Shown piece by piece: positions 1 to 64,000 of a stretch of DNA of 64,000 nt. Each line of letters opens with the position of its first letter. Positions within the stretch are counted from its first letter, which is position 1. Location: the NCBI GenBank assembly GCA_032622095.1, contig CP136063.1, positions 9,775,814 through 9,839,813 of the forward strand, read 5' to 3'. The position numbers and the translations under genes were made by a program. The stretch is from Siphonodentalium dalli. Its lineage: Eukaryota > Mollusca > Scaphopoda > Gadilida > Siphonodentaliidae. The notes beneath the pieces are model-generated. The model made no database searches. It saw only the letters and a program-made list of their open reading frames with translations, and was not told the origin of the DNA.

Positions 1-3000
1 CATTGATCTAATTGGATTAAAACAGTCACTGGGCATATAAATTTTGCAAATATTGTCATAATATCCCATGTTTCTGCTAAATTAAGGGGTCCCCATTGTT
101 CTAATTGGACTAAAACAGTCACTGGGCATATCAATTCTGCAAATATTGTCATAACATCCCATGTTTCTGCCAAATTAAGGAGTAACCATTGTTCTAATTG
201 GACTAAAACAGTCACTGTGCATATCAATTCTGCAAATATTGTCATAACACTGATAACACCCCATGTTTCTGCCAAATTAAGGGGTGCCCATTGATCTAAT
301 TGGATTAAAACAGTCACTGGGCATATAAATTTTTGCAAATATTGTCATAATATCCCATGTTTCTGCTAAATTAAGGAGTCCCCATTGTTCTAATTGGATT
401 AAAACAGTCACTGGACGTACATGTATAAATTCTGCAAATGTTGTCATAACATCCCATGTTTCTGCCAAATTAAGGTGTCCTCATTGTTCTAATTAGACTA
501 AAACAGTCACTGAAAAAAAATTCTGCAAATATTGTCATAACATCCCATATTTCTGACAAATTAAGGGGTCACCATTGTTCTAATTGCACTAAAACAGTCA
601 CCGGGCATATAAATTCTGCAAATATTGTCATAACATCCCATGTTTCTGCCAAATTAAGGTGTCCCCGTTGTACTAATTAGACTAAAACAGTCACTGGGCA
701 TATACGTTCTGAAAATATTGTCATAACATTCCATATTTCGGCCAAATTAAGGGGTCCCCATTGTTCTAATTGGACTAAAACAGTCACTGGGCATATAAAT
801 TCTGCAAATATTGTCATAACATCAGATAACATCCCATGTTTCTGCCAAATTAATGGGTCCCCATTGTTCTAATTGGACTAAAACAGTCATTGGGCATATT
901 ATTTCTGCAAATATTATCATAACATCACATGTTTCTGCTAAATTAAGGGGTCCCCATTGTTCTAATTTGATTAAAACAGTCACTGGGCATATAAATTCTG
1001 CAAATATTGTCATAGCATCCCATGTTTCTGCCAAATTAAGGTGTCCTCATTGTTCTAATTAGACTAAAACAGTCACTGGACATATAAGTTCTGCAAATAG
1101 TTATGAAAAGTTAAGGGGTCCCCATTCTTCTAATGGGATTAAGACAGTCACTGTGCATATCAATTCTGCAAATATTGTCATAACACCCCATGTTTCTGCC
1201 AAATTAAGGGGTCCCCATTGATCTAATTGGAATAAAACAGTCACTGGGCATATCAATCCTGCAAATATTGTCATAACATCACATGTTTCTGCCAAATTAA
1301 GGGGTCTCCATTGCTCTAATTGGATTAAAACAGTCACTGGGCATATAAATTTTTGCAAATATTGTCATAATATCCCATGTTTCTGCTAAATTAAGGGGTC
1401 CCCATCGTTCTAATTGGATTAAAACAGTCAATGGGCATATATATTCTTCAAATATTGTCATAACATCTCATCTTTCTGCCAAATTAAGGTGTCCCCATTG
1501 ATCTAATTGGACTAAAACAGTCACTGGGCATATACATTCTGCAAATATCGTCATAAAATCACATGTTTCTGCCAAATTAAGGGCTCTCCATTGTTCTAAT
1601 TGGACTAAAACAGTCAGCGGCATATAAATTCTGCTCAATATTGTCATAACTTCCAATGTTTCTGCGAAATTAAGGTGTCCTCATTGTACTAATTAGACTA
1701 AAAAAGTCACTGGGCATATAAATTCTGCAAATATTGTCATAACATCATATGTTTCTGCCTAATTAAGGGGTCTCCATTGTTCTAATTGGATTAAAACAGT
1801 TACTGGGCATATCAATTCTGCAAATATTGTCATAACATCCCATGTTTTTGCCAAATTAAGGACTCCCCTTTGTTCTAATTGGACTAAAACAGTCACTGGG
1901 CATATAAATTCTGCAAATATTGTCATAACATCACATGTTTCTGCCAAATTAAGGGGTCTCCATTGTTCTAATTGGATTAAAACAGTCACTCTCGGGGCAT
2001 ATCAATTCTGCAAATATTGTCATAACATCCCATGTTTTTGCCAAATTAAGGACTCCCCATTGTTCTAATTGGACTAAAACAGTCACTGGGCATATAAATT
2101 CTGCAAATATTGTCATAACATCACATGTTTCTGCTAAAGTAAGGGGTCCCCATTGTTCTAATTGGATTAAAACAGTCACTTGACGTACATGTATAAATTC
2201 TGCAAATGTTGTCATAACATCCCATGTTTCTGCCAAATTAAGGTGTCCTCGTTGTACTAATTAGACTAAAGCAGTCACTGGGCATATACATTCTGCAAAT
2301 ATTGTCATAACATCACATGTTTCGGCCAAATTAAGGGGTCCCCATTGTTATAATTGGACTAAAACAGTCACTGGGCATATAAATTCTGCAAATATTGTTA
2401 TAGCGTCCCATGTTTCTGCCAAATTAAGGTGTCCTCATTGTTCTAATTAGACTAAAACAGTCACTGGGCATATAAGTTATGCAAATATTGTCATAACATC
2501 CCATGTTTCTGCCAAATTAAGGGTCCCCATTGTTCTAATTGGACTAAAACAGTCATTGGGCATATTATTTCTGCAAATATTATCATAACATCACATGTTT
2601 CTGCTAAATTAAGGGGTCCCCATTGTTCTAATTTGATTAAAACAGTCACTGGGCATATAAATTCTGCAAATATTGTCATAGCATCCCATGTTTCTGCCAA
2701 ATTAAGGTGTCCTCATTGTTCTAATTAGACTAAAACAGTCACTGGACATATAAGTTCTGCAAATAGTTATGAAAAGTTAAGGGGTCCCCATTCTTCTAAT
2801 GGGATTAAGACAGTCACTGTGCATATCAATTCTGCAAATATTGTCATAACACCCCATGTTTCTGCCAAATTAAGGGGTGCCCATTGATCTAATTGGAATA
2901 AAACAGTCACTGGGCATATCAATTCTGCAAATATTGTCATAACATCACATGTTTCTGCCAACTTAAGGGGTCTACATTGCTCTAATTGGATTAAAACAGT

Positions 3001-6000
3001 CACTGGGCATATACATTTTTGCAAATATTGTCATAATATCCCATGTTTCTGCTAAATTAAGGGGTCCCCATTGTTCTAATTGGATTAAAACAGTCAATGG
3101 GCATATACATTCTTCAAATATTGTCATAACATCTCATCTTTCTGCCAAATTAAGGTGTCACCATTGATCTAATTGGACTAAAACAGTCACTGGGCATATA
3201 TACATTCTGCAAATATCGTCATAACATCACATGTTTCTGCCAAATTAAGGTCTCTCCATTGTTCTAATTGGACTAAAACAGTCACTGGGCATATAAATTC
3301 TGCAAATATTGTCATAACATCCAATGTTTCTGCCAAATTAAGTTGTCCTCATTGTTCTAATTAGACTAAAACAGTCACTGGGCATATATATTCTGCAAAT
3401 ATTGTCATAACATCCCATGTTTCTGCCAAATTAAGGGGTAACCATTGTTCTAATTGGACTAAAACAGTCACTGGGCATATCAATTCTGCAAATATTGTCA
3501 TAACATCCCATGTTTCTGCCAAATTAAAGGGTAACTATTGTTCTAATTGGACTAAAACAGTCACTGTGCATATCAATTCTGCAAATATTGTCATAACACT
3601 GATAACACCCCATGTTTCTGCCAAATTAAGGGGTGCCCATTGATCTAATTGGATTAAAACAGTCACTGGGCATATAAATTTTGCAAATATTGTCATAATA
3701 TCCCATGTTTCTGCTAAATTAAGGGGTCCCCATTGTTCTAATTGGACTAAAACAGTCACTGGGCATATCAATTCTGCAAATATTGTCATAACATCCCATG
3801 TTTCTGCCAAATTAAGGAGTAACCATTGTTCTAATTGGACTAAAACAGTCACTGTGCATATCAATTCTGCAAATATTGTCATAACACTGATAACACCCCA
3901 TGTTTCTGCCAAATTAAGGGGTGCCCATTGATCTAATTGGATTAAAACAGTCACTGGGCATATAAATTTTTGCAAATATTGTCATAATATCCCATGTTTC
4001 TGCTAAATTAAGGAGTCCCCATTGTTCTAATTGGATTAAAACAGTCACTGGACGTACATGTATAAATTCTGCAAATGTTGTCATAACATCCCATGTTTCT
4101 GCCAAATTAAGGTGTCCTCATTGTTCTAATTAGACTAAAACAGTCACTGAAAAAAAATTCTGCAAATATTGTCATAACATCCCATATTTCTGACAAATTA
4201 AGGGGTCACCATTGTTCTAATTGCACTAAAACAGTCACCGGGCATATAAATTCTGCAAATATTGTCATAACATCCCATGTTTCTGCCAAATTAAGGTGTC
4301 CCCGTTGTACTAATTAGACTAAAACAGTCACTGGGCATATACGTTCTGAAAATATTGTCATAACATTCCATATTTCGGCCAAATTAAGGGGTCCCCATTG
4401 TTCTAATTGGACTAAAACAGTCACTGGGCATATAAATTCTGCAAATATTGTCATAACATCAGATAACATCCCATGTTTCTGCCAAATTAATGGGTCCCCA
4501 TTGTTCTAATTGGACTAAAACAGTCATTGGGCATATTATTTCTGCAAATATTATCATAACATCACATGTTTCTGCTAAATTAAGGGGTCCCCATTGTTCT
4601 AATTTGATTAAAACAGTCACTGGGCATATAAATTCTGCAAATATTGTCATAGCATCCCATGTTTCTGCCAAATTAAGGTGTCCTCATTGTTCTAATTAGA
4701 CTAAAACAGTCACTGGACATATAAGTTCTGCAAATAGTTATGAAAAGTTAAGGGGTCCCCATTCTTCTAATGGGATTAAGACAGTCACTGTGCATATCAA
4801 TTCTGCAAATATTGTCATAACACCCCATGTTTCTGCCAAATTAAGGGGTCCCCATTGATCTAATTGGAATAAAACAGTCACTGGGCATATCAATCCTGCA
4901 AATATTGTCATAACATCACATGTTTCTGCCAAATTAAGGGGTCTCCATTGCTCTAATTGGATTAAAACAGTCACTGGGCATATAAATTTTTGCAAATATT
5001 GTCATAATATCCCATGTTTCTGCTAAATTAAGGGGTCCCCATCGTTCTAATTGGATTAAAACAGTCAATGGGCATATATATTCTTCAAATATTGTCATAA
5101 CATCTCATCTTTCTGCCAAATTAAGGTGTCCCCATTGATCTAATTGGACTAAAACAGTCACTGGGCATATACATTCTGCAAATATCGTCATAAAATCACA
5201 TGTTTCTGCCAAATTAAGGGCTCTCCATTGTTCTAATTGGACTAAAACAGTCAGCGGCATATAAATTCTGCTCAATATTGTCATAACTTCCAATGTTTCT
5301 GCGAAATTAAGGTGTCCTCATTGTACTAATTAGACTAAAAAAGTCACTGGGCATATAAATTCTGCAAATATTGTCATAACATCATATGTTTCTGCCTAAT
5401 TAAGGGGTCTCCATTGTTCTAATTGGATTAAAACAGTTACTGGGCATATCAATTCTGCAAATATTGTCATAACATCCCATGTTTTTGCCAAATTAAGGAC
5501 TCCCCTTTGTTCTAATTGGACTAAAACAGTCACTGGGCATATAAATTCTGCAAATATTGTCATAACATCACATGTTTCTGCCAAATTAAGGGGTCTCCAT
5601 TGTTCTAATTGGATTAAAACAGTCACTCTCGGGGCATATCAATTCTGCAAATATTGTCATAACATCCAATGTTTCTGCCAAATTAAGGTGTCCTCATTGT
5701 TCTAATTAGACTAAAACAGTCACTGGTCATATAAATTCTTCAAATATTGTCATAACACTGATAACACCCCATGTTTCTGCCAAATTAAGGGGTGCCCATT
5801 GATCTAATTGGATTAAAACAGTCACTGGGCATATAAATTTTGCAAATATTGTCATAATATCCCATGTTTCTGCTAAATTAAGGGGTCCCCATTGTTCTAA
5901 TTGGACTAAAACAGTCACTGGGCATATCAATTCTGCAAATATTGTCATAACATCCCATGTTTCTGCCAAATTAAGGGGTAACCATTGTTCTAATTGGACT

Positions 6001-9000
6001 AAAACAGTCACTGGGCATATAAATTCTGCAAATATTGTCATAACATCCAATGTTTCTGCCAAATTAAGGTGTCCTCATTGTTCTAATTAGACTAAAACAG
6101 TCACTGGTCATATAAATTCTTCAAATATTGTCATAACACTGATAACACCCCATGTTTCTGCCAAATTAAGGGGTGCCCATTGATCTAATTGGATTAAAAC
6201 AGTCACTGGGCATATAAATTTTGCAAATATTGTCATAATATCCCATGTTTCTGCTAAATTAAGGGGTCCCCATTGTTCTAATTGGACTAAAACAGTCACT
6301 GGGCATATCAATTCTGCAAATATTGTCATAACATCCCATGTTTCTGCCAAATTAAGGAGTAACCATTGTTCTAATTGGACTAAAACAGTCACTGTGCATA
6401 TCAATTCTGCAAATATTGTCATAACACTGATAACACCCCATGTTTCTGCCAAATTAAGGGGTGCCCATTGATCTAATTGGATTAAAACAGTCACTGGGCA
6501 TATAAATTTTGCAAATATTGTCATAACATCATATGTTTCTGCCTAATTAAGGGGTCTCCATTGTTCTAATTGGATTAAAACAGTTACTGGGCATATCAAT
6601 TCTGCAAATATTGTCATAACATCCCATGTTTTTGCCAAATTAAGGACTCCCCTTTGTTCTAATTGGACTAAAACAGTCACTGGGCATATAAATTCTGCAA
6701 ATATTGTCATAACATCACATGTTTCTGCCAAATTAAGGGGTCTCCATTGTTCTAATTGGATTAAAACAGTCACTCTCGGGGCATATCAATTCTGCAAATA
6801 TTGTCATAACATCCCATGTTTTTGCCAAATTAAGGACTCCCCATTGTTCTAATTGGACTAAAACAGTCACTGGGCATATAAATTCTGCAAATATTGTCAT
6901 AACATCACATGTTTCTGCTAAAGTAAGGGGTCCCCATTGTTCTAATTGGATTAAAACAGTCACTTGACGTACATGTATAAATTCTGCAAATGTTGTCATA
7001 ACATCCCATGTTTCTGCCAAATTAAGGTGTCCTCGTTGTACTAATTAGACTAAAGCAGTCACTGGGCATATACATTCTGCAAATATTGTCATAACATCAC
7101 ATGTTTCGGCCAAATTAAGGGGTCCCCATTGTTCTAATTGGACTAAAACAGTCACTGGGCATATAAATTCTGCAAATATTGTTATAGCATCCCATGTTTC
7201 TGCCAAATTAAGGTGTCCTCATTGTTCTAATTAGACTAAAACAGTCACTGGGCATATAAGTTATGCAAATATTGTCATAACATCCCATGTTTCTGCCAAA
7301 TTAAGGGTCCCCATTGTTCTAATTGGACTAAAAAAGTCACTGGGCATATAAATTATGCAAATATTGTCATAACATCCCATGTTTCTGCCAAATTAAGGGG
7401 TCCCCATTCTTCTAATGGGATTAAGACAGTCACTGTGCATATCAATTCTGCAAATATTGTCATAACACCCCATGTTTCTGCCAAATTAAGGGGTGCCCAT
7501 TGATCTAATTGGAATAAAACAGTCACTGGGCATATCAATTCTGCAAATATTGTCATAACATCACATGTTTCTGCCAACTTAAGGGGTCTACATTGCTCTA
7601 ATTGGATTAAAACAGTCACTGGGCATATACATTTTTGCAAATATTGTCATAATATCCCATGTTTCTGCTAAATTAAGGGGTCCCCATTGTTCTAATTGGA
7701 TTAAAACAGTCAATGGGCATATACATTCTTCAAATATTGTCATAACATCTCATCTTTCTGCCAAATTAAGGTGTCACCATTGATCTAATTGGACTAAAAC
7801 AGTCACTGGGCATATATACATTCTGCAAATATCGTCATAACATCACATGTTTCTGCCAAATTAAGGGCTCTCCATTGTTCTAATTGGACTAAAACAGTCA
7901 CTGGGCATATAAATTCTGCAAATATTGTCATAACATCCAATGTTTCTGCCAAATTAAGTTGTCCTCATTGTTCTAATTAGACTAAAACAGTCACTGGGCA
8001 TATATATTCTGCAAATATTGTCATAACATCCCATGTTTCTGCCAAATTAAGGGGTAACCATTGTTCTAATTGGACTAAAACAGTCACTGGGCATATCAAT
8101 TCTGCAAATATTGTCATAACATCCCATGTTTCTGCCAAATTAAGGGGTAACTATTGTTCTAATTGGACTAAAACAGTCACTGTGCATATCAATTCTGCAA
8201 ATATTGTCATAACACTGATAACACCCCATGTTTCTGCCAAATAAGGGTTGCCCATTGATCTAATTGGATTAAAACAGTCACTGGGCATATAAATTTTTGC
8301 AAATATTGTCATAATATCCCATGTTTCTGCTAAATTAAGGGGTCCCCATTGTTCTAATTGGATTAAAACAGTCACTGGACGTACATGTATACATTCTGCA
8401 AATGTTGTCATAACATCCCATGTTTCTGCCAAATTAAGGTGTCCTCATTGTTCTAATTAGACTAAAACAGTCACCGGGCATATAAATTCTGCAAATATTG
8501 TCATATCATCCCATATTTCTGCCAAATTAAGGGGTCCCCATTCTTCTAATGGGATTAAGACAGTCACTGTGCATATCAATTCTGCAAATATTGTCATAAC
8601 ACCCCATGTTTCTGCCAAATTAAGGGGTCCCAATTGATCTAATTGGAATAAAACAGTCACTGGGCATATCAATCCTGCAAATATTGTCATAACATTACAT
8701 GTTTCTGCCAAATTAAGGGGTCCCCATTGTTCTAATTGGACTAAAACAGTCACTGGGCATATAAATTCTGCAAATATTGTCATAACATCAGATAACATCC
8801 CATGTTTCGGCCAAATTAATGGGTCCCCATTGTTCTAATTGGACTAAAACAGTCATTGGGCATATTAATTCTGCAAATATTATCATAACATCACATGTTT
8901 CTGCTAAATTAAGGGGTCCCCATTGTTCTAATTTGATTAAAACAGTCACTGGGCATATAAATTCTGCAAATATTGTCATAGCATCCCATGTTTCTGCCAA

Positions 9001-11640
9001 ATTAAGGTGTCCTCATTGTTCTAATTAGACTAAAACAGTCACTGGGCATATAAGTTCTGCAAATATTGTCATAACATCCCATGTTTCTGCCAAATTAATG
9101 GTCCCCATTGTTCTAATTGGACTAAAACAGTCACTGGGCATATAAATTCTTCAAATATTGTCATAACATCCCATGTTTCTGGCAAATTAAGGGGTCCCCA
9201 TTCTTCTAATGGGATTAAGACAGTCACTGTGCATATCAATTCTGCAAATATTGTCATAACACCCCATGTTTCTGCCAAATTAAGGGGTGCCCATTGATCT
9301 AATTGGAATAAAACAGTCACTGGGCATATCAATTCTGCAAATATTGTCATAACATCACATGTTTCTGCCAAATTAAGGGGTCTCCATTACTCTAATTGGA
9401 TTAAAACAGTCACTGGGCATATACATTTTTGCAAATATTGTCATAATATCCCATGTTTCTGCTAAATTAAGGGGTCCCCATTGTTCTAATTGGATTAAAA
9501 CAGTCAATGGGCATATACATTCTTCAAATATTGTCATAACATCTCATCTTTCTTCAAATTAAGGTGTCCCCATTGATCTAATTGGACTAAAACAGTCACT
9601 GGGCATATACATTCTGCAAATATCGTCATAACATCACATGTTTCGGCCAAATTAAGGGCTCTCCATTGTTCTAATTGGACTAAAACAGTCACTGGGCATA
9701 TAAATTCTGCAAATATTGTCATAACATCCAATGTTTCTGCCAAATTAAGGTGTCCTCATTGTTCTAATTAGACTAAAACAGTCACTGGGCATATAAATTC
9801 TGCAAATATTGTCATAACACTGATAACACCCCATGTTTCTGCCAAATTAAGGGGTGCCCATTGATCTAATTGGATTAAAACAGTCACTGGGCATATAAAT
9901 TTTTGCAAATATTGTCATAATATCCCATGTTTCTGCTAAATTAAGGGGTCCCCATTGTTCTAATTGGATTAAAACAGTCACTGGACGAACATGTATACAT
10001 TCTGCAAATGTTGTCATAACATCCCATGTTTCTGCCAAATTAAGGTGTCCTCATTGTTCTAATTAGACTAAAACAGTCACTGGGCATATAATTTTTTGCA
10101 AATATTGTCATAATATCCCATGTTTCTGCTAAATTAAGGGGTCCCCGTTGTTCTAATTGGACTAAAACAGTCACTGGGCATATCAATTCTGCAAATATTG
10201 TCATAACATCCCATGTTTCTGCCAAATTAAGGGGTAACCATTGTTCTAATTGGACTAAAACAGTCACTGTGCATATCAATTCTGCAAATATTGTCATAAC
10301 ACTGATAACACCCCATGTTTCTGCCAAATTAAGGGGTGCCCATTGATCTAATTGGATTAAAACAGTCACTGGGCATATAAATTTTTGCAAATATTGTCAT
10401 AATATCCCATGTTTCTGCTAAATTAAGGGGTCCCCATTGTTCTAATTGGATTAAAACAGTCACTGGACGTACATGTATACATTCTGCAAATGTTGTCATA
10501 ACATCCCATGTTTCTGCCAAATTAAGGTGTCCTCATTGTTCTAATTAGACTAAAACAGTCACTGGGCATATAAATTCTGCAAATATTGTCATAACATCCC
10601 ATATTTCTGCCAAATTAAGGGGTCACCATTGTTCTAATTGCACTAAAACAGTCACCAGGCATATAAATTCTGCAAATATTGTCATAACATCCCATGTTTC
10701 TGCCAAATTAAGGTGTCCTCGTTGTACTAATTAGACTAAAACAGTCACTGGGCATATACATTCTGCAAATATTGTCATAACATCCCATGTTTCGACCAAA
10801 TTAAGGGGTCCCCATTGTTCTAATTGGACTAAAACAGTCACTGGGCATATAAATTCTGCAAATATTGTCATAACATCAGATAACATCCCATGTTTCTGCC
10901 AAATTAATGGGTCCCCATTGTTCTAATTGGACTAAAACAGTCATTGGGCATATTCATTCTGCAAATATTATCATAACATCACATGTTTCTGCTAAATTAA
11001 GGGGTCCCCATTGTTCTAATTTGATTAAAACAGTCACTGGGCATATAAATTCTGCAAATATTGTCATAGCATCCCATTTTTCTGCCTAATTAAGGTGTCC
11101 TCATTGTTCTAATTAGACTAAAACAGTCACTGGACATATAAGTTCTGCAAATAGTTATGACAAATTAAGGGGACCACATTCTTCTAATGGGATTAAGACA
11201 GTCACTGTGCATATCAATTCTGCAAATATTGTCATAACACCCCATGTTTCTGCCAAATTAAGGGGTCCCCATTGATCTAATTAGAATAAAACAGTCACTG
11301 GGCATATCAATCCTGCAAATATTGTCATAACATCACATGTTTCTGCCAAATTAAGGGGTCTCCATTGCTCTAATTGGATTAAAACAGTCACTGGGCATAT
11401 AAATGTTTGCAAATATTGTCATAATATCCCATGTTTCTGCTAAATTAAGGGGTCGCCATCGTTCTAATTGGATTAAAACAGTCAATGGGGATATAAGTTC
11501 TTCAAATATTGTCATAACATCCCATCTTTCTGCCAAATTAAGGTGTCCCCATTGATCTAATTGGACTAAAACAGTCACTGGGCATATACATTCTGCAAAT
11601 ATTGTCATATTAACATCCCATGTTTCTTCCAAATTAACCC
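1..11640. repeat. 93-bp satellite array (about 125 units)
   Basis: A unit of 93 bp is repeated from the window edge to about 11640; unit starts at 1, 94 and 187 show the period directly. Each unit has a conserved core (ACTAAAACAGTCACTGGGCA, then GCAAATATTGTCATAA) and a TTAA in the segment CAAATTAAGG. Unit variants differ by point changes and small insertions, such as a 9-bp ACTGATAAC duplication and an inserted ACGTACATGTAT. Because 93 is a multiple of three, open frames run across units on both strands. The minus-strand reading repeats every 31 residues, but unit types containing CTAATTAGAC have a CAA-to-TAA stop. I see no splice or expression signal and call it non-coding satellite. A worn half unit continues at 11752-11822 beyond a MITE. 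The array runs off the left edge. Confidence 0.97.
3638..5664 (+). repeat. near-identical 2-kb duplication inside the satellite (copy of 1-2027)
   Basis: The sequence from 3638 follows that from position 1 with a constant offset of 3637 bp, down to private variants such as the run of eight A after CAGTCACTG and the TCTCGGGGC variant. The match ends near 2027/5664, where the two copies switch to different unit types. Further blocks match 1736-2700 at offset 4784 and 2767-3535 at offset 4616, and a 381-bp block is repeated at about 5668 and 6049. The array therefore has higher-order structure made by unequal exchange or replication slippage. Confidence 0.9.
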
Positions 11641-11751
11641 TTTACCCAACAGAACGGCCCTGTGCCAATGCATTCTCTTATATATGCGAGTCGACCATTG
11701 GCTTAACACATATTAAAAATAATAAAATTGTCAAAGAATGTAGAGTATTAA
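11634..11751 (+). mobile_element. piggyBac-like MITE, internally deleted copy, inserted in a satellite unit
   Basis: TTAA at 11634-11637 is followed by CCCTTTACCCAACAG and the start of the palindromic arm (CCAATGCATTCTCTTATATA, GTCGACCAT). The sequence then jumps to the A/T-rich core and ends at TTAA 11748-11751, after which the satellite unit resumes (GGGGTTCCCATTG). Intact satellite units read CAAATTAAGGGG here, so the TTAA of the unit is the target site. The right terminal repeat seen in full copies is missing, so this copy has lost its right half. Confidence 0.85.
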
Positions 11752-11819
11752 GGGGTTCCCATTGTTCTAATTGGACTAAAACATTCACTGGGCATATATA
11801 TTTAGCAAATATTTTGATA

Positions 11820-12490
11820 ACGACCAATGTTGACACATAATGCATCGCGACTGATATAAATTAGTAAAGTGTAATGACAAATGTTGAAAAAAATGCATCT
11901 CGACTGTACTGTTGCAACAATGCTATAAAGGGGGGGGGGTCAGGATCTGAATTATCTCTATCTCTAATAATTTATGGACTTCTATAGAAGTACAATACAA
12001 AAAATAAATACAATACAATAAAATATCTACATAAGGAGACTATACCGATGTTACAAATAAATGAATTATGCAGGGGTTGGGATGGATATATGGAGAAATG
12101 GGGGTTAATTCAGATGAACTGATATAAATTATTAGAGCGATAACGACCAATGTTGACACATATTGCATTGCGACTGAGCTGTCGCGCCAAGGCTATACGA
12201 TAGGGGGGGGGGTCGGAATCTGAATTATCTCTATCTCTATAGAAAGGAATAGCAATTGATGTACATACATGTATATAGTAATATATACAAATTATGTACG
12301 TAACAGTTAAGACGACTATACCGATGATGGGGTGGGCTATATAGAAAAATAGGGGTTCATACTGTGAATCGATATAAATTAATAAAGCGGTAATGACAAA
12401 TGTTGAACTATAATGCATCTCGACTGTACTGTTTCAACAATGGTATATAATGGGGGGGGGGGGAGTCAGGATCAGCACCCCCCCCCAAAA
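11820..12490 (+). repeat. three diverged tandem units, each with a G tract
   Basis: Similar blocks start near 11820, 12140 and 12375. Each carries AATGTTGA, an AATGCAT segment, CGACTG, a run of 9 to 13 G and then a GTC(A/G)G segment; the first two continue into GAATTATCTCTATCTCTA. A C-run (12478-12487) follows the third block. No coding potential is evident. Confidence 0.7.
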
Positions 12491-12543
12491 AAAACCACCC
12501 CCAAGTTGCCACTTCCCAGATGATACTATACTGTCCTAAGTAA

Positions 12544-12975
12544 ATGACTTATTATACCCCCACTTTCGAAGAAAATGGGGGGGGGGTATATTGGATTGAC
12601 TGCGTCCGTCCGTCTGTCACGCTTTCTCCGTCCGTTTGTTTGTCCGTCCGTCCGTCCGACCTCATAACTCGAACAACTATGAACCGATTTCAATTATTTT
12701 TTGTATGCAATCTCCTTAGGACGGTCTCTCCTCATGATGCTAATTGCGGTTCGGTCCGACTTAATAACTTTAACAAATATGAACCGATTTCAATAATATT
12801 TGGTATACATGCTTCTCACAATACCCTCTCTACATAATGCGGCTAGGGATTGGCTCAGACTGTTTTTCGTAATAATACACCTCATTTTCGACTTATTTTG
12901 ACTTAGAAAATTCTGTCTGACTTAATAACTTTAACAAATATGAACCGATTTGAATAATTTTTTCTGTACAAACTT
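12544..12975 (+). repeat. dispersed repeat with CCGT microsatellite and repeated GAACCGATTT motif
   Basis: A TCCG/CCGT tetranucleotide tract occupies about 12603-12658. The phrase AAC(A/T)A(A/C)TATGAACCGATTT recurs at about 12672, 12773 and 12935, and a related phrase occurs at 17525. The reading frames here are accidental. This looks like an old interspersed repeat of unknown class. Confidence 0.6.
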
Positions 12976-13099
12976 CTTGTGACACCATATCGATATTATT
13001 AGTCCGAATTTGTCTTTAAAGTTAAAAATCTTTTTGGTTGAGTTTACGGATAATGCGGGTTGAATTTGCCGCAGTGGGGGTATGCTAGCACTCGAGTGC

Positions 13100-13900
13100 C
13101 CACCTCTTGTTGAACATGGGCTACTGGTCGGAGTTTTCGTCTGATCATCATGAATTTTGTCGTGGATGTTAATATTGACATGTAGATGGGAACGAGTCAT
13201 TTTGGGGTCATTCGGCCATAAAACATGGCCGCCAGAAGCCATCTTGGACTTTACTCTTTGTATGACTAAATTCTTTGCTACTAAATTTAGATGACATGTA
13301 GATGGGAAATGAGTCATTTTGGGGTCATTCTGCAAAAATTAAAAAAACAAGGCCGCTAATGGCCATCTTGGATTTCAAAATTCAATCCATTAGCACGGGC
13401 TACATGCCGAACTGTTCGCCTGATCATCATGAAATTTGTATGAATGTTAATATTGGCATGTAGATGGGGACGAGTCATTTTGGGGTCATTCGGCCATAAA
13501 AGTTGGCCATTGGCAGCCATCTTGGATTTTACTCATTACTTTACTCATTGCATGACTAAATCCTTTGGCATGGGCTACAAGTGATAGCTTTGGTCTGATC
13601 ATTATGGAATTTGTCATGACTTAGCATTGGCATGTAAATCTGAATGAGTCATTTTGTGGTATAAAACATGTCCGCATGCAGTCATCTGACTCATCTTGGA
13701 TTTGACTCTTTGCAAGAGGAAATTCTTTGGCACACCCTACAGTCAACTTTCCTCAGCCGATCATTTCCAAACTTCATATTAATCTTGATATTGATCTACT
13801 AACAGTACATGTAGATGGAAGCAATCAAATGTTTTTGAATTTCATTTGCAAACATAGCCGCCAGCAACCATCTTGGATTTTACTTTATATTCCGGTATAT
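13100..13900 (+). repeat. diverged tandem repeat, units of about 120-180 bp
   Basis: The phrases CATGTAGATGG, GAGTCATTTTGGGGTCATTC, GGCCATAAAA and GCCATCTTGGA recur in order four to five times with heavy divergence (for example at 13180-13250, 13290-13370, 13455-13535 and 13630-13700, with a last weak copy to 13890). A 134-residue minus-strand frame crosses it, but it has the periodicity of the repeat and no recognisable domain. Confidence 0.7.
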
Positions 13901-13929
13901 CTCCATGTTGATATAAATCTAGAATAACT

Positions 13930-16900
13930 CAGACATTTCAACTTTCCGCATTTCTAATCACTCTGTTGAATGTAACATATGATATTATTCCCTTTTCAAT
14001 TTCAAAATTGTATATACCGGTAGTGTCACTGACACTTTCAGCATTTCATTTAATTCAGTTAATTCACATTTTCACCAGCTTACCGTAGACATGCATGTAA
14101 ACCAATTTCATCATTGTTTTCTTCATTAAAGGAAATTGCAAATTCGTTGTTTATTCCATCATTTCAACATTTCATTAAAGGGACACTTTATGTGTGGTAT
14201 GTTCACACATATCGATTCATTCAGACGAACCAATCCATATTTCATGAAATTGACACTTCACATTCAGAACACTTCCAACTCAAATATTAAAGTGACATTC
14301 TATTTCCATCCATTGGAAATTCTAATTCAACTTCAGCCGATATATATATATATACATGTACATAGTTTACATGTACCTACCACTTTATTCATGAGAAAAT
14401 TTCTGCATTCATGAAAAAATAATTCGTTAAACATTTTAACCTGTACTGTGGTAGCGTGATTGCAGACATATAGGACCTGTGGGCCTGGTTGAATTCACTG
14501 CGGTTTGATGGATCACATCCATCCTCAAGCTACATATGCTATATATGGCATTTTGATCTGACGTGCAGGGGTAGATAACTTGAGACCCCACCACAGTTCA
14601 ATTCACACCAGGTTCTCAGCTGTTATTTTCGGATGTTTGAACTGTAGTAAAATATGTTTGGACTGAACATAATCGGGATAATGTTGTTACCGGTATATAC
14701 CTGTACACCAAAGCCCCATGCATATATAATTATATAGCAGACTACGCCAAGATCAACCAGTCCTTATCATATTTTTTGTCTGAAATTTATAAATAACTTG
14801 TAACTCAGGGTTGGTAGTTACGTGTAGTAGGGGGGGGGGACAGAAGTATTCAGCGATTTAGTGCTGGGTTTGAATAGTTCACAAGGTTCCTTGGCAACAT
14901 CAGGTACTAGTAACGTGGCTATTGGTGATTATACATGTAATATCTCAAATTCTCAACCCACGTTCTAACCTGGTATTTTAATATGATGATACGGACATCT
15001 CACCGAGTGGTATATAGCACAGGTACATGTACAAGTACATGTAGTACGCAACATCCTATAATTATTGCAATATTGAAGTTGATGATAACATTTGTGGTTG
15101 CTCCATTACGTGTCACGTGCGATCATATTAGTATCGATAACAATCTGGTTGAAGCATTCAATCGAATCTTATAGTTTCGGTTTGAACTTTGTGAATAGTG
15201 CATCAATCTTTCAGGCGAAACTACCGATAGAAAATTGAAAATAGTCTCTACAGGTGCATTCATGCGGCTGAAATTCATTTTCTGGGCAAATATTTTAAAT
15301 ATTTTTTTTTAATTTGTAAACAAAACTTTTTCATGCAATTTAATTCACGCTTTGTTTTAACTCTTGTGCTTTAGTTTGATTTGTTTCCAATTATAATCAA
15401 ATAGAGTGAATAGACCTGTTAGAAATACATTATAAACTGGCTCCTTGCCCTTGTAAATAACAAAGTACATCAATGATTGTATGACGTTTAATATAGGAAT
15501 ACATGTAGGAGAATGTTGCAGATCGACTGATTTGCGTTGGCATATTGACAGCATTTTACAACAATAATGCTTTAGGCCCACCGATCTACTGTGCGACATT
15601 CGTGCTATCCAAAATTCAAAATCCAAGGGTCGTATTACTTAAAAATTGGTGACGTCACAAAATCAGATATAGCCTATATACGACCCAAAGCGTCTTTGGT
15701 TCGTTATTATATGACTTCCAATTATTTTCCTGGTTCAACATATTTCCACTGTTTGTGCATCAGAGAAAGTATAAACTAATACATACCAGTACTTTTTAGA
15801 TCAATATGACAACTGAAGTTATTTTTCAAGTTTTTGGTCCACCAAAGTAGTTATCAGACGTACTGGTACATGTACGCTAGACATTCCACAGACATGGGCA
15901 ATGAGCCAATGACATTATTTTCAATAAAATAGAGTATGTGAGAAAACCAGTTCCCAGGGTGTTGCATCCCATCCAAATTTATAACAATATGGGAATTACC
16001 AAATCAATCATGATATGTTAAATGCAAGCCCCCTGAAAATTTCATGCTTTTAACAGATAAATTTGTGGAATAAGGTCTACCAGTAATTACAATTGTACAG
16101 TCCAAGAACAATTGCATTACACCGTGAAACCGGGTGACTATTATGTATGGACCCTTTATTACCAGGGTGCTACCCTACGTTTGATGAGTACAACTTATCA
16201 TGCGGGTAAAATACTACTAATCTACTAGAGTACGCCCACTGAAGTGGTAATTATTAATAATTACATTTTTACACAAAAGATGACTAATGAACTTCGATAG
16301 CGACAATTCAATTATTTGCTTTATATATTCTCATTCGGTAGGGTCATATCCCTTTGTGCCCCTGCTTTAATATGTTTTGGCCATTCGCTCTTAATCATCA
16401 TGCAAGTGGCCAGAACATAAATCATGATTAGATCACGACCGCTTGTCGCATCGTCCATAATAATTCCCAAGCTCATCACTATTTTGCACGCTCGATTGAG
16501 TCACGTTTCTTGTAATATTTAAAAAAAACATTTTGTCAAAATTAGTTTCATTGTGAATACTGTACGTGTACCATTCAGAATAGTAGTTAAGGCAAAAATA
16601 AATCACATATCAGTATACCACATCTACATGTACATCTATATATTGCAAGCCTAGACTTCATTATCAACCCCAGATAACCTTCAAATTGTTCACACACAAA
16701 ATAAAATAAAATCCATCATAATTTACAAGAAACAATTTATATTACGGTATTTCTACATCGAATCAGCTGCTTTTACGAGATGAAGATTATGATTCTATAT
16801 AGGGTACATGTATATACATGTACGAGAGATACTAGTATTGTAGTAATTTTTATGTGGGGTTATTTTTTATCTACTACTAGTACATTATGAATTAAATATG

Positions 16901-17085
16901 AACATACAAGTTTAAGTAACCTGTATATTATAACACCAACATTTACATGAAGAATAACAGGCAAATTATATAATAGACGATAATTGTAAGACATTTTGTA
17001 AGTTTGGCTACAAATATAAATAAGAAAGGGTACCATTGAAATTATTCCAAATTAATCATCATGCAAGTGGCCGGAACATTAATAT
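13930..17085. other. no gene seen; AT-rich intergenic DNA
   Basis: No convincing exon or RNA gene was found. Short signals only: a (TA)n run at 14339-14354, several TACATGTA palindromes, a G10 run at 14831-14840, and a phrase AATCATCATGCAAGTGGCC at about 16393 that recurs at about 17054. The longest frames are under 95 codons and show no domain. Confidence 0.5.
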
Positions 17086-17090
17086 ACCAA

Positions 17091-17222
17091 CACATGATTT
17101 TTGAAGGCGTTATGGTTTATTAACGGCCCGACAGGAATGACTAACAGCCCGAGGGCCTATTAGAGGCCCGAGACGAGGCATGGGGGCCGTTAATAAACCA
17201 TGACGCCGCACAAAATCATGTT
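17091..17222. mobile_element. foldback element (imperfect palindrome)
   Basis: The left arm (CATGATTTTT, then TTATGGTTTATTAACGGCC) is mirrored by the right arm (GGCCGTTAATAAACCATGA, then CAAAATCATG). About 50 bp of GC-rich sequence lies between, with AGGCCCGAG and GAGGGCCTATTAGAGGCC also self-complementary. The structure fits a small foldback MITE. No target duplication is clear. Confidence 0.65.
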
Positions 17223-17801
17223 ATTACTATTATTACAAGTAATTTACCACTCACACATATTGTTATTTAAGGCCAAAAGTTATACGGAAGCAATAATTTA
17301 CCATTTTTGTTCCATTTCACAAACAATATAAGAATGCCAAGGTGACTGTTGCATGCCTGCACAGTTGTCGAACTGAACACATCGGGTGAACTAAGCCGCT
17401 TGCACCCCTCAGTCCAAGAAGCAAGCCTTCACTACAAACTGAGATTTCACAAATTACATGTATTCAGTTTATTGGGAAGCTATTTTCTCATCTGCTTATT
17501 TCTGAAAAAAAATAACGATAACTCGAACAAATATTAACCGATTGCAATAATGTTTGGTTTATGATTTGGCTGCCACAATATATTGGGCAAGTTCGAAAAC
17601 CTGTTTCGTCCGATTTATCTTACCTGAGTTATGCCCCTTAGTTTGACAAGTTTTCGCCATTTTTATGTTGTAAGTTCCTAACACTGCCAATCTCGGTGTT
17701 TAGCCACCTTGGAGTTATCTACCGTTTCGGGGGACACTGTGGTCGGTGACCCTTTATTAGTATAAAAAGGGTTAACGCTGGTATATCATCTACTGAACTG
17801 T

Positions 17802-17832
17802 TTAAAGTGGCAACATCTGGTGTAAATCCCGC
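17802..17832 (+). pseudogene. possible relic of the CRYZ-like exon start
   Basis: TTAAAGTGGCAACATCTGG and the following TGTAAATCCCG match the start of the intact exon at 19683 (TTAAAGTGGCAGCATGTGG, TGTAAACCCTG) at roughly nine positions in ten. After that the sequence turns into an unrelated repeat (GCAGGGAGCCCCACACAGA) related to 46352-46435. Only about 31 bp match, so chance cannot be excluded. If real, it is a fragment of a duplicated exon. Confidence 0.4.
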
Positions 17833-18899
17833 AGGGAGCCCCACACAGATGGAAGCATGCACTGCATACTGTTGTCTGCTCGAGTCTACGTGGGCTCTCT
17901 ACAGTTTAAAAATGTTTGCAACTTTGCGTCTATCAAAGAACAAATTACCACCAAGTCTAGAAATAGTTTTCTGTCATTTACAGAATGAGGTTCCCATGAA
18001 TGAGTTATGGTATCCCGCACAGTGGGCTAGCATCTCCAAATATTCTCCCTATGGGGATCTCATTCTGCTTAGGCCTTATCTTCTGGGAATTATCCATAAT
18101 CTCAAATTAACATTGTTTTCAGTTACTTCTGTTTCTATAAATCCCGGCCCTAATTTTCAGAAGATAAAATGCTTAATCCACGTGACTACTGACTAGCTAG
18201 CCTGCTATGTGGGATTGCGTCACTAAATTCACCAACCAACATACCAACCTTGATGTTGAATCTTGAATACCGGTTAAAAGTACTCAATCTGATTCAATGG
18301 TCCCCATATCATCAGATTCCAACAACAACAACATTTTTTTAAATGCCGCTCCAGTTATCAGAATCGATTAATTGCCCAAAATTAATGCTAATCATAGTCA
18401 ACTATAGTATAAAATTGCCCAAAACCTGTTATTTTTGATCAACGGAATTTTTCCGGTTTTTCAAATATCTGACATAAAAAGCCACTCGATTTTAGAGTTA
18501 TCCATCTTCATCTGCAATTTGGTCCAAGACCGACTTCTTGTCTATATTTTACTGGGCACTGAAAATTATCGGTGGTGAAAAATAATAGATTTCAAAAATC
18601 GATATCTGATCACTCTGAACTTTGATGGGCGGTTCCTCGACTCGAATCAAACATTTTTGAACCTGAAGCCAAGGAAATGGTAATTTGCGAGCTTTAATTT
18701 GGATTATGCATCTTTAACCACTAACTTCGAAATCACTTGAATCCCGCATACCAGAAATGGGACATGACACCCTCCCTTGTGAGTGATCAGGTTAAAGGTT
18801 ATCTATTCAAGGAATATACATGTACTGTGTTTCTTGCCCCATACATATTTCAAGGACAAAATAGTCCCAATTTCAATTTATCAATGTATATAAGAAATG

Positions 18900-19092
18900 A
18901 ACGGCGGTTTCAATGTGGTGATGGGATTTTGACCGCGAGGGGTTCATGAGGAGTTTGCTGAATTGAAACCGCCGTTTATTATTTATAGCAAACTGCATTA
19001 TTATTTATAGCAAACTGCATGAACCCCCGAAGTTGTTTTTGAACACGAAGGGGTTCATGCGGAGAATACTGAATTGAAACCGCCGTTTATTA
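18900..19092. repeat. inverted repeat with AACGGCGGTTTCAAT arms
   Basis: The left arm AACGGCGGTTTCAAT at 18900 is complementary to ATTGAAACCGCCGTT at about 18962 and again at about 19073. A second phrase, AGGGGTTCATG, occurs at about 18938 and 19048, and GCATGAACCCC at 19017 is its complement. This is a nested foldback structure, probably MITE remains. Confidence 0.6.
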
Positions 19093-19516
19093 TTTATATT
19101 TATATACTTAAATTCATTATCAACTAGGATTGTCTGTCTTTCCCACTATTTATTCAACTTTAAATGAATGCATGGAGTTCAGTTCGGACAGATCAAAACC
19201 TCGCTTTTTAGAAAACCAAACATTGTGAGAATCCGTTGATGGAGAGCGGAAAAACGCAATTTCACGTGTTGATTGCAAGAATGATAATATCTGAAACTAA
19301 CAAATAAGTTTCGGTTGTGGATGATAAGAAATTGACAACACGCAGTTCTACCATAATGATATATTCGTGAGGTCGTGGGTTGTGTAATCAGAGGAGATGA
19401 GTTTTAGGTGGAGGGTAACAGCACTGATTATACCAAAACAAATTGCTTGCCAAATCCGAACGTGCTGAACAATCAAGCAGTCGTTCATTTCCGACAATCC
19501 CCGGTGATTTCTGGGA

Positions 19517-19591
19517 TCAATGTGTTTATAAACATATGAACGGCATTGAAAGTGATGTCACGTTATGTTCATAGGTTTATGAACACATTGA
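19517..19591. repeat. 75-bp hairpin
   Basis: TCAATGTGTTTATAAAC followed by ATATGAAC at the left pairs with GTTCATAG and GTTTATGAACACATTGA at the right, leaving about 25 bp of loop. Stem length is about 24 bp with few mismatches. It lies about 90 bp upstream of the CRYZ-like exon. Function unknown; probably a foldback element. Confidence 0.6.
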
Positions 19592-19676
19592 CTCAGGGGG
19601 CGTGTCTACCGTAACGCCATCCGGGGAAATCGGAAGCGATGTATACTTTAATAACTGAATGGGAGAATTATTTCAG

Positions 19677-19829
19677 GTGTTGGTTAAAGTGGCAGCATGT
19701 GGTGTAAACCCTGTCGACACGTACATCAGAACAGGAACATATGCGAGGAAGCCTCAACTACCATACATTCCAGGGTTAGATGCTGCTGGCACTGTACATC
19801 AAATCGGCCCAAATGTTACCAAATTCAAG
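19677..19829 (+). CDS. CRYZ: CRYZ-like exon (N-terminal GroES-like segment)
   Basis: The exon begins after the acceptor AATTATTTCAG and ends at AAG/GTAAAT, giving 51 codons in phase 0 at both ends. It reads [20 protein letters not shown] and continues through [17 protein letters not shown], the signature of the CRYZ N-terminal domain: the CGVNP motif, and PYIPG before the glycine-rich turn. The frame has no defect. Its last 30 bp or so, including the splice donor, are repeated several times just downstream. Confidence 0.85.
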
Positions 19830-19992
19830 GTAAATCAGCCCCAATATTACCAAATTAAAGGTAAATCAGCCCAAATGATACCAAATTCAAGGCAAATTGG
19901 CTCAAATGTTACCAAATTCAAGACAAATTGGCTCAAATGTTACCAAATTCAAGGTAAATTGGACCCAATATTACCAAATTCAAGGTGAATCT
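19803..19992 (+). repeat. tandem repeat of an exon end plus its splice donor (about 6 copies)
   Basis: The exon end and donor (CCAAATGTTACCAAATTCAA followed by GGTAAAT) are followed by about five diverged copies of the same roughly 27-30 bp block. Each has CCAA(A)TNTTACCAAATT followed by AAGGTAAAT, AAGGCAAAT, AAGACAAAT or AAGGTGAAT. Three copies besides the original keep a usable GT donor after AAG. The first copy overlaps coding sequence; the rest are intronic. Confidence 0.85.
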
Positions 19993-20071
19993 GCCAATAT
20001 ATTACCAATTCAAACTCCCATTCAATTACATGCAAAAAGTATGAGATAACTCATAGTCAGCAGTCGAAGTA

Positions 20072-20187
20072 TTAATCTTTCATGTTTCCGTGGTAACCGT
20101 GGGTGTTCTCAATGCTATGGCAATCTTTCATGTTTCCGTGTTAACCGTGGGTGTTCTTAATGCTATGGCAATCTTTCATGTTTCCAG
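20072..20187 (+). repeat. 48-bp tandem repeat ending at the splice acceptor
   Basis: The phrase AATCTTTCATGTTTCC occurs at about 20072, 20121 and 20169. The first two are followed by GTGGTAACCGTGGG or a close variant; the third is followed by AG and the exon. The 3' end of this intron is thus also built from a short tandem repeat, with the last copy forming the pyrimidine-rich acceptor. Confidence 0.8.
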
Positions 20188-20359
20188 GAAGGTGATAAAA
20201 TAGAGTTTATTTGTTCAAATCGAAATCTGGGTCGTATGCAGAATACTCCGTCGCTGATGAATGTGATATCGGTGTCCTACCTGAAGGTGTTTCATTTGAA
20301 CAGGGCGCTGGAATTGGCGTCCCGTATTACACGGCTGTTGTTAGAGCTATGATCAACAG
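20188..20359 (+). pseudogene. CRYZ: CRYZ-like exon with a frameshift at the GDRV motif
   Basis: After the acceptor TTTCCAG the exon starts in phase 0 as E-G-D, but the rest (RVYLFKSKSGSYAEYSVADE, then PEGVSFEQGAGIGVPYYTAV and RAMINR) is in another frame. Five bases AAAAT at 20197-20201 separate the GAT of Asp from the AGA of Arg in the conserved G-D-R-V motif. Exon length is 172, one short of the length needed to join phase 0 to phase 2, which independently confirms the shift. The donor is AACAG/GTTAGC. Otherwise the exon is well conserved, so the lesion is recent or an error. Confidence 0.8.
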
Positions 20360-20496
20360 GTTAGCATCTTCATCTTAACCATTTCTTTAATCCTTTCATA
20401 CCCATAGAGACCCCCCCACATGGACTGCAGCAGACGACACTCCGTAGTGAATGCTGCCATCTGTGTGAGACTCCATGTGGGTTAACATTAAACATC

Positions 20497-20868
20497 GCCG
20501 CAGTTATTATCGCTGAAGGGGTCACTCTCACCAAAAAAAGTGCTGAAGGGTACACATGATTTAAAAATGTGCTGAAGGGTACACAGTGTTTGTGATCGCC
20601 ACTAACATAATTACTGAAACTGTGGTAAAAACTCTGAAAGTCTGGTCCCCATGTACACGTGTCCATTAGCAGTTTGTTTTCAGTTCATTTTAATGTTCAT
20701 TGGAACGTAAACAATTATTCTCTAACAGAAATCATGGCAGATACGAAAACTAAACGTCATTTAGAACGACATTTAAAACCATGTGTACCCTTGAACAGCA
20801 CTTTTTCAAATCCTGTGTACCCTTCAGCACTTTTTTTGGTGAGTGACCCCTTCAGCGTTATTATCCCT
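20497..20868. repeat. inverted repeat in CRYZ-like intron (MITE-like)
   Basis: The left arm (GCTGAAGGGGTCACTCTCACC, AAAAAAAGTGCTGAAGGGTA and a second GTGCTGAAGGGTACACA) is the reverse complement of the right arm (GTGTACCCTTGAACAGCACT, GTGTACCCTTCAGCACTTTT, then GGTGAGTGACCCCTTCAGCG). The arms are about 85-105 bp and enclose a unique centre of about 190 bp. No transposase is encoded. Confidence 0.7.
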
Positions 20869-21440
20869 TTCATGACGGGATGCATACTGGTGCAGCATTA
20901 AAGATCATGTGCCAGTGCATCCTCTTATATAGGCAAGTCTCACATATATAAGAGAATGCCATGGCTTACAAGGTCAAGGTAAATATTGTTAGTCCAATGT
21001 TTTCTGTTATATACAGTAATGCTCTAAGTAATCGACTCCTCAACCACAGAAGAATTATGTGTAACTTTTCAGGATTTAGTCGGAAATATGGCTTGTTGCA
21101 TTCATCGGAAATCTCTCAGTGAGAGCTTTCTGATGATTGCCAACAAGCCATTACTGTGTATTTGGATCACGGCTTTATTGAGATATCTTGGTTTATAACA
21201 TTTCCATGACTGGAGCTTCCTGAGATTCCTCTTATATAATCGAGTCTCTCATCTCCCATAGGGAGCCATGCATATATAAGAGCATACATTGGCCTAACAA
21301 TATTTACCTTGACCTTGTAAGCCAGTGCATTCTCTTATATATGCGAGGCTTCCTATGGGAGACTCGCATATATTTTATAAGAAAATCACTGGCACAGGAT
21401 ATTTAATGCTGCACCAGCGCAGCTCCCATCATGAAAGTGT
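20869..21440. mobile_element. long-inverted-repeat MITE, second family (CCCTTTCATGACGGG ends)
   Basis: The left arm (CCCTTTCATGACGGGATGCA, TGGTGCAGCATTAAA, GTGCCAGTGCATCCTCTTAT) is mirrored by the right arm ending about 21440 (AATCACTGGCACAGGATATT, TAATGCTGCACCAGCGCAGC, TCATGAAAGTG). The arms share the ATGCATTCTCTTATATA-type palindromes of the TTAA-targeted family described below, so the two families look related. A different foldback MITE (21012-21160) is nested in its centre. Ends are eroded and target sites not certain. Confidence 0.65.
21012..21160 (+). mobile_element. TACAGTAATGC foldback MITE, copy 1 (shortened right arm)
   Basis: It begins TACAGTAATGCTCTAAGTAA and shares GGATTTAGTCGGAAATATGG and the central GAGAGCTTTCTGATGA with the full copy at 22673-22879, then ends CCATTACTGTGTA. 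Most of the right arm is deleted. It sits inside the larger MITE at 20869-21440, so it inserted later. Confidence 0.75.
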
Positions 21441-22672
21441 TACAAAGTAATTTATGCTATAGTAACGTATGCTACATCGACATATGTAGCACAAGCTAAC
21501 ACCTTCTACACATTTAGACTAAAATTTTGATGATCGAAGATGGTTATCTATAACAAATATCACTTGAACTCAGTAAATTATTCAAAACATATGGTAATGT
21601 ATGTTACAGGCTTAAAATTAACGATCACACTCAGCGACATTCAGATGTTCCAGTGCAACCACGATTATGTATTTCGAGAAACTCGTATATCATTCGTATA
21701 AATACTTTTGAAATTTGGAAACGTACGTTACACGGATCTGGCGACAGCTGCTTCTGGTGCTATATGTTTCTTGGTCACGGTCGCAAATGTTCTTAATAAT
21801 GATGTGCAACGAAGACACCAAACACTCTCCAACCTGCAACTGGAAAACTGGCCTTGATCATTTGTTATTTATATCCATTCTTCATAGAATATGGGCTCAG
21901 CAACAGTAATGTATGTTACATTTTTGCATACATTGGAGTAGCTCCTGTCACAAATATTCTACAACCTGTTTACATGTGCAGTGTTCCAGGGTGCAGGGTC
22001 AGGTCTTCTCGTGTATGGCATTTTTCCACCTGTATCTCTGCCATCGATATTCTAGACAAGAAGAAAACCACCTGCGATTGAACAATAACCCTTTGAACCC
22101 TGACGTCCTGAACGTTAAATTGTCCACACCCGAGGCACCTGACGTTATATAGTGTTTCCGACTAAGTAACTCGTAATGCTCTTAACTGGGATGTATATAC
22201 ATGTCATGTATACAAGCTCAATGCTACAGCAATCTACTATGCTGACTGAACAATTGTTTGGTGAAATTTGTCAAGGTATTTCAACGAGACAGTCTATTCC
22301 ACGTTCAATATACATGTAGATATTGCGGCTCCCTTTGGTCACGCTATATATTTATAACAAAATTATTATCCTTTCAAAGTGCACATCTGTGCATGCCCGA
22401 AGAAACAGCCCCCTGTCACCAAGTTGGCTGCTAAAATCAAGGTATGAACAATTTGATATTTTGATATTTTCTCAAAATAGGCATCTGCGAATTCGCGAAG
22501 AAACATACCCGCTGTCATCAGTTTATCTGTCAAAGTCACATTATTACTAGAGGACTGCATGTTAAAAGTGACCAGTTTAAGAAAAATAATTTTGGTTGTA
22601 ACTGTATTAAATCTCCAATGTCACATCAGACGTTATCTATAAACAAATTTGCTAGGGGCGACATGCCCCAAA
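21441..22672. other. CRYZ-like intron sequence; no exon seen
   Basis: About 1.2 kb without a recognisable exon or repeat family. Small frames overlap here on both strands without splice-bounded structure or a domain. Confidence 0.4.
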
Positions 22673-22879
22673 TACAGTAATGCTCTAAATAATTGACTCC
22701 TTAACCACAGCAGAATTATTTGTTATTTTTTTAGGATTTAGTCAGAAATATGGCTTGTTGACATTCATCTGAAAGCTCTCACTGAGAGCTTTCTGGTGAA
22801 TGGCAACAAGCCCAAATCCTGAAAAGTTGCCCACAATTCTGCTGTGGTTAAGGTGTCTATTATTTAGGGCATTACTGTA
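22673..22879 (+). mobile_element. TACAGTAATGC foldback MITE, copy 2 (full length, 207 bp)
   Basis: The element starts TACAGTAATGCTCTAAATAA and ends TTATTTAGGGCATTACTGTA; the two ends are nearly perfect reverse complements. The arms continue inward through CTTAACCACAGCAGAATT and its complement AATTCTGCTGTGGTTAAG. The whole folds into one long hairpin around GAAAGCTCTCACTGAGAGCT. Ends in TA fit a Tc1/mariner-type target, which is inference. Confidence 0.85.
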
Positions 22880-23053
22880 TACCATTCATACAGTGTTGTT
22901 TTTGAGTTTTTCAGAATATTTCCAACCAATGAATAGGATTCCTTTTGCATTTGTATTTTATGTTTATTTTATTTATATATTAAACTGTTGTTTTATTTGT
23001 ATTTTATGTTTATATTATTTATATAACTGTTGTTTTATTTGGCTTATTTACAG

Positions 23054-23084
23054 GGGGTCAAGCCACAAAGGTCCGACATTACAG
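23054..23084 (+). pseudogene. decayed copy of the CRYZ-like exon 3 start
   Basis: After an acceptor-like TTATTTACAG, the sequence GGGGTCAAGCCACAAAGGTC followed by CGACATTACAG matches the true exon at 23651 (GGGTCATGCCAAAAAAGGTC, AGACATTACTG) with about five changes. It then loses all similarity before the VHGASGG codons and hits a stop. The T-rich intron just upstream is also alike in both places, so this is probably the stump of a tandemly duplicated exon. Confidence 0.6.
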
Positions 23085-23650
23085 CAAGATTTAGCCTTTA
23101 AAGTTTAACCCTTTCTTGATTAAATATGCATTGATGATTACATGCAGTTCCTTTGGGAATAATCCGATAACATGTCCAACAACTGCTCATTGGCTCTTTG
23201 TTATCTCAACATTTCCCACATTATAAAGAAATGAGGACCCCACTCAATTCACTCTCTGCTTAGGCATCATCTTCTCTGGAAAGTTTGTTTATTATCAAAT
23301 TTCTGTAGAAACTTCTTCACGCAGAATCTATTTAGTTTTTAGTTTAGTTTCTCTATATCCTCAAATTGGCAGACGACACATTGCATAATCTAGGTTCCCA
23401 ATGGGTGTACAACACAATATTCACCATTTGGGAAATTCAATCTGAGTCTTTGTCTACCATAGCAGATGAGGCCATGCAGAATGAGGTCCCCAGAGGTTGA
23501 ATTTGGTTATTCTAGCCTGCTATGCGAGATAGTGTCACTAAATTCACACTCTGGGGACCTGCAAATGACAGACTCACTAAACTGAAGCTTGATCAGTTTA
23601 TTTCTAAGTGTTGTTTTATCTGTTTATTTCTGAGCGTTGTTTATTTCTAG

Positions 23651-23702
23651 GGGTCATGCCAAAAAAGGTCAGACATTACTGGTTCATGGAGCAAGTGGCG
23701 GG
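23651..23702 (+). CDS. CRYZ: CRYZ-like exon (start of NADPH-binding fold)
   Basis: After the acceptor TTATTTCTAG, the first base completes the AG of the previous exon to give Arg; the exon then reads GHAKKGQTLLVHGASGG and ends GGG/GTAAGG. VHGASGG is the glycine-rich nucleotide-binding loop of the family (VHGASGGVGL in relatives), and the next exon should begin with Val. That exon is not visible before the retroelement-like region. Confidence 0.85.
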
Positions 23703-23757
23703 GTAAGGTTATCAACTTAAACTTCAAATGTATGATTATGCCAGTTTATTTAAGAAA

Positions 23758-23872
23758 TACAGTAATGCCCTAAATTATCGACTCCTTAACCGCAGCATAA
23801 TTATGGGTAACTTTTTAGGATTTAGTCGGAAATATGGCTTGTTGCCATTCATCGGAAAGCTCTCACTGTATC
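23758..23872 (+). mobile_element. TACAGTAATGC foldback MITE, copy 3 (left arm only)
   Basis: It starts TACAGTAATGCCCTAAATTA and matches copies 1 and 2 through GGATTTAGTCGGAAATATGG to GAAAGCTCTCACTG, then stops. The right arm is absent. Confidence 0.75.
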
Positions 23873-25145
23873 TCTTGCTATGATTAAGAATATGCAGTTT
23901 TGAAATATGACCTTGCCTAAATCTGCATACAAGACTCATCCTGATTGGTCAGTAACCTTGGTTCCCATGGATTTATGAATGTTATTTTGTGGTAGATATT
24001 GTAGCATCTTTTGGACCCCATCTGACACCGATGTCGAAGGTCACGAACCAATCTCCCGTCACTTGAAACTGACAGACCGATCCATGAACACCACGAATAT
24101 CGGAGAAGCAAACGCTGATACAGGGACTTGCCGGCCGGCACGAAAAGGATCCAACATATGAAACTCTATGTAAGTAGATCTAGGATAATGGCGGGCAAGA
24201 GTTGTAGTAAAGACACTTCAAATTGGCGCTGCGAGCAAACGAATTTGCTTGTGAAATTCTTCCATTTTTTGCGGTAATTTCGCGTTTTCACCGCTCAATG
24301 GCTGTCTGTCAAGTCATGATCACTGGGATTATTTCTGAGTCCCGTTTTTAAATCCGGAGACATCCGTCCCGTCTTGAATCGTTTGCTGATTCCTGTATAA
24401 TTTTGGTACTTACCAATACATTTTCTGCTAATTACAGCAGTTTTGGCGCATAATTACTTGCCCGTTATTTCCAGATTTACTTGCAAAATTTTGAGATAGA
24501 TTTTGTTGGGAATCTTAAATTGTCGTGTCCACACACTTCGTCGTTGTCCACACGTCCTTTCGGGAGCTTCCTTGGATATAGTCCTAGTTTCCTCCCAGAA
24601 TTGTCTGTTTTTGTTGTTTCTTTGTGGCATTTTTGTCATATTATTTTCGACATTTTTTGCCCTCCGATTTTTTCATTTTTTTTGGGGTTCTGACCCGTTA
24701 CGTTTCCATTTTAGGGCATCATTGTTAGTGAGGCCCTCTCATTTCAGGTATTTCCATTTTTTGACAGAAAATGGATGAAATTTTGCGATTTTCACACAAA
24801 TGTTAGTTTTTGGTGAACTTAGTAATTTTTTGCATCATTTTTTGAATGGAAATGTGGCATGCTGCTATTTTGTGTTAAATATCGGTGAAATTGAGTTGTT
24901 TTGGCTTATAACGAATATTAAAGTGGCAATTTTGATTCCAATTTGGAAACATTTTCCATCGCTGGCACTTAAAAATTTTGCCATGTGTGTTTGGTTATAA
25001 AATATTTTGAGATTTTTCTGAAATTGGTTGAGCAGCATCTAGCGATCTTGCGCTCATTAGTTGGTCATTTTGTTTATTCGGTCGTGTACACTTTCTTTCA
25101 TGCCAGGCGTCATTTTTGAAGGGAGGGAGAGATAGAGTGAAATGA
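23873..25145. other. no gene seen; T-rich leader upstream of Gag-like frame
   Basis: From about 24590 to 25000 the plus strand is strikingly T-rich, and it precedes the Gag-like frame directly. It could be the 5' untranslated region or LTR of the retroelement, but I find no matching copy downstream of 28825, so no LTR pair is supported. Confidence 0.35.
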
Positions 25146-25205
25146 CCCAAAGCCATATTTATTTACCCTCAACTAGGGTATGGGATCAACGGATCCCGTC
25201 TCGTA

Positions 25206-27458
25206 GTGGTGGCCTTCACTGGCCCGAAGAAACAAGAGTCTCGGGTTCCTATCAACAATCAGTCTGATGATTTCGCCCAGTACGATGGCGACCGACGTTC
25301 TCGCCGGTTGTATCGCAACACATACCGCGCCAATTCTAATGCCGAGGTTTCAAGGAGGCGGCATGGAGGGGCAAATAGGGCTACAAGCCCAGTTGATTTC
25401 GACTTGGAACAGGATTTTGGTAATCTTCGCGTTGATCGTAACTCTCGACCATCACGGGGTCGCGATAGTAGAAATTGCGACCAGACACAGCGACGCGATA
25501 GATCACATGTTCATCATTCTCGTAGTGGTCGGCAACATAGCCCATGCAGTAAGCAGGCTCTGGAAAATCAAGGGATGCGACAATCAAATAATGCCCAACC
25601 CAATCAATGTGGCCAACAAAACAGTGGGCGACGAGTTCCGGATACACGTGATTTCAGGGATGATCTCGTACAGGGTGGGTTTCCACGGGGACAGTCTCAG
25701 TCCCGTGACAATCATTCAAATAGGCGACCCAGATATAGAGACCGGGAGGGGTCGGCTAAAAATACCTGTGATAGGTTTCCACGTGGACAGCCTCAGTCCT
25801 GTGACATTCATTCAAATAGGCGACCCAGATATAGAGTTCGGGATGGGTCAGATGATGATGATCATTATAATGGGTTTCGCCGTGTCCGGTCTCCATCCGT
25901 TGATGACCATACAAATAGGCGTCCCCGAAATAGAAATCGCGACGACTATGATAATCGCGTCGATTCAGATTTTGAGGACCGTCCACCAGAAAGACAGGCC
26001 CGATTTTATGGAAGTAGTCACCGAGACAATAATGAGAATCATTGGGATCAGGAAAGGAGTCGGCCTGGCCCAGCCTTTCATATGGGCCGGGATCCGCAAT
26101 ATAACAGATTAAACGGTAACAATCCTTTAGATGCAAACAGCAATAATAGGGATGCTAGACCACGACAGGCTCCAAGAGTTCCCAACACTTTGGAATACGA
26201 TGGCAGCCAAAGCTGGCAGCCCTCTCAATTTCAGGAATTATTTCTAAATCAGTTAGATAAATACAATTTCCGCACACAAGATGAAGAAGTACGTTATTTG
26301 GGAAACTGTCTATATGGATGGGCCAAAAATTGGTTTGTTGAAATATTGGACAGTGAGCCCTCAATAGGGGTGGATGATTTGTTGGTTGCGTTACAGTGGG
26401 AATCTTTACAAAGGGGTGCCTCCCGAAATAACTCCAAATGCAGCAATAGGGATTATGGCTCGTGGGTTGCCTCTGATAGTTACCTTTCAGAATCGGATCA
26501 GTCATACAGTTCCAATGAGAATTACTCGAATGTCAGTCACGAGTTTGATTACAACATAAATACAAGCTGGGACATTGACTATGATTTGTCCCGTCGGTAT
26601 ATTAATTATTCCACTGCCGTCTGTGAAAATGCAGACTGGAAAATAACTTCGGATGACCAAGAGTATTTTGACAATGAAACTTCTGTGTCGGATTCAGTAT
26701 TGAAATCACAGCAGTTTGAGAATTATGTGTACACATTTTCTGAGGGAGCATCAAATAAATATGTGAGGCCAAAACACAGGGCTCATAAGAAATTGGAAGC
26801 ACATCAGTATACGATTGGTGCCGGTACTAGTACTTGCCAAACGCCTTCTTGTGATCCTGGTGACTCGATGGGCGACTATAGGTCTGCCCGGTTGAACAAA
26901 TCGACCAAACTAGCAGATCCCAGATTTTGTAATCTGGCACAGTATAAAAGTACCGGTAGTAAATCTAATTGCAATGTTGTTGATGTACAGAATCAAAATG
27001 CAAAAGGCTCATCCTCTGGGTACTTGCCTCCTGAATCATCATGCAAGGGTGCTTTTCAATTGAGTGCTCAATACAATCATCCTGTGTTCACTTCCGAATC
27101 AAATTCTGGGAATATTTTTCCCACTAATCAACTGACAAAGCTTGATACAGTTAACGTCAGCTCACAAGACAATTCATTTGGCCCTTGCCATGTGAGCACA
27201 GTGGAAAATAGGCAAATTTCTCTTTCCTATGAACACCACTTGAACACAATGGAATCGTCACAGTCGTCACCCAATGAATGTGTGAATGTTCCCGTTAACC
27301 CAGTGTGTCAGAACAATTCAAATGCACTTGAGTCACAAAGCGAAATGGGCGTGTTGAATGACCGCACGTCTCATGATTATGGGAGTTTTGATTCCCAATT
27401 TCATGTGAGTGAGAATTCAGTTACGCCCGGTTCAGCTTCTGGTGACGACCCGAGATAA
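25206..27458 (+). CDS. Gag-like protein of a retroelement, about 750 codons
   Basis: The frame is open from 25146 to the stop at 27456-27458. The position given here, 25206, is a GTG; the first in-frame ATG is at 25575, so the true start is uncertain and may lie in an upstream exon. Residues 1-330 are Arg/Asp/Ser-rich and disordered, with near-repeats such as HSNRRPRYR. At about 335-405 is a capsid-like segment: LEYDGSQSWQ, then LDKYNFRTQDEEVRYLGNCL, then YGWAKNWF. The pattern of YDG, W, an acidic segment, L..CL.G.A..W fits the Ty3/Gypsy-type retrotransposon Gag capsid. The remainder is Ser/Asn-rich. No CCHC zinc knuckle, protease, reverse transcriptase or integrase is visible here or downstream. 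It may be a Gag-only element or a domesticated Gag gene. Confidence 0.6.
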   Translation: MVAFTGPKKQESRVPINNQSDDFAQYDGDRRSRRLYRNTYRANSNAEVSRRRHGGANRATSPVDFDLEQDFGNLRVDRNSRPSRGRDSRNCDQTQRRDRSHVHHSRSGRQHSPCSKQALENQGMRQSNNAQPNQCGQQNSGRRVPDTRDFRDDLVQGGFPRGQSQSRDNHSNRRPRYRDREGSAKNTCDRFPRGQPQSCDIHSNRRPRYRVRDGSDDDDHYNGFRRVRSPSVDDHTNRRPRNRNRDDYDNRVDSDFEDRPPERQARFYGSSHRDNNENHWDQERSRPGPAFHMGRDPQYNRLNGNNPLDANSNNRDARPRQAPRVPNTLEYDGSQSWQPSQFQELFLNQLDKYNFRTQDEEVRYLGNCLYGWAKNWFVEILDSEPSIGVDDLLVALQWESLQRGASRNNSKCSNRDYGSWVASDSYLSESDQSYSSNENYSNVSHEFDYNINTSWDIDYDLSRRYINYSTAVCENADWKITSDDQEYFDNETSVSDSVLKSQQFENYVYTFSEGASNKYVRPKHRAHKKLEAHQYTIGAGTSTCQTPSCDPGDSMGDYRSARLNKSTKLADPRFCNLAQYKSTGSKSNCNVVDVQNQNAKGSSSGYLPPESSCKGAFQLSAQYNHPVFTSESNSGNIFPTNQLTKLDTVNVSSQDNSFGPCHVSTVENRQISLSYEHHLNTMESSQSSPNECVNVPVNPVCQNNSNALESQSEMGVLNDRTSHDYGSFDSQFHVSENSVTPGSASGDDPR

Positions 27459-27885
27459 ATTGCAGTCAAACAATTAAATCATGCAGAAAACCTTTCTAGT
27501 TGTGGTGATAACTCGGAAGTGATTTGTTCCAAAATAAATCCACTTGCACCCAACTCAATTTCACATGACCATCTTTGCACATTCAGTGTAAATGTAACTT
27601 GTGAAACAGACTGCCACATAATTGCAGGATCACATGTGTTCTCAAGTCATGTCAAAAGTGAACTCTGCTACACAGGGAATCCATTAGTTCCCATTAGGGT
27701 GGTCACGGAATTGCAAAATACATGTGATTTCCAAAGTATTCCAACCTTTGACAAATTTTGTGAAGAAATAGAAAGTTGCAATGAAGTAGTGCATTCAGAT
27801 GGGAGATCGCTCCCAGTAACAGAAAGTAAAGAACCTCTGTTTTGGAAAGCATGGATGAATGGCACACTATTGTCTTCAGACATGG
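27459..27885 (+). pseudogene. continuation of Gag-like frame beyond one stop codon
   Basis: The reading frame of the Gag-like gene goes on without a shift after its TAA (27456-27458) for another 142 codons, with the same Ser/Asn/Cys-containing composition, until the telomeric tract at 27886. This suggests either readthrough or a single nonsense mutation in a once longer protein. There is no independent domain. Confidence 0.5.
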
Positions 27886-27961
27886 TTACCCTAACCCTAA
27901 CCCTAACCCTAACCCTAACCCTAACCCCTAACCCTAACCCTAACCCTAACCCTAACCCTAA
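27886..27961 (+). repeat. interstitial telomeric repeat (CCCTAA)n
   Basis: About twelve tandem CCCTAA units with one CCCCTAA slip, read as TTAGGG on the minus strand, the common metazoan telomere sequence. It lies within the Gag-like coding region and changes the frame: coding before it is in the Gag frame, coding after it is offset by two. Such internal tracts are usually explained by telomerase or capture at a healed break; that is inference here. Confidence 0.95.
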
Positions 27962-28825
27962 GTTAATGCTAATTTGGAAATTGCAGACTCTTCAAATATC
28001 CATAGAAGTACAGGAATACATGTAAATATGGATTCTGATTTTGTAGAAGTTGATCTCGCATGTAATCGGGCATATTGCCCTGTACCTCCTGGTGTCACGT
28101 CATCGGAATTACATGTAAATCATTCTGTCCCTGCAGACGGGCTCACTGGCCCGACACATCTAAATGCAATTGTCATATCGCATTCTGAATACAATAATCC
28201 AGTATCTAAAATCAGAAATAAATTAAAACACATTACACTTGGTACAGATTTATCAAACTCTCAGTCTTGCAATGGTACTGAGGTTGATCAAATAACATAC
28301 AGGGATTCTAATCCCTCTGGTACATCCATCAATGCAATCATCACTGCATTGGATAGCAATACATATACTTCCCAACAAGATAACAGGTTTCTCTCACAAA
28401 GTGACAAGTATATGCAAATCACACAATCAAAACAGTGGGCTAACTGTGGTGAGCCCAATTCAACTGCTGTGATCAACAGCTTACACTTGCATCACCTTGA
28501 CACTCCTCATATGACCAAAGCATATGCAGAGATTGAAAATGTTGACTATGATTTATTGGCAGGGTTGTCACATGAGAATAACCTAGAAGTTGTGGATCAT
28601 AAGAAGTCCAGTAAATGTAGCTTTCATGGCGACATACCCTTGTCAGATCTACTGTTTCTGTCAGATGGTAAAGACAATCTGACAGGTGGCATTCACTTCA
28701 GAATTAATGTGGGCCACAAATATCGAACATCACATTTTTGGCTTTCAGATTGGATCGGGCAGACGGTTCTTGCCCGAGGGACAAGCCAGCAGGCAATTTT
28801 GATGGCCACAAATAAACAACACTAA
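27962..28825 (+). pseudogene. distal part of Gag-like coding region, shifted frame
   Basis: A frame of about 285 codons is open from the telomeric tract to TAA at 28823-28825 (first ATG 27974). It is again Ser/Asn/His-rich and ends TSHFWLSDWIGQTVLARG and a short basic tail. Composition and position suggest it was once continuous with the upstream frame. I recognise no domain; no aspartic-protease motif (DTG/DSG in a conserved setting) or YxDD reverse transcriptase motif is seen. Confidence 0.45.
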
Positions 28826-30411
28826 AATGGATAATACAGACAGAACTCTCACTTCTCACTGCCCATTGGTACCGGTATTATAGACACACAAACTAGGTTA
28901 AAGGGCATGTATTTTTTGCCCTGTGAAAATTGGTCTCATATAGTCATATTTTTGAGAAGTCATATTGCAAATTGATACAGTGAAATATTTGTATTTGATG
29001 GGTGATAGTGATTGTGCTAATACCCTATATTATTTTATAAGGCCTAGTTTTCAGAGTAGAGGGAGGGGGTGGTAGGTCTTAATATTAACAATTACATGGA
29101 AATTTGGATGGGGACTCGGTCCCCGGGAACCAGACCCCTAGTTGTCAGGTTCTAAAATTAGAGGGAGAAGGGAACATGTGTACATGTAGCAGGTACTTGT
29201 ACTGTTTTCTGTAAATGCAGGTATCTGCTTCTGTGTTTGAATGGGGAGTTTGTTCCCAGTTGCTAGGTTTAGGGTGGGAGATATCACCCAACACACTTTG
29301 GAAAAAGCTCCCAGGTTCTGGTTAGTAGGCTGCAGTTGGGTCCCTGACCTGGGATTTGTCAGCGTTAAACTTAACCTATTGAAAATTGGGTTTTGGGCAT
29401 TATGTACCCGTATCTTCACTGCTGAACGGTGGATAGTGGTTATATCGCCCGTTATGACCCATGACATCGATGTGGAGAACCGGATTTGGATATGTATGCA
29501 TTCTGCATTTCAGAGATGGGAACTCGGTCCCAGTTAGCATTTATATGACCATATTTTGTTGGGCATTGCCCAGAACTAATATCCAAGTACATGTATTGTT
29601 GTGGGTTGACAAGCTAATAGACCAACCATCTATTGATCAATGGGGTAATGCTAAATAAGGTCCCAGGATGTTAAAGATGGCTATGGCATGGGGCCTGCAT
29701 AAGTGTGGCATGGGGTGGGAAGTGGGTCATGTCCCCGAGTTGGACTATTTGCCCTCACAAGTATATTATTGTTGACATGTATTGCTGCATGCAAGTAGAT
29801 GTGGCGTACCTGCTAATTTATATGCATTTGTTTAGTTTATAGTGTATATCATACATTTTTGGGGTCATGGAGTACACAATACCCCGTTGATATAACAATT
29901 TCTTGGTTTGTTGATCCAGGTCTTGTGGAATCAGCATACCAGTATGTCCTGTAAATAGGAGGGTTGTGTTTTTGAATAATTGTTATAACTAATTTCTGAT
30001 ATCGTTCTATCTGCGATACTTATATTCTACTGGTATACACAAAAGCCTACTAAAGTTTGTCCAAAACCTCTGTAAACGTTTCTGATAATGCCGGATAGTA
30101 GTATATACACATATGGGTCAAGTCGTGAAGGGCGTGGTAGAGGGTGTGTGTATCAAGGTAAGTGGGCTCCGAAGCTATGAGCCCAGAAGGCTATTCCAGA
30201 GTGTCAAGGTTAGCAGGTTCCATATTTAGGAGGCTGTATGTGTAGGTATGGCGGTGGGACCTGTGCGGGTCCCGATACGGGACCATCGGAGGTGCCAATG
30301 GCTATGTTTATTTTTATATCCGTATATGTCAATGTTAGTCATTTGGGGGTGGATATTTATAGTAGTTCGCAAGATATTTTGTATTTGGGGGGGGTGGACA
30401 TTTTTACTGTT
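28826..30411. other. no gene seen; G-rich flank of the Gag-like region
   Basis: About 1.6 kb of moderately G-rich sequence. Phrases with GGGGACTCGGTCCC, GAACTCGGTCCCAG and GGGGAGTTTGTTCCCAG recur at 29112, 29520 and 29242, so parts are diverged copies of each other. No LTR match to the 5' side was found by eye. Confidence 0.4.
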
Positions 30412-31139
30412 CTACTACATGTACAATGCACTGCAGAATGTGTTACTGTTCTACTACATGTACAATGCACTGCAGAATGTGTTACTGTTCTACTACATGT
30501 ACAATGCACTTCAGAATGTGTTACTGTTCTACTACATGTACAATGCAACGTGCAGAATGTGTTACTGTTCTAATACATGTACAATGCAACGGGCAGAATG
30601 TGTTACTGTTCTACTACATGTACAATGCAACGGGCAGAATGTGTTACTGTTCTACTACATGTACAATGCACTGCAGAATGTGTTACTGTTCTACTACATG
30701 TACAATGCAACGTGCATAATGTGTTACTGTTCTACTACATGTACAATGCACTGCAGAATGTGTTACTGTTCTACTACATATACAATGCACTGCATAATGT
30801 GTTACTGTTCTACTACATGTACAATGCAACGTGCAGAATGTGTTACTGTTCTACTACATGTACAATGCACTGCAGAATGTGTTACTGTTCTACTACATGT
30901 ACAATGCACTGCAGAATGTGTTACTGTTCTACTACATGTACAATGCACTGCAGAATGTGTTACTGTTCTACTACATGTACAATGCACTGCAGAATGTGTT
31001 ACTGTTCTACTACATGTACAATGCACTGCAGAATGTGTTACTGTTCTACTACATGTACAATGCACTGCAGAATGTGTTACTGTTCTACTACATGTACAAT
31101 GCACTGCAGAATGTGTTACTGTTCTACTACATGTAAAAT
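30412..31139 (+). repeat. 39-bp minisatellite (about 19 units)
   Basis: The unit TACTGTTCTACTACATGTAC followed by AATGCACTGCAGAATGTGT is repeated almost without change; a few units have AACGTGCAG or AACGGGCAG instead of ACTGCAG. Each unit carries TACATGTA and most carry a PstI site. Because 39 is a multiple of three, the plus strand is open in all three frames and the minus strand in at least one, producing a long but meaningless 402-codon frame. Confidence 0.95.
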
Positions 31140-31830
31140 GCAACGTGCAGTTGGTGCGCTCTATATATAATATACCTGCTATACTGCAGCGTGCGTTGGC
31201 GTGCAGTCTAAATTATATACCTGATATAATACAGCGTTCGTTGACGTGTAATCTACATAATATACATGCTATATTAATACAACGTGTGTTGATGTGCAGT
31301 CTGAGTAATATGCATGTTATAACGCAGTGTGCGATAGCGTGCAGTCTAAATAATATGTATGCTATTTCGGTCAATGGAAATAATGTACAAGATAATTACA
31401 GCGTGTGTTGGTGTGAAACCGATATATTGTACCAGCTAAAATACAGCGTGTGTTAGTGTGAGACCAAGGTATTGTACCTGATAAAATAGAGCGTGTGTTA
31501 GCGTGAAACCGAGATATTGTACCAGCTAAAATACAGCGTGTGTTGGCGTGCCATCAAAGTCATTAGCAACATAAACTGGTGTACTTTTCTCAAAGGCGTG
31601 AAACCGAGATATTGTACCTGATAAAATACAGCGTGTGTTAGCGTAAAACCGAGATATTGTACCTGCTAAAATACAGAGTGTGTTAGCGTGAAACCGAGAT
31701 AGTGTACCTGCTAAAATACAGCGTGTGTTAGCGTGAAACCGAGATATTGTACCTGCTAAAATACAGCGTGTGTTGGCGTGCCATCAAAGTCATTACCAAC
31801 ATAAACTGGTGTACTTTTCTCAAGGACGGT
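31140..31830 (+). repeat. 45-bp minisatellite, diverged towards its left edge
   Basis: The unit is ATATTGTACCTGCTAAAATA followed by CAGCGTGTGTTAGCGTGAAA and CCGAG. Eight or so good copies lie between 31400 and 31790. A 55-bp insert (CATCAAAGTCATTA, then AACATAAACTGGTGTACTTT) occurs twice, at about 31552 and 31782. Left of 31400 only weaker units with GCGTGC or GTGCAGTCTAAAT remain. Confidence 0.85.
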
Positions 31831-31972
31831 AAACTGATATAAATGAACTACCACTCGTCATGCTGTGAACACAGATGCTTATTTCATTGGCGATAAACAG
31901 CTAAAGAGATACACGATTATCACAAGCCTTAGGACGTATTGTTCAATGAATCGAATCGCGTTGTACATGTAC

Positions 31973-32589
31973 TTAAAGGGGTACTGTACACAGAGATAGG
32001 CAATTTTTTTTATTTACTCCCATTGACATAACTTTCAAGTTAGATTGTGTTCGTGTTATATGAGTTTCGTATAAACCTAATTTAGCGACGAAAATATTGA
32101 TCTTGGAAATAAAAATATTACGATTTCAAACTACGCGCCATGTTTTTGACCTTCACCGGAGAAGACGCAGGTTGCAGGATGAACCGGAAGTTCAATTGAT
32201 GCCTGCCATCTCTTCCATCGAACAATCTCACCCCCTATAAAAATACTTGACGCTTAATGAATCTTGTTTCTTCTCTTTTTTTCCAAATTGGTTATAGCGG
32301 GACTTCCTTTTGCATGTAACATGTTTTGTTCGCAACTCAATAATGTTCGTCGTAAACGGCCGTCGATAAAAGACACCCAACTCGTAATGGCATAATTCGC
32401 CATTTTATGACTCCAGCCATAAATTCATTTATATTAAATAATTCAATTTGACTTTTATGATAGCCTGTTAACCGGAACGTTTTCAGTAGACATCGTCGAC
32501 TCAAATACGTTATTTTAAAATATAATATTGATATTAGATCGCAATTGTTACCAGGAATTTATTGAAATTGGCGTACAGTACCCCTTTAA
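31973..32589. mobile_element. 617-bp TTAA-flanked inverted-repeat element
   Basis: TTAA 31973-31976 is followed by AGGGGTACTGTAC, and the right end is GTACAGTACCCCT followed by TTAA at 32586-32589. The 13-bp ends are perfect inverted repeats. There is no long frame inside, so this is a non-autonomous element. TTAA flanks fit a piggyBac-type target, but the ends differ from the CCCTTTACCC family. A matching solo end lies at 36364-36383. Confidence 0.8.
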
Positions 32590-33877
32590 TGTTTGTTTCG
32601 AGGGCACGATATTCCAAAGCGGAACCGCTTCGTAATTGACTTCGGTCTCGTGCACTGTTGAACGTTTTGATTTAACGTTTTGAGCACGCATTTATTAATT
32701 AGTGAAAACATTGGTGTATATATAATTGTCGCGATAATAGTGTCTATTCAATATTTTGTTTTTCGTGCGAATTTGGCAACTTCAGTTCGCAAAACGTATA
32801 AGGAAACGCATTGTGCATATTTGTTCCAATACTATCATTCGCGGTCGACTTTGCGACCCATTGCATGAATTCCAGCGTGACGGAATCACCAAATTTTACG
32901 GAATTTCACTTTTCTGTGGCCTATAAAATCTAAAATTATGACCAGTAGGGTACCGCTTAAAATGAAAAACATTGTACATACTATACTAAGTTGTTTAGTT
33001 ATATACAATTATATGTGTATTTAACTATCATCTCACTCTGGGTCAAATTGTGTTCGTGACGGAATCACCAAAAAAGTGCCATCAATATGAGGGTAGGTCC
33101 GTCCTATTGAACAACCCTGCTCATTCAGCCAAGCTGACCTGGAAAAAGTTCTCAATGAGCAAAGTAGATACATTATACTTGCAGAAAAAAAGCCGCATTG
33201 TCACACACTTGTGTGTATATTACTAGTTAACTCGGTTTGTTCGCCGCGACGGAATCACACAACGGGCGTGACGGAATCACCGTGCGATTGTTTTAGGTAT
33301 AGTTTTTTGTGTAACAAGTGCGGACATTGTCATAAAAGCATAAAACTTGGCACATGTGTATATTAGGTCCCACGTATTATTTTCAGATATGGGGGCAATC
33401 ACGAAAATACTTTCCATGGCAACGGTTGCTATGCGACTGTTTTTACCTTAGAAACGGGTTATTGGTAGGGGTCAAACCGTCATTTTACTAAAATATATGT
33501 GCAAAAAGGGGATACTATGGTAATTGAGGCAGATTGTGATATGGGAAATGTGACAAAAATAACATTTCCACACATGCCTCACTATTAACCTAGAATGTCT
33601 CTTGAGCTGCTTGAAAATGATATTTTGGTTCATTTGACCTTATTTGGCAAAATATGAAAATATGCGTTGACTGCGCATGCGCGCATCATTGATCCCCAGT
33701 CACACAATATCTGGTGTTTAAGAGATTGTATAGTGAGGGCAATGACCATTTCAAAATATATTCATTGGATAGTAATAATGAAATACAGAAGAAGCAACAA
33801 CATTCCCCGATGACATGCTTATGATGCAAATACCCATTATCGGTATCCAAGGCCGCTTTTTCGTGGAATTCATGATT
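32590..33877. repeat. intergenic DNA with four scattered TGACGGAATCAC motifs
   Basis: The phrase GTGACGGAATCACC or a close variant occurs at about 32877, 33056, 33247 and 33269, the last two about 22 bp apart. The motif has GTGA and TCAC as inverted ends. Otherwise no gene is recognised; the short frames are not bounded by splice sites. Confidence 0.5.
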
Positions 33878-34487
33878 GGCGACACGAATTGATTACGATT
33901 GCTATGTTATGTGTGGTAACAATGGAAGACTGTATACAACTCCCGATTCTGACGCACAATTTACCATATAAAGACCCCTAATATAAAGTACAGCCGCTAC
34001 TTAATCCCGTCGATTATTACCAACAAACCCGCCAAAAACGGCCAAATAAAGCTGCAACAGCCTAAATTATCTTGGGTCTGTCTCAATAAAACCATACAAA
34101 TATGGATATCATTGGAATCGGCTCATTGACCACATTGTGATGGTTACAGTTATGCCCTGTGCCAATGCATTCTCTTATATATGCGAGTCGACCATAGGTC
34201 GCCTCGCATATATAAGAGAACGCATTGGCCTAAAAACAATCTTTTTTTAACACTTTTTACCATTTTTTCTTACATTCTTTAACAATTTTATAATTTTTAA
34301 TGTGTTAAGCCAATGCATTCTCTTATATATGCGAAGCGACCCAGTGGCGACACGAATTGATTACGATTGCTATGTTCTGTGTGGTAACAATGGAAGACTG
34401 TATACAACTCCCGATTCTGACGCACAATTTACCTATAAATACCCCTAATATCAAGTGCAGACGCTAATTAATCCCGTCGATTATTAC
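33878..34487 (+). repeat. two 142-144 bp direct repeats flanking a MITE
   Basis: The segment 33878-34021 (from GGCGACACGAATTGATTACG to CCGTCGATTATTAC) recurs at 34346-34487 with about nine differences. Between them sits a piggyBac-like MITE copy (about 34018-34345) that has lost both of its terminal repeats. The arrangement is host segment, damaged MITE, host segment again, so it is a local duplication around the MITE, not a target-site duplication. Confidence 0.8.
34018..34345 (+). mobile_element. piggyBac-like MITE, copy with both ends truncated
   Basis: It contains the family body (GGCCAAATAAAGC, ATACAAATATGGATATCATT, GACCACATTGTGATGGTTAC), the first palindrome (ATGCATTCTCTTATATATGC to its mirror), the T-rich core and half of the second palindrome, ending at GAAGCGACCCA. 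The CCCTTTACCC terminus is absent on both sides. Confidence 0.85.
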
Positions 34488-35917
34488 TAACACAGTTGTT
34501 GACTAAGGTCGAATCACTTTTATTCATATACATAGGCAAAACGAGCCATGTGGCAGTTTCAAGAAAGTATGTCGCCCCTGTGGTCCATTGTTTCTGGGCG
34601 AACACGAGGTATCTCGCAGCGGACGACGCAGATGAACTCAGTGAAGACTTCAATAAATTGGTCAGTACCGTGTTAGTCTGAACAATTCACGTTGCGTCAT
34701 AACACTGTCACCCTAAACAATTCAATTGGTCAGCTCACTTACAAATTATATACATCGATAAATTAGTAAGTACATGTTCACTCTATATACATCGATTACT
34801 TGGTAAGTACACTTTCACTATTTATAACGACCCCGCTCGGCGCGCTAACGGCAAGCTCGGGTCGTGTATAGGTAACAGGCGGGCGTACGGTACTTGCGAC
34901 GTCACACGTAATCTACAATATACCGTCTGGTGAAATTTTTAGCGACACATCTTTTTCGTAAAACAATCACGTGACTTCCGGTAGTGGTTTCACTAAATCG
35001 CGGAATCAGCAATGAAACGGATTTACTACTTCACAACTTCCAATATGTGGCAATGGGAAACTGAAGTATTTATTTATAAAAAGTAAGTTGTTATGAATAT
35101 GTCCTGCAAAGGTCATATTAGATCAGTTTCATTTGTTAGCTAAATGAAGGCAGTTACGGCGTCATGACGTCAAAACGTCATTTGCTTCTGCGGGCCAGAA
35201 CGTGTCGTGTCGTCTTCGCTTCATCGCAGAGGCGCACATTGTAGTCTATAGCATTCCCTATATACAATACAATATAGAGGCTTTTATTGTCAAAGGCCGA
35301 TAATAATAAGACACATATAAGTCCACTGGCATCCAAAAAGATCTACGCTAATAATCAAGCACATGCGTATAGGCCTAATATATATGCATATACATTGTAG
35401 TTCCACGACTATTTGTAAGATATTTTGCATTGTCCGTCTTCTTACTATTATACCGGGGTCGTTCTATATATGGCTTGCATATTATCATATTATATATATA
35501 CATATGTCTGTCCAATTGCTCCTATGTACAATTTTACTCTATATACATTGATTTCATTATCAGTAACCTTTCACAGTTATATACATCGATTAATTGATAA
35601 GTGAACTTGCTCCTATGTACATTGACTGTCGCCTAACAATGTATCCTATGCTCAGAATGAGTAATTATTAATACACGTATAGCGTGTGAACCACGCACTT
35701 TATTCCGTAAGTGGTTGGAGCTTTTTCGAAGAATAAATATGGTATGTGGTGTAGCATCATCATGGTTCGAAACAAAGCATTGGAATGAAATGTTGGCTGC
35801 AAACCGGATAAGTTAGGATTGCGCCCATACTACATGTTCAGCAAATTAATGTTTGAGCAGACGACTGTACTCATAATATCATAAATAGAGGATCTCACAT
35901 GATTTTCTATTTTATAC
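34488..35917. other. no gene seen; repeated ATATACATCGAT phrases
   Basis: The phrase (T)ATATACATCGAT occurs at about 34748, 34788 and 35580, with GTAAGTACA nearby in the first two. A 61-codon frame at 34496-34681 ends YLAADDADELSEDFNKLVST, which looks protein-like, but there is no homology I recognise and no clear exon boundary. A GC-rich stretch (34828-34920) and a CRE-like GACGTCA at about 34898 are the only other signals. Confidence 0.35.
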
Positions 35918-36003
35918 GGAATTTATCAACCGAGTTCATTAAATTTGATTTGAGCCGAGGTTTATCGAAGCTCAAATAGAATTTAGTGGATGAGGTTGAT
36001 AAA
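35918..36003. repeat. imperfect palindrome, probable foldback MITE core
   Basis: TTTATCAACCGAGTTCATTAAAT is mirrored by ATTTAGTGGATGAGGTTGATAAA. The loop itself contains TTTGAGC and GCTCAAA as a smaller stem. It is followed by TTTTATCACATGATCAAATAAA. No target site is clear. Confidence 0.5.
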
Positions 36004-36363
36004 TTTCGCTTCAAATAGGACGAGTGTAAGATACCTTTTATCACATGATCAAATAAACGCGAAGCAACGCGAAGTTTTTGTCGAAAACAACGATCATAGG
36101 ATGCAGTGATCGTAAGTCATTTGAAGAACGGCGTGACGTCATCGCACGCGCTGATATTAAACGTGTGTCTTATGGATAATTATGAAAATTCTTTTATGGG
36201 CAAATTATGTCATAAATTTATTTTCATTATAATTACCATGTTGGATGTATTACTCATGCGGTATATGATTGTTTTTCCACTAATCCATGGCTCACGTTAA
36301 TTTATGTTATACATATTTTCTGCAAAGTATAGAAGAAGATGGTACCAAAAAATGGCCGGATTT

Positions 36364-36383
36364 CGGGTACAGTACCCCTTTTA
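36364..36383. mobile_element. solo end of the 617-bp TIR element family
   Basis: GGGTACAGTACCCCTTTTAA matches the right terminus of the element at 31973-32589 with one extra T before the TTAA. No partner end is seen nearby. Confidence 0.5.
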
Positions 36384-36880
36384 ATATATTGAGTGGAAAA
36401 TTGTGTTCGGCACGACATGATTGATCCAGGTGTGGCTCTGTGCTGTCCATAACCGGGCAGCAGTTGTGCCGCGTATAGCGTGAGTGAGTTGTGCTTCAAC
36501 TGATGCTATACTTAGATGGGCTTCACATGTGGCTGTATGTTGATCGTGAATTACTGTTTACATATGGTATGAGCATCACTGTCTATCCAAATGGTTTACA
36601 TTGTCCAGCTGGCCATCTACTCGCTGACATCTACTCGCTGACACCAATCGACACGCAAACACAATATGTAGTGTGTAAATCGAGTAATCGAACAGTAATC
36701 GATAGGGCATAAACTGTAATTCAATAATTCATCAGATAAAATGCTTAACCAATACATATGCATGTTCGAAGATTGAACTAACATTGGCCAACCAAATTTA
36801 GTAGGGTGTGAACGTAGTCTTAGAGTTGACCTGATATCGAATTTAAATTTCAGACATACGAAGCCGACAAGGAAAATAGA

Positions 36881-37308
36881 TCACCGGACGTCACGACAAA
36901 GTTATGATTAGCTGCCATGGATCACGTGACGTCACGACAAAGTTATGATTAGCTGCCATGATGGATCACCGGACGTCACGACAAAGTTATGATTAGCTGC
37001 CATGATGGATCACCGGACGTCACGACAAAGTTATGATTAGCTGCCATGATGGATCACGTGACGTCACGACAAAGTTATGATTAGCTGCCATGATGGATCA
37101 CCGGACGTCACGACAAAGTTATGATTAGCTGCCATGATGGATCACCTGACGTCACGACAAAGTTATGATTAGCTGCCATGATGGATCACCTGACGTCACG
37201 ACAAAGTTATGATTAGCTGCCATGATGGATCACCGGACGTCACGACAAAGTTATGATTAGCTGCCATGGATCACGTGACGTCACGACAAAGTTATGATTA
37301 GCTGCCAT
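36881..37308 (+). repeat. 44-bp tandem array with CRE-type sites (10 units)
   Basis: Each unit is GATGGATCAC, a variable dinucleotide step, GACGTCACGACAAAGTTATG and ATTAGCTGCCAT. Five units contain the full cyclic-AMP-response palindrome TGACGTCA (three as CACGTGACGTCA, joining an E-box CACGTG to it; two as CACCTGACGTCA). The other five read CACCGGACGTCA, keeping only the half site. Three units are 3 bp shorter. It may act as a cluster of bZIP binding sites, but that is inference. Confidence 0.9.
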
Positions 37309-37452
37309 GGACTCTTCGTCGAGATACAACTATATCAACGATTGACCAGATAGCCGCGCAACATTTCCCATGTTTACGTCTAGAACCGTCAACATAATGG
37401 AAACCAAGACAACCGTTTCATCATATTTCGCTGGCCTGCTCTTTTATTTACG

Positions 37453-37683
37453 ATGAACAACGTTATGGAGAGAGCGATAGCAGATTTTTTTATTTTGCTG
37501 CTGATAATTTTTCAGAATAAATGTCAAATTGCTATAAATGACAGGACTATCGACATATCGTATACGTTATTGTGGTGGATTGATGGTAACGTGGTGGGAA
37601 ACATGGATCGCGACTCGGTTGAACATAAACTTCAAGCCGTCAATGTTACCATGTTACCGTACACCCACCACAATGACTTCTAA
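37453..37683 (+). CDS. possible first exon of a secreted protein
   Basis: A 76-codon frame starts MNNVMERAIADFFILLLIIF, which has the short N-region and hydrophobic core of a signal peptide, followed by QNKCQIAINDRTIDISYTLL and WWIDG. Three candidate N-glycosylation sites or Cys residues do not define a family. It lies about 150 bp downstream of the CRE-type array, so it could be a first exon with that array as promoter. I cannot assign a splice donor, and the frame may be accidental. Confidence 0.25.
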   Translation: MNNVMERAIADFFILLLIIFQNKCQIAINDRTIDISYTLLWWIDGNVVGNMDRDSVEHKLQAVNVTMLPYTHHNDF

Positions 37684-38289
37684 TGTGTCGTTCGTATTAG
37701 TCGGGAAGCTAGGTACACCCCATATGGACCCCCCCCCAGGACTCTAATGTGTCGTTCGTATTAACTATTTAACTAAATATATATTTTTGTCCCGCGACGT
37801 GAACTTACTGTTTTATTAATTTATCTTATAATTATCTGTTTTCGATATCTGATGTATGGGTTTGTTAATCTTTCGTTGTGTGGATTGTTTTCAATTGGTT
37901 GGTGACTACGAAAAATGTTTGCTCCAGAGCTACCACTCTACGTTGGCAACATACATGTTATTTCGCTATTGCTCTTTGCTCCAACACAATGGGGTCGTAT
38001 CCAAATTTATATTCATGCAAACAAATTGTAATTTCAATTATCACATACCCACATTACAAAATACATAAACAGCGTTTTAAGATAATACGATATGGTAGAG
38101 TTCCAAAGTCTTGTCGGTGGCCATTTCATCGGTACCTTAATTACAACAAAATGCTTTCATATTAATGACGAATTGTTTGCTCCAAATTTATAGTACATTG
38201 CATTACAACCACCTGAATAATTGGAACTTTAAAATTGAACATAAATTACGTAATGTTATATTAGGGGCAACGCAGTCATGTTTTGATAA
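37684..38289. other. no gene seen; short direct repeat
   Basis: TCTAATGTGTCGTTCGTATTA occurs at about 37680 and 37743 with a C9 run (37729-37737) between. Nothing else is recognised before the LINE fragment. Confidence 0.4.
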
Positions 38290-39327
38290 CTGTTAACACA
38301 CGCATGTTCGAAACTTCGGAAAACGTTCTTTTCTATAGCGCGGAAAACAAACACATCTTCACTGACACCCTCGTCACTGCGTGAGATTCTTAGAACTGTA
38401 GTTCTACCCAAGGCTTTGTATGGATGTGAGTTATTTCATCTGGAATATGCATCGAGCCTCCCCATCATGGAAAGGTCACTCCGCACATGTGTTAAGAGTA
38501 TTCAGACTCTCCCAAGAAGGGCTAGCACGAGGCTATCGCTTGGTCTACTCGGATTGATGCCAATAGAACAACAAATCCACATCAGAAAACTATGCTTCAT
38601 AGGTAACCTCATTCACCTACCCATTCATCACCAAATTCCGCTCAAACTGTTTCTACTGAAGGCTCACCAACAACGTCTTTTTAATAGACCTACATCTGGA
38701 TTCGTTCACGACATCTTCCAGCTTCTCATTCAGTATGGCCTCATCCACTACCTATTCGAATTCATGGACGAAGGGACCTTTCCTCAGAAAGATGCTTGGA
38801 ATAAATTAGCAAAAAAGTATGTGATGAACTCTTATTCTAACATATGGCTATCAGCAGTTACATCTGACCCGTACCTGAAAGTTCTTTCCATGACACATCG
38901 CAACCCGCTTATTCAATGGAGATTATGGGACCAATTGCAGTGTATTGGAGCCAAACACTCTGGAAAATATATGAATATGGTCCGACTGCTAAACAGAACC
39001 ACATTCTTCAACAACTCTATATGTGCACTGTGCTCCGGAAAGTACGACAATGAACTAATGCACATCATGTTCTCCTGTCAGTCTTACATGTTAATGACTG
39101 CAAGGAATCAATACTGGGAATTTATTCTCAACCATTTCGGCATTCAGACATTCCTGCTAATGTTTAATCTATCTCCGGACGATTTATTTGCGTTATTTTT
39201 AGGTTCTGCACTCCACCACCTGTTAATAGTTTTACCGTCGTACCAGCTGGATCAAATAATATACTCCGCAGCCACATTTCTGTTATCTGCAAGCATCTCA
39301 CTGAGAGGAAATCGTGAAGGACGCTGA
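38290..39327 (+). mobile_element. LINE ORF2, 5'-truncated C-terminal part
   Basis: The frame is open from 38290 to the stop at 39325-39327 (first ATG 38416) and includes KLRKTFFSIARKTNTSSLTP and LREILRTVVLPKALYGCELF, the post-reverse-transcriptase segment typical of LINE ORF2 proteins. Downstream is a C-terminal zinc-binding-like cluster, CALCSGKYDNELMHIMFSC, as in many Jockey/CR1/I-type elements. The palm motifs, including YADD, and the endonuclease lie upstream and are missing. No internal stops or shifts are seen in about 345 codons, so this copy is young. Clade cannot be settled by eye. Confidence 0.8.
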
Positions 39328-40660
39328 CCACGACATTCAATATCGCTCGTTTCTTGAACTTACATATAATCAGCATAATCAATGACATTTATGTGTCGTA
39401 CCTATTTCTGTTTTATTTAGTAGCCATTTGCATGTGACATCATACATTTATTTGTTGATCGCTCTTCAAAACGTCAAAAGATGAAACAAAACCACCAACA
39501 CATGTTTTCGTGTTCCAGATCATATCTGGTTAGTGTTCTAACTATTCTCAATAACTATATAATTGTGTGAGCCATCTTATATATTTAGATCACACGCAGG
39601 ATATATTGCTAGTCTGTTTCTATGATAGTCAGTAACGATGACTAGAAAACATATACCCCATGTCTGTTCGGTACACCAAGCGTGTAAGATTCTCGAATGC
39701 ATAGCACCACAGATCACACGGGTGTGCTATATCGAATTGTTCTATAAATCAAACCAGTGTGTGAGCCATCTTATATCTGTAAATCACACGCATGAGATAT
39801 TGCTATTCTGGTTACATGATAGTCAATAACGATGACCAGGCAACATATATTCCAGGTCTGCTTAGTACACCACGCGTATGAGGTTCTTGATTGGATAGCA
39901 CCGAATGATCATACGGGTGCGATATATAAAAGTAATCGTTCTATGAACCCAACGTACATTTATGCGTGTTTGTTATTTCCTTTCGTTCTTGTATCGTGCA
40001 CGTTTTTGTATGGATTTTTTTTGTTTTTTGTTTTTTGTTTTCTTTTTACTCTTTATTTATTTATTGTCGTGATCTTTGTTTTTGCTTCACATGTATCATT
40101 ATTATTTTTTTTTTTATATATATTTTTTTTTCTTTCCTCACTTTTATTTATTTATATTTTTCTTGAGTATAATATTTGAGTACACCACGCTTGTGAGATT
40201 ATTAATTGCATAGCACCGAAAGATCATACGGGTGCGATATATAAAATTAATTGTTCTATGAACCCAACGTACATATGACATTTATGCATATTTGTTATTT
40301 CCTTTCTTTTTTGTATCGTGCACGTGTTTGTTTGGGTTTTTTTTTTTTTTTTTTTTACTCTCTATTTATTTATTGTCGTGTTCTTTGTTTTTGCTTCACA
40401 TGTATTTTTTTTGTTTTCCCTCATTTTTATATATTTATATTTTTCTAGAGTATACTATTTTCACAAATTATATTTATAGACATGTTATATGTATATCGAG
40501 AGAGAGGGAGGGAGAGAGTGTGTATGTACGTGTCCTTATGCTTGTGATGTCAATCTCTTGCTCTTCATTTTTCACAAAACTTGTAAATAATGGTGTAATA
40601 ATTTATAAATATTCTCTCCCAAGAAGGAGGTAATAAAGATTATCATATAGTTAGTAAAAT
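39328..40660 (+). repeat. LINE 3' region with three diverged tandem blocks
   Basis: A block with GTACACCA(A/C)GC, GCATAGCACC, GATCA(C/T)ACGGGTG and TTGTTCTAT recurs at about 39671, 39860 and 40170. The latter two are followed by long T-rich stretches that also match each other (CGTACAT, CTTTATTTATTTATTGTCGT, TTTGCTTCACATGTAT). AATAAA at 40632-40637 may be the polyadenylation signal. This is probably the 3' untranslated region of the LINE above, with variable copy number. Confidence 0.55.
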
Positions 40661-40919
40661 GTATTTCAAATCAGGCGTTTCTCTTCATATCACATACCGG
40701 ACTCCCGTGGGTGAGGGAACAATATATATATATATATACATACACGAAGAACACGCAGCTGTCCACTGTGAGTGCGGGAGCCATTTATCTACATGTACAA
40801 TTTACAGCTGAACACTTTAATAAAGAGAGATAATGGTTCATGTAATTACAAACTAAATACACGCATGTGAGGAGCAGTCTGTGTTCGCTCGTGGTTTAGA
40901 CGATCCCGCCAATACGGTA

Positions 40920-41530
40920 CACGAAAACCATAGTCAGAAATGGTAACGCCCCAAGATCATATAATTAGCCATAAATATAAATTATAATATAAAATATAAA
41001 ATATAAAATATAGTGGTTACATTAATGCACCGCCTCATAATTCCGTTAAAACAACTAATCCTTCAAATTATTACAAAAAAAATACGGCTTATTACTGCAG
41101 GTTTTTCATTCTCCAAACCAGAAAGCTTCTAAATGCGGATCAAAAATTGTGTTCCCGCCATAAAAATCTTCAAGTCTGCATCGCATGGCCCAGCCATTGT
41201 TCATACCTCAACAACGAACGCAATTAACGCGGTCATACTAATTACACACTGTAACTATAAGACATCCAGCGAATACACACCCCACGAAAACCCGAAATGT
41301 GTTGTTCTGCGATATATCCCATCGCTATAGCTCAATTTGACATGGCCAGATTAGCCTTCCTACAATATCCTAACACAATAAGCTACTCAAATCATCGGCA
41401 TAGTCATTATAACTTTCACGAACTTGGACATTCCAGCTACAGCTTTTACCGGACTCGGGGTCGCAGTTTAACATTAACGCGTCCCAAAATAACCGGAAAA
41501 AAACAATTATATATTTATAAAATCCCCATG
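40920..41530 (+). repeat. paralogue of 59460-60140, carrying the empty MITE site
   Basis: Phrases shared in order with 59460-60140 include GTCAGAAATGGTAACGC, AAGATCATAT, CTCATAATTCCGTTAAAACA, ATACGGCTTAT, CTTTTACCGGACTCG, GGTCGCAGTTT and CGTCCCAAAA. At 41046-41049 the TTAA is single; in the paralogue the same TTAA holds a full MITE. Identity is moderate, so the duplication is older than the insertion. The nature of the duplicated unit is unknown. Confidence 0.8.
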
Positions 41531-41605
41531 GGACCACATATTTCTAAAATTTGTAGAACAGTATACACTGCTGGCGTTAATAATAATATTGCTAGCTCGA
41601 ATGTT

Positions 41606-41950
41606 ACCGTGCGTGACAAGTTCGACGATACCTTACGTGACTAGTTCGACGATACCTTACGTGACTGGTTCGACGATACCTTACGTGACTAGTTCGACGA
41701 TACCTTACGTGACTAGTTCGACGATACCTTACGTGACTAGTTCGACGATACCTTACGTGACTAGTTCGACGATACCTTACGTGACTAGTTCGACGATACC
41801 TTACGTGACTAGTTCGACGATACCTTACGTGACTAGTTCGACGATACCTTACGTGACTAGTTCGACGATACCTTACGTGACTAGTTCGACGATATGGTAC
41901 ATGGCTAGTACGACGATACCTTACGTGACTAGTTCGACGATACCTCACGT
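41606..41950 (+). repeat. 24-bp minisatellite (about 14 units)
   Basis: The unit ACGTGACTAGTTCGACGATA followed by CCTT is repeated with few changes; one unit near 41890 reads ATATGGTACATGGCTAGTAC. The 24-bp period keeps frames open on both strands (8-residue periodicity), which are not taken as genes. Confidence 0.95.
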
Positions 41951-42046
41951 TTTATTATTTGTAGTGTTCATATCTGATGCAAATGGTTTCATTAAACTGG
42001 CTGTATGCTATGTCATGCCATGAATCGCTACTAATGCTACTATTAA

Positions 42047-42817
42047 TAACGCCCGTAGTGATAATATTCCAACAGTACATTGATTGATTGATTGGGGGTT
42101 AGTGTCGCTTTAGCAACTAAGGCCATAGCACGACATTGCCAGTTTTAGTGGTGGAGGAAATCCGCACACTTGCGACTAATCTAACAGTGATTTCAATGGC
42201 TGATAAACTCGTCAACCATGTGCGGCAAACCACCGGCCATCGGCGAGTAACTGGCAACTCCACTAGATAACGATTTCGAGCTACAAACTCCACGATGGAA
42301 ACATGTGGATTTGAACCCTTATCGCCAGCGCTGGAGGGCGAAACGGCTTGGAGTGGCACCCCTAACCGATTGAGCCACCGAGGCCTCCAATAGTACAAAA
42401 CCTGGGAACTTTATTAAGTCTTGACAGGGAACCTTATAAAACGGAAAAAAATAACACAGGGAATATATTTCTTTGTTACTATCTATTTCTTAATAATGTA
42501 TTTCACTGTAAGTGAATGTCCCAACTCGACATTTCAGGATTTAAGTGACTTTGTGAGCGATTGTGCTTTGCGTTCCTGAAAATTATGGATTTTTCATTTG
42601 TAATTAATTGAATGTTTGTTGCGATATCGGCTCTCAAAAGTCACAGAAAATCATGAGTTTTCGAGTTGAGACCTTCACATGTTGTGAAGTACACTATTAA
42701 GGAACATATAATCATTAAGAAATATATTCCCAGTATTATTTTTTCGATTTTATAAGGTTCACTGTCTAAAAAGTTCCCTGGTTTTGTACAAGTGGGATAT
42801 GATCTCTACGGGCGTTA
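42047..42817. mobile_element. foldback MITE with long inverted arms, split by a SINE
   Basis: The left end TAACGCCCGTAGTGATAATA is the near-complement of the right end, which reads GATCTCTACGGGCGTTA. The arms resume on the inner side of the SINE: GTACAAAACCTGGGAACTTT and TTATAAAACGGAAAAAAATA pair with TTTTTTCGATTTTATAAGG and AAGTTCCCTGGTTTTGTAC. Arm length is about 125 bp; without the SINE the element is about 450 bp. No coding capacity. Confidence 0.8.
42080..42386 (-). mobile_element. tRNA-derived SINE, about 307 bp
   Basis: Read on the minus strand it begins GGAGGCCTCGGTGGCTCAAT and continues CGGTTAGG, an A-box-like segment (TGGCTCAATCGGTTAGG). About 35 bp on is GGTTCAAATCC, a good B box. 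The body follows, and the 3' end reads GCGACACTAACCCCCAATCA with an (AATC)n tail. Flanks CCAACAGTACA (42069-42079) and CCAATAGTACA (42387-42397) are the target-site duplication with one mismatch. Transcription would be by RNA polymerase III and mobilisation by a LINE partner. Confidence 0.9.
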
Positions 42818-43628
42818 GCCAGAGTAGCCATTCGTGGTATGATCTAGCTGTATACTAACAACACTGTATAATGCCGAAATGTTGTTTTATAAAACAGTCT
42901 GTGGTCACAAATTGTATTAATGTGGAAAAGATAGCATCGATTTCAAACACAATATACATATACTGGTAAACAACCGTCGTTTGTAAAACAATGTGCACAT
43001 GTGTTGACACGTCTAATATAAATCGGCCCAAACCGACCATTAGATTTCCTCTTCTGTTGCCATATTATTGAGTTGAACAAGAACATATTTAGGGCATACA
43101 TGCTATCATTTTGTTTTGTGTAATGCAGTTGCCAGTACCAATAATGTTTCGATGAGGAACAACATTGTTTTCAGTTTGACATGAGGCATTTTGTGTCCAT
43201 GCGCTACATACCAAATAATTATAACGAAACCGTCATACTCATGCCATGTAAGCCCGAAATAGTTTGGCTTTCGCAATGTCGCAATGTAGCAATGTCACAA
43301 CGTGTCCCCTCACGTACATTCACAGACTTATATCACTATCATCACACTAACAATTTCAATGATTTTTAATCGTCTTCAAACGCGATCCTGAACTCACACT
43401 ATCTTTCTCTGGGGTAACTGGTAGTAATATTGTTTTGAATGTACGTCGTCTACCTACGTTTAAGATTGTAATAATGTAGATTTGATACCTAAACATCTTC
43501 AATTCGTATAAGCGACAATCTGAGAGTTTGATATAATTATATTATATCTAACATCGAGCATCAGCACCAGATTATCATTCTAGTCGACGCCGAATGATCA
43601 CTATCCAGACGACATGTCACCGATTCCC
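42818..43628. other. no gene seen
   Basis: About 800 bp of unique-looking AT-rich DNA with short frames only. Confidence 0.4.
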
Positions 43629-44350
43629 AGTCCGTTTGCTGCTGCATGACTATCCCATCTTAATTTGCAGTCCGTTTGCCGCTACATGACTATCCCATCT
43701 TAATTTGCAGTCCGTTTGCCGCTACATGACTATCCCATCGTGATTTACAGTCCGCATGCTGCTACATGACTACCTCGTCGTAATTTGCAGTCCGTTTGCC
43801 GCTACATGACTACCACATCGTAATTCGCAGTCCGTTTGCCGCTACATGACTACCACATCGTAATTCGCAGTCCGTTTGCCGCTACATGACTACCTCGTCG
43901 TAATTTGCAGTCCGTTTGCCGCTACATGACTATCCCATCGTGAGTCGCAGTCCGCACGCTGCTACATGACTACCTCATCGTGAGTCGCAGTCCGCATGCT
44001 GCTACATGACTACCTCATCGTGAGTCGCAGTCCGCATGCTGCTACATGACCACCACATCGTGATTCGCAGTCCGCATGCTGCTACATGACTATCCCATCG
44101 TGAGTCGCAGTCCACATGCTGCTACATGACTACCTCATCGTGAGTCGCAGTCCGCATGCTGCTACATGACTACCTCATCGTGAGTCGCAGTCCGCATGCT
44201 GCTACATGACTACCTCATCGTGAGTCGCAGTCCGCATGCTGCTACATGACTATCCCATCGTGAGTCGCAGTCCGTTTTGCTGCTACTTGACTATCCCATC
44301 TTTATTCTCAGTCCGTTTGCTGATACATGACTATCCCATCGAAATTCGCT
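43629..44350 (+). repeat. 40-bp minisatellite (about 18 units)
   Basis: The unit CAGTCCGCATGCTGCTACAT followed by GACTACCTCATCGTGAGTCG is repeated. Left units prefer CAGTCCGTTTGCCGCTACAT and AATTTG; right units prefer CGCATGCTGC and GAGTCG, so variants are sorted along the array. Confidence 0.92.
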
Positions 44351-44365
44351 GTCTGTTACATGACT

Positions 44366-44632
44366 ATCCCGTCTTGATACGCAGTCTGTATGCTTCCACA
44401 ATCACGAATATCCCATTATGACTCGCTATCCGTACGTTGATACCCAGTCTGTATGCTGCCACAATCACGACTATCCCGTTATGACTCGCTATCCGTACGT
44501 TGATATCCAGTCTGTATGCTGCCACAATCACGACTATCCCATTATGACTCGCTATCCGTATGTTGATACACAGTCTGTATGCTGCCACATTCACGACTAT
44601 CCCATTATGACTCGCTATCCGTATGTTGATAC
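44366..44632 (+). repeat. 63-bp tandem repeat (about 4 units), related to the 40-bp array
   Basis: The unit is TCGCTATCCGTACGTTGATA, CCCAGTCTGTATGCTGCCAC, AATCACGACTATCCCGTTAT and GAC. It shares the CAGTC..TATGCTGC and GACTATCCC phrases with the 40-bp units next to it, so it appears to be a longer derivative formed by adding about 23 bp. Confidence 0.85.
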
Positions 44633-44744
44633 CAGTGTGATTCTGCTTCATCGCAGTATAATTCAAATAACTCGCGCGTTCGACTATGTTATGATCGAGC
44701 TCTGTCAGCGATGTATCTACCTGCTATATGTCACGTGATTCTCG

Positions 44745-44804
44745 ATTATGGATACGATCCATGGATACGATCCATGGATACGATCCATGGATACGATCCA
44801 CACA
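44745..44804 (+). repeat. 13-bp tandem repeat (4 units)
   Basis: CATGGATACGATC is repeated four times without change, close to the stop codon of the minus-strand gene and thus in its 3' untranslated or flanking DNA. Confidence 0.85.
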
Positions 44805-44834
44805 CCATTAATTCACAACACACATGGATCGCAT

Positions 44835-45517
44835 TCAGACGGTAGTTGCATGGTGATTTCCACCGGCTGACTCCGTTCCCGGATAGGGTGGAGGAGGGTA
44901 TGAAGGAATAGAATCTAAATCATCCGCCCGCCGAGAGGTACTTCGATTATTTACACGCGACGGTTGTCTCTGGTTGTGCGGCGGTTGTGGCTGGTCACGC
45001 GATCGTTGTGGATTGTCACGTGATGGTTGTGGATTGTCACGCGATCGTTGTGGCTGGTCACGCGATCGTTGTGGCTGGTCGCGCGATCGTTGTGGCTGGT
45101 CACGTGATGGTTGTGGATGGTCACGCGATCGTTGTGGCTGATCACGCGATGACTCTGGCTGGTCACGCGATCGTGCATGAAGACTGGTGCGTGATGTTTG
45201 TGGCTGGTCACGTGATGGTTGTGGGTGGTCACGTGATGGTTGAGGTTGGTCACGCTGAGATCGCGGCGGATCGACGTCAGCCGTTCGCCTCTCAGAATGT
45301 GGACGTAATAAGGGCTGGTTCGCCTCTTCCGGTGGCACTCTAACTTGCAGTCGAGCAGGTGTATTATGGAAATCAGATGAATTGTTATTTTGTCGCTCCG
45401 TATTCATGCGCTCAGTTTCGTCTGGCGATTGTCGATTTCGCTGCGACTTGTGTTCATTGCCAGGATGGTGTGTGCTGTCTGGACATTTATACTCAACATT
45501 GCGACTACCTGCAGTTT
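44835..45517 (-). CDS. last exon: cytoplasmic tail of a repeat-rich membrane protein
   Basis: On the minus strand the acceptor ATTTCAG precedes AA ACT GCA, so the exon starts with two bases that complete the G left by the transmembrane exon to GAA (Glu). It runs 226 codons to TGA at 44835-44837. The tail begins TAGSRNVEYKCPDST, is highly charged, then carries about 13 copies of a 7-residue SRDQPQR-type repeat (21 bp; variants SRDHPQP, SRDNPQP). It ends SIPSYPPPPYPG and HHATTV. PPPY is a WW-domain ligand and the terminal T-T-V fits a class I PDZ ligand; both are family knowledge applied by motif. The tail would be intracellular. A longer reading into the intron is open but not supported by the splice phase. 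No named family is recognised. Confidence 0.75.
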
Positions 45518-47790
45518 CTGAAATGATACACATGTGTAACGTTATACGTCGCAATGCCCTGTAGTTTTTGAAAGTAAACGGACTATATACACTGACAAAA
45601 CCGATTCGGATTGGCATGTTTAACTTTGAGTGTAAGTGTTTATTTTCTATACACCGCGTATAGATAGTAAACATATCGTTTAGATTTTGTGTGATGTTTA
45701 TTGCAATACGTTTAAGAATATGGTACTTATATTGCAATGTATCAGGACGGATCGCATGTTATTAGACTGGGTTTTGTGAAGTATATATAACACACATATA
45801 TAATCTCAATATTTCATGAGGCGATGTAACATTCAAACACCGATTGTTTGTGTGGAAATAAACGTGGCGTTTAGGTTTCAGTCAAATACATAGGAGAACA
45901 TTCGATGACGTCACAGAACAATTTATTTAGCTGGTGGACAAACCAAAGCGAGTCTCGTAGAGTTAGTTTTGCTGATTTAGTTTTAACAAACAAGTGTATA
46001 TACCTTTGTTTTTAATTGGCACACATCAATAATTTGGAGATGAGTGTCGCGGGATAGATGCCTTTACAAACAAAACATATTTTCCAAATTGGTTGAGATA
46101 TCCTATTATCTAGATATCATAACGTATATAGCCACATAAGACGGTAAAATATATATGTGACCCGCCATATCAAATCCAGTCGTAAGTCGGGATTTGTTTT
46201 ACCCTGTGCCAATGCATTCTCTTATATATGCGAGTCGACCATAGGTCGCCTCGCATATATAAGAGAATGCATTGGCCTAACAATTTTTTATCATTTTTTT
46301 AAAATAAATGTTTCTTACAATTTGTAGGACATAAAATAAAAAAAATCCATTACCCTGCAGGGAGCTCCACACATATATAGAAGCATATAGAAGAGTGTCG
46401 TCTGCTCATGTTTATCTGGGGCTCTGTATGGGTGAAATTCTGTATTTTACTAGTGATTTTGTACTTTGCTGAATCCGGCAACTCCCGCATTCGTGATATA
46501 GGCTCCGAGATTTACTTAAATCAAACTTAGTTCTACTGACTGTCGATGATACGGGGTTATTTGCATTGAAAATTGCCCATAGGTGATACATCTACAATGC
46601 ATATATGTTGATGTAGATATTCGGGAAATGTAGATTATTAAGGATTTACAATTGCAATTGGTGAACAAACGCTCTTCAGAATTTCCTCATTTAGCTTTGC
46701 TTAATAGCAAACACTCTGATTTCTGCGTTTACAAGCAGGTTTTAATGCATACAACATGGAGCAGGGAATTTTAAACATATAAGAAGATGCACTAATAGGT
46801 ATCAATACAGATCGTGTCTGTCAACATAACGACAGTTGTAACTTTATCTGGATATATAGTGTCATGTAATAAGTGACCCGAGCACCACCGGGAACCCAGC
46901 AAGTTTATTATAATTTAGGCAATACCCACCATGAAATTATTATTTTTGTCCATCGAAATAAATTAGCTATGTTTTTTCCAGATATACCTGAATATACTGT
47001 CGCGAACATGGACTCAACGTGGAAACGTACGCGGATGACACGCAAATTTCCGATTTTGTCCCCCCCCCCATAATGGCCTGTCGTCTTTAATAAGAACAGT
47101 GGAACCTTGTGTCTCTGACGTCTGATGTCTCACAGCTTGTAAGCATGAACCATTCGAAATTAGAAGTTTGAACATCGGTGGATGTGAAATTGAGCCCAAA
47201 ACTTGTGCGAAACATCACGGTGTAAACATTTCTAGTTCAGGATCGCGTTTGAAGAGACGATTAAACAGTGGACGCCCAAGTACAACACATTTCCCATACC
47301 ATATTAATTGACCGTATGCGCCTTATTCGCATTCGACTTAACAATCCCTGCGGCGACAACGATAGCTTACTGTAATATTGTCAAGATTGCACTATTTTAA
47401 TGCGCTGTTCGTGGGAAGTTCGCACGAACAACTAAGTCGTCTGCATCGTCTATATAACTCAGTCCAAACTCCAGGCAGAGTTATCTCCCATTGCTCCGCT
47501 GAGATACCACTGCCATAAGGACATTAATTGGTAAGGAATTCTTACGTGTTTTTAGTTCTTATGTTTAGGATTAAAATTGTCTATGTCTGGCTCAGTTCAT
47601 ATTGTTCTTATCAATACCGAAAGAATTACCATTATTGAAAACTTTAAAACAAATTTGGTTTTCAAAACAAGATAATAGGTGAATAAATAGTAGTAAATAC
47701 AGTTCCGCGACGATATGTAAAAATAGATTTATCGTCTGCAAAGTACACTCATTGTGGCAGTGATATATCGCAGCGATAGCGTAGAGGGCG
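45518..47790. other. intron with MITE fragments
   Basis: It holds a broken piggyBac-like MITE at about 46201-46290 (CCTGTGCCAATGCATTCTCT, complete first palindrome, no termini). Another repeat at 46352-46440 (CCTGCAGGGAGCTCCACACA, TGTCGTCTGCT, TCTGGGGCTCTGTATGGG) is related to 17826-17905 and to the 92-bp array near the right edge. No exon is recognised. Confidence 0.6.
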
Positions 47791-48163
47791 CTGTATGGAG
47801 TTTTGAACTCAGTCGCGAGGATTTTAGCGCATGTTCCGAAATGCACCCACACTTCTCAAATTTTGAAAAACCAACATTGGGTCCCAGTGCGCGCACGAAT
47901 TGAATTTAAGTTAGCAACGTTCTGCTCTCGTTACTTTCACTTCTCTGCTCCAGCATACATCTCGGACCTTCTTACGTCGTATGTACCAGGCCGTGATAAC
48001 CTCTACTTTCCAAGGAAAAAAACAGCTTCTGGCTGCTCCCGTGGATAAATATAAGAACATTGAACGTCGTATGTTCACATACGCCACAACAAGTGTATGG
48101 AACTCCATCCCGTCGACATCTTCAAGATTTACCCACACACAACTAGCCGTACACTGCAACTAA
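47791..48163 (+). mobile_element. LINE (CR1/L2-type) C-terminal remnant with frameshift
   Basis: The plus strand reads VARILAHVPKCTHTSQILKN, then QHWVPVRARIEFKLATF and PAYISDLLTSYVPGRDNLYF, which fits the ILKxLHWLPVxxRIxFK...P.Y.SDLL..Y.P pattern of CR1/L2-like ORF2 ends. The reading then shifts frame into LLAAPVDKYKNI, then TTSVWNSIPS and a stop at 48161-48163. Everything upstream of this tail is lost. It sits antisense in the intron of the minus-strand gene. Confidence 0.8.
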
Positions 48164-48686
48164 TGTGGGGAACCGGATAAACTTAGTTGGTTCTACAAAC
48201 TGTCCCACTGGCGGAACCAAGAGAGTTGGTTCTTCACAGTCGAAGAACAAATTGATTCTTGTTCTTTACCTATTTATTGAAGAACCAAAACAAAAAATCA
48301 ATTGGTTCTTGATTGACGAAGAACCAATGGTTGACGAAGAACCAAATAAGAAATATTGTTGACATCATTGAAGATTCAACTGAAGAATCAAAATTGTTAC
48401 CAATAACCAATATTTTGGTTCTTCAACTGTGTTACAATTACTACAATTAACAAACTGTTCCAGTGGCGGAACCAACTAAACTATTTGGTTCTTCGCAAGA
48501 GCCAGTTGGTTCACATAAATGTTCTTGGTTCTTCATGAATTACAATGGAGATAAATGTACCATGTTTCGTTGTACATTCTGGGATTCGAGCATGAATGTT
48601 CTTGGTTCACATAAATGTTCTTGGTTCTTCATGAATTACAATGGAGATAAATGTACCATGTTTCGTTGTACATTCTGGGATTCATG
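48164..48686 (+). repeat. GGTTCTTC-rich repeats and a 95-bp direct duplication
   Basis: GGTTCTTC or its complement GAAGAACC occurs more than ten times in both orientations. A segment GGTTCACATAAATGTTCTTG to TGTACATTCTGGGATTC is duplicated at about 48509 and 48604. No coding signal. Confidence 0.75.
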
Positions 48687-49068
48687 TCATAGGTCGCCTC
48701 GCATATATAAGAAAATGCATTGGCTTAACACATATTAAAAATGATAAAATTGTCAAAGAATGTAGAAAAATATTATAAAAATTGTTAAAAAATGTAAGAA
48801 CAAATTATAAAATTGTTAAAAAATGTAAGAAAAAATGTTTTTTAAGCCAATGCATTCTCTTATATATGCGAGGCTACCTATGTTCGACTCGCATATATAA
48901 GAGAATGCATTGGCACAGGGCATAACTGTAACCATCACAATGTGGTCGATGAACCGGTTCCAATGATATCCATATTTGTATGGTGTTATTGAGACAGACC
49001 GAAGATATTTTAGGCTGTTGAAGCTTTATTTGGGAGTTTTTGGCCGTTTTGTTGGGTAAAGGATTTAA
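48687..49068 (-). mobile_element. piggyBac-like MITE, inverted copy with one end lost
   Basis: The right end is GTTTTGTTGGGTAAAGGA followed by TTTAA, a one-base variant of the family terminus, with TTAA at 49065-49068. Going left it shows GGCCGTTTTG, the unique body (CTGTTGAAGCTTTATTTGGG, AATGATATCCATATTTGTAT), a full palindrome, an A-rich core with repeated GTTAAAAAATGTAAGAA, and half of the other palindrome, where it stops at ATAGGTCGCC. The far terminal repeat is absent. Confidence 0.85.
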
Positions 49069-49178
49069 TGGGACAGCCGGGTATTCCCGTGGTTGTCCGG
49101 ATACTTCCGTGATGTCGGTTATTCCCGTGATGCGACTTGCTGCTGGCTGCTTATAAAATCAGATACTCAAAAACTCAC

Positions 49179-49291
49179 CCCTGTTTGATCCTCGATATCT
49201 GCGAATAACAAAGACAGCGACGATCACTAACACAATCAGCAACAGTGAGCCGAGAACACCTCCAACAATGGCTGCCGTCTGTCCAGCTCCA
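49179..49291 (-). CDS. transmembrane exon of the repeat-rich membrane protein
   Basis: On the minus strand the acceptor AATTCACAG precedes a T that completes AG from the upstream exon to AGT (Ser). It is followed by GAGQTAAIVGGVLGSLLLIV, then LVIVAVFVIRRYRGSNR and one G before the donor GTGAGT. This gives 113 bp (1 + 37 codons + 1). The roughly 23-residue hydrophobic run with Gly at its start and RRYR directly after is a single-pass type I transmembrane segment with its stop-transfer signal. The alternative longer reading (through MFDLNLQ) lacks support. It sits between a MITE and the 33-bp array. Confidence 0.8.
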
Positions 49292-49371
49292 CTGTGAATT
49301 ATAGGAAGATGATATCGTATATAAGGAGCAATGATCTTTAACACCTCCAACTGCAAGTTAAGGTCGAACAT

Positions 49372-50206
49372 TTGGTGTCCATACGTTTAGTATGGTAGGG
49401 GTAGTTGGTGTTCATACGTTTAGTATGGTAGGGTTAGTTGGTGTCCATACGTTTAGTATGGCACGGGTTAGTTGGTGTCCATACGTTTAGTATGGTAGGG
49501 TTAGTTGGTGTTCATACGTTTAGTATGGCACGGGTTAGTTGGTGTCCATACGTTTAGTATGGTAGGGGTAGTTGGTGTTCATACGTTTAGTATGGTAGGG
49601 GTTAGTTGGTGTCCATACGTTTAGTATGGCACGGGTTAGTTGGTGTCCATACGTTTAGTATGGTAGGGGTAGTTGGTGTTCATACGTTTAGTATGGCACG
49701 GGTTAGTTGGTGTCCATACGTTTAGTATGGTAGGGGTAGTTGGTGTTCATACGTTTAGTATGGTAGGGGTAGTTGGTGTCCATACGTTTAGTATGGCACG
49801 GGTTAGTTGGTGTTCATACGTTTAGTATGGTAGGGGTAGTTGGTGTTCATACGTTTAGTATGGCACGGGTTAGTTGGTGTCCATACGTTTAGTATGGTAG
49901 GGGTAGTTGGTGTTCATACGTTTAGTATGGTAGGGGTAGTTGGTGTCCATACGTTTAGTATGGTAGGGGTAGGTGGTGTCCATACGTTTAGTACGGCACG
50001 GGTTAGTTGGTGTCCATACGTTTAGTATGGTAGGGTTAGTTGGTGTCCATACGTTTAGTACGACACGGGTTAGTTGGTGTTCATACGTTTAGTACGGCAC
50101 GGGTTAGTTGGTGTCCATACGTTTAGTATGGTAGGGGTAGTTGGTGTTCATACGTTTAGTATGGTAGGGGTTAGTTGGTGTCCATACGTTTAGTATGGCA
50201 CGGGTT
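49372..50206 (+). repeat. 33-34 bp minisatellite (about 25 units)
   Basis: The unit is GTTGGTGTCCATACGTTTAG followed by TATGGTAGGGGTA, or by TATGGCACGGGTTA (34 bp). The two unit types alternate in blocks, with GTCC/GTTC as a second variable site. It lies in the intron between the transmembrane exon and the WxxW exon of the minus-strand gene. Confidence 0.95.
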
Positions 50207-50640
50207 AGCGACTTGCAACTGATGACGATCTTATTGGCTTTGTCTCTTTTCCTTCTCTGGTGATTTAATTTATTTTAATTATAATTTTTAACTTTTCGGT
50301 TATAATAATTCATATATTTTGGTGCGTACGTTCGGAAATTATTTTCCAATTTTTGCAAAACCGCTCCGGGCCACTGCTGTCCGCCTAAATTTATGACAAG
50401 TGAACGATGAAACATGTATCTGCACAACATTGGGTCACTGTTCCCTTATCTGTCATATATACATATGCTTTGTAGATTCACTCTTCTTTCTCTTGTCATC
50501 TACATGTATACAGTTGGTTTCAACTTCACTTTGTGATAAAATGTATATGACTAATTGGTTTCAGGCCAGTTTTCTTTCAGCTTATCCTAATATGACAAAT
50601 CAGAAAGCTTTCGAGCCGTCAGCCAGCATCTCATTATGGC
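50207..50640. other. intron sequence, no gene seen
   Basis: Unique AT-rich sequence between two minisatellites. An 88-codon plus-strand frame with a hydrophobic stretch runs into the start of the 50-bp array and has no supporting feature. Confidence 0.4.
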
Positions 50641-53172
50641 TGTTAACTGTCATCCCGGGAAACTAGGTCTAATCTTAACACTACATGGTGTGTTAACTGT
50701 CATCCCGGGATGCTAGGTCTAATCTTAACCCTACATGGTGTGCTAACTGTCATCCCGGGATGCTAGGTCTAATCTTAACCCTACATGGTGTGTTTACTGT
50801 CATCCCGGGATGCTAGGTCTAATCTTAACCCTACATGGTGTGTTTACTGTCATCCCGGGATGCTAGGTATAATCTTAACCCTACATGGTGTGTTAACTGT
50901 CATCCCGGGATGCTAGGTCTAATCTTAACCCTACATGGTGTGTTAACTGTCATCCCGGGATGCTAGGTCTAATCTTAACCCTACATGGTGTGTTAACTGT
51001 CATCCCGGGAAACTAGGTCTAATCTTAACACTACATGGTGTGTTAACTGTCATCCCGGGATGCTAGGTCTAATCTTAACCCTACATGGTGTGCTAACTGT
51101 CATCCCGGGATGCTAGGTCTAATCTTAACCCTACATGGTGTGTTTACTGTCATCCCGGGATGCTAGGTCTAATCTTAACCCTACATGGTGTGTTAACTGT
51201 CATCCCGGGATGCTAGGTCTAATCTTAACCCTACATGGTGTGTTAACTGTCATCCCGGGATGCTAGGTCTAATCTTAACCCTACATGGTGTGTTAACTGT
51301 CATCCCGGGATGATAGGTCTAATCTTAACCCTACATGGTGTGTTAACTGTCATCCCGGGATGCTAGGTCTAATCTTAACCCTACATGGTGTGTTTACTGT
51401 CATCCCGGGATGCTAGGTCTAATCTTAACCCTACATGGTGTGTTTACTGTCATCCCGGGATGCTAGGTCTAATCTTAACCCTACATGGTGTGTTTACTGT
51501 CATCCCGGGATGCTAGGTATAATCTTAACCCTACATGGTGTGTTAACTGTCATCCCGGGATGCTAGGTCTAATCTTAACCCTACATGGTGTGTTTACTGT
51601 CATCCCGGGATGCTAGGTGTGATTTTAACCCTACATGGTGTGTTTACTGTCATCCCGGGGTGCTAGGTGTGATTTTAACCCTACATGGTGTGTTTACTGT
51701 CATCCCGGGGTGCTAGGTGTAATTTTAACCCTACATGGTGTGTTTACTGTCATCCCGGGGTGCTAGGTGTGATTTTAACCCTACATGGTGTGTTTACTGT
51801 CATCCCGGAGTGCTAGGTGTGATTTTAACCCTACATGGTGTGTTTACTGTCATCCCGGGATGCTAGGTGTGATTTTAACCCTACATGGTGTGTTTACTGT
51901 CATCCCGGGGTGTTAGGTGTAATTTTAACCCTACATGGTGTGTTTACTGTCATCCCGGGGTGCTATGTGTGATTTTAACCCTACATGGTGTGTTTACTGT
52001 CATCCCGGGATGCTAGGTGAGATTTTAACCCTACATGATGTGTTTACTGTCATCCCGGGGTGCTGGGTGTGATTTTAACCCTACATGGTGTGTTTACTGT
52101 CATCCCGGGGTGCTGGGTGTGATTTTAACCCTACATGGTGTGTTTACTGTCATCCCGGGGTGCTAGGTGTGATTTTAACCCTACATGGTGTGTTTACTGT
52201 CATCCCGGGGTGCTAGGTGTGATCTTAACCCTACATGGTGTGTTTACTGTCATCCCGGGATGCTAGGTCTAATCTTAACCCTACATGGTGTGTTTACTGT
52301 CATCCCGGGATGCTAGGTCTAATCTTAACCCTACATGGTGTTTTAACTGTCATCCCGGGATGCTAGGTCTAATCTTAACCCTACATGGTGTGTTTACTGT
52401 CATCCCGGGATGCTAGGTGTGATTTTAACCCTACATGGTGTGTTTACTGTCATCCCGGGGTGCTAGGTGTGATTTTAACCCTACATGGTGTGTTTACTGT
52501 CATCCCGGGGTGCTAGGTGTAATTTTAACCCTACATGGTGTGTTTACTGTCATCCCGGGGTGCTAGGTGTGATTTTAACCCTACATGGTGTGTTTACTGT
52601 CATCCCGGAGTGCTAGGTGTGATTTTAACCCTACATGGTGTGTTTACTGTCATCCCGGGATGCTAGGTGTGATTTTAACCCTACATGGTGTGTTTACTGT
52701 CATCCCGGGGTGTTAGGTGTAATTTTAACCCTACATGGTGTGTTTACTGTCATCCCGGGGTGCTATGTGTGATTTTAACCCTACATGGTGTGTTTACTGT
52801 CATCCCGGGATGCTAGGTGTGATTTTAACCCTACATGGTGTGTTTACTGTCATCCCGGGATGCTAGGTGTGATTTTAACCCTACATGATGTGTTTACTGT
52901 CATCCCGGGGTGCTGGGTGTGATTTTAACCCTACATGGTGTGTTTACTGTCATCCCGGGGTGCTGGGTGTGATTTTAACCCTACATGGTGTGTTTACTGT
53001 CATCCCGGGGTGCTGGGTGTGATTTTAACCCTACATGGTGTGTTTACTGTCATCCCGGGGTGCTAGGTGTGATTTTAACCCTACATGGTGTGTTTACTGT
53101 CATCCCGGGGTGCTAGGTGTGATTTTAACCCTACATGGTGTGTTTACTGTCATCCCGGGGTGCTAGGTGTTA
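50641..53172 (+). repeat. 50-bp minisatellite (about 50 units) with higher-order duplication
   Basis: The unit TGTTAACTGTCATCCCGGGA, TGCTAGGTCTAATCTTAACC, CTACATGGTG is exactly 50 bp. Two main types exist: GGTCTAATCTT (50641-51590 and 52255-52380) and GGTGTGATTTT (51600-52250 and 52400-53170). Private variants such as CATCCCGGAG (51801, 52601), TGTTAGGTGTAA (51911, 52711) and TGCTATGTGT (51961, 52761) recur at exactly 800 bp, so a 16-unit block was duplicated. A smaller 350-bp (7-unit) repeat is marked by CCCGGGAAACTAGG at about 50655 and 51005. Confidence 0.95.
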
Positions 53173-53184
53173 ATCCTACAGGAT

Positions 53185-54606
53185 GTGTTAACTGGTCAGA
53201 CACCCAACTGGGCAAAACTCGAAAATTTCGGAGTTAAAGGGAAAATACTCGATGTAACCAAAAGTTTATACACAAACCTGAAAATGACTGTTATGACCGA
53301 TGATTTCTCTGGGTTCTTCCCCAGTCAAACAGGAGTAAAACAAGGTGATGAATTATCCCCCCCTGCTATTTTCACTATATGTGACCGATATGGGGGATCA
53401 TCTTAAAAATAGCGGCTGCACAGGAATAGACTTGGCAAAGATTAATAAGACAAACACTGGGGTGTATCTAAAACTATTGCTCCTGATATATGCTGATGAC
53501 ACTACTTTTATCTGACACACCCCGCGGTTTGCATAATGCTCTTCATCACTTCTCCGCATATTTTGATACCTGGAAACTTGTTATAAACACATCGAAAACA
53601 ATAATAATGATATTCGGAAGTAAACCGAAATACAAAAGGCCTTTATCATTCAAAATAAATGAACAAATCTTGAAATAATCGACACCTTTAAATACCTGGG
53701 AACTTGGTTCACTAGAAATGCCACATTTAATAAGGACATAAACACGATATGCAAAGCTGCAAAACAAGAAATGTATGCTCTTTTGAATAAAACTCGCAAA
53801 TACAAGCTTTCATATGACAGTGTCCTTGAAGTATACGAGAAATCGATAGCTCCGGTTATGACTTATGGGTCTGAGATATGGGATTTTGAAAACACCACAT
53901 GTCTTGAAAAACTAGAAATCTGGTTCCTAAAATTCGCGCTAAATCTAAAAAAATCCACCCCAACCCGTTCGTATATGGAGAAACTGGCATATACCCAATA
54001 GCATCAGTAATAAAAAATAGATATCTTAATTACTGGGGGAAAATAATGAATATGTCGAGTAGGCGACTCCCATCGATTCTATACAGCATCATGCACACAC
54101 TGTTCATGGGCGCCAATGCACAAATCAAATGGATCAAACACACGCACGATTCACTGAATTACCTTGGCCCATCAAACTTGTGGATAAATAAGTCAATACC
54201 CGAGAGCAAATCGTTCAATAATTTGATTAAAGGGCGTATATATTATGCATACCTCCAATAATGGAGGGGAAGAATAACATCAACGACCAAGGGAGCCTTT
54301 TATAGAATAATTAAAACTGATTTCGGGAGAGAAACATATTTCACTATTGAAAATCAAGCAGCAGTAGCGCGCCTAACTAAATTTAGAACCAGAAAGCACA
54401 TACTACCCATTGAAACCGGATCATGGTACAAACAAAGCTATTCCGACAGAAAATGCACGTTATGCAACCAAGAGCTAGGCGACGAATATCACATTGTACT
54501 GAAATGTCAGAGTCTTGTAGATATTAGAAAAAAATTATTTGAAACCGTTCTATTATACTCAGCCAAACACACACAAATTAAATGCACTCTTCACGACAAC
54601 AAATAG
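53185..54606 (+). mobile_element. LINE ORF2 remnant with reverse transcriptase motifs, multiply frameshifted
   Basis: It joins the last 50-bp unit directly. Read across frames it shows LWAKLENFGVKG-like start (here WAKLENFGVKGKILDV), TGVKQGDELSP (palm motif), a frame change, then LLLIYADDTTFI with the YADD catalytic pair, a second change, HFSAYFDTWKLVINTSKT, a third change, and DTFKYLGTWF. Later come PVMTYGSEIWDFE and a C-terminal CTLCNQELGDEYHIVLKC zinc-binding-like cluster. At least three frameshifts and two or more stops make it non-functional. Endonuclease and N-terminal RT parts are missing. It belongs to a different LINE family from 38290-39327. Confidence 0.88.
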
Positions 54607-54900
54607 AAAAACGATAACTAATATCGCAAACTTCCTGCACGAAGCCCAGCGTATCATGGGACCCCCCTGAGGCAAAATGTACCGGCTTATCTCATAATTC
54701 TTTACCACCTCACACGACCCCCGCCATTGACCACCCCATCCACCCCACCCTCGATATTACCATATGTGTATATATCTTTCGAGTTAGTATGCACCCTTCT
54801 ACTCAAATTGTATCGCATGCGCAACATTCTACTGCATTGAACATTATGTACTAATTATGTCTATTCTATGACGATCTGAGTTAAATTAAAATATCTATCT
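54607..54900 (+). other. probable 3' tail of the LINE remnant
   Basis: About 290 bp follow the last coding trace with CCACC-rich sequence and end in GTTAAATTAAAATATCTATC. No polyA tail or target duplication is clear. Confidence 0.35.
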
Positions 54901-54975
54901 CACTCACCACTTATTGGTTAACCATAAAACATGTAATACACGTGCGCTAAACACGGATATGTTTATGACTCCAAT

Positions 54976-55055
54976 AAATCGAGTATGGGAATAATACACA
55001 ACAAATCGAGTATGGGAATAATACACAATAAATCGAGTATGGGAATAATACAGTT
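54976..55055 (+). repeat. 27-bp tandem repeat (3 units)
   Basis: AAATCGAGTATGGGAATAAT followed by ACACAAC or ACACAAT is repeated three times; the last unit turns into ACAGTTAG. Confidence 0.85.
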
Positions 55056-55497
55056 AGATCTGTATCGCTACACCCACCACATTGGTACATGCAGTTAGTA
55101 GCTTCAATACTACCCCATGCAAACAAAAGAATCACTTACGAAATATTACAAATTCCTCATAAATTTGTAGAGTTATACTCACTGTCATTACGGTAACACT
55201 AGGGTTCGCGCAGCCACTTGACAAAATTGCCAATGGCAAAAATAATTCACATTTGGCAAAACATATTGTCATTTGGCAACATTTTGGAAAGTCACTTTTA
55301 ATTCCTCAGTAAAGTTGAAAATAACGGTCAATCAATACCGTTTATTTTAGGAAACTATTACAATATACTTATATTAGTGGTGTTTTGTAAAAGTTAACAC
55401 CTCCATTAAGACGCAGGTAATATCGAGGGGTGGAGCGATTATCCGTATTTAGTGTGATGGTGTTGTTTCATAGCTGCATGCAATCCTATTGTGACGT

Positions 55498-56095
55498 TCC
55501 TTCCTGATGAAGCAACCCTACTACCATTTTATTTTGATGTTCCCCTCTGATGAAGCAACCCTTCTACCATTTTATTTTGATGTTCCTTTCTGATGAAGCA
55601 ACCCTTCTACCATTTTATTTTGATGTTCCCCTCTGATGAAGCAACCCTTCTACCATTTTATTTTAATGTTCCCCTCTGATGAAGCATCCCTTCTACCATT
55701 TTATTTTGATGTTCCTTCCTGATGAAGTAACCCTTCTACCATTTTATTTTGATGTTCCTTCCTGATGAAGCAACCCTTCTACCATTTTATTTTGATGTTC
55801 CTTCCTGATGAAGCAACCCTTCTACCATTTTATTTTGATGTTCCTTCCTGATGAAGTAACCCTTCTACCATTTTATTTTGATGTTCCTTCCTGGTGAAGT
55901 AACCCTTCTACCATTTTATTTTGATGTTCCTTCCTGATGAAGCAACCCTTCTACCATTTTATTTTGATGTTCCTTTCTGATGAAGTAACCCTTCTACCAT
56001 TTTATTTTGATGTTCCTTCCTGATGAAGTAACCCTTCTACCATTTTATTTTGATGTTCCTTCCTGATGAAGCAACCCTTCTAACATTTTATTTTT
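55498..56095 (+). repeat. 43-bp minisatellite (about 14 units)
   Basis: The unit GATGTTCCTTCCTGATGAAG, CAACCCTTCTACCATTTTAT, TTT recurs at 43-bp spacing (GATGAAG at 55506, 55549, 55592). CAACCC/TAACCC and CCTTCC/CCCCTC are the main variants. Confidence 0.93.
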
Positions 56096-56147
56096 CGGTG
56101 ATTAGTTTATTGTATGATAAACCACAATATAAATGCGAGTATAATTA

Positions 56148-56538
56148 TTAACCCTTTACCCAACAAACCGGCCAAATAAAGCTTCAACAGCCTAAAATAT
56201 CTTCTGTCTGTCTCAATAGAACCAAACAAATATGGATATCATTGGAACCGGCTCCTTGACCACATTGTGATAGTTACAGTTATGCCCTGTGCCAATGCAT
56301 TCTCTTATATATGCGAGTCGACCATAGGTCGCCTCGCATATATAAGAGAATGCATTGGCCTAAAAAAAATCTTTTTTTTAACACTTTTTACCATTTTTTC
56401 TTACATTCTTTAACAATTTTATAATTTTTAATGTGTTAAGCCAATGCATTCTCTTATATATGCGAGGCGACCTATGGTCGACTCGCATATATAAGAGAAT
56501 GCATTGGCACAGGGCCGTTCTGTTGGGTAAAGGGTTAA
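56148..56538 (+). mobile_element. piggyBac-like MITE, complete copy A (about 391 bp with TTAA)
   Basis: TTAA 56148-56151, then CCCTTTACCCAACA; the right end is TGTTGGGTAAAGGG then TTAA 56535-56538. Inside are a left-only unique body of about 130 bp, palindrome 1 (CAATGCATTCTCTTATATAT to its mirror around GTCGACCATAGGTCGCC), a T-rich core, and palindrome 2, which is the reverse complement of palindrome 1. No transposase frame. TTAA targets and CCCT ends are hallmarks of piggyBac-type elements (family knowledge); assignment to that superfamily is inference. Confidence 0.92.
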
Positions 56539-56779
56539 CTAACTGCTTTCCTATGGATATCAGACGTCGTTCAAACCGCGAGTGTCGAAATATAAGACTC
56601 AATCAAGGTTGTAGCAAAACGATACTATCAGTGACAGCATTTGGCAAAATATATTTTCATTTGGAAAATTATTTGGCAAAAATAAATTTCGGTCCAGCGC
56701 GGACCCTGTGTATTAATTAACTTGCTAAACCTGTTTTGTTGAAATTTGACATAATGTATAGGGGAAACAAAGTAGCTAG

Positions 56780-56930
56780 GCAGTTAAGACTAGTTGGTGG
56801 ACATTATAGCAACTGTCTGTATTAATGCATCAATATATGGTGATGGAGTAAGCAAGACCTATAGTTGGTGGACATTATATCAACTGTCTGCACTGGTGCA
56901 TCAATATATGGTGATTATAATAACATTATT
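56780..56930 (+). repeat. 71-bp direct repeat (2 units)
   Basis: AGTTGGTGGACATTATA, CAACTGTCTG and GCATCAATATATGGTGAT occur twice, at about 56791 and 56862, with small differences between. Confidence 0.75.
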
Positions 56931-57095
56931 GGCGTTAATGATGAATTTCTTTTGAATCTAGATTCTTACGAAACATCTAATTCATGAAGTGGACATATGC
57001 CTTTTTTGATTCGCATCAAGCTAAACAATTATCCTGCCTATTGTTTGTTCACAAACACTTCCCCCGCGTTGATTCGTTGGCCAATATGTTCTTAC

Positions 57096-57715
57096 CTCGC
57101 ATTAGTGCTAGGTTTCCCAACCCGGGTCCGTGACTGACTACCGCTATTCGCATTCCACGCAGACCAAGACTGCGGCCTTTGTGTGTTGTAGCCATTTCCC
57201 CCGTTCCACTTGGTCCATGATGGCCGCGGTGTGTTGTTTTGTTTTCTCTGGTTCCACGAATTCCACGTAGGTTTGGGTGTGTTACGTTGACCTCCTGACC
57301 AGCCCGGCCGCTGTGTGTTGTATTGGTCCCTCGGCCGCTGTGTGTTGTATTGGTTCCTCGGTCGCTGTGTGTTGTATTGGTCCCTCGGTCGCTGTGTGTT
57401 GTATTGGTTGCTCGGTCGCTGTGTGTTGTATTGGTTCCTCGGTCGCTGTGTGTTGTATTGGTTCCATGATTTCCACGCAGGCCGCTGTGTATTCCCGCTA
57501 TTCCATCCGTTCCACGTTGGTGCCTGTGTGTTTCGCTGATTTCCTGCCCAGCTGGACCAACTCGGTTTCTGCGTGTATGACCGACCTCCATCATTCCATG
57601 CATTCCATGTAGGTTTCTGAGTGTTTGGGCGACCTCCACCATTCCAGTTACTCCATGTTGGTTGAGGTGTGTTCTGTTGGCCTGCTGTCCAACGTGACCA
57701 ATTTCGGGAGCTCAT
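57096..57715 (-). CDS. WxxW-repeat extracellular exon of the membrane protein
   Basis: On the minus strand the frame from 57715 (ATG; in-frame stop four codons upstream) gives 206 codons plus AG, ending at a strong donor AG/GTAAGA. The AG joins the T of the 49291 exon as Ser, so the phases agree. The sequence is built from NTQ(R/K)PTWxxWN units: nine WxxW motifs (WSRW, WSNW, WNAW, WSSW, WNGW, WKSW, WNSW, WTKW, WSAW), with six tandem NQYNTQRPR nonamers (27 bp) in the middle. WxxW is the acceptor motif for C-mannosylation in thrombospondin-type repeats; here it occurs without their cysteines. Placement before a transmembrane exon implies an extracellular, possibly matrix-binding, stalk. There is no signal peptide, so an upstream exon is expected and the ATG may be internal. 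Family unknown. Confidence 0.7.
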
Positions 57716-57837
57716 AACCCAGCTTTACAAATCCTTTATCCCCAACCACCCAACAAATCTCCTACGCTACTGTAACGATAAAATAACAAAGCAATGTGAC
57801 TATAAATTTTACTACGCATATTAAACAAGTAGCCGGA

Positions 57838-57943
57838 TACACAGGCCCCTGGGGAAAATTACTAAAATACCAATATAGACACTGTACACTGGTATAGTCT
57901 ACATTGGTATTTTAATAATATTCACAAGGGGCCTGTGGTCGGA
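57838..57943. mobile_element. small foldback MITE
   Basis: ACAGGCCCCTGGGGAAAATT and ACTAAAATACCAATATAGAC at the left are complementary to GTCTACATTGGTATTTTAAT and CACAAGGGGCCTGTG at the right, around a 20-bp loop. Length is about 106 bp. Confidence 0.75.
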
Positions 57944-58680
57944 TATATGTGATAATAATGTGACATGTGTACAACGTGTTGACATAATGATGATGACCCG
58001 AAAATAGGTGACAGTCTACTGTATGCGTAAACGGCACCGAATACAGAAAACATCACAGACGAAGTACCCGACCTATATACATTGCTAAACTATCAATACC
58101 ATAATGTGTGTTATTCCTTCCGGTTCAATTTCCGCCACGTCCCGAATACATTCCGTCGTGTAAAAAACACACAAATGTGTCCGATATATAGCTATAGCCG
58201 TTCTATTAATAGCGATGATGTGTATTACACACTATACACAGACGTGGTGTATTGGTAGAATTGTGTCTAAGTCTACCACATCCCTTGTGTAAATGTCAAT
58301 TGTGTGTTTGAAACTGGACACCAAGACTGCATATGGAATGCTTGTTAAATTATCGTATTCATATAATGCATAATTCATTATGTGAGATATTATATATAAG
58401 TAAATACTCACTACCAAGAAATATAACTATAAACACAACACAACATATCGATCGCTGCCCACGAATAAACCCAGTCGTGCATATTATGAATGAATAGCTT
58501 CATTGTTAATGTTTTGATAGCGGCGTAGGGTTATGCAGGGACACACTATCTGTTTACTTTACATTCTATTCAAGTCGCCGAGACTAAATTTATCACATCA
58601 GTGGTACACGTATATATCTGTATGCTTAATGATTTGGGTGCAGCGAATCTGATTATTATCTATTCATGAAATATACAGAA
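57944..58680. other. no gene seen
   Basis: About 740 bp upstream of the WxxW exon on the minus strand. An upstream exon with a signal peptide would be expected here or further right, but none is recognised. Confidence 0.35.
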
Positions 58681-59449
58681 TTAAGGTAGATCTCGTCTGG
58701 GTAATATCATTAACATCACAACACACTTATTCGTGTAATGCACCTGTATTAAGGTAGATCTCGTCTGGGTAATATCATTAACATCACAACACACTTATTC
58801 GTGTAATGCACCTGTATTAAGGTAGATCTCGTCTGGGTAATATCATTAACATCACAACACACTTATTCGTGTAATGCACCGGTATTAAGGTAGATCTCGT
58901 CTGGGTAATATCATTAACATCACAACACACTTATTCGTGTAATGCACCTGTATTAAGGTAGATCTCGTCTGGGTAATATCATTAACATCACAACACACTT
59001 ATTCGTGTAATGCACCTGTATTAAGGTAGATCTCGTCTGGGTAATATCACTAACACCACAACACACTTATTCGTGTAATGCACCTGTATTAAGGTAGATC
59101 TCGTCTGGGTAATATCATTAACATCACAACACACTTATTCGTGTAATGCACCTGTATTAAGGTAGATCTCGTCTGGGTAATATCACTAACACCACAACAC
59201 ACTTATTCGTGTAATGCACCTGTATTAAGGTAGATCTCGTCTGGGTAATATCACTAACACCACAACACACTTATTCGTGTAATGCACCTGTATTAAGGTA
59301 GATCTCGTCTGGGTAATATCATTAACATCACAACACACTTATTCGTGTAATGCACCTGTATTAAGGTAGATCTCGTCTGGGTAATATCATTAACATCACA
59401 ACACACTTATTCGTGTAATGCACCTGTATTAAGGTAGATCTCGTCTGGT
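58681..59449 (+). repeat. 68-bp minisatellite (about 11 units)
   Basis: TTAAGGTAGATCTCGTCTGG, GTAATATCATTAACATCACA, ACACACTTATTCGTGTAATG, CACCTGTA is repeated almost perfectly; the only frequent change is CATTAACATC to CACTAACACC in three units. Low divergence points to recent amplification. Confidence 0.95.
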
Positions 59450-59577
59450 CAATGTCACTGACAAGAAAACCAATGTCAGAAATGGTAACGCGCTCAAGAT
59501 CATATATTATATACCCATGATTGTAATTATAGAATATAAAATATATTGGTTTCACGAATTACCAACTCATAATTCCG

Positions 59578-59978
59578 TTAACCCTTTACCCAACAAAACG
59601 GCCAAAACCGGCCAAATAAAGCTTCAACAGCCTAAAATATCGTCGGTCTGTCTCAATAGAACCATACAAATATGGATATCATTGGAACCGGCTCCTTGAC
59701 CACATTGTGATAGTTACAGTTATGCCCTGTGCCAATGCATTCTCTTATATATGCGAGTCGACCATAGGTCGCCTCGCATATATAAGAGAATGCATTGGCC
59801 TAAAAACAATCTTTTTTGTAACACTTTTTACCATTTTTTCTTACATTCTTTAACAATTTTATAATTTTTAATGTGTTAAGCCAATGCATTCTCTTATATA
59901 TGCGAGGCGACCTATGGTCGACTCGCATATATAAGAGAATGCATTGGCACAGGGCCGTTCTGTTGGGTAAAGGGTTAA
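59578..59978 (+). mobile_element. piggyBac-like MITE, complete copy B, with known empty site
   Basis: TTAA 59578-59581 then CCCTTTACCCAACA, and TGTTGGGTAAAGGG then TTAA 59975-59978, with the same body and two palindromes as copy A. The flanks CTCATAATTCCG and AACAACTAATCCTT are contiguous around a single TTAA at 41046-41049 in the paralogous segment, which shows the pre-insertion state. Confidence 0.95.
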
Positions 59979-60414
59979 AACAACTAATCCTTAAAATTCT
60001 TACAACTATATACGGCTTATCACTGAAGGTTTCACAAGCATCTCACCAGAATTCGCTTTTACCGGACTCGTCCTCCAGGTCGCAGTTTGACTTTTAATCC
60101 GTCCCAAAAATTCCCATTTCTATAAATAAAACGCCCATGGCGAAACATTATACACTTTGACTATGTACTACGTTATGTCCAAATCCAAAATCACCATGTC
60201 CACTAATCTCTCAGTAATCTGGGGTGACGGGTTTGAACGATAATACATTGGTGGCGCTCACAATTTCGATCAACTGTGGCGTTATACCACACGGTGGTTG
60301 GTGTAACCAGACGCAATTCCATAAACAGCCTTCTGAATGTTTGTTATAACTTATTGAAAATCGTGTGAAAAGATATACAAATTTAAGTTACATGGAAAAT
60401 TTATAATATACCAC

Positions 60415-60814
60415 TTAACCCTTTACCCAACAAAACGGCCAAAACCGGCCAAATAAAGCTTCAACAGCCTAAAATATCTTCGGTCTGTCTCAATAGAACC
60501 ATACAAATATGGATATCATTGGAACCGGCTCCTTGACCACATTGTGAAAGTTACAGTTATGCCCTGTGCCAATGCATTCTCTTATATATGCGAGTCGACC
60601 ATAGGTCGCCTCGCATATATAAGAGAATGCATCGGCCTAAAAACAAACTTTTTTTAACACTTTTTACCATTTTTTCTTACATTCTTTAACAATTTTAGAA
60701 TTTTTAATGTGTTACGCCAATGCATTCTCTTATATATGCGAGGCGACCGATGGTCGACTCGCATATATAAGAGAATGCATTGGCACATGGCCGTTCTGTT
60801 GGGTAAAGGGTTAA
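60415..60814 (+). mobile_element. piggyBac-like MITE, complete copy C
   Basis: TTAA 60415-60418 then CCCTTTACCCAACA; right end GTTGGGTAAAGGG then TTAA 60811-60814. The body matches copies A and B with few changes (ATCGGCC for ATTGGCC, a CGACCGATGGTCG centre in palindrome 2, CACATGG for CACAGGG). Confidence 0.95.
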
Positions 60815-60825
60815 TTAACATTGTA

Positions 60826-61456
60826 CGATATCCTTTCATGACAGGAGCTTCCTGGTTTTGTTTAGAAAGCACATTGCCAATGCATACTCTTATATACGTG
60901 ATTCGACCATAGATCGCTTCGCGTATACAAGAGAAAGCATTGGCCTAACAAATTATATATTAATCTGTAGAATTGTTAAAAAATATAAGACACAATTTAA
61001 AGAATGATAACAAATTGTTGAAGTATGTAAGGAATAATGATAAAAAATAATAAAAATTGTTAAAAAATTTAAGAAAAAAAAATAAAGAATGTAAGAAAAA
61101 AAAAAGATAAAAAGGTGATGAAAAGGTTAAAGAATGTAAGAATAAACGCTTAAAAATAAAACAATTGCATAAGACAAAAATGATAAAAATTGGTATTGAA
61201 TGTTAGAAGACAAAATGCTAAAAAATGAAAAAATTGTTAAACAATATAAGAGCGAAAAATAAAAATTGTTATAAAATGTAAGCCAAATGATAAACAATGA
61301 TACAAATTGTTAACGAATATAAGAACAATTGATATTAAAATGTTAGGCCAATCCATTCTCTTATATAAGCGAGGCGACATATGGTCGACTCTCATATATA
61401 AGGAATGCATCGACACAGGTTCATTAATGTTGCGCCAGCGCAGCTCCCAACGTGTT
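60826..61456. mobile_element. diverged second-family MITE with an expanded A-rich core
   Basis: The left end CCTTTCATGACAGGAGCTTC matches the left end of the element at 20869, and the right end GTTGCGCCAGCGCAGCTCCC matches that element's right arm. The arms contain worn forms of the CCAATGCATTCTCTTATATA palindromes. The core (about 60955-61330) is a loose minisatellite of AAAATTGTTAAAAAATGTAA-type units, the same phrase found in short form in the TTAA MITEs. It abuts the 92-bp array. Confidence 0.65.
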
Positions 61457-61461
61457 AAATT

Positions 61462-63467
61462 AACACTCCCATGTGGAGCCTCACGTAGAACCATGCAGAC
61501 GACAGTCACCAATGCATTGTTCTCTCTGTCTGGGGCTCCATAAAGGGTTATATAACACTCCCATATGGATCCTCACGTAGACCCATGCAGACGACAGTCA
61601 TCAATGCATTGTTCTCTCTGTCTGGGGCTCCATAAAGAGTTATATAACACTCCCATGTGGAGCCTCACGTAGACCCATGCAGACGACAGTCATCAATGCA
61701 TTGTTCTCTCTGTCTGGGGCTCCATAAAGGGTTATATAACACTCCCATATGGATCCTCACGTAGACCCATGCAGACGACAGTCACCAATGCATTGTTCTC
61801 TCTGTCTGGGGCTCCATAAAGGGTTATATAACACTCCCATATGGATCCTCACGTAGACCCATGCAGACGACAGTCACCAATGCATTGTTCTCTCTGTCTG
61901 GGGCTCCATAAAGGGTTATATAACACTCCCATATGGATCCTCACGTAGACCCATGCAGACGACAGTCACCAATGCATTGTTCTCTCTGTCTGGGGCTCCA
62001 TAAAGGGTTATATAACACTCCCATATGGATCCTCACGTAGAACCATGCAGACGACAGTCACCAATGCATTGTTCTCTCTGTCTGGGGCTCCATAAAGGGT
62101 TATATAACACTCCCATGTGGAGCCTCACGTAGAACCATGCAGACGACAGTCACCAATGCATTGTTCTCTCTGTCTGGGGCTCCATAAAGGGTTATATAAC
62201 ACTCCCATATGGATCCTCACGTAGACCCATGCAGACGACAGTCATCAATGCATTGTTCTCTCTGTCTGGGGCTCCATAAAGAGTTATATAACAATCCCAT
62301 GTGGAGCCTCACGTAGACCCAAGCAGACGACAGTCATCAATGCATTGTTCTCTCTGTCTGGGGCTCCATAAAGGGTTATATAACACTCCCATATGGATCC
62401 TCACGTAGACCCATGCAGACGACAGTCACCAATGCATTGTTCTCTCTGTCTGGGGCTCCATAAAGGGTTATATAACACTCCCATATGGATCCTCACGTAG
62501 ACCCATGCAGACGACAGTCACCAATGCATTGTTCTCTCTGTCTGGGGCTCCATAAAGGGTTATATAACACTCCCATATGGATCCTCACGTAGACCCATGC
62601 AGACGACAGTCACCAATGCATTGTTCTCTCTGTCTGGGGCTCCATAAAGGGTTATATAACACTCCCATATGGATCCTCACGTAGACCCATGCAGACGACA
62701 GTCACCAATGCATTGTTCTCTCTGTCTGGGGCTCCATAAAGGGTTATATAACACTCCGATGTGGAGCCTCACGTAGACCCATGCAGACGACAGTCATCAA
62801 TGCATTGTTCTCTCTGTCTGGGGCTCCATAAAGAGTTATATAACACTCCCATATGGATCCTCACGTAGACCCAAGCAGACGAGTCATCAATGCATTGTTC
62901 TCTCTGTCTGGGGCTCCATAAAGGGTTATATAACACTCCCATATGGATCCTCACGTAGACCCATGCAGACGACAGTCACCAATGCATTGTTCTCTCTGTC
63001 TGGGGCTCCATAAAGGGTTATATAACACTCCCATATGGATCCTCACGTAGACCCATGCAGACGACAGTCACCAATGCATTGTTCTCTCTGTCTGGGGCTC
63101 CATAAAGGGTTATATAACACTCCGATGTGGAGCCTCACGTAGACCCATGCAGACGACAGTCATCAATGCATTGTTCTCTCTGTCTGGGGCTCCATAAAGA
63201 GTTATATAACACTCCCATATGGATCCTCACGTAGACCCAAGCAGACGAGTCATCAATGCATTGTTCTCTCTGTCTGGGGCTCCATAAAGGGTTATATAAC
63301 ACTCCCACATGGAGCCTCACGTAGACCCAAGCAGACGAGTCATCAATGCATTGTTCTCTCTGTCTGGGGCTCCATAAAGGGTTATATAACACTCCCATAT
63401 GGATCCTCACGTAGACCCATGCAGACGAGTCATCAATGCATTGTTCTCTCTGTCTGGGGCTCCATAA
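61462..63467 (+). repeat. 92-bp minisatellite (about 22 units), MITE-derived by inference
   Basis: The unit GTTATATAACACTCCCATAT, GGATCCTCACGTAGACCCAT, GCAGACGACAGTCACCAATG, CATTGTTCTCTCTGTCTGGG, GCTCCATAAAGG repeats at 92 bp (GGGGCTCC at 61532, 61624, 61716); some right-hand units are 90 bp (GACGAGTCATC). TGTCTGGGGCTCCATAAAGG and CAGACGACA phrases also occur in single-copy foldback sequences at 17826-17905, 20400-20480 and 46352-46440, and the array directly follows a MITE. Minus-strand frames through it are periodic and not genes. Confidence 0.95.
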
Positions 63468-63599
63468 ATGATTCGAAAACTGATCAGGATTCAGAAGCTC
63501 GCCTTATCATTCACGCATCAATCCTAAAGGAGTATAAAACAACTCCACGGCCTGTCTTTATTAGCACTCAGGATTAATAAAGAACCAAAGTCGGGCGCT

Positions 63600-64000
63600 T
63601 CGGGTCATATATAGACTACTAGCAGGATTACCCGGCGTTGCCCAGGTTAAAATGATGTGAAACCCTCTGCATATTGTGGATATAAGGTGTATCGTGGGAA
63701 TGATTAAATAAAAGTTTGGTGGCAATCGGCGGCAAACATTTGTTCTGCCCCTTCCCTTTTCAGCCCCTGACAACAGCGTCACTTTAGAAAATTGTAATCC
63801 GCACCATTATCTTTCTCGTAAAAAGTTACTCATAGTAGACCAGTTTGACTCGAACGGCGCCACTTTTGACATGTTTAAACTGCACCACCAGATTCCTTAT
63901 CTCATGGGGATGATTATATATGTTTCGTGGCAATCGGTGACAATTTTTTTCTGCCGCTCCCCCTTTTCTGCCCCTGAAAACAACGGCGTCACTTTAGAAA
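63600..64000 (+). repeat. dispersed repeat with two diverged units, runs off the edge
   Basis: TGGCAATCGGCGGCAA, TTCTGCC, TTTTCAGCCCCTGA and GCGTCACTTTAGAAAA at 63720-63793 recur as TGGCAATCGGTGACAA, TTCTGCC, TTTTCTGCCCCTGA and GCGTCACTTTAGAAA at 63927-64000, about 210 bp apart. The start contains GGATTACCCGGCGTTGCCCA. No coding signal. Confidence 0.6.

Follow-up and report, generated by a model that had tools for sequence, protein, structure and literature searches.

Three open segments lying far apart on the minus strand of a scaphopod genome raise the question of whether they are exons of one gene, and of what kind of membrane protein such a gene would encode. The window, the whole 64-kb stretch of DNA analysed here, corresponds to positions 9775814-9839813 of contig C3 in a 2.23-Gb genome of nine contigs.

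Exon structure and splice junctions

Exon 1 (57096-57715, minus strand; 620 nt) starts with ATG, encodes a basic and presumably disordered block with nine WxxW motifs, and closes at the donor AG/GTAAGA. Exon 2 (49179-49291, minus; 113 nt), bounded by the acceptor TTCACAG and the donor GGTGAGT, encodes an SGAGQT linker, a transmembrane (TM) helix and the sequence RRYRGSNR. Exon 3 (44835-45517, minus; 683 nt) follows the acceptor ATCATTTCAG and encodes a cytosolic-type tail with the stop codon. When joined, the three exons form a single open frame of 471 amino acids with no internal stop, and both joins are in phase, AG plus T giving Ser and G plus AA giving Glu. Coordinates, splice dinucleotides and phases were re-derived from the sequence, and all agreed with those proposed in an earlier sequence-only reading of this DNA.

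Since minisatellites with accidental long stop-free frames are widespread in this genome, several of them within the window, open frames by themselves are weak proof of a gene; exon 1 is open in another frame as well. The model exceeds chance because rare strong donors sit at the exon ends and a hydrophobic segment flanked by splice sites is unique. AGGTRAG donors are limited to two on the minus strand of the window, one lying exactly where the exon 1 frame closes (57096), and GGTGAGT is equally rare, with one of its two occurrences closing exon 2. No segment on the same strand other than that of exon 2 is strongly hydrophobic, and this one has an acceptor and a donor on its two sides. The locus has in-frame exons with consensus splice sites, as a spliced protein-coding gene does.

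The 5' end of exon 1

A good acceptor at 57770 (TTTTATCGTTACAG/TAGCG) precedes exon 1 and leaves a 54-nt leader (57716-57769, minus), a probable 5' UTR. As this leader has stops in all frames and no ATG before 57715, and as both complete copies of the locus (see below) have an in-frame TAA 12 nt ahead of that ATG, the plain reading is that translation would start at 57715, directly with the WxxW block and with no signal peptide ahead. An upstream signal-peptide exon, for which the sequence-only reading proposed a search, was sought over about 26 kb and in the second complete copy, and did not come to light. The upstream segment common to both complete copies ends near 60836, and these shared 3 kb contained no usable candidate; none was convincing within the 26 kb upstream of exon 1 (57716 to 20 kb past the window end). 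Both complete copies conserve a hydrophobic mini-frame at 59503, MILSALPFLTLVFLSVTLT, which lacks an acceptable donor and whose phase is incompatible with exon 1; other hydrophobic ATG frames upstream were unsupported. Two acceptors within exon 1 were also rejected, AAAG/CTGGG being destroyed in the second copy (AAAT) and ATGAG/CTCC having a poor pyrimidine tract. Translations of intron read-through and of the 26 kb upstream gave no Pfam domain above cut-off. A distant 5' exon may still supply a signal peptide. The earlier assignment to type I is supported by the single TM helix with positive charges after it, and is tentative as regards the N-terminus, where the search over this range found no signal peptide.

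Copies of the locus in the genome

Genome searches gave four copies in total, two complete and two truncated, and detected no further relatives, including more distant ones. The second complete copy (C3:8.372-8.383 Mb) has identical exon order, strand, splice sites, junctions and frames. The copy at C3:9.146-9.151 Mb lacks exon 1 and consists of exons 2 and 3, while that at C3:4.899 Mb retains most of exon 3 alone, the exon 3 acceptor being absent. Among the copies, the tail has kept its non-repetitive half and the C-terminal motifs. Judged from their sequences, the copies are segmental duplicates whose breakpoints fall within tandem arrays or close to them. The copy lacking exon 1 is probably orphaned, because it sits about 15 kb behind a frame that we take to be the start of an SLC5-type transporter from the way it reads (no match in Pfam). 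Low-complexity matches of exon 1 and of the tail elsewhere in the genome were set aside as unrelated minisatellite frames.

When the two complete copies were compared, exon 1 differed at 12 of 566 positions (2.1%) and the flanks at 70 of 1380 (5.1%; p=0.0027). Exon 3 was slightly slower than intron 2, a non-significant difference (p=0.05-0.40 depending on the pair). Exons 1 and 3 of the complete copies showed 12 nonsynonymous and 8 synonymous changes, which on such small counts (p=0.10 against neutral) is only suggestive of constraint, and the 12 changes in exon 1 were too few to tell its three reading frames apart. Changes private to the two truncated copies amounted to about 10 nonsynonymous to 1 synonymous (hand count from pairwise lists). 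Although the counts are small, this pattern speaks for two copies that are functional, or were so until recently, and for two in decay. Indels inside the exons were of 54 bp (exon 1) or 105 bp (tail) only, that is, whole codons and whole repeat units, and the proposal that both repeat blocks vary in length was borne out. Considering the fit of splice sites and phases, the second complete copy, the slower exon 1 and these whole-codon indels, we conclude that the three exons probably form a real gene in an animal-type genome, encoding a single-pass membrane protein.

Surrounding sequences

The first 11.6 kb of the window (1-11637) is a 93-bp satellite array. A 68-bp tandem array lies just upstream of the gene (58680-59448; 0.77 kb) and extends to about 13.8 kb in the second complete copy (C3:8.38-8.40 Mb). 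Palindromic MITE-like inverted-repeat elements whose ends resemble AACCCTTTACCCAACA and ATGCATTCTCTTATATATGCGAG were observed at 59.7-60.8, 56.2-56.5, 48.8, 46.2 and 34.0-34.3 kb. On the plus strand, the window carries an exon-like frame with an ADH_N domain of the quinone oxidoreductase type (19659-19988), the 3' part of which enters a 31-bp minisatellite; a 770-aa open frame rich in Arg, Ser and Asp with a gag-like stretch (25146-27458; no match in Pfam); and two frames resembling LINE retroelement remnants (38290-39327 and 53663-54606; no match in Pfam), the second inside intron 1. The minus-strand frame 12110-12433, in which a TM segment is followed by DPPPY, was considered as a second gene of like design and rejected as a dispersed repeat with 129 genome matches. 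Apparent homology of DNA upstream of the window to the third copy was ruled out as a dispersed 2.6-kb repeat (L022:3875-6510). This repeat has more than 50 matches over all nine contigs, mostly 90-99% identical, and some of them lie adjacent as direct or inverted pairs.

Organization of the predicted protein

The exon 1 block forms the N-terminal 206 residues. It is rich in Trp, Asn and Gln and lacks Cys, and its basic residues outnumber the acidic ones by 29 to 3. The nine WxxW motifs lie at residues 6, 21, 37, 53, 68, 81, 151, 167 and 184, with S, N or T at the +1 position in eight of them. Six 27-bp units, each coding for the 9-residue repeat NQYNTQRPR, were identified by TRF at 57305-57465 (minus), two more than in the second complete copy. 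An AlphaFold model of exon 1 gave a mean pLDDT of 46, which, with the weak single-sequence input, is consistent with disorder of the block. Hydropathy (KD19) reached a maximum of 3.19 at residue 218, within the TM segment AAIVGGVLGSLLLIVLVIVAVFVI (49204-49275, minus), and there was no other TM peak in the 471 residues. The tail carries a 21-bp array coding for the heptad SRDQPQR (44984-45255, minus; 12.8 copies, to which the truncated copy at C3:4.90 Mb adds five), followed by PPPY within YPPPPYPG (44883-44894, minus), a ligand motif of WW domains, and a terminal TTV (ATTV end; 44838-44846, minus) of the class I PDZ ligand pattern. Both motifs are kept in all four copies, which strengthens the roles that we infer for them from pattern. 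The counts of nine WxxW motifs, six 9-residue repeats, about 13 heptads and two adaptor-binding motifs, as well as the single clean TM segment followed by RRYR, were all as read earlier.

The sequon of DPY19 enzymes is WxxW with a small +1 residue (PMC12990085), and the predicted block fits it. By exon-wise PF10034 matches, at least four DPY19-type loci were detected in the genome: two neighbours in opposite orientation at C7:147.03-147.26 Mb, one at C4:291.80-291.85 Mb and one at C1:50.40-50.44 Mb. Because DPY19 genes are present, C-mannosylation of the WxxW tryptophans is possible.

Comparison with known proteins

No Pfam profile reached its curated cut-off with the predicted protein, and the PDB yielded no relative, the sole match there (E=0.72, at the TM level) being rejected as chance. 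Thrombospondin type 1 repeat (TSR) proteins such as UNC5 carry WxxW sequons and are DPY19 substrates, and some are TM receptors. The present protein shares the sequons and the TM helix, but exon 1 has neither the six-Cys TSR fold nor a Pfam TSP_1 match. Syndecan-type molecules likewise combine a disordered ectodomain, a single TM helix and a PDZ-ligand tail, but the syndecan ectodomain is acidic where this one is basic, and the C-termini differ; the Pfam Syndecan profile scored 14.5 bits against a cut-off of 25.2, with similarity in the TM only. The protocadherin profile PF08374 also stayed below cut-off (19.4 versus 26.3 bits), matching only the TM and juxtamembrane parts.

The sequence-only reading over-stated how unusual WxxW arrays are outside thrombospondin domains, as precedents exist in a mussel and in a fungus. 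Pvfp-1 of Perna viridis is a repetitive animal protein with C-mannosylated Trp outside thrombospondin repeats (PMC4275877, PMC8433626). Judged by description, the resemblance is of kind only, since Pvfp-1 is a secreted byssal adhesive with threonine O-glycosylation, for which neither a TM helix nor a PPPY/PDZ tail is described (PMC4275877, PMC8433626). BAD-1 of Blastomyces is a heparin-binding surface adhesin with tandem repeats rich in WxxW (PMC3708853). Its repeat, however, is a Cys-bridged 17-residue WxxWxxW loop in a fungal protein with a signal peptide and an EGF-like anchor, whereas exon 1 has one WxxW per repeat and no Cys. As far as homology was compared through Pfam and the PDB, a WxxW block joined to a TM helix and a PPPY/PDZ tail is a combination new to us, and the locus appears to be a credible orphan gene whose design is predicted from its sequence.

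Topology and possible function

By the positive-inside rule, positive charges flank a TM helix on its cytosolic side. Because RRYR directly follows the TM helix here, with few charges close before it, we favour the orientation N-out/C-in. PPPY and PDZ ligands are normally cytosolic, and with only one TM helix a cytosolic tail would also place the N-terminus outside. A 206-residue basic N-terminus without a signal is hard to translocate. A precedent is neuregulin-1, whose long N-terminus is extracellular although a typical signal peptide is missing (PMC4929465); its EGF and Ig domains are absent here, and the comparison is one of topology.

The best explanation overall, which we hold tentatively and with somewhat less than even confidence, is a three-exon orphan gene for a disordered, basic and Trp-rich surface adhesin of about 471 residues with a putatively mannosylated Trp block and a PPPY/PDZ tail. 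The TM helix would insert N-out/C-in as a signal anchor, or after a 5' exon yet to be found, and DPY19 enzymes would C-mannosylate the tryptophans in the ER. Once displayed on the cell, the basic Trp-rich block might attach to neighbouring cells or to acidic matrix, sulfated or otherwise. A sulfated matrix is the most natural guess, because in thrombospondin WxxW peptides with basic residues close by are heparin binders, and such peptides have been implicated in the attachment of BAD-1 to heparin (PMC3708853). In the cytosol, PPPY could recruit Nedd4-type (WW-domain) ubiquitin ligases and TTV could recruit PDZ scaffolds, so that the tail would link adhesion to turnover and anchoring.

Alternative explanations

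The gene may be real and its WxxW block nonetheless cytosolic (N-in), or the protein may reside in an internal membrane; the block would then be a low-complexity interaction domain that is never C-mannosylated. The very basic N-terminus agrees with this, as do the first ATG after a strong acceptor, the in-frame stop upstream of it and the failure to find a signal peptide; RRYR behind the TM helix and the normally cytosolic nature of the tail motifs speak for N-out, and we regard the N-in arrangement as rather unlikely. Also unlikely, and somewhat more so, is that exons 2 and 3 belong to a gene with another 5' part, exon 1 being an alternative exon or part of another transcript. A distance of 7.8 kb does separate exon 1 from exon 2, the DNA there is rich in repeats and holds LINE-like remnants, and the copy at C3:9.146-9.151 Mb does without exon 1. 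That copy, however, looks orphaned, its private exon 3 changes being 4 nonsynonymous and 0 synonymous, and in both complete copies exon 1 ends in a near-perfect donor with the phase that exon 2 requires.

Finally, the open frames could be by-products of minisatellites, or belong to a young and decaying family of duplicates with no functional gene. Stop-free minisatellites are indeed common in the genome, two frames of exon 1 are open, two of the four copies are broken and the signal from nonsynonymous and synonymous changes is weak. Agreement of splice signals and phases at both junctions, the slower divergence of exon 1 than of its flanks, and the retention of the non-repetitive half of the tail with its C-terminal motifs argue against it, and we consider the absence of a functional gene distinctly improbable. 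An elaborate form of the adhesin reading is a lineage-specific, membrane-tethered polymeric adhesin in which a disordered WxxW array, its repeat number variable between copies, is densely C-mannosylated, reaches the surface without a signal peptide and is linked to turnover machinery by the PPPY and PDZ motifs; this form is quite doubtful.

Biological implications

Should the protein be expressed and surface-exposed, as we infer, it would offer a natural disordered substrate with nine C-mannosylation sequons in one chain, and would be useful for studying the role of C-mannose outside folded thrombospondin repeats. If the locus is merely a decaying duplicate, it is ordinary. The locus also illustrates how, in a genome laden with repeats, segmental duplication together with in-frame changes of minisatellites can create and later erode an orphan membrane protein rich in repeats.
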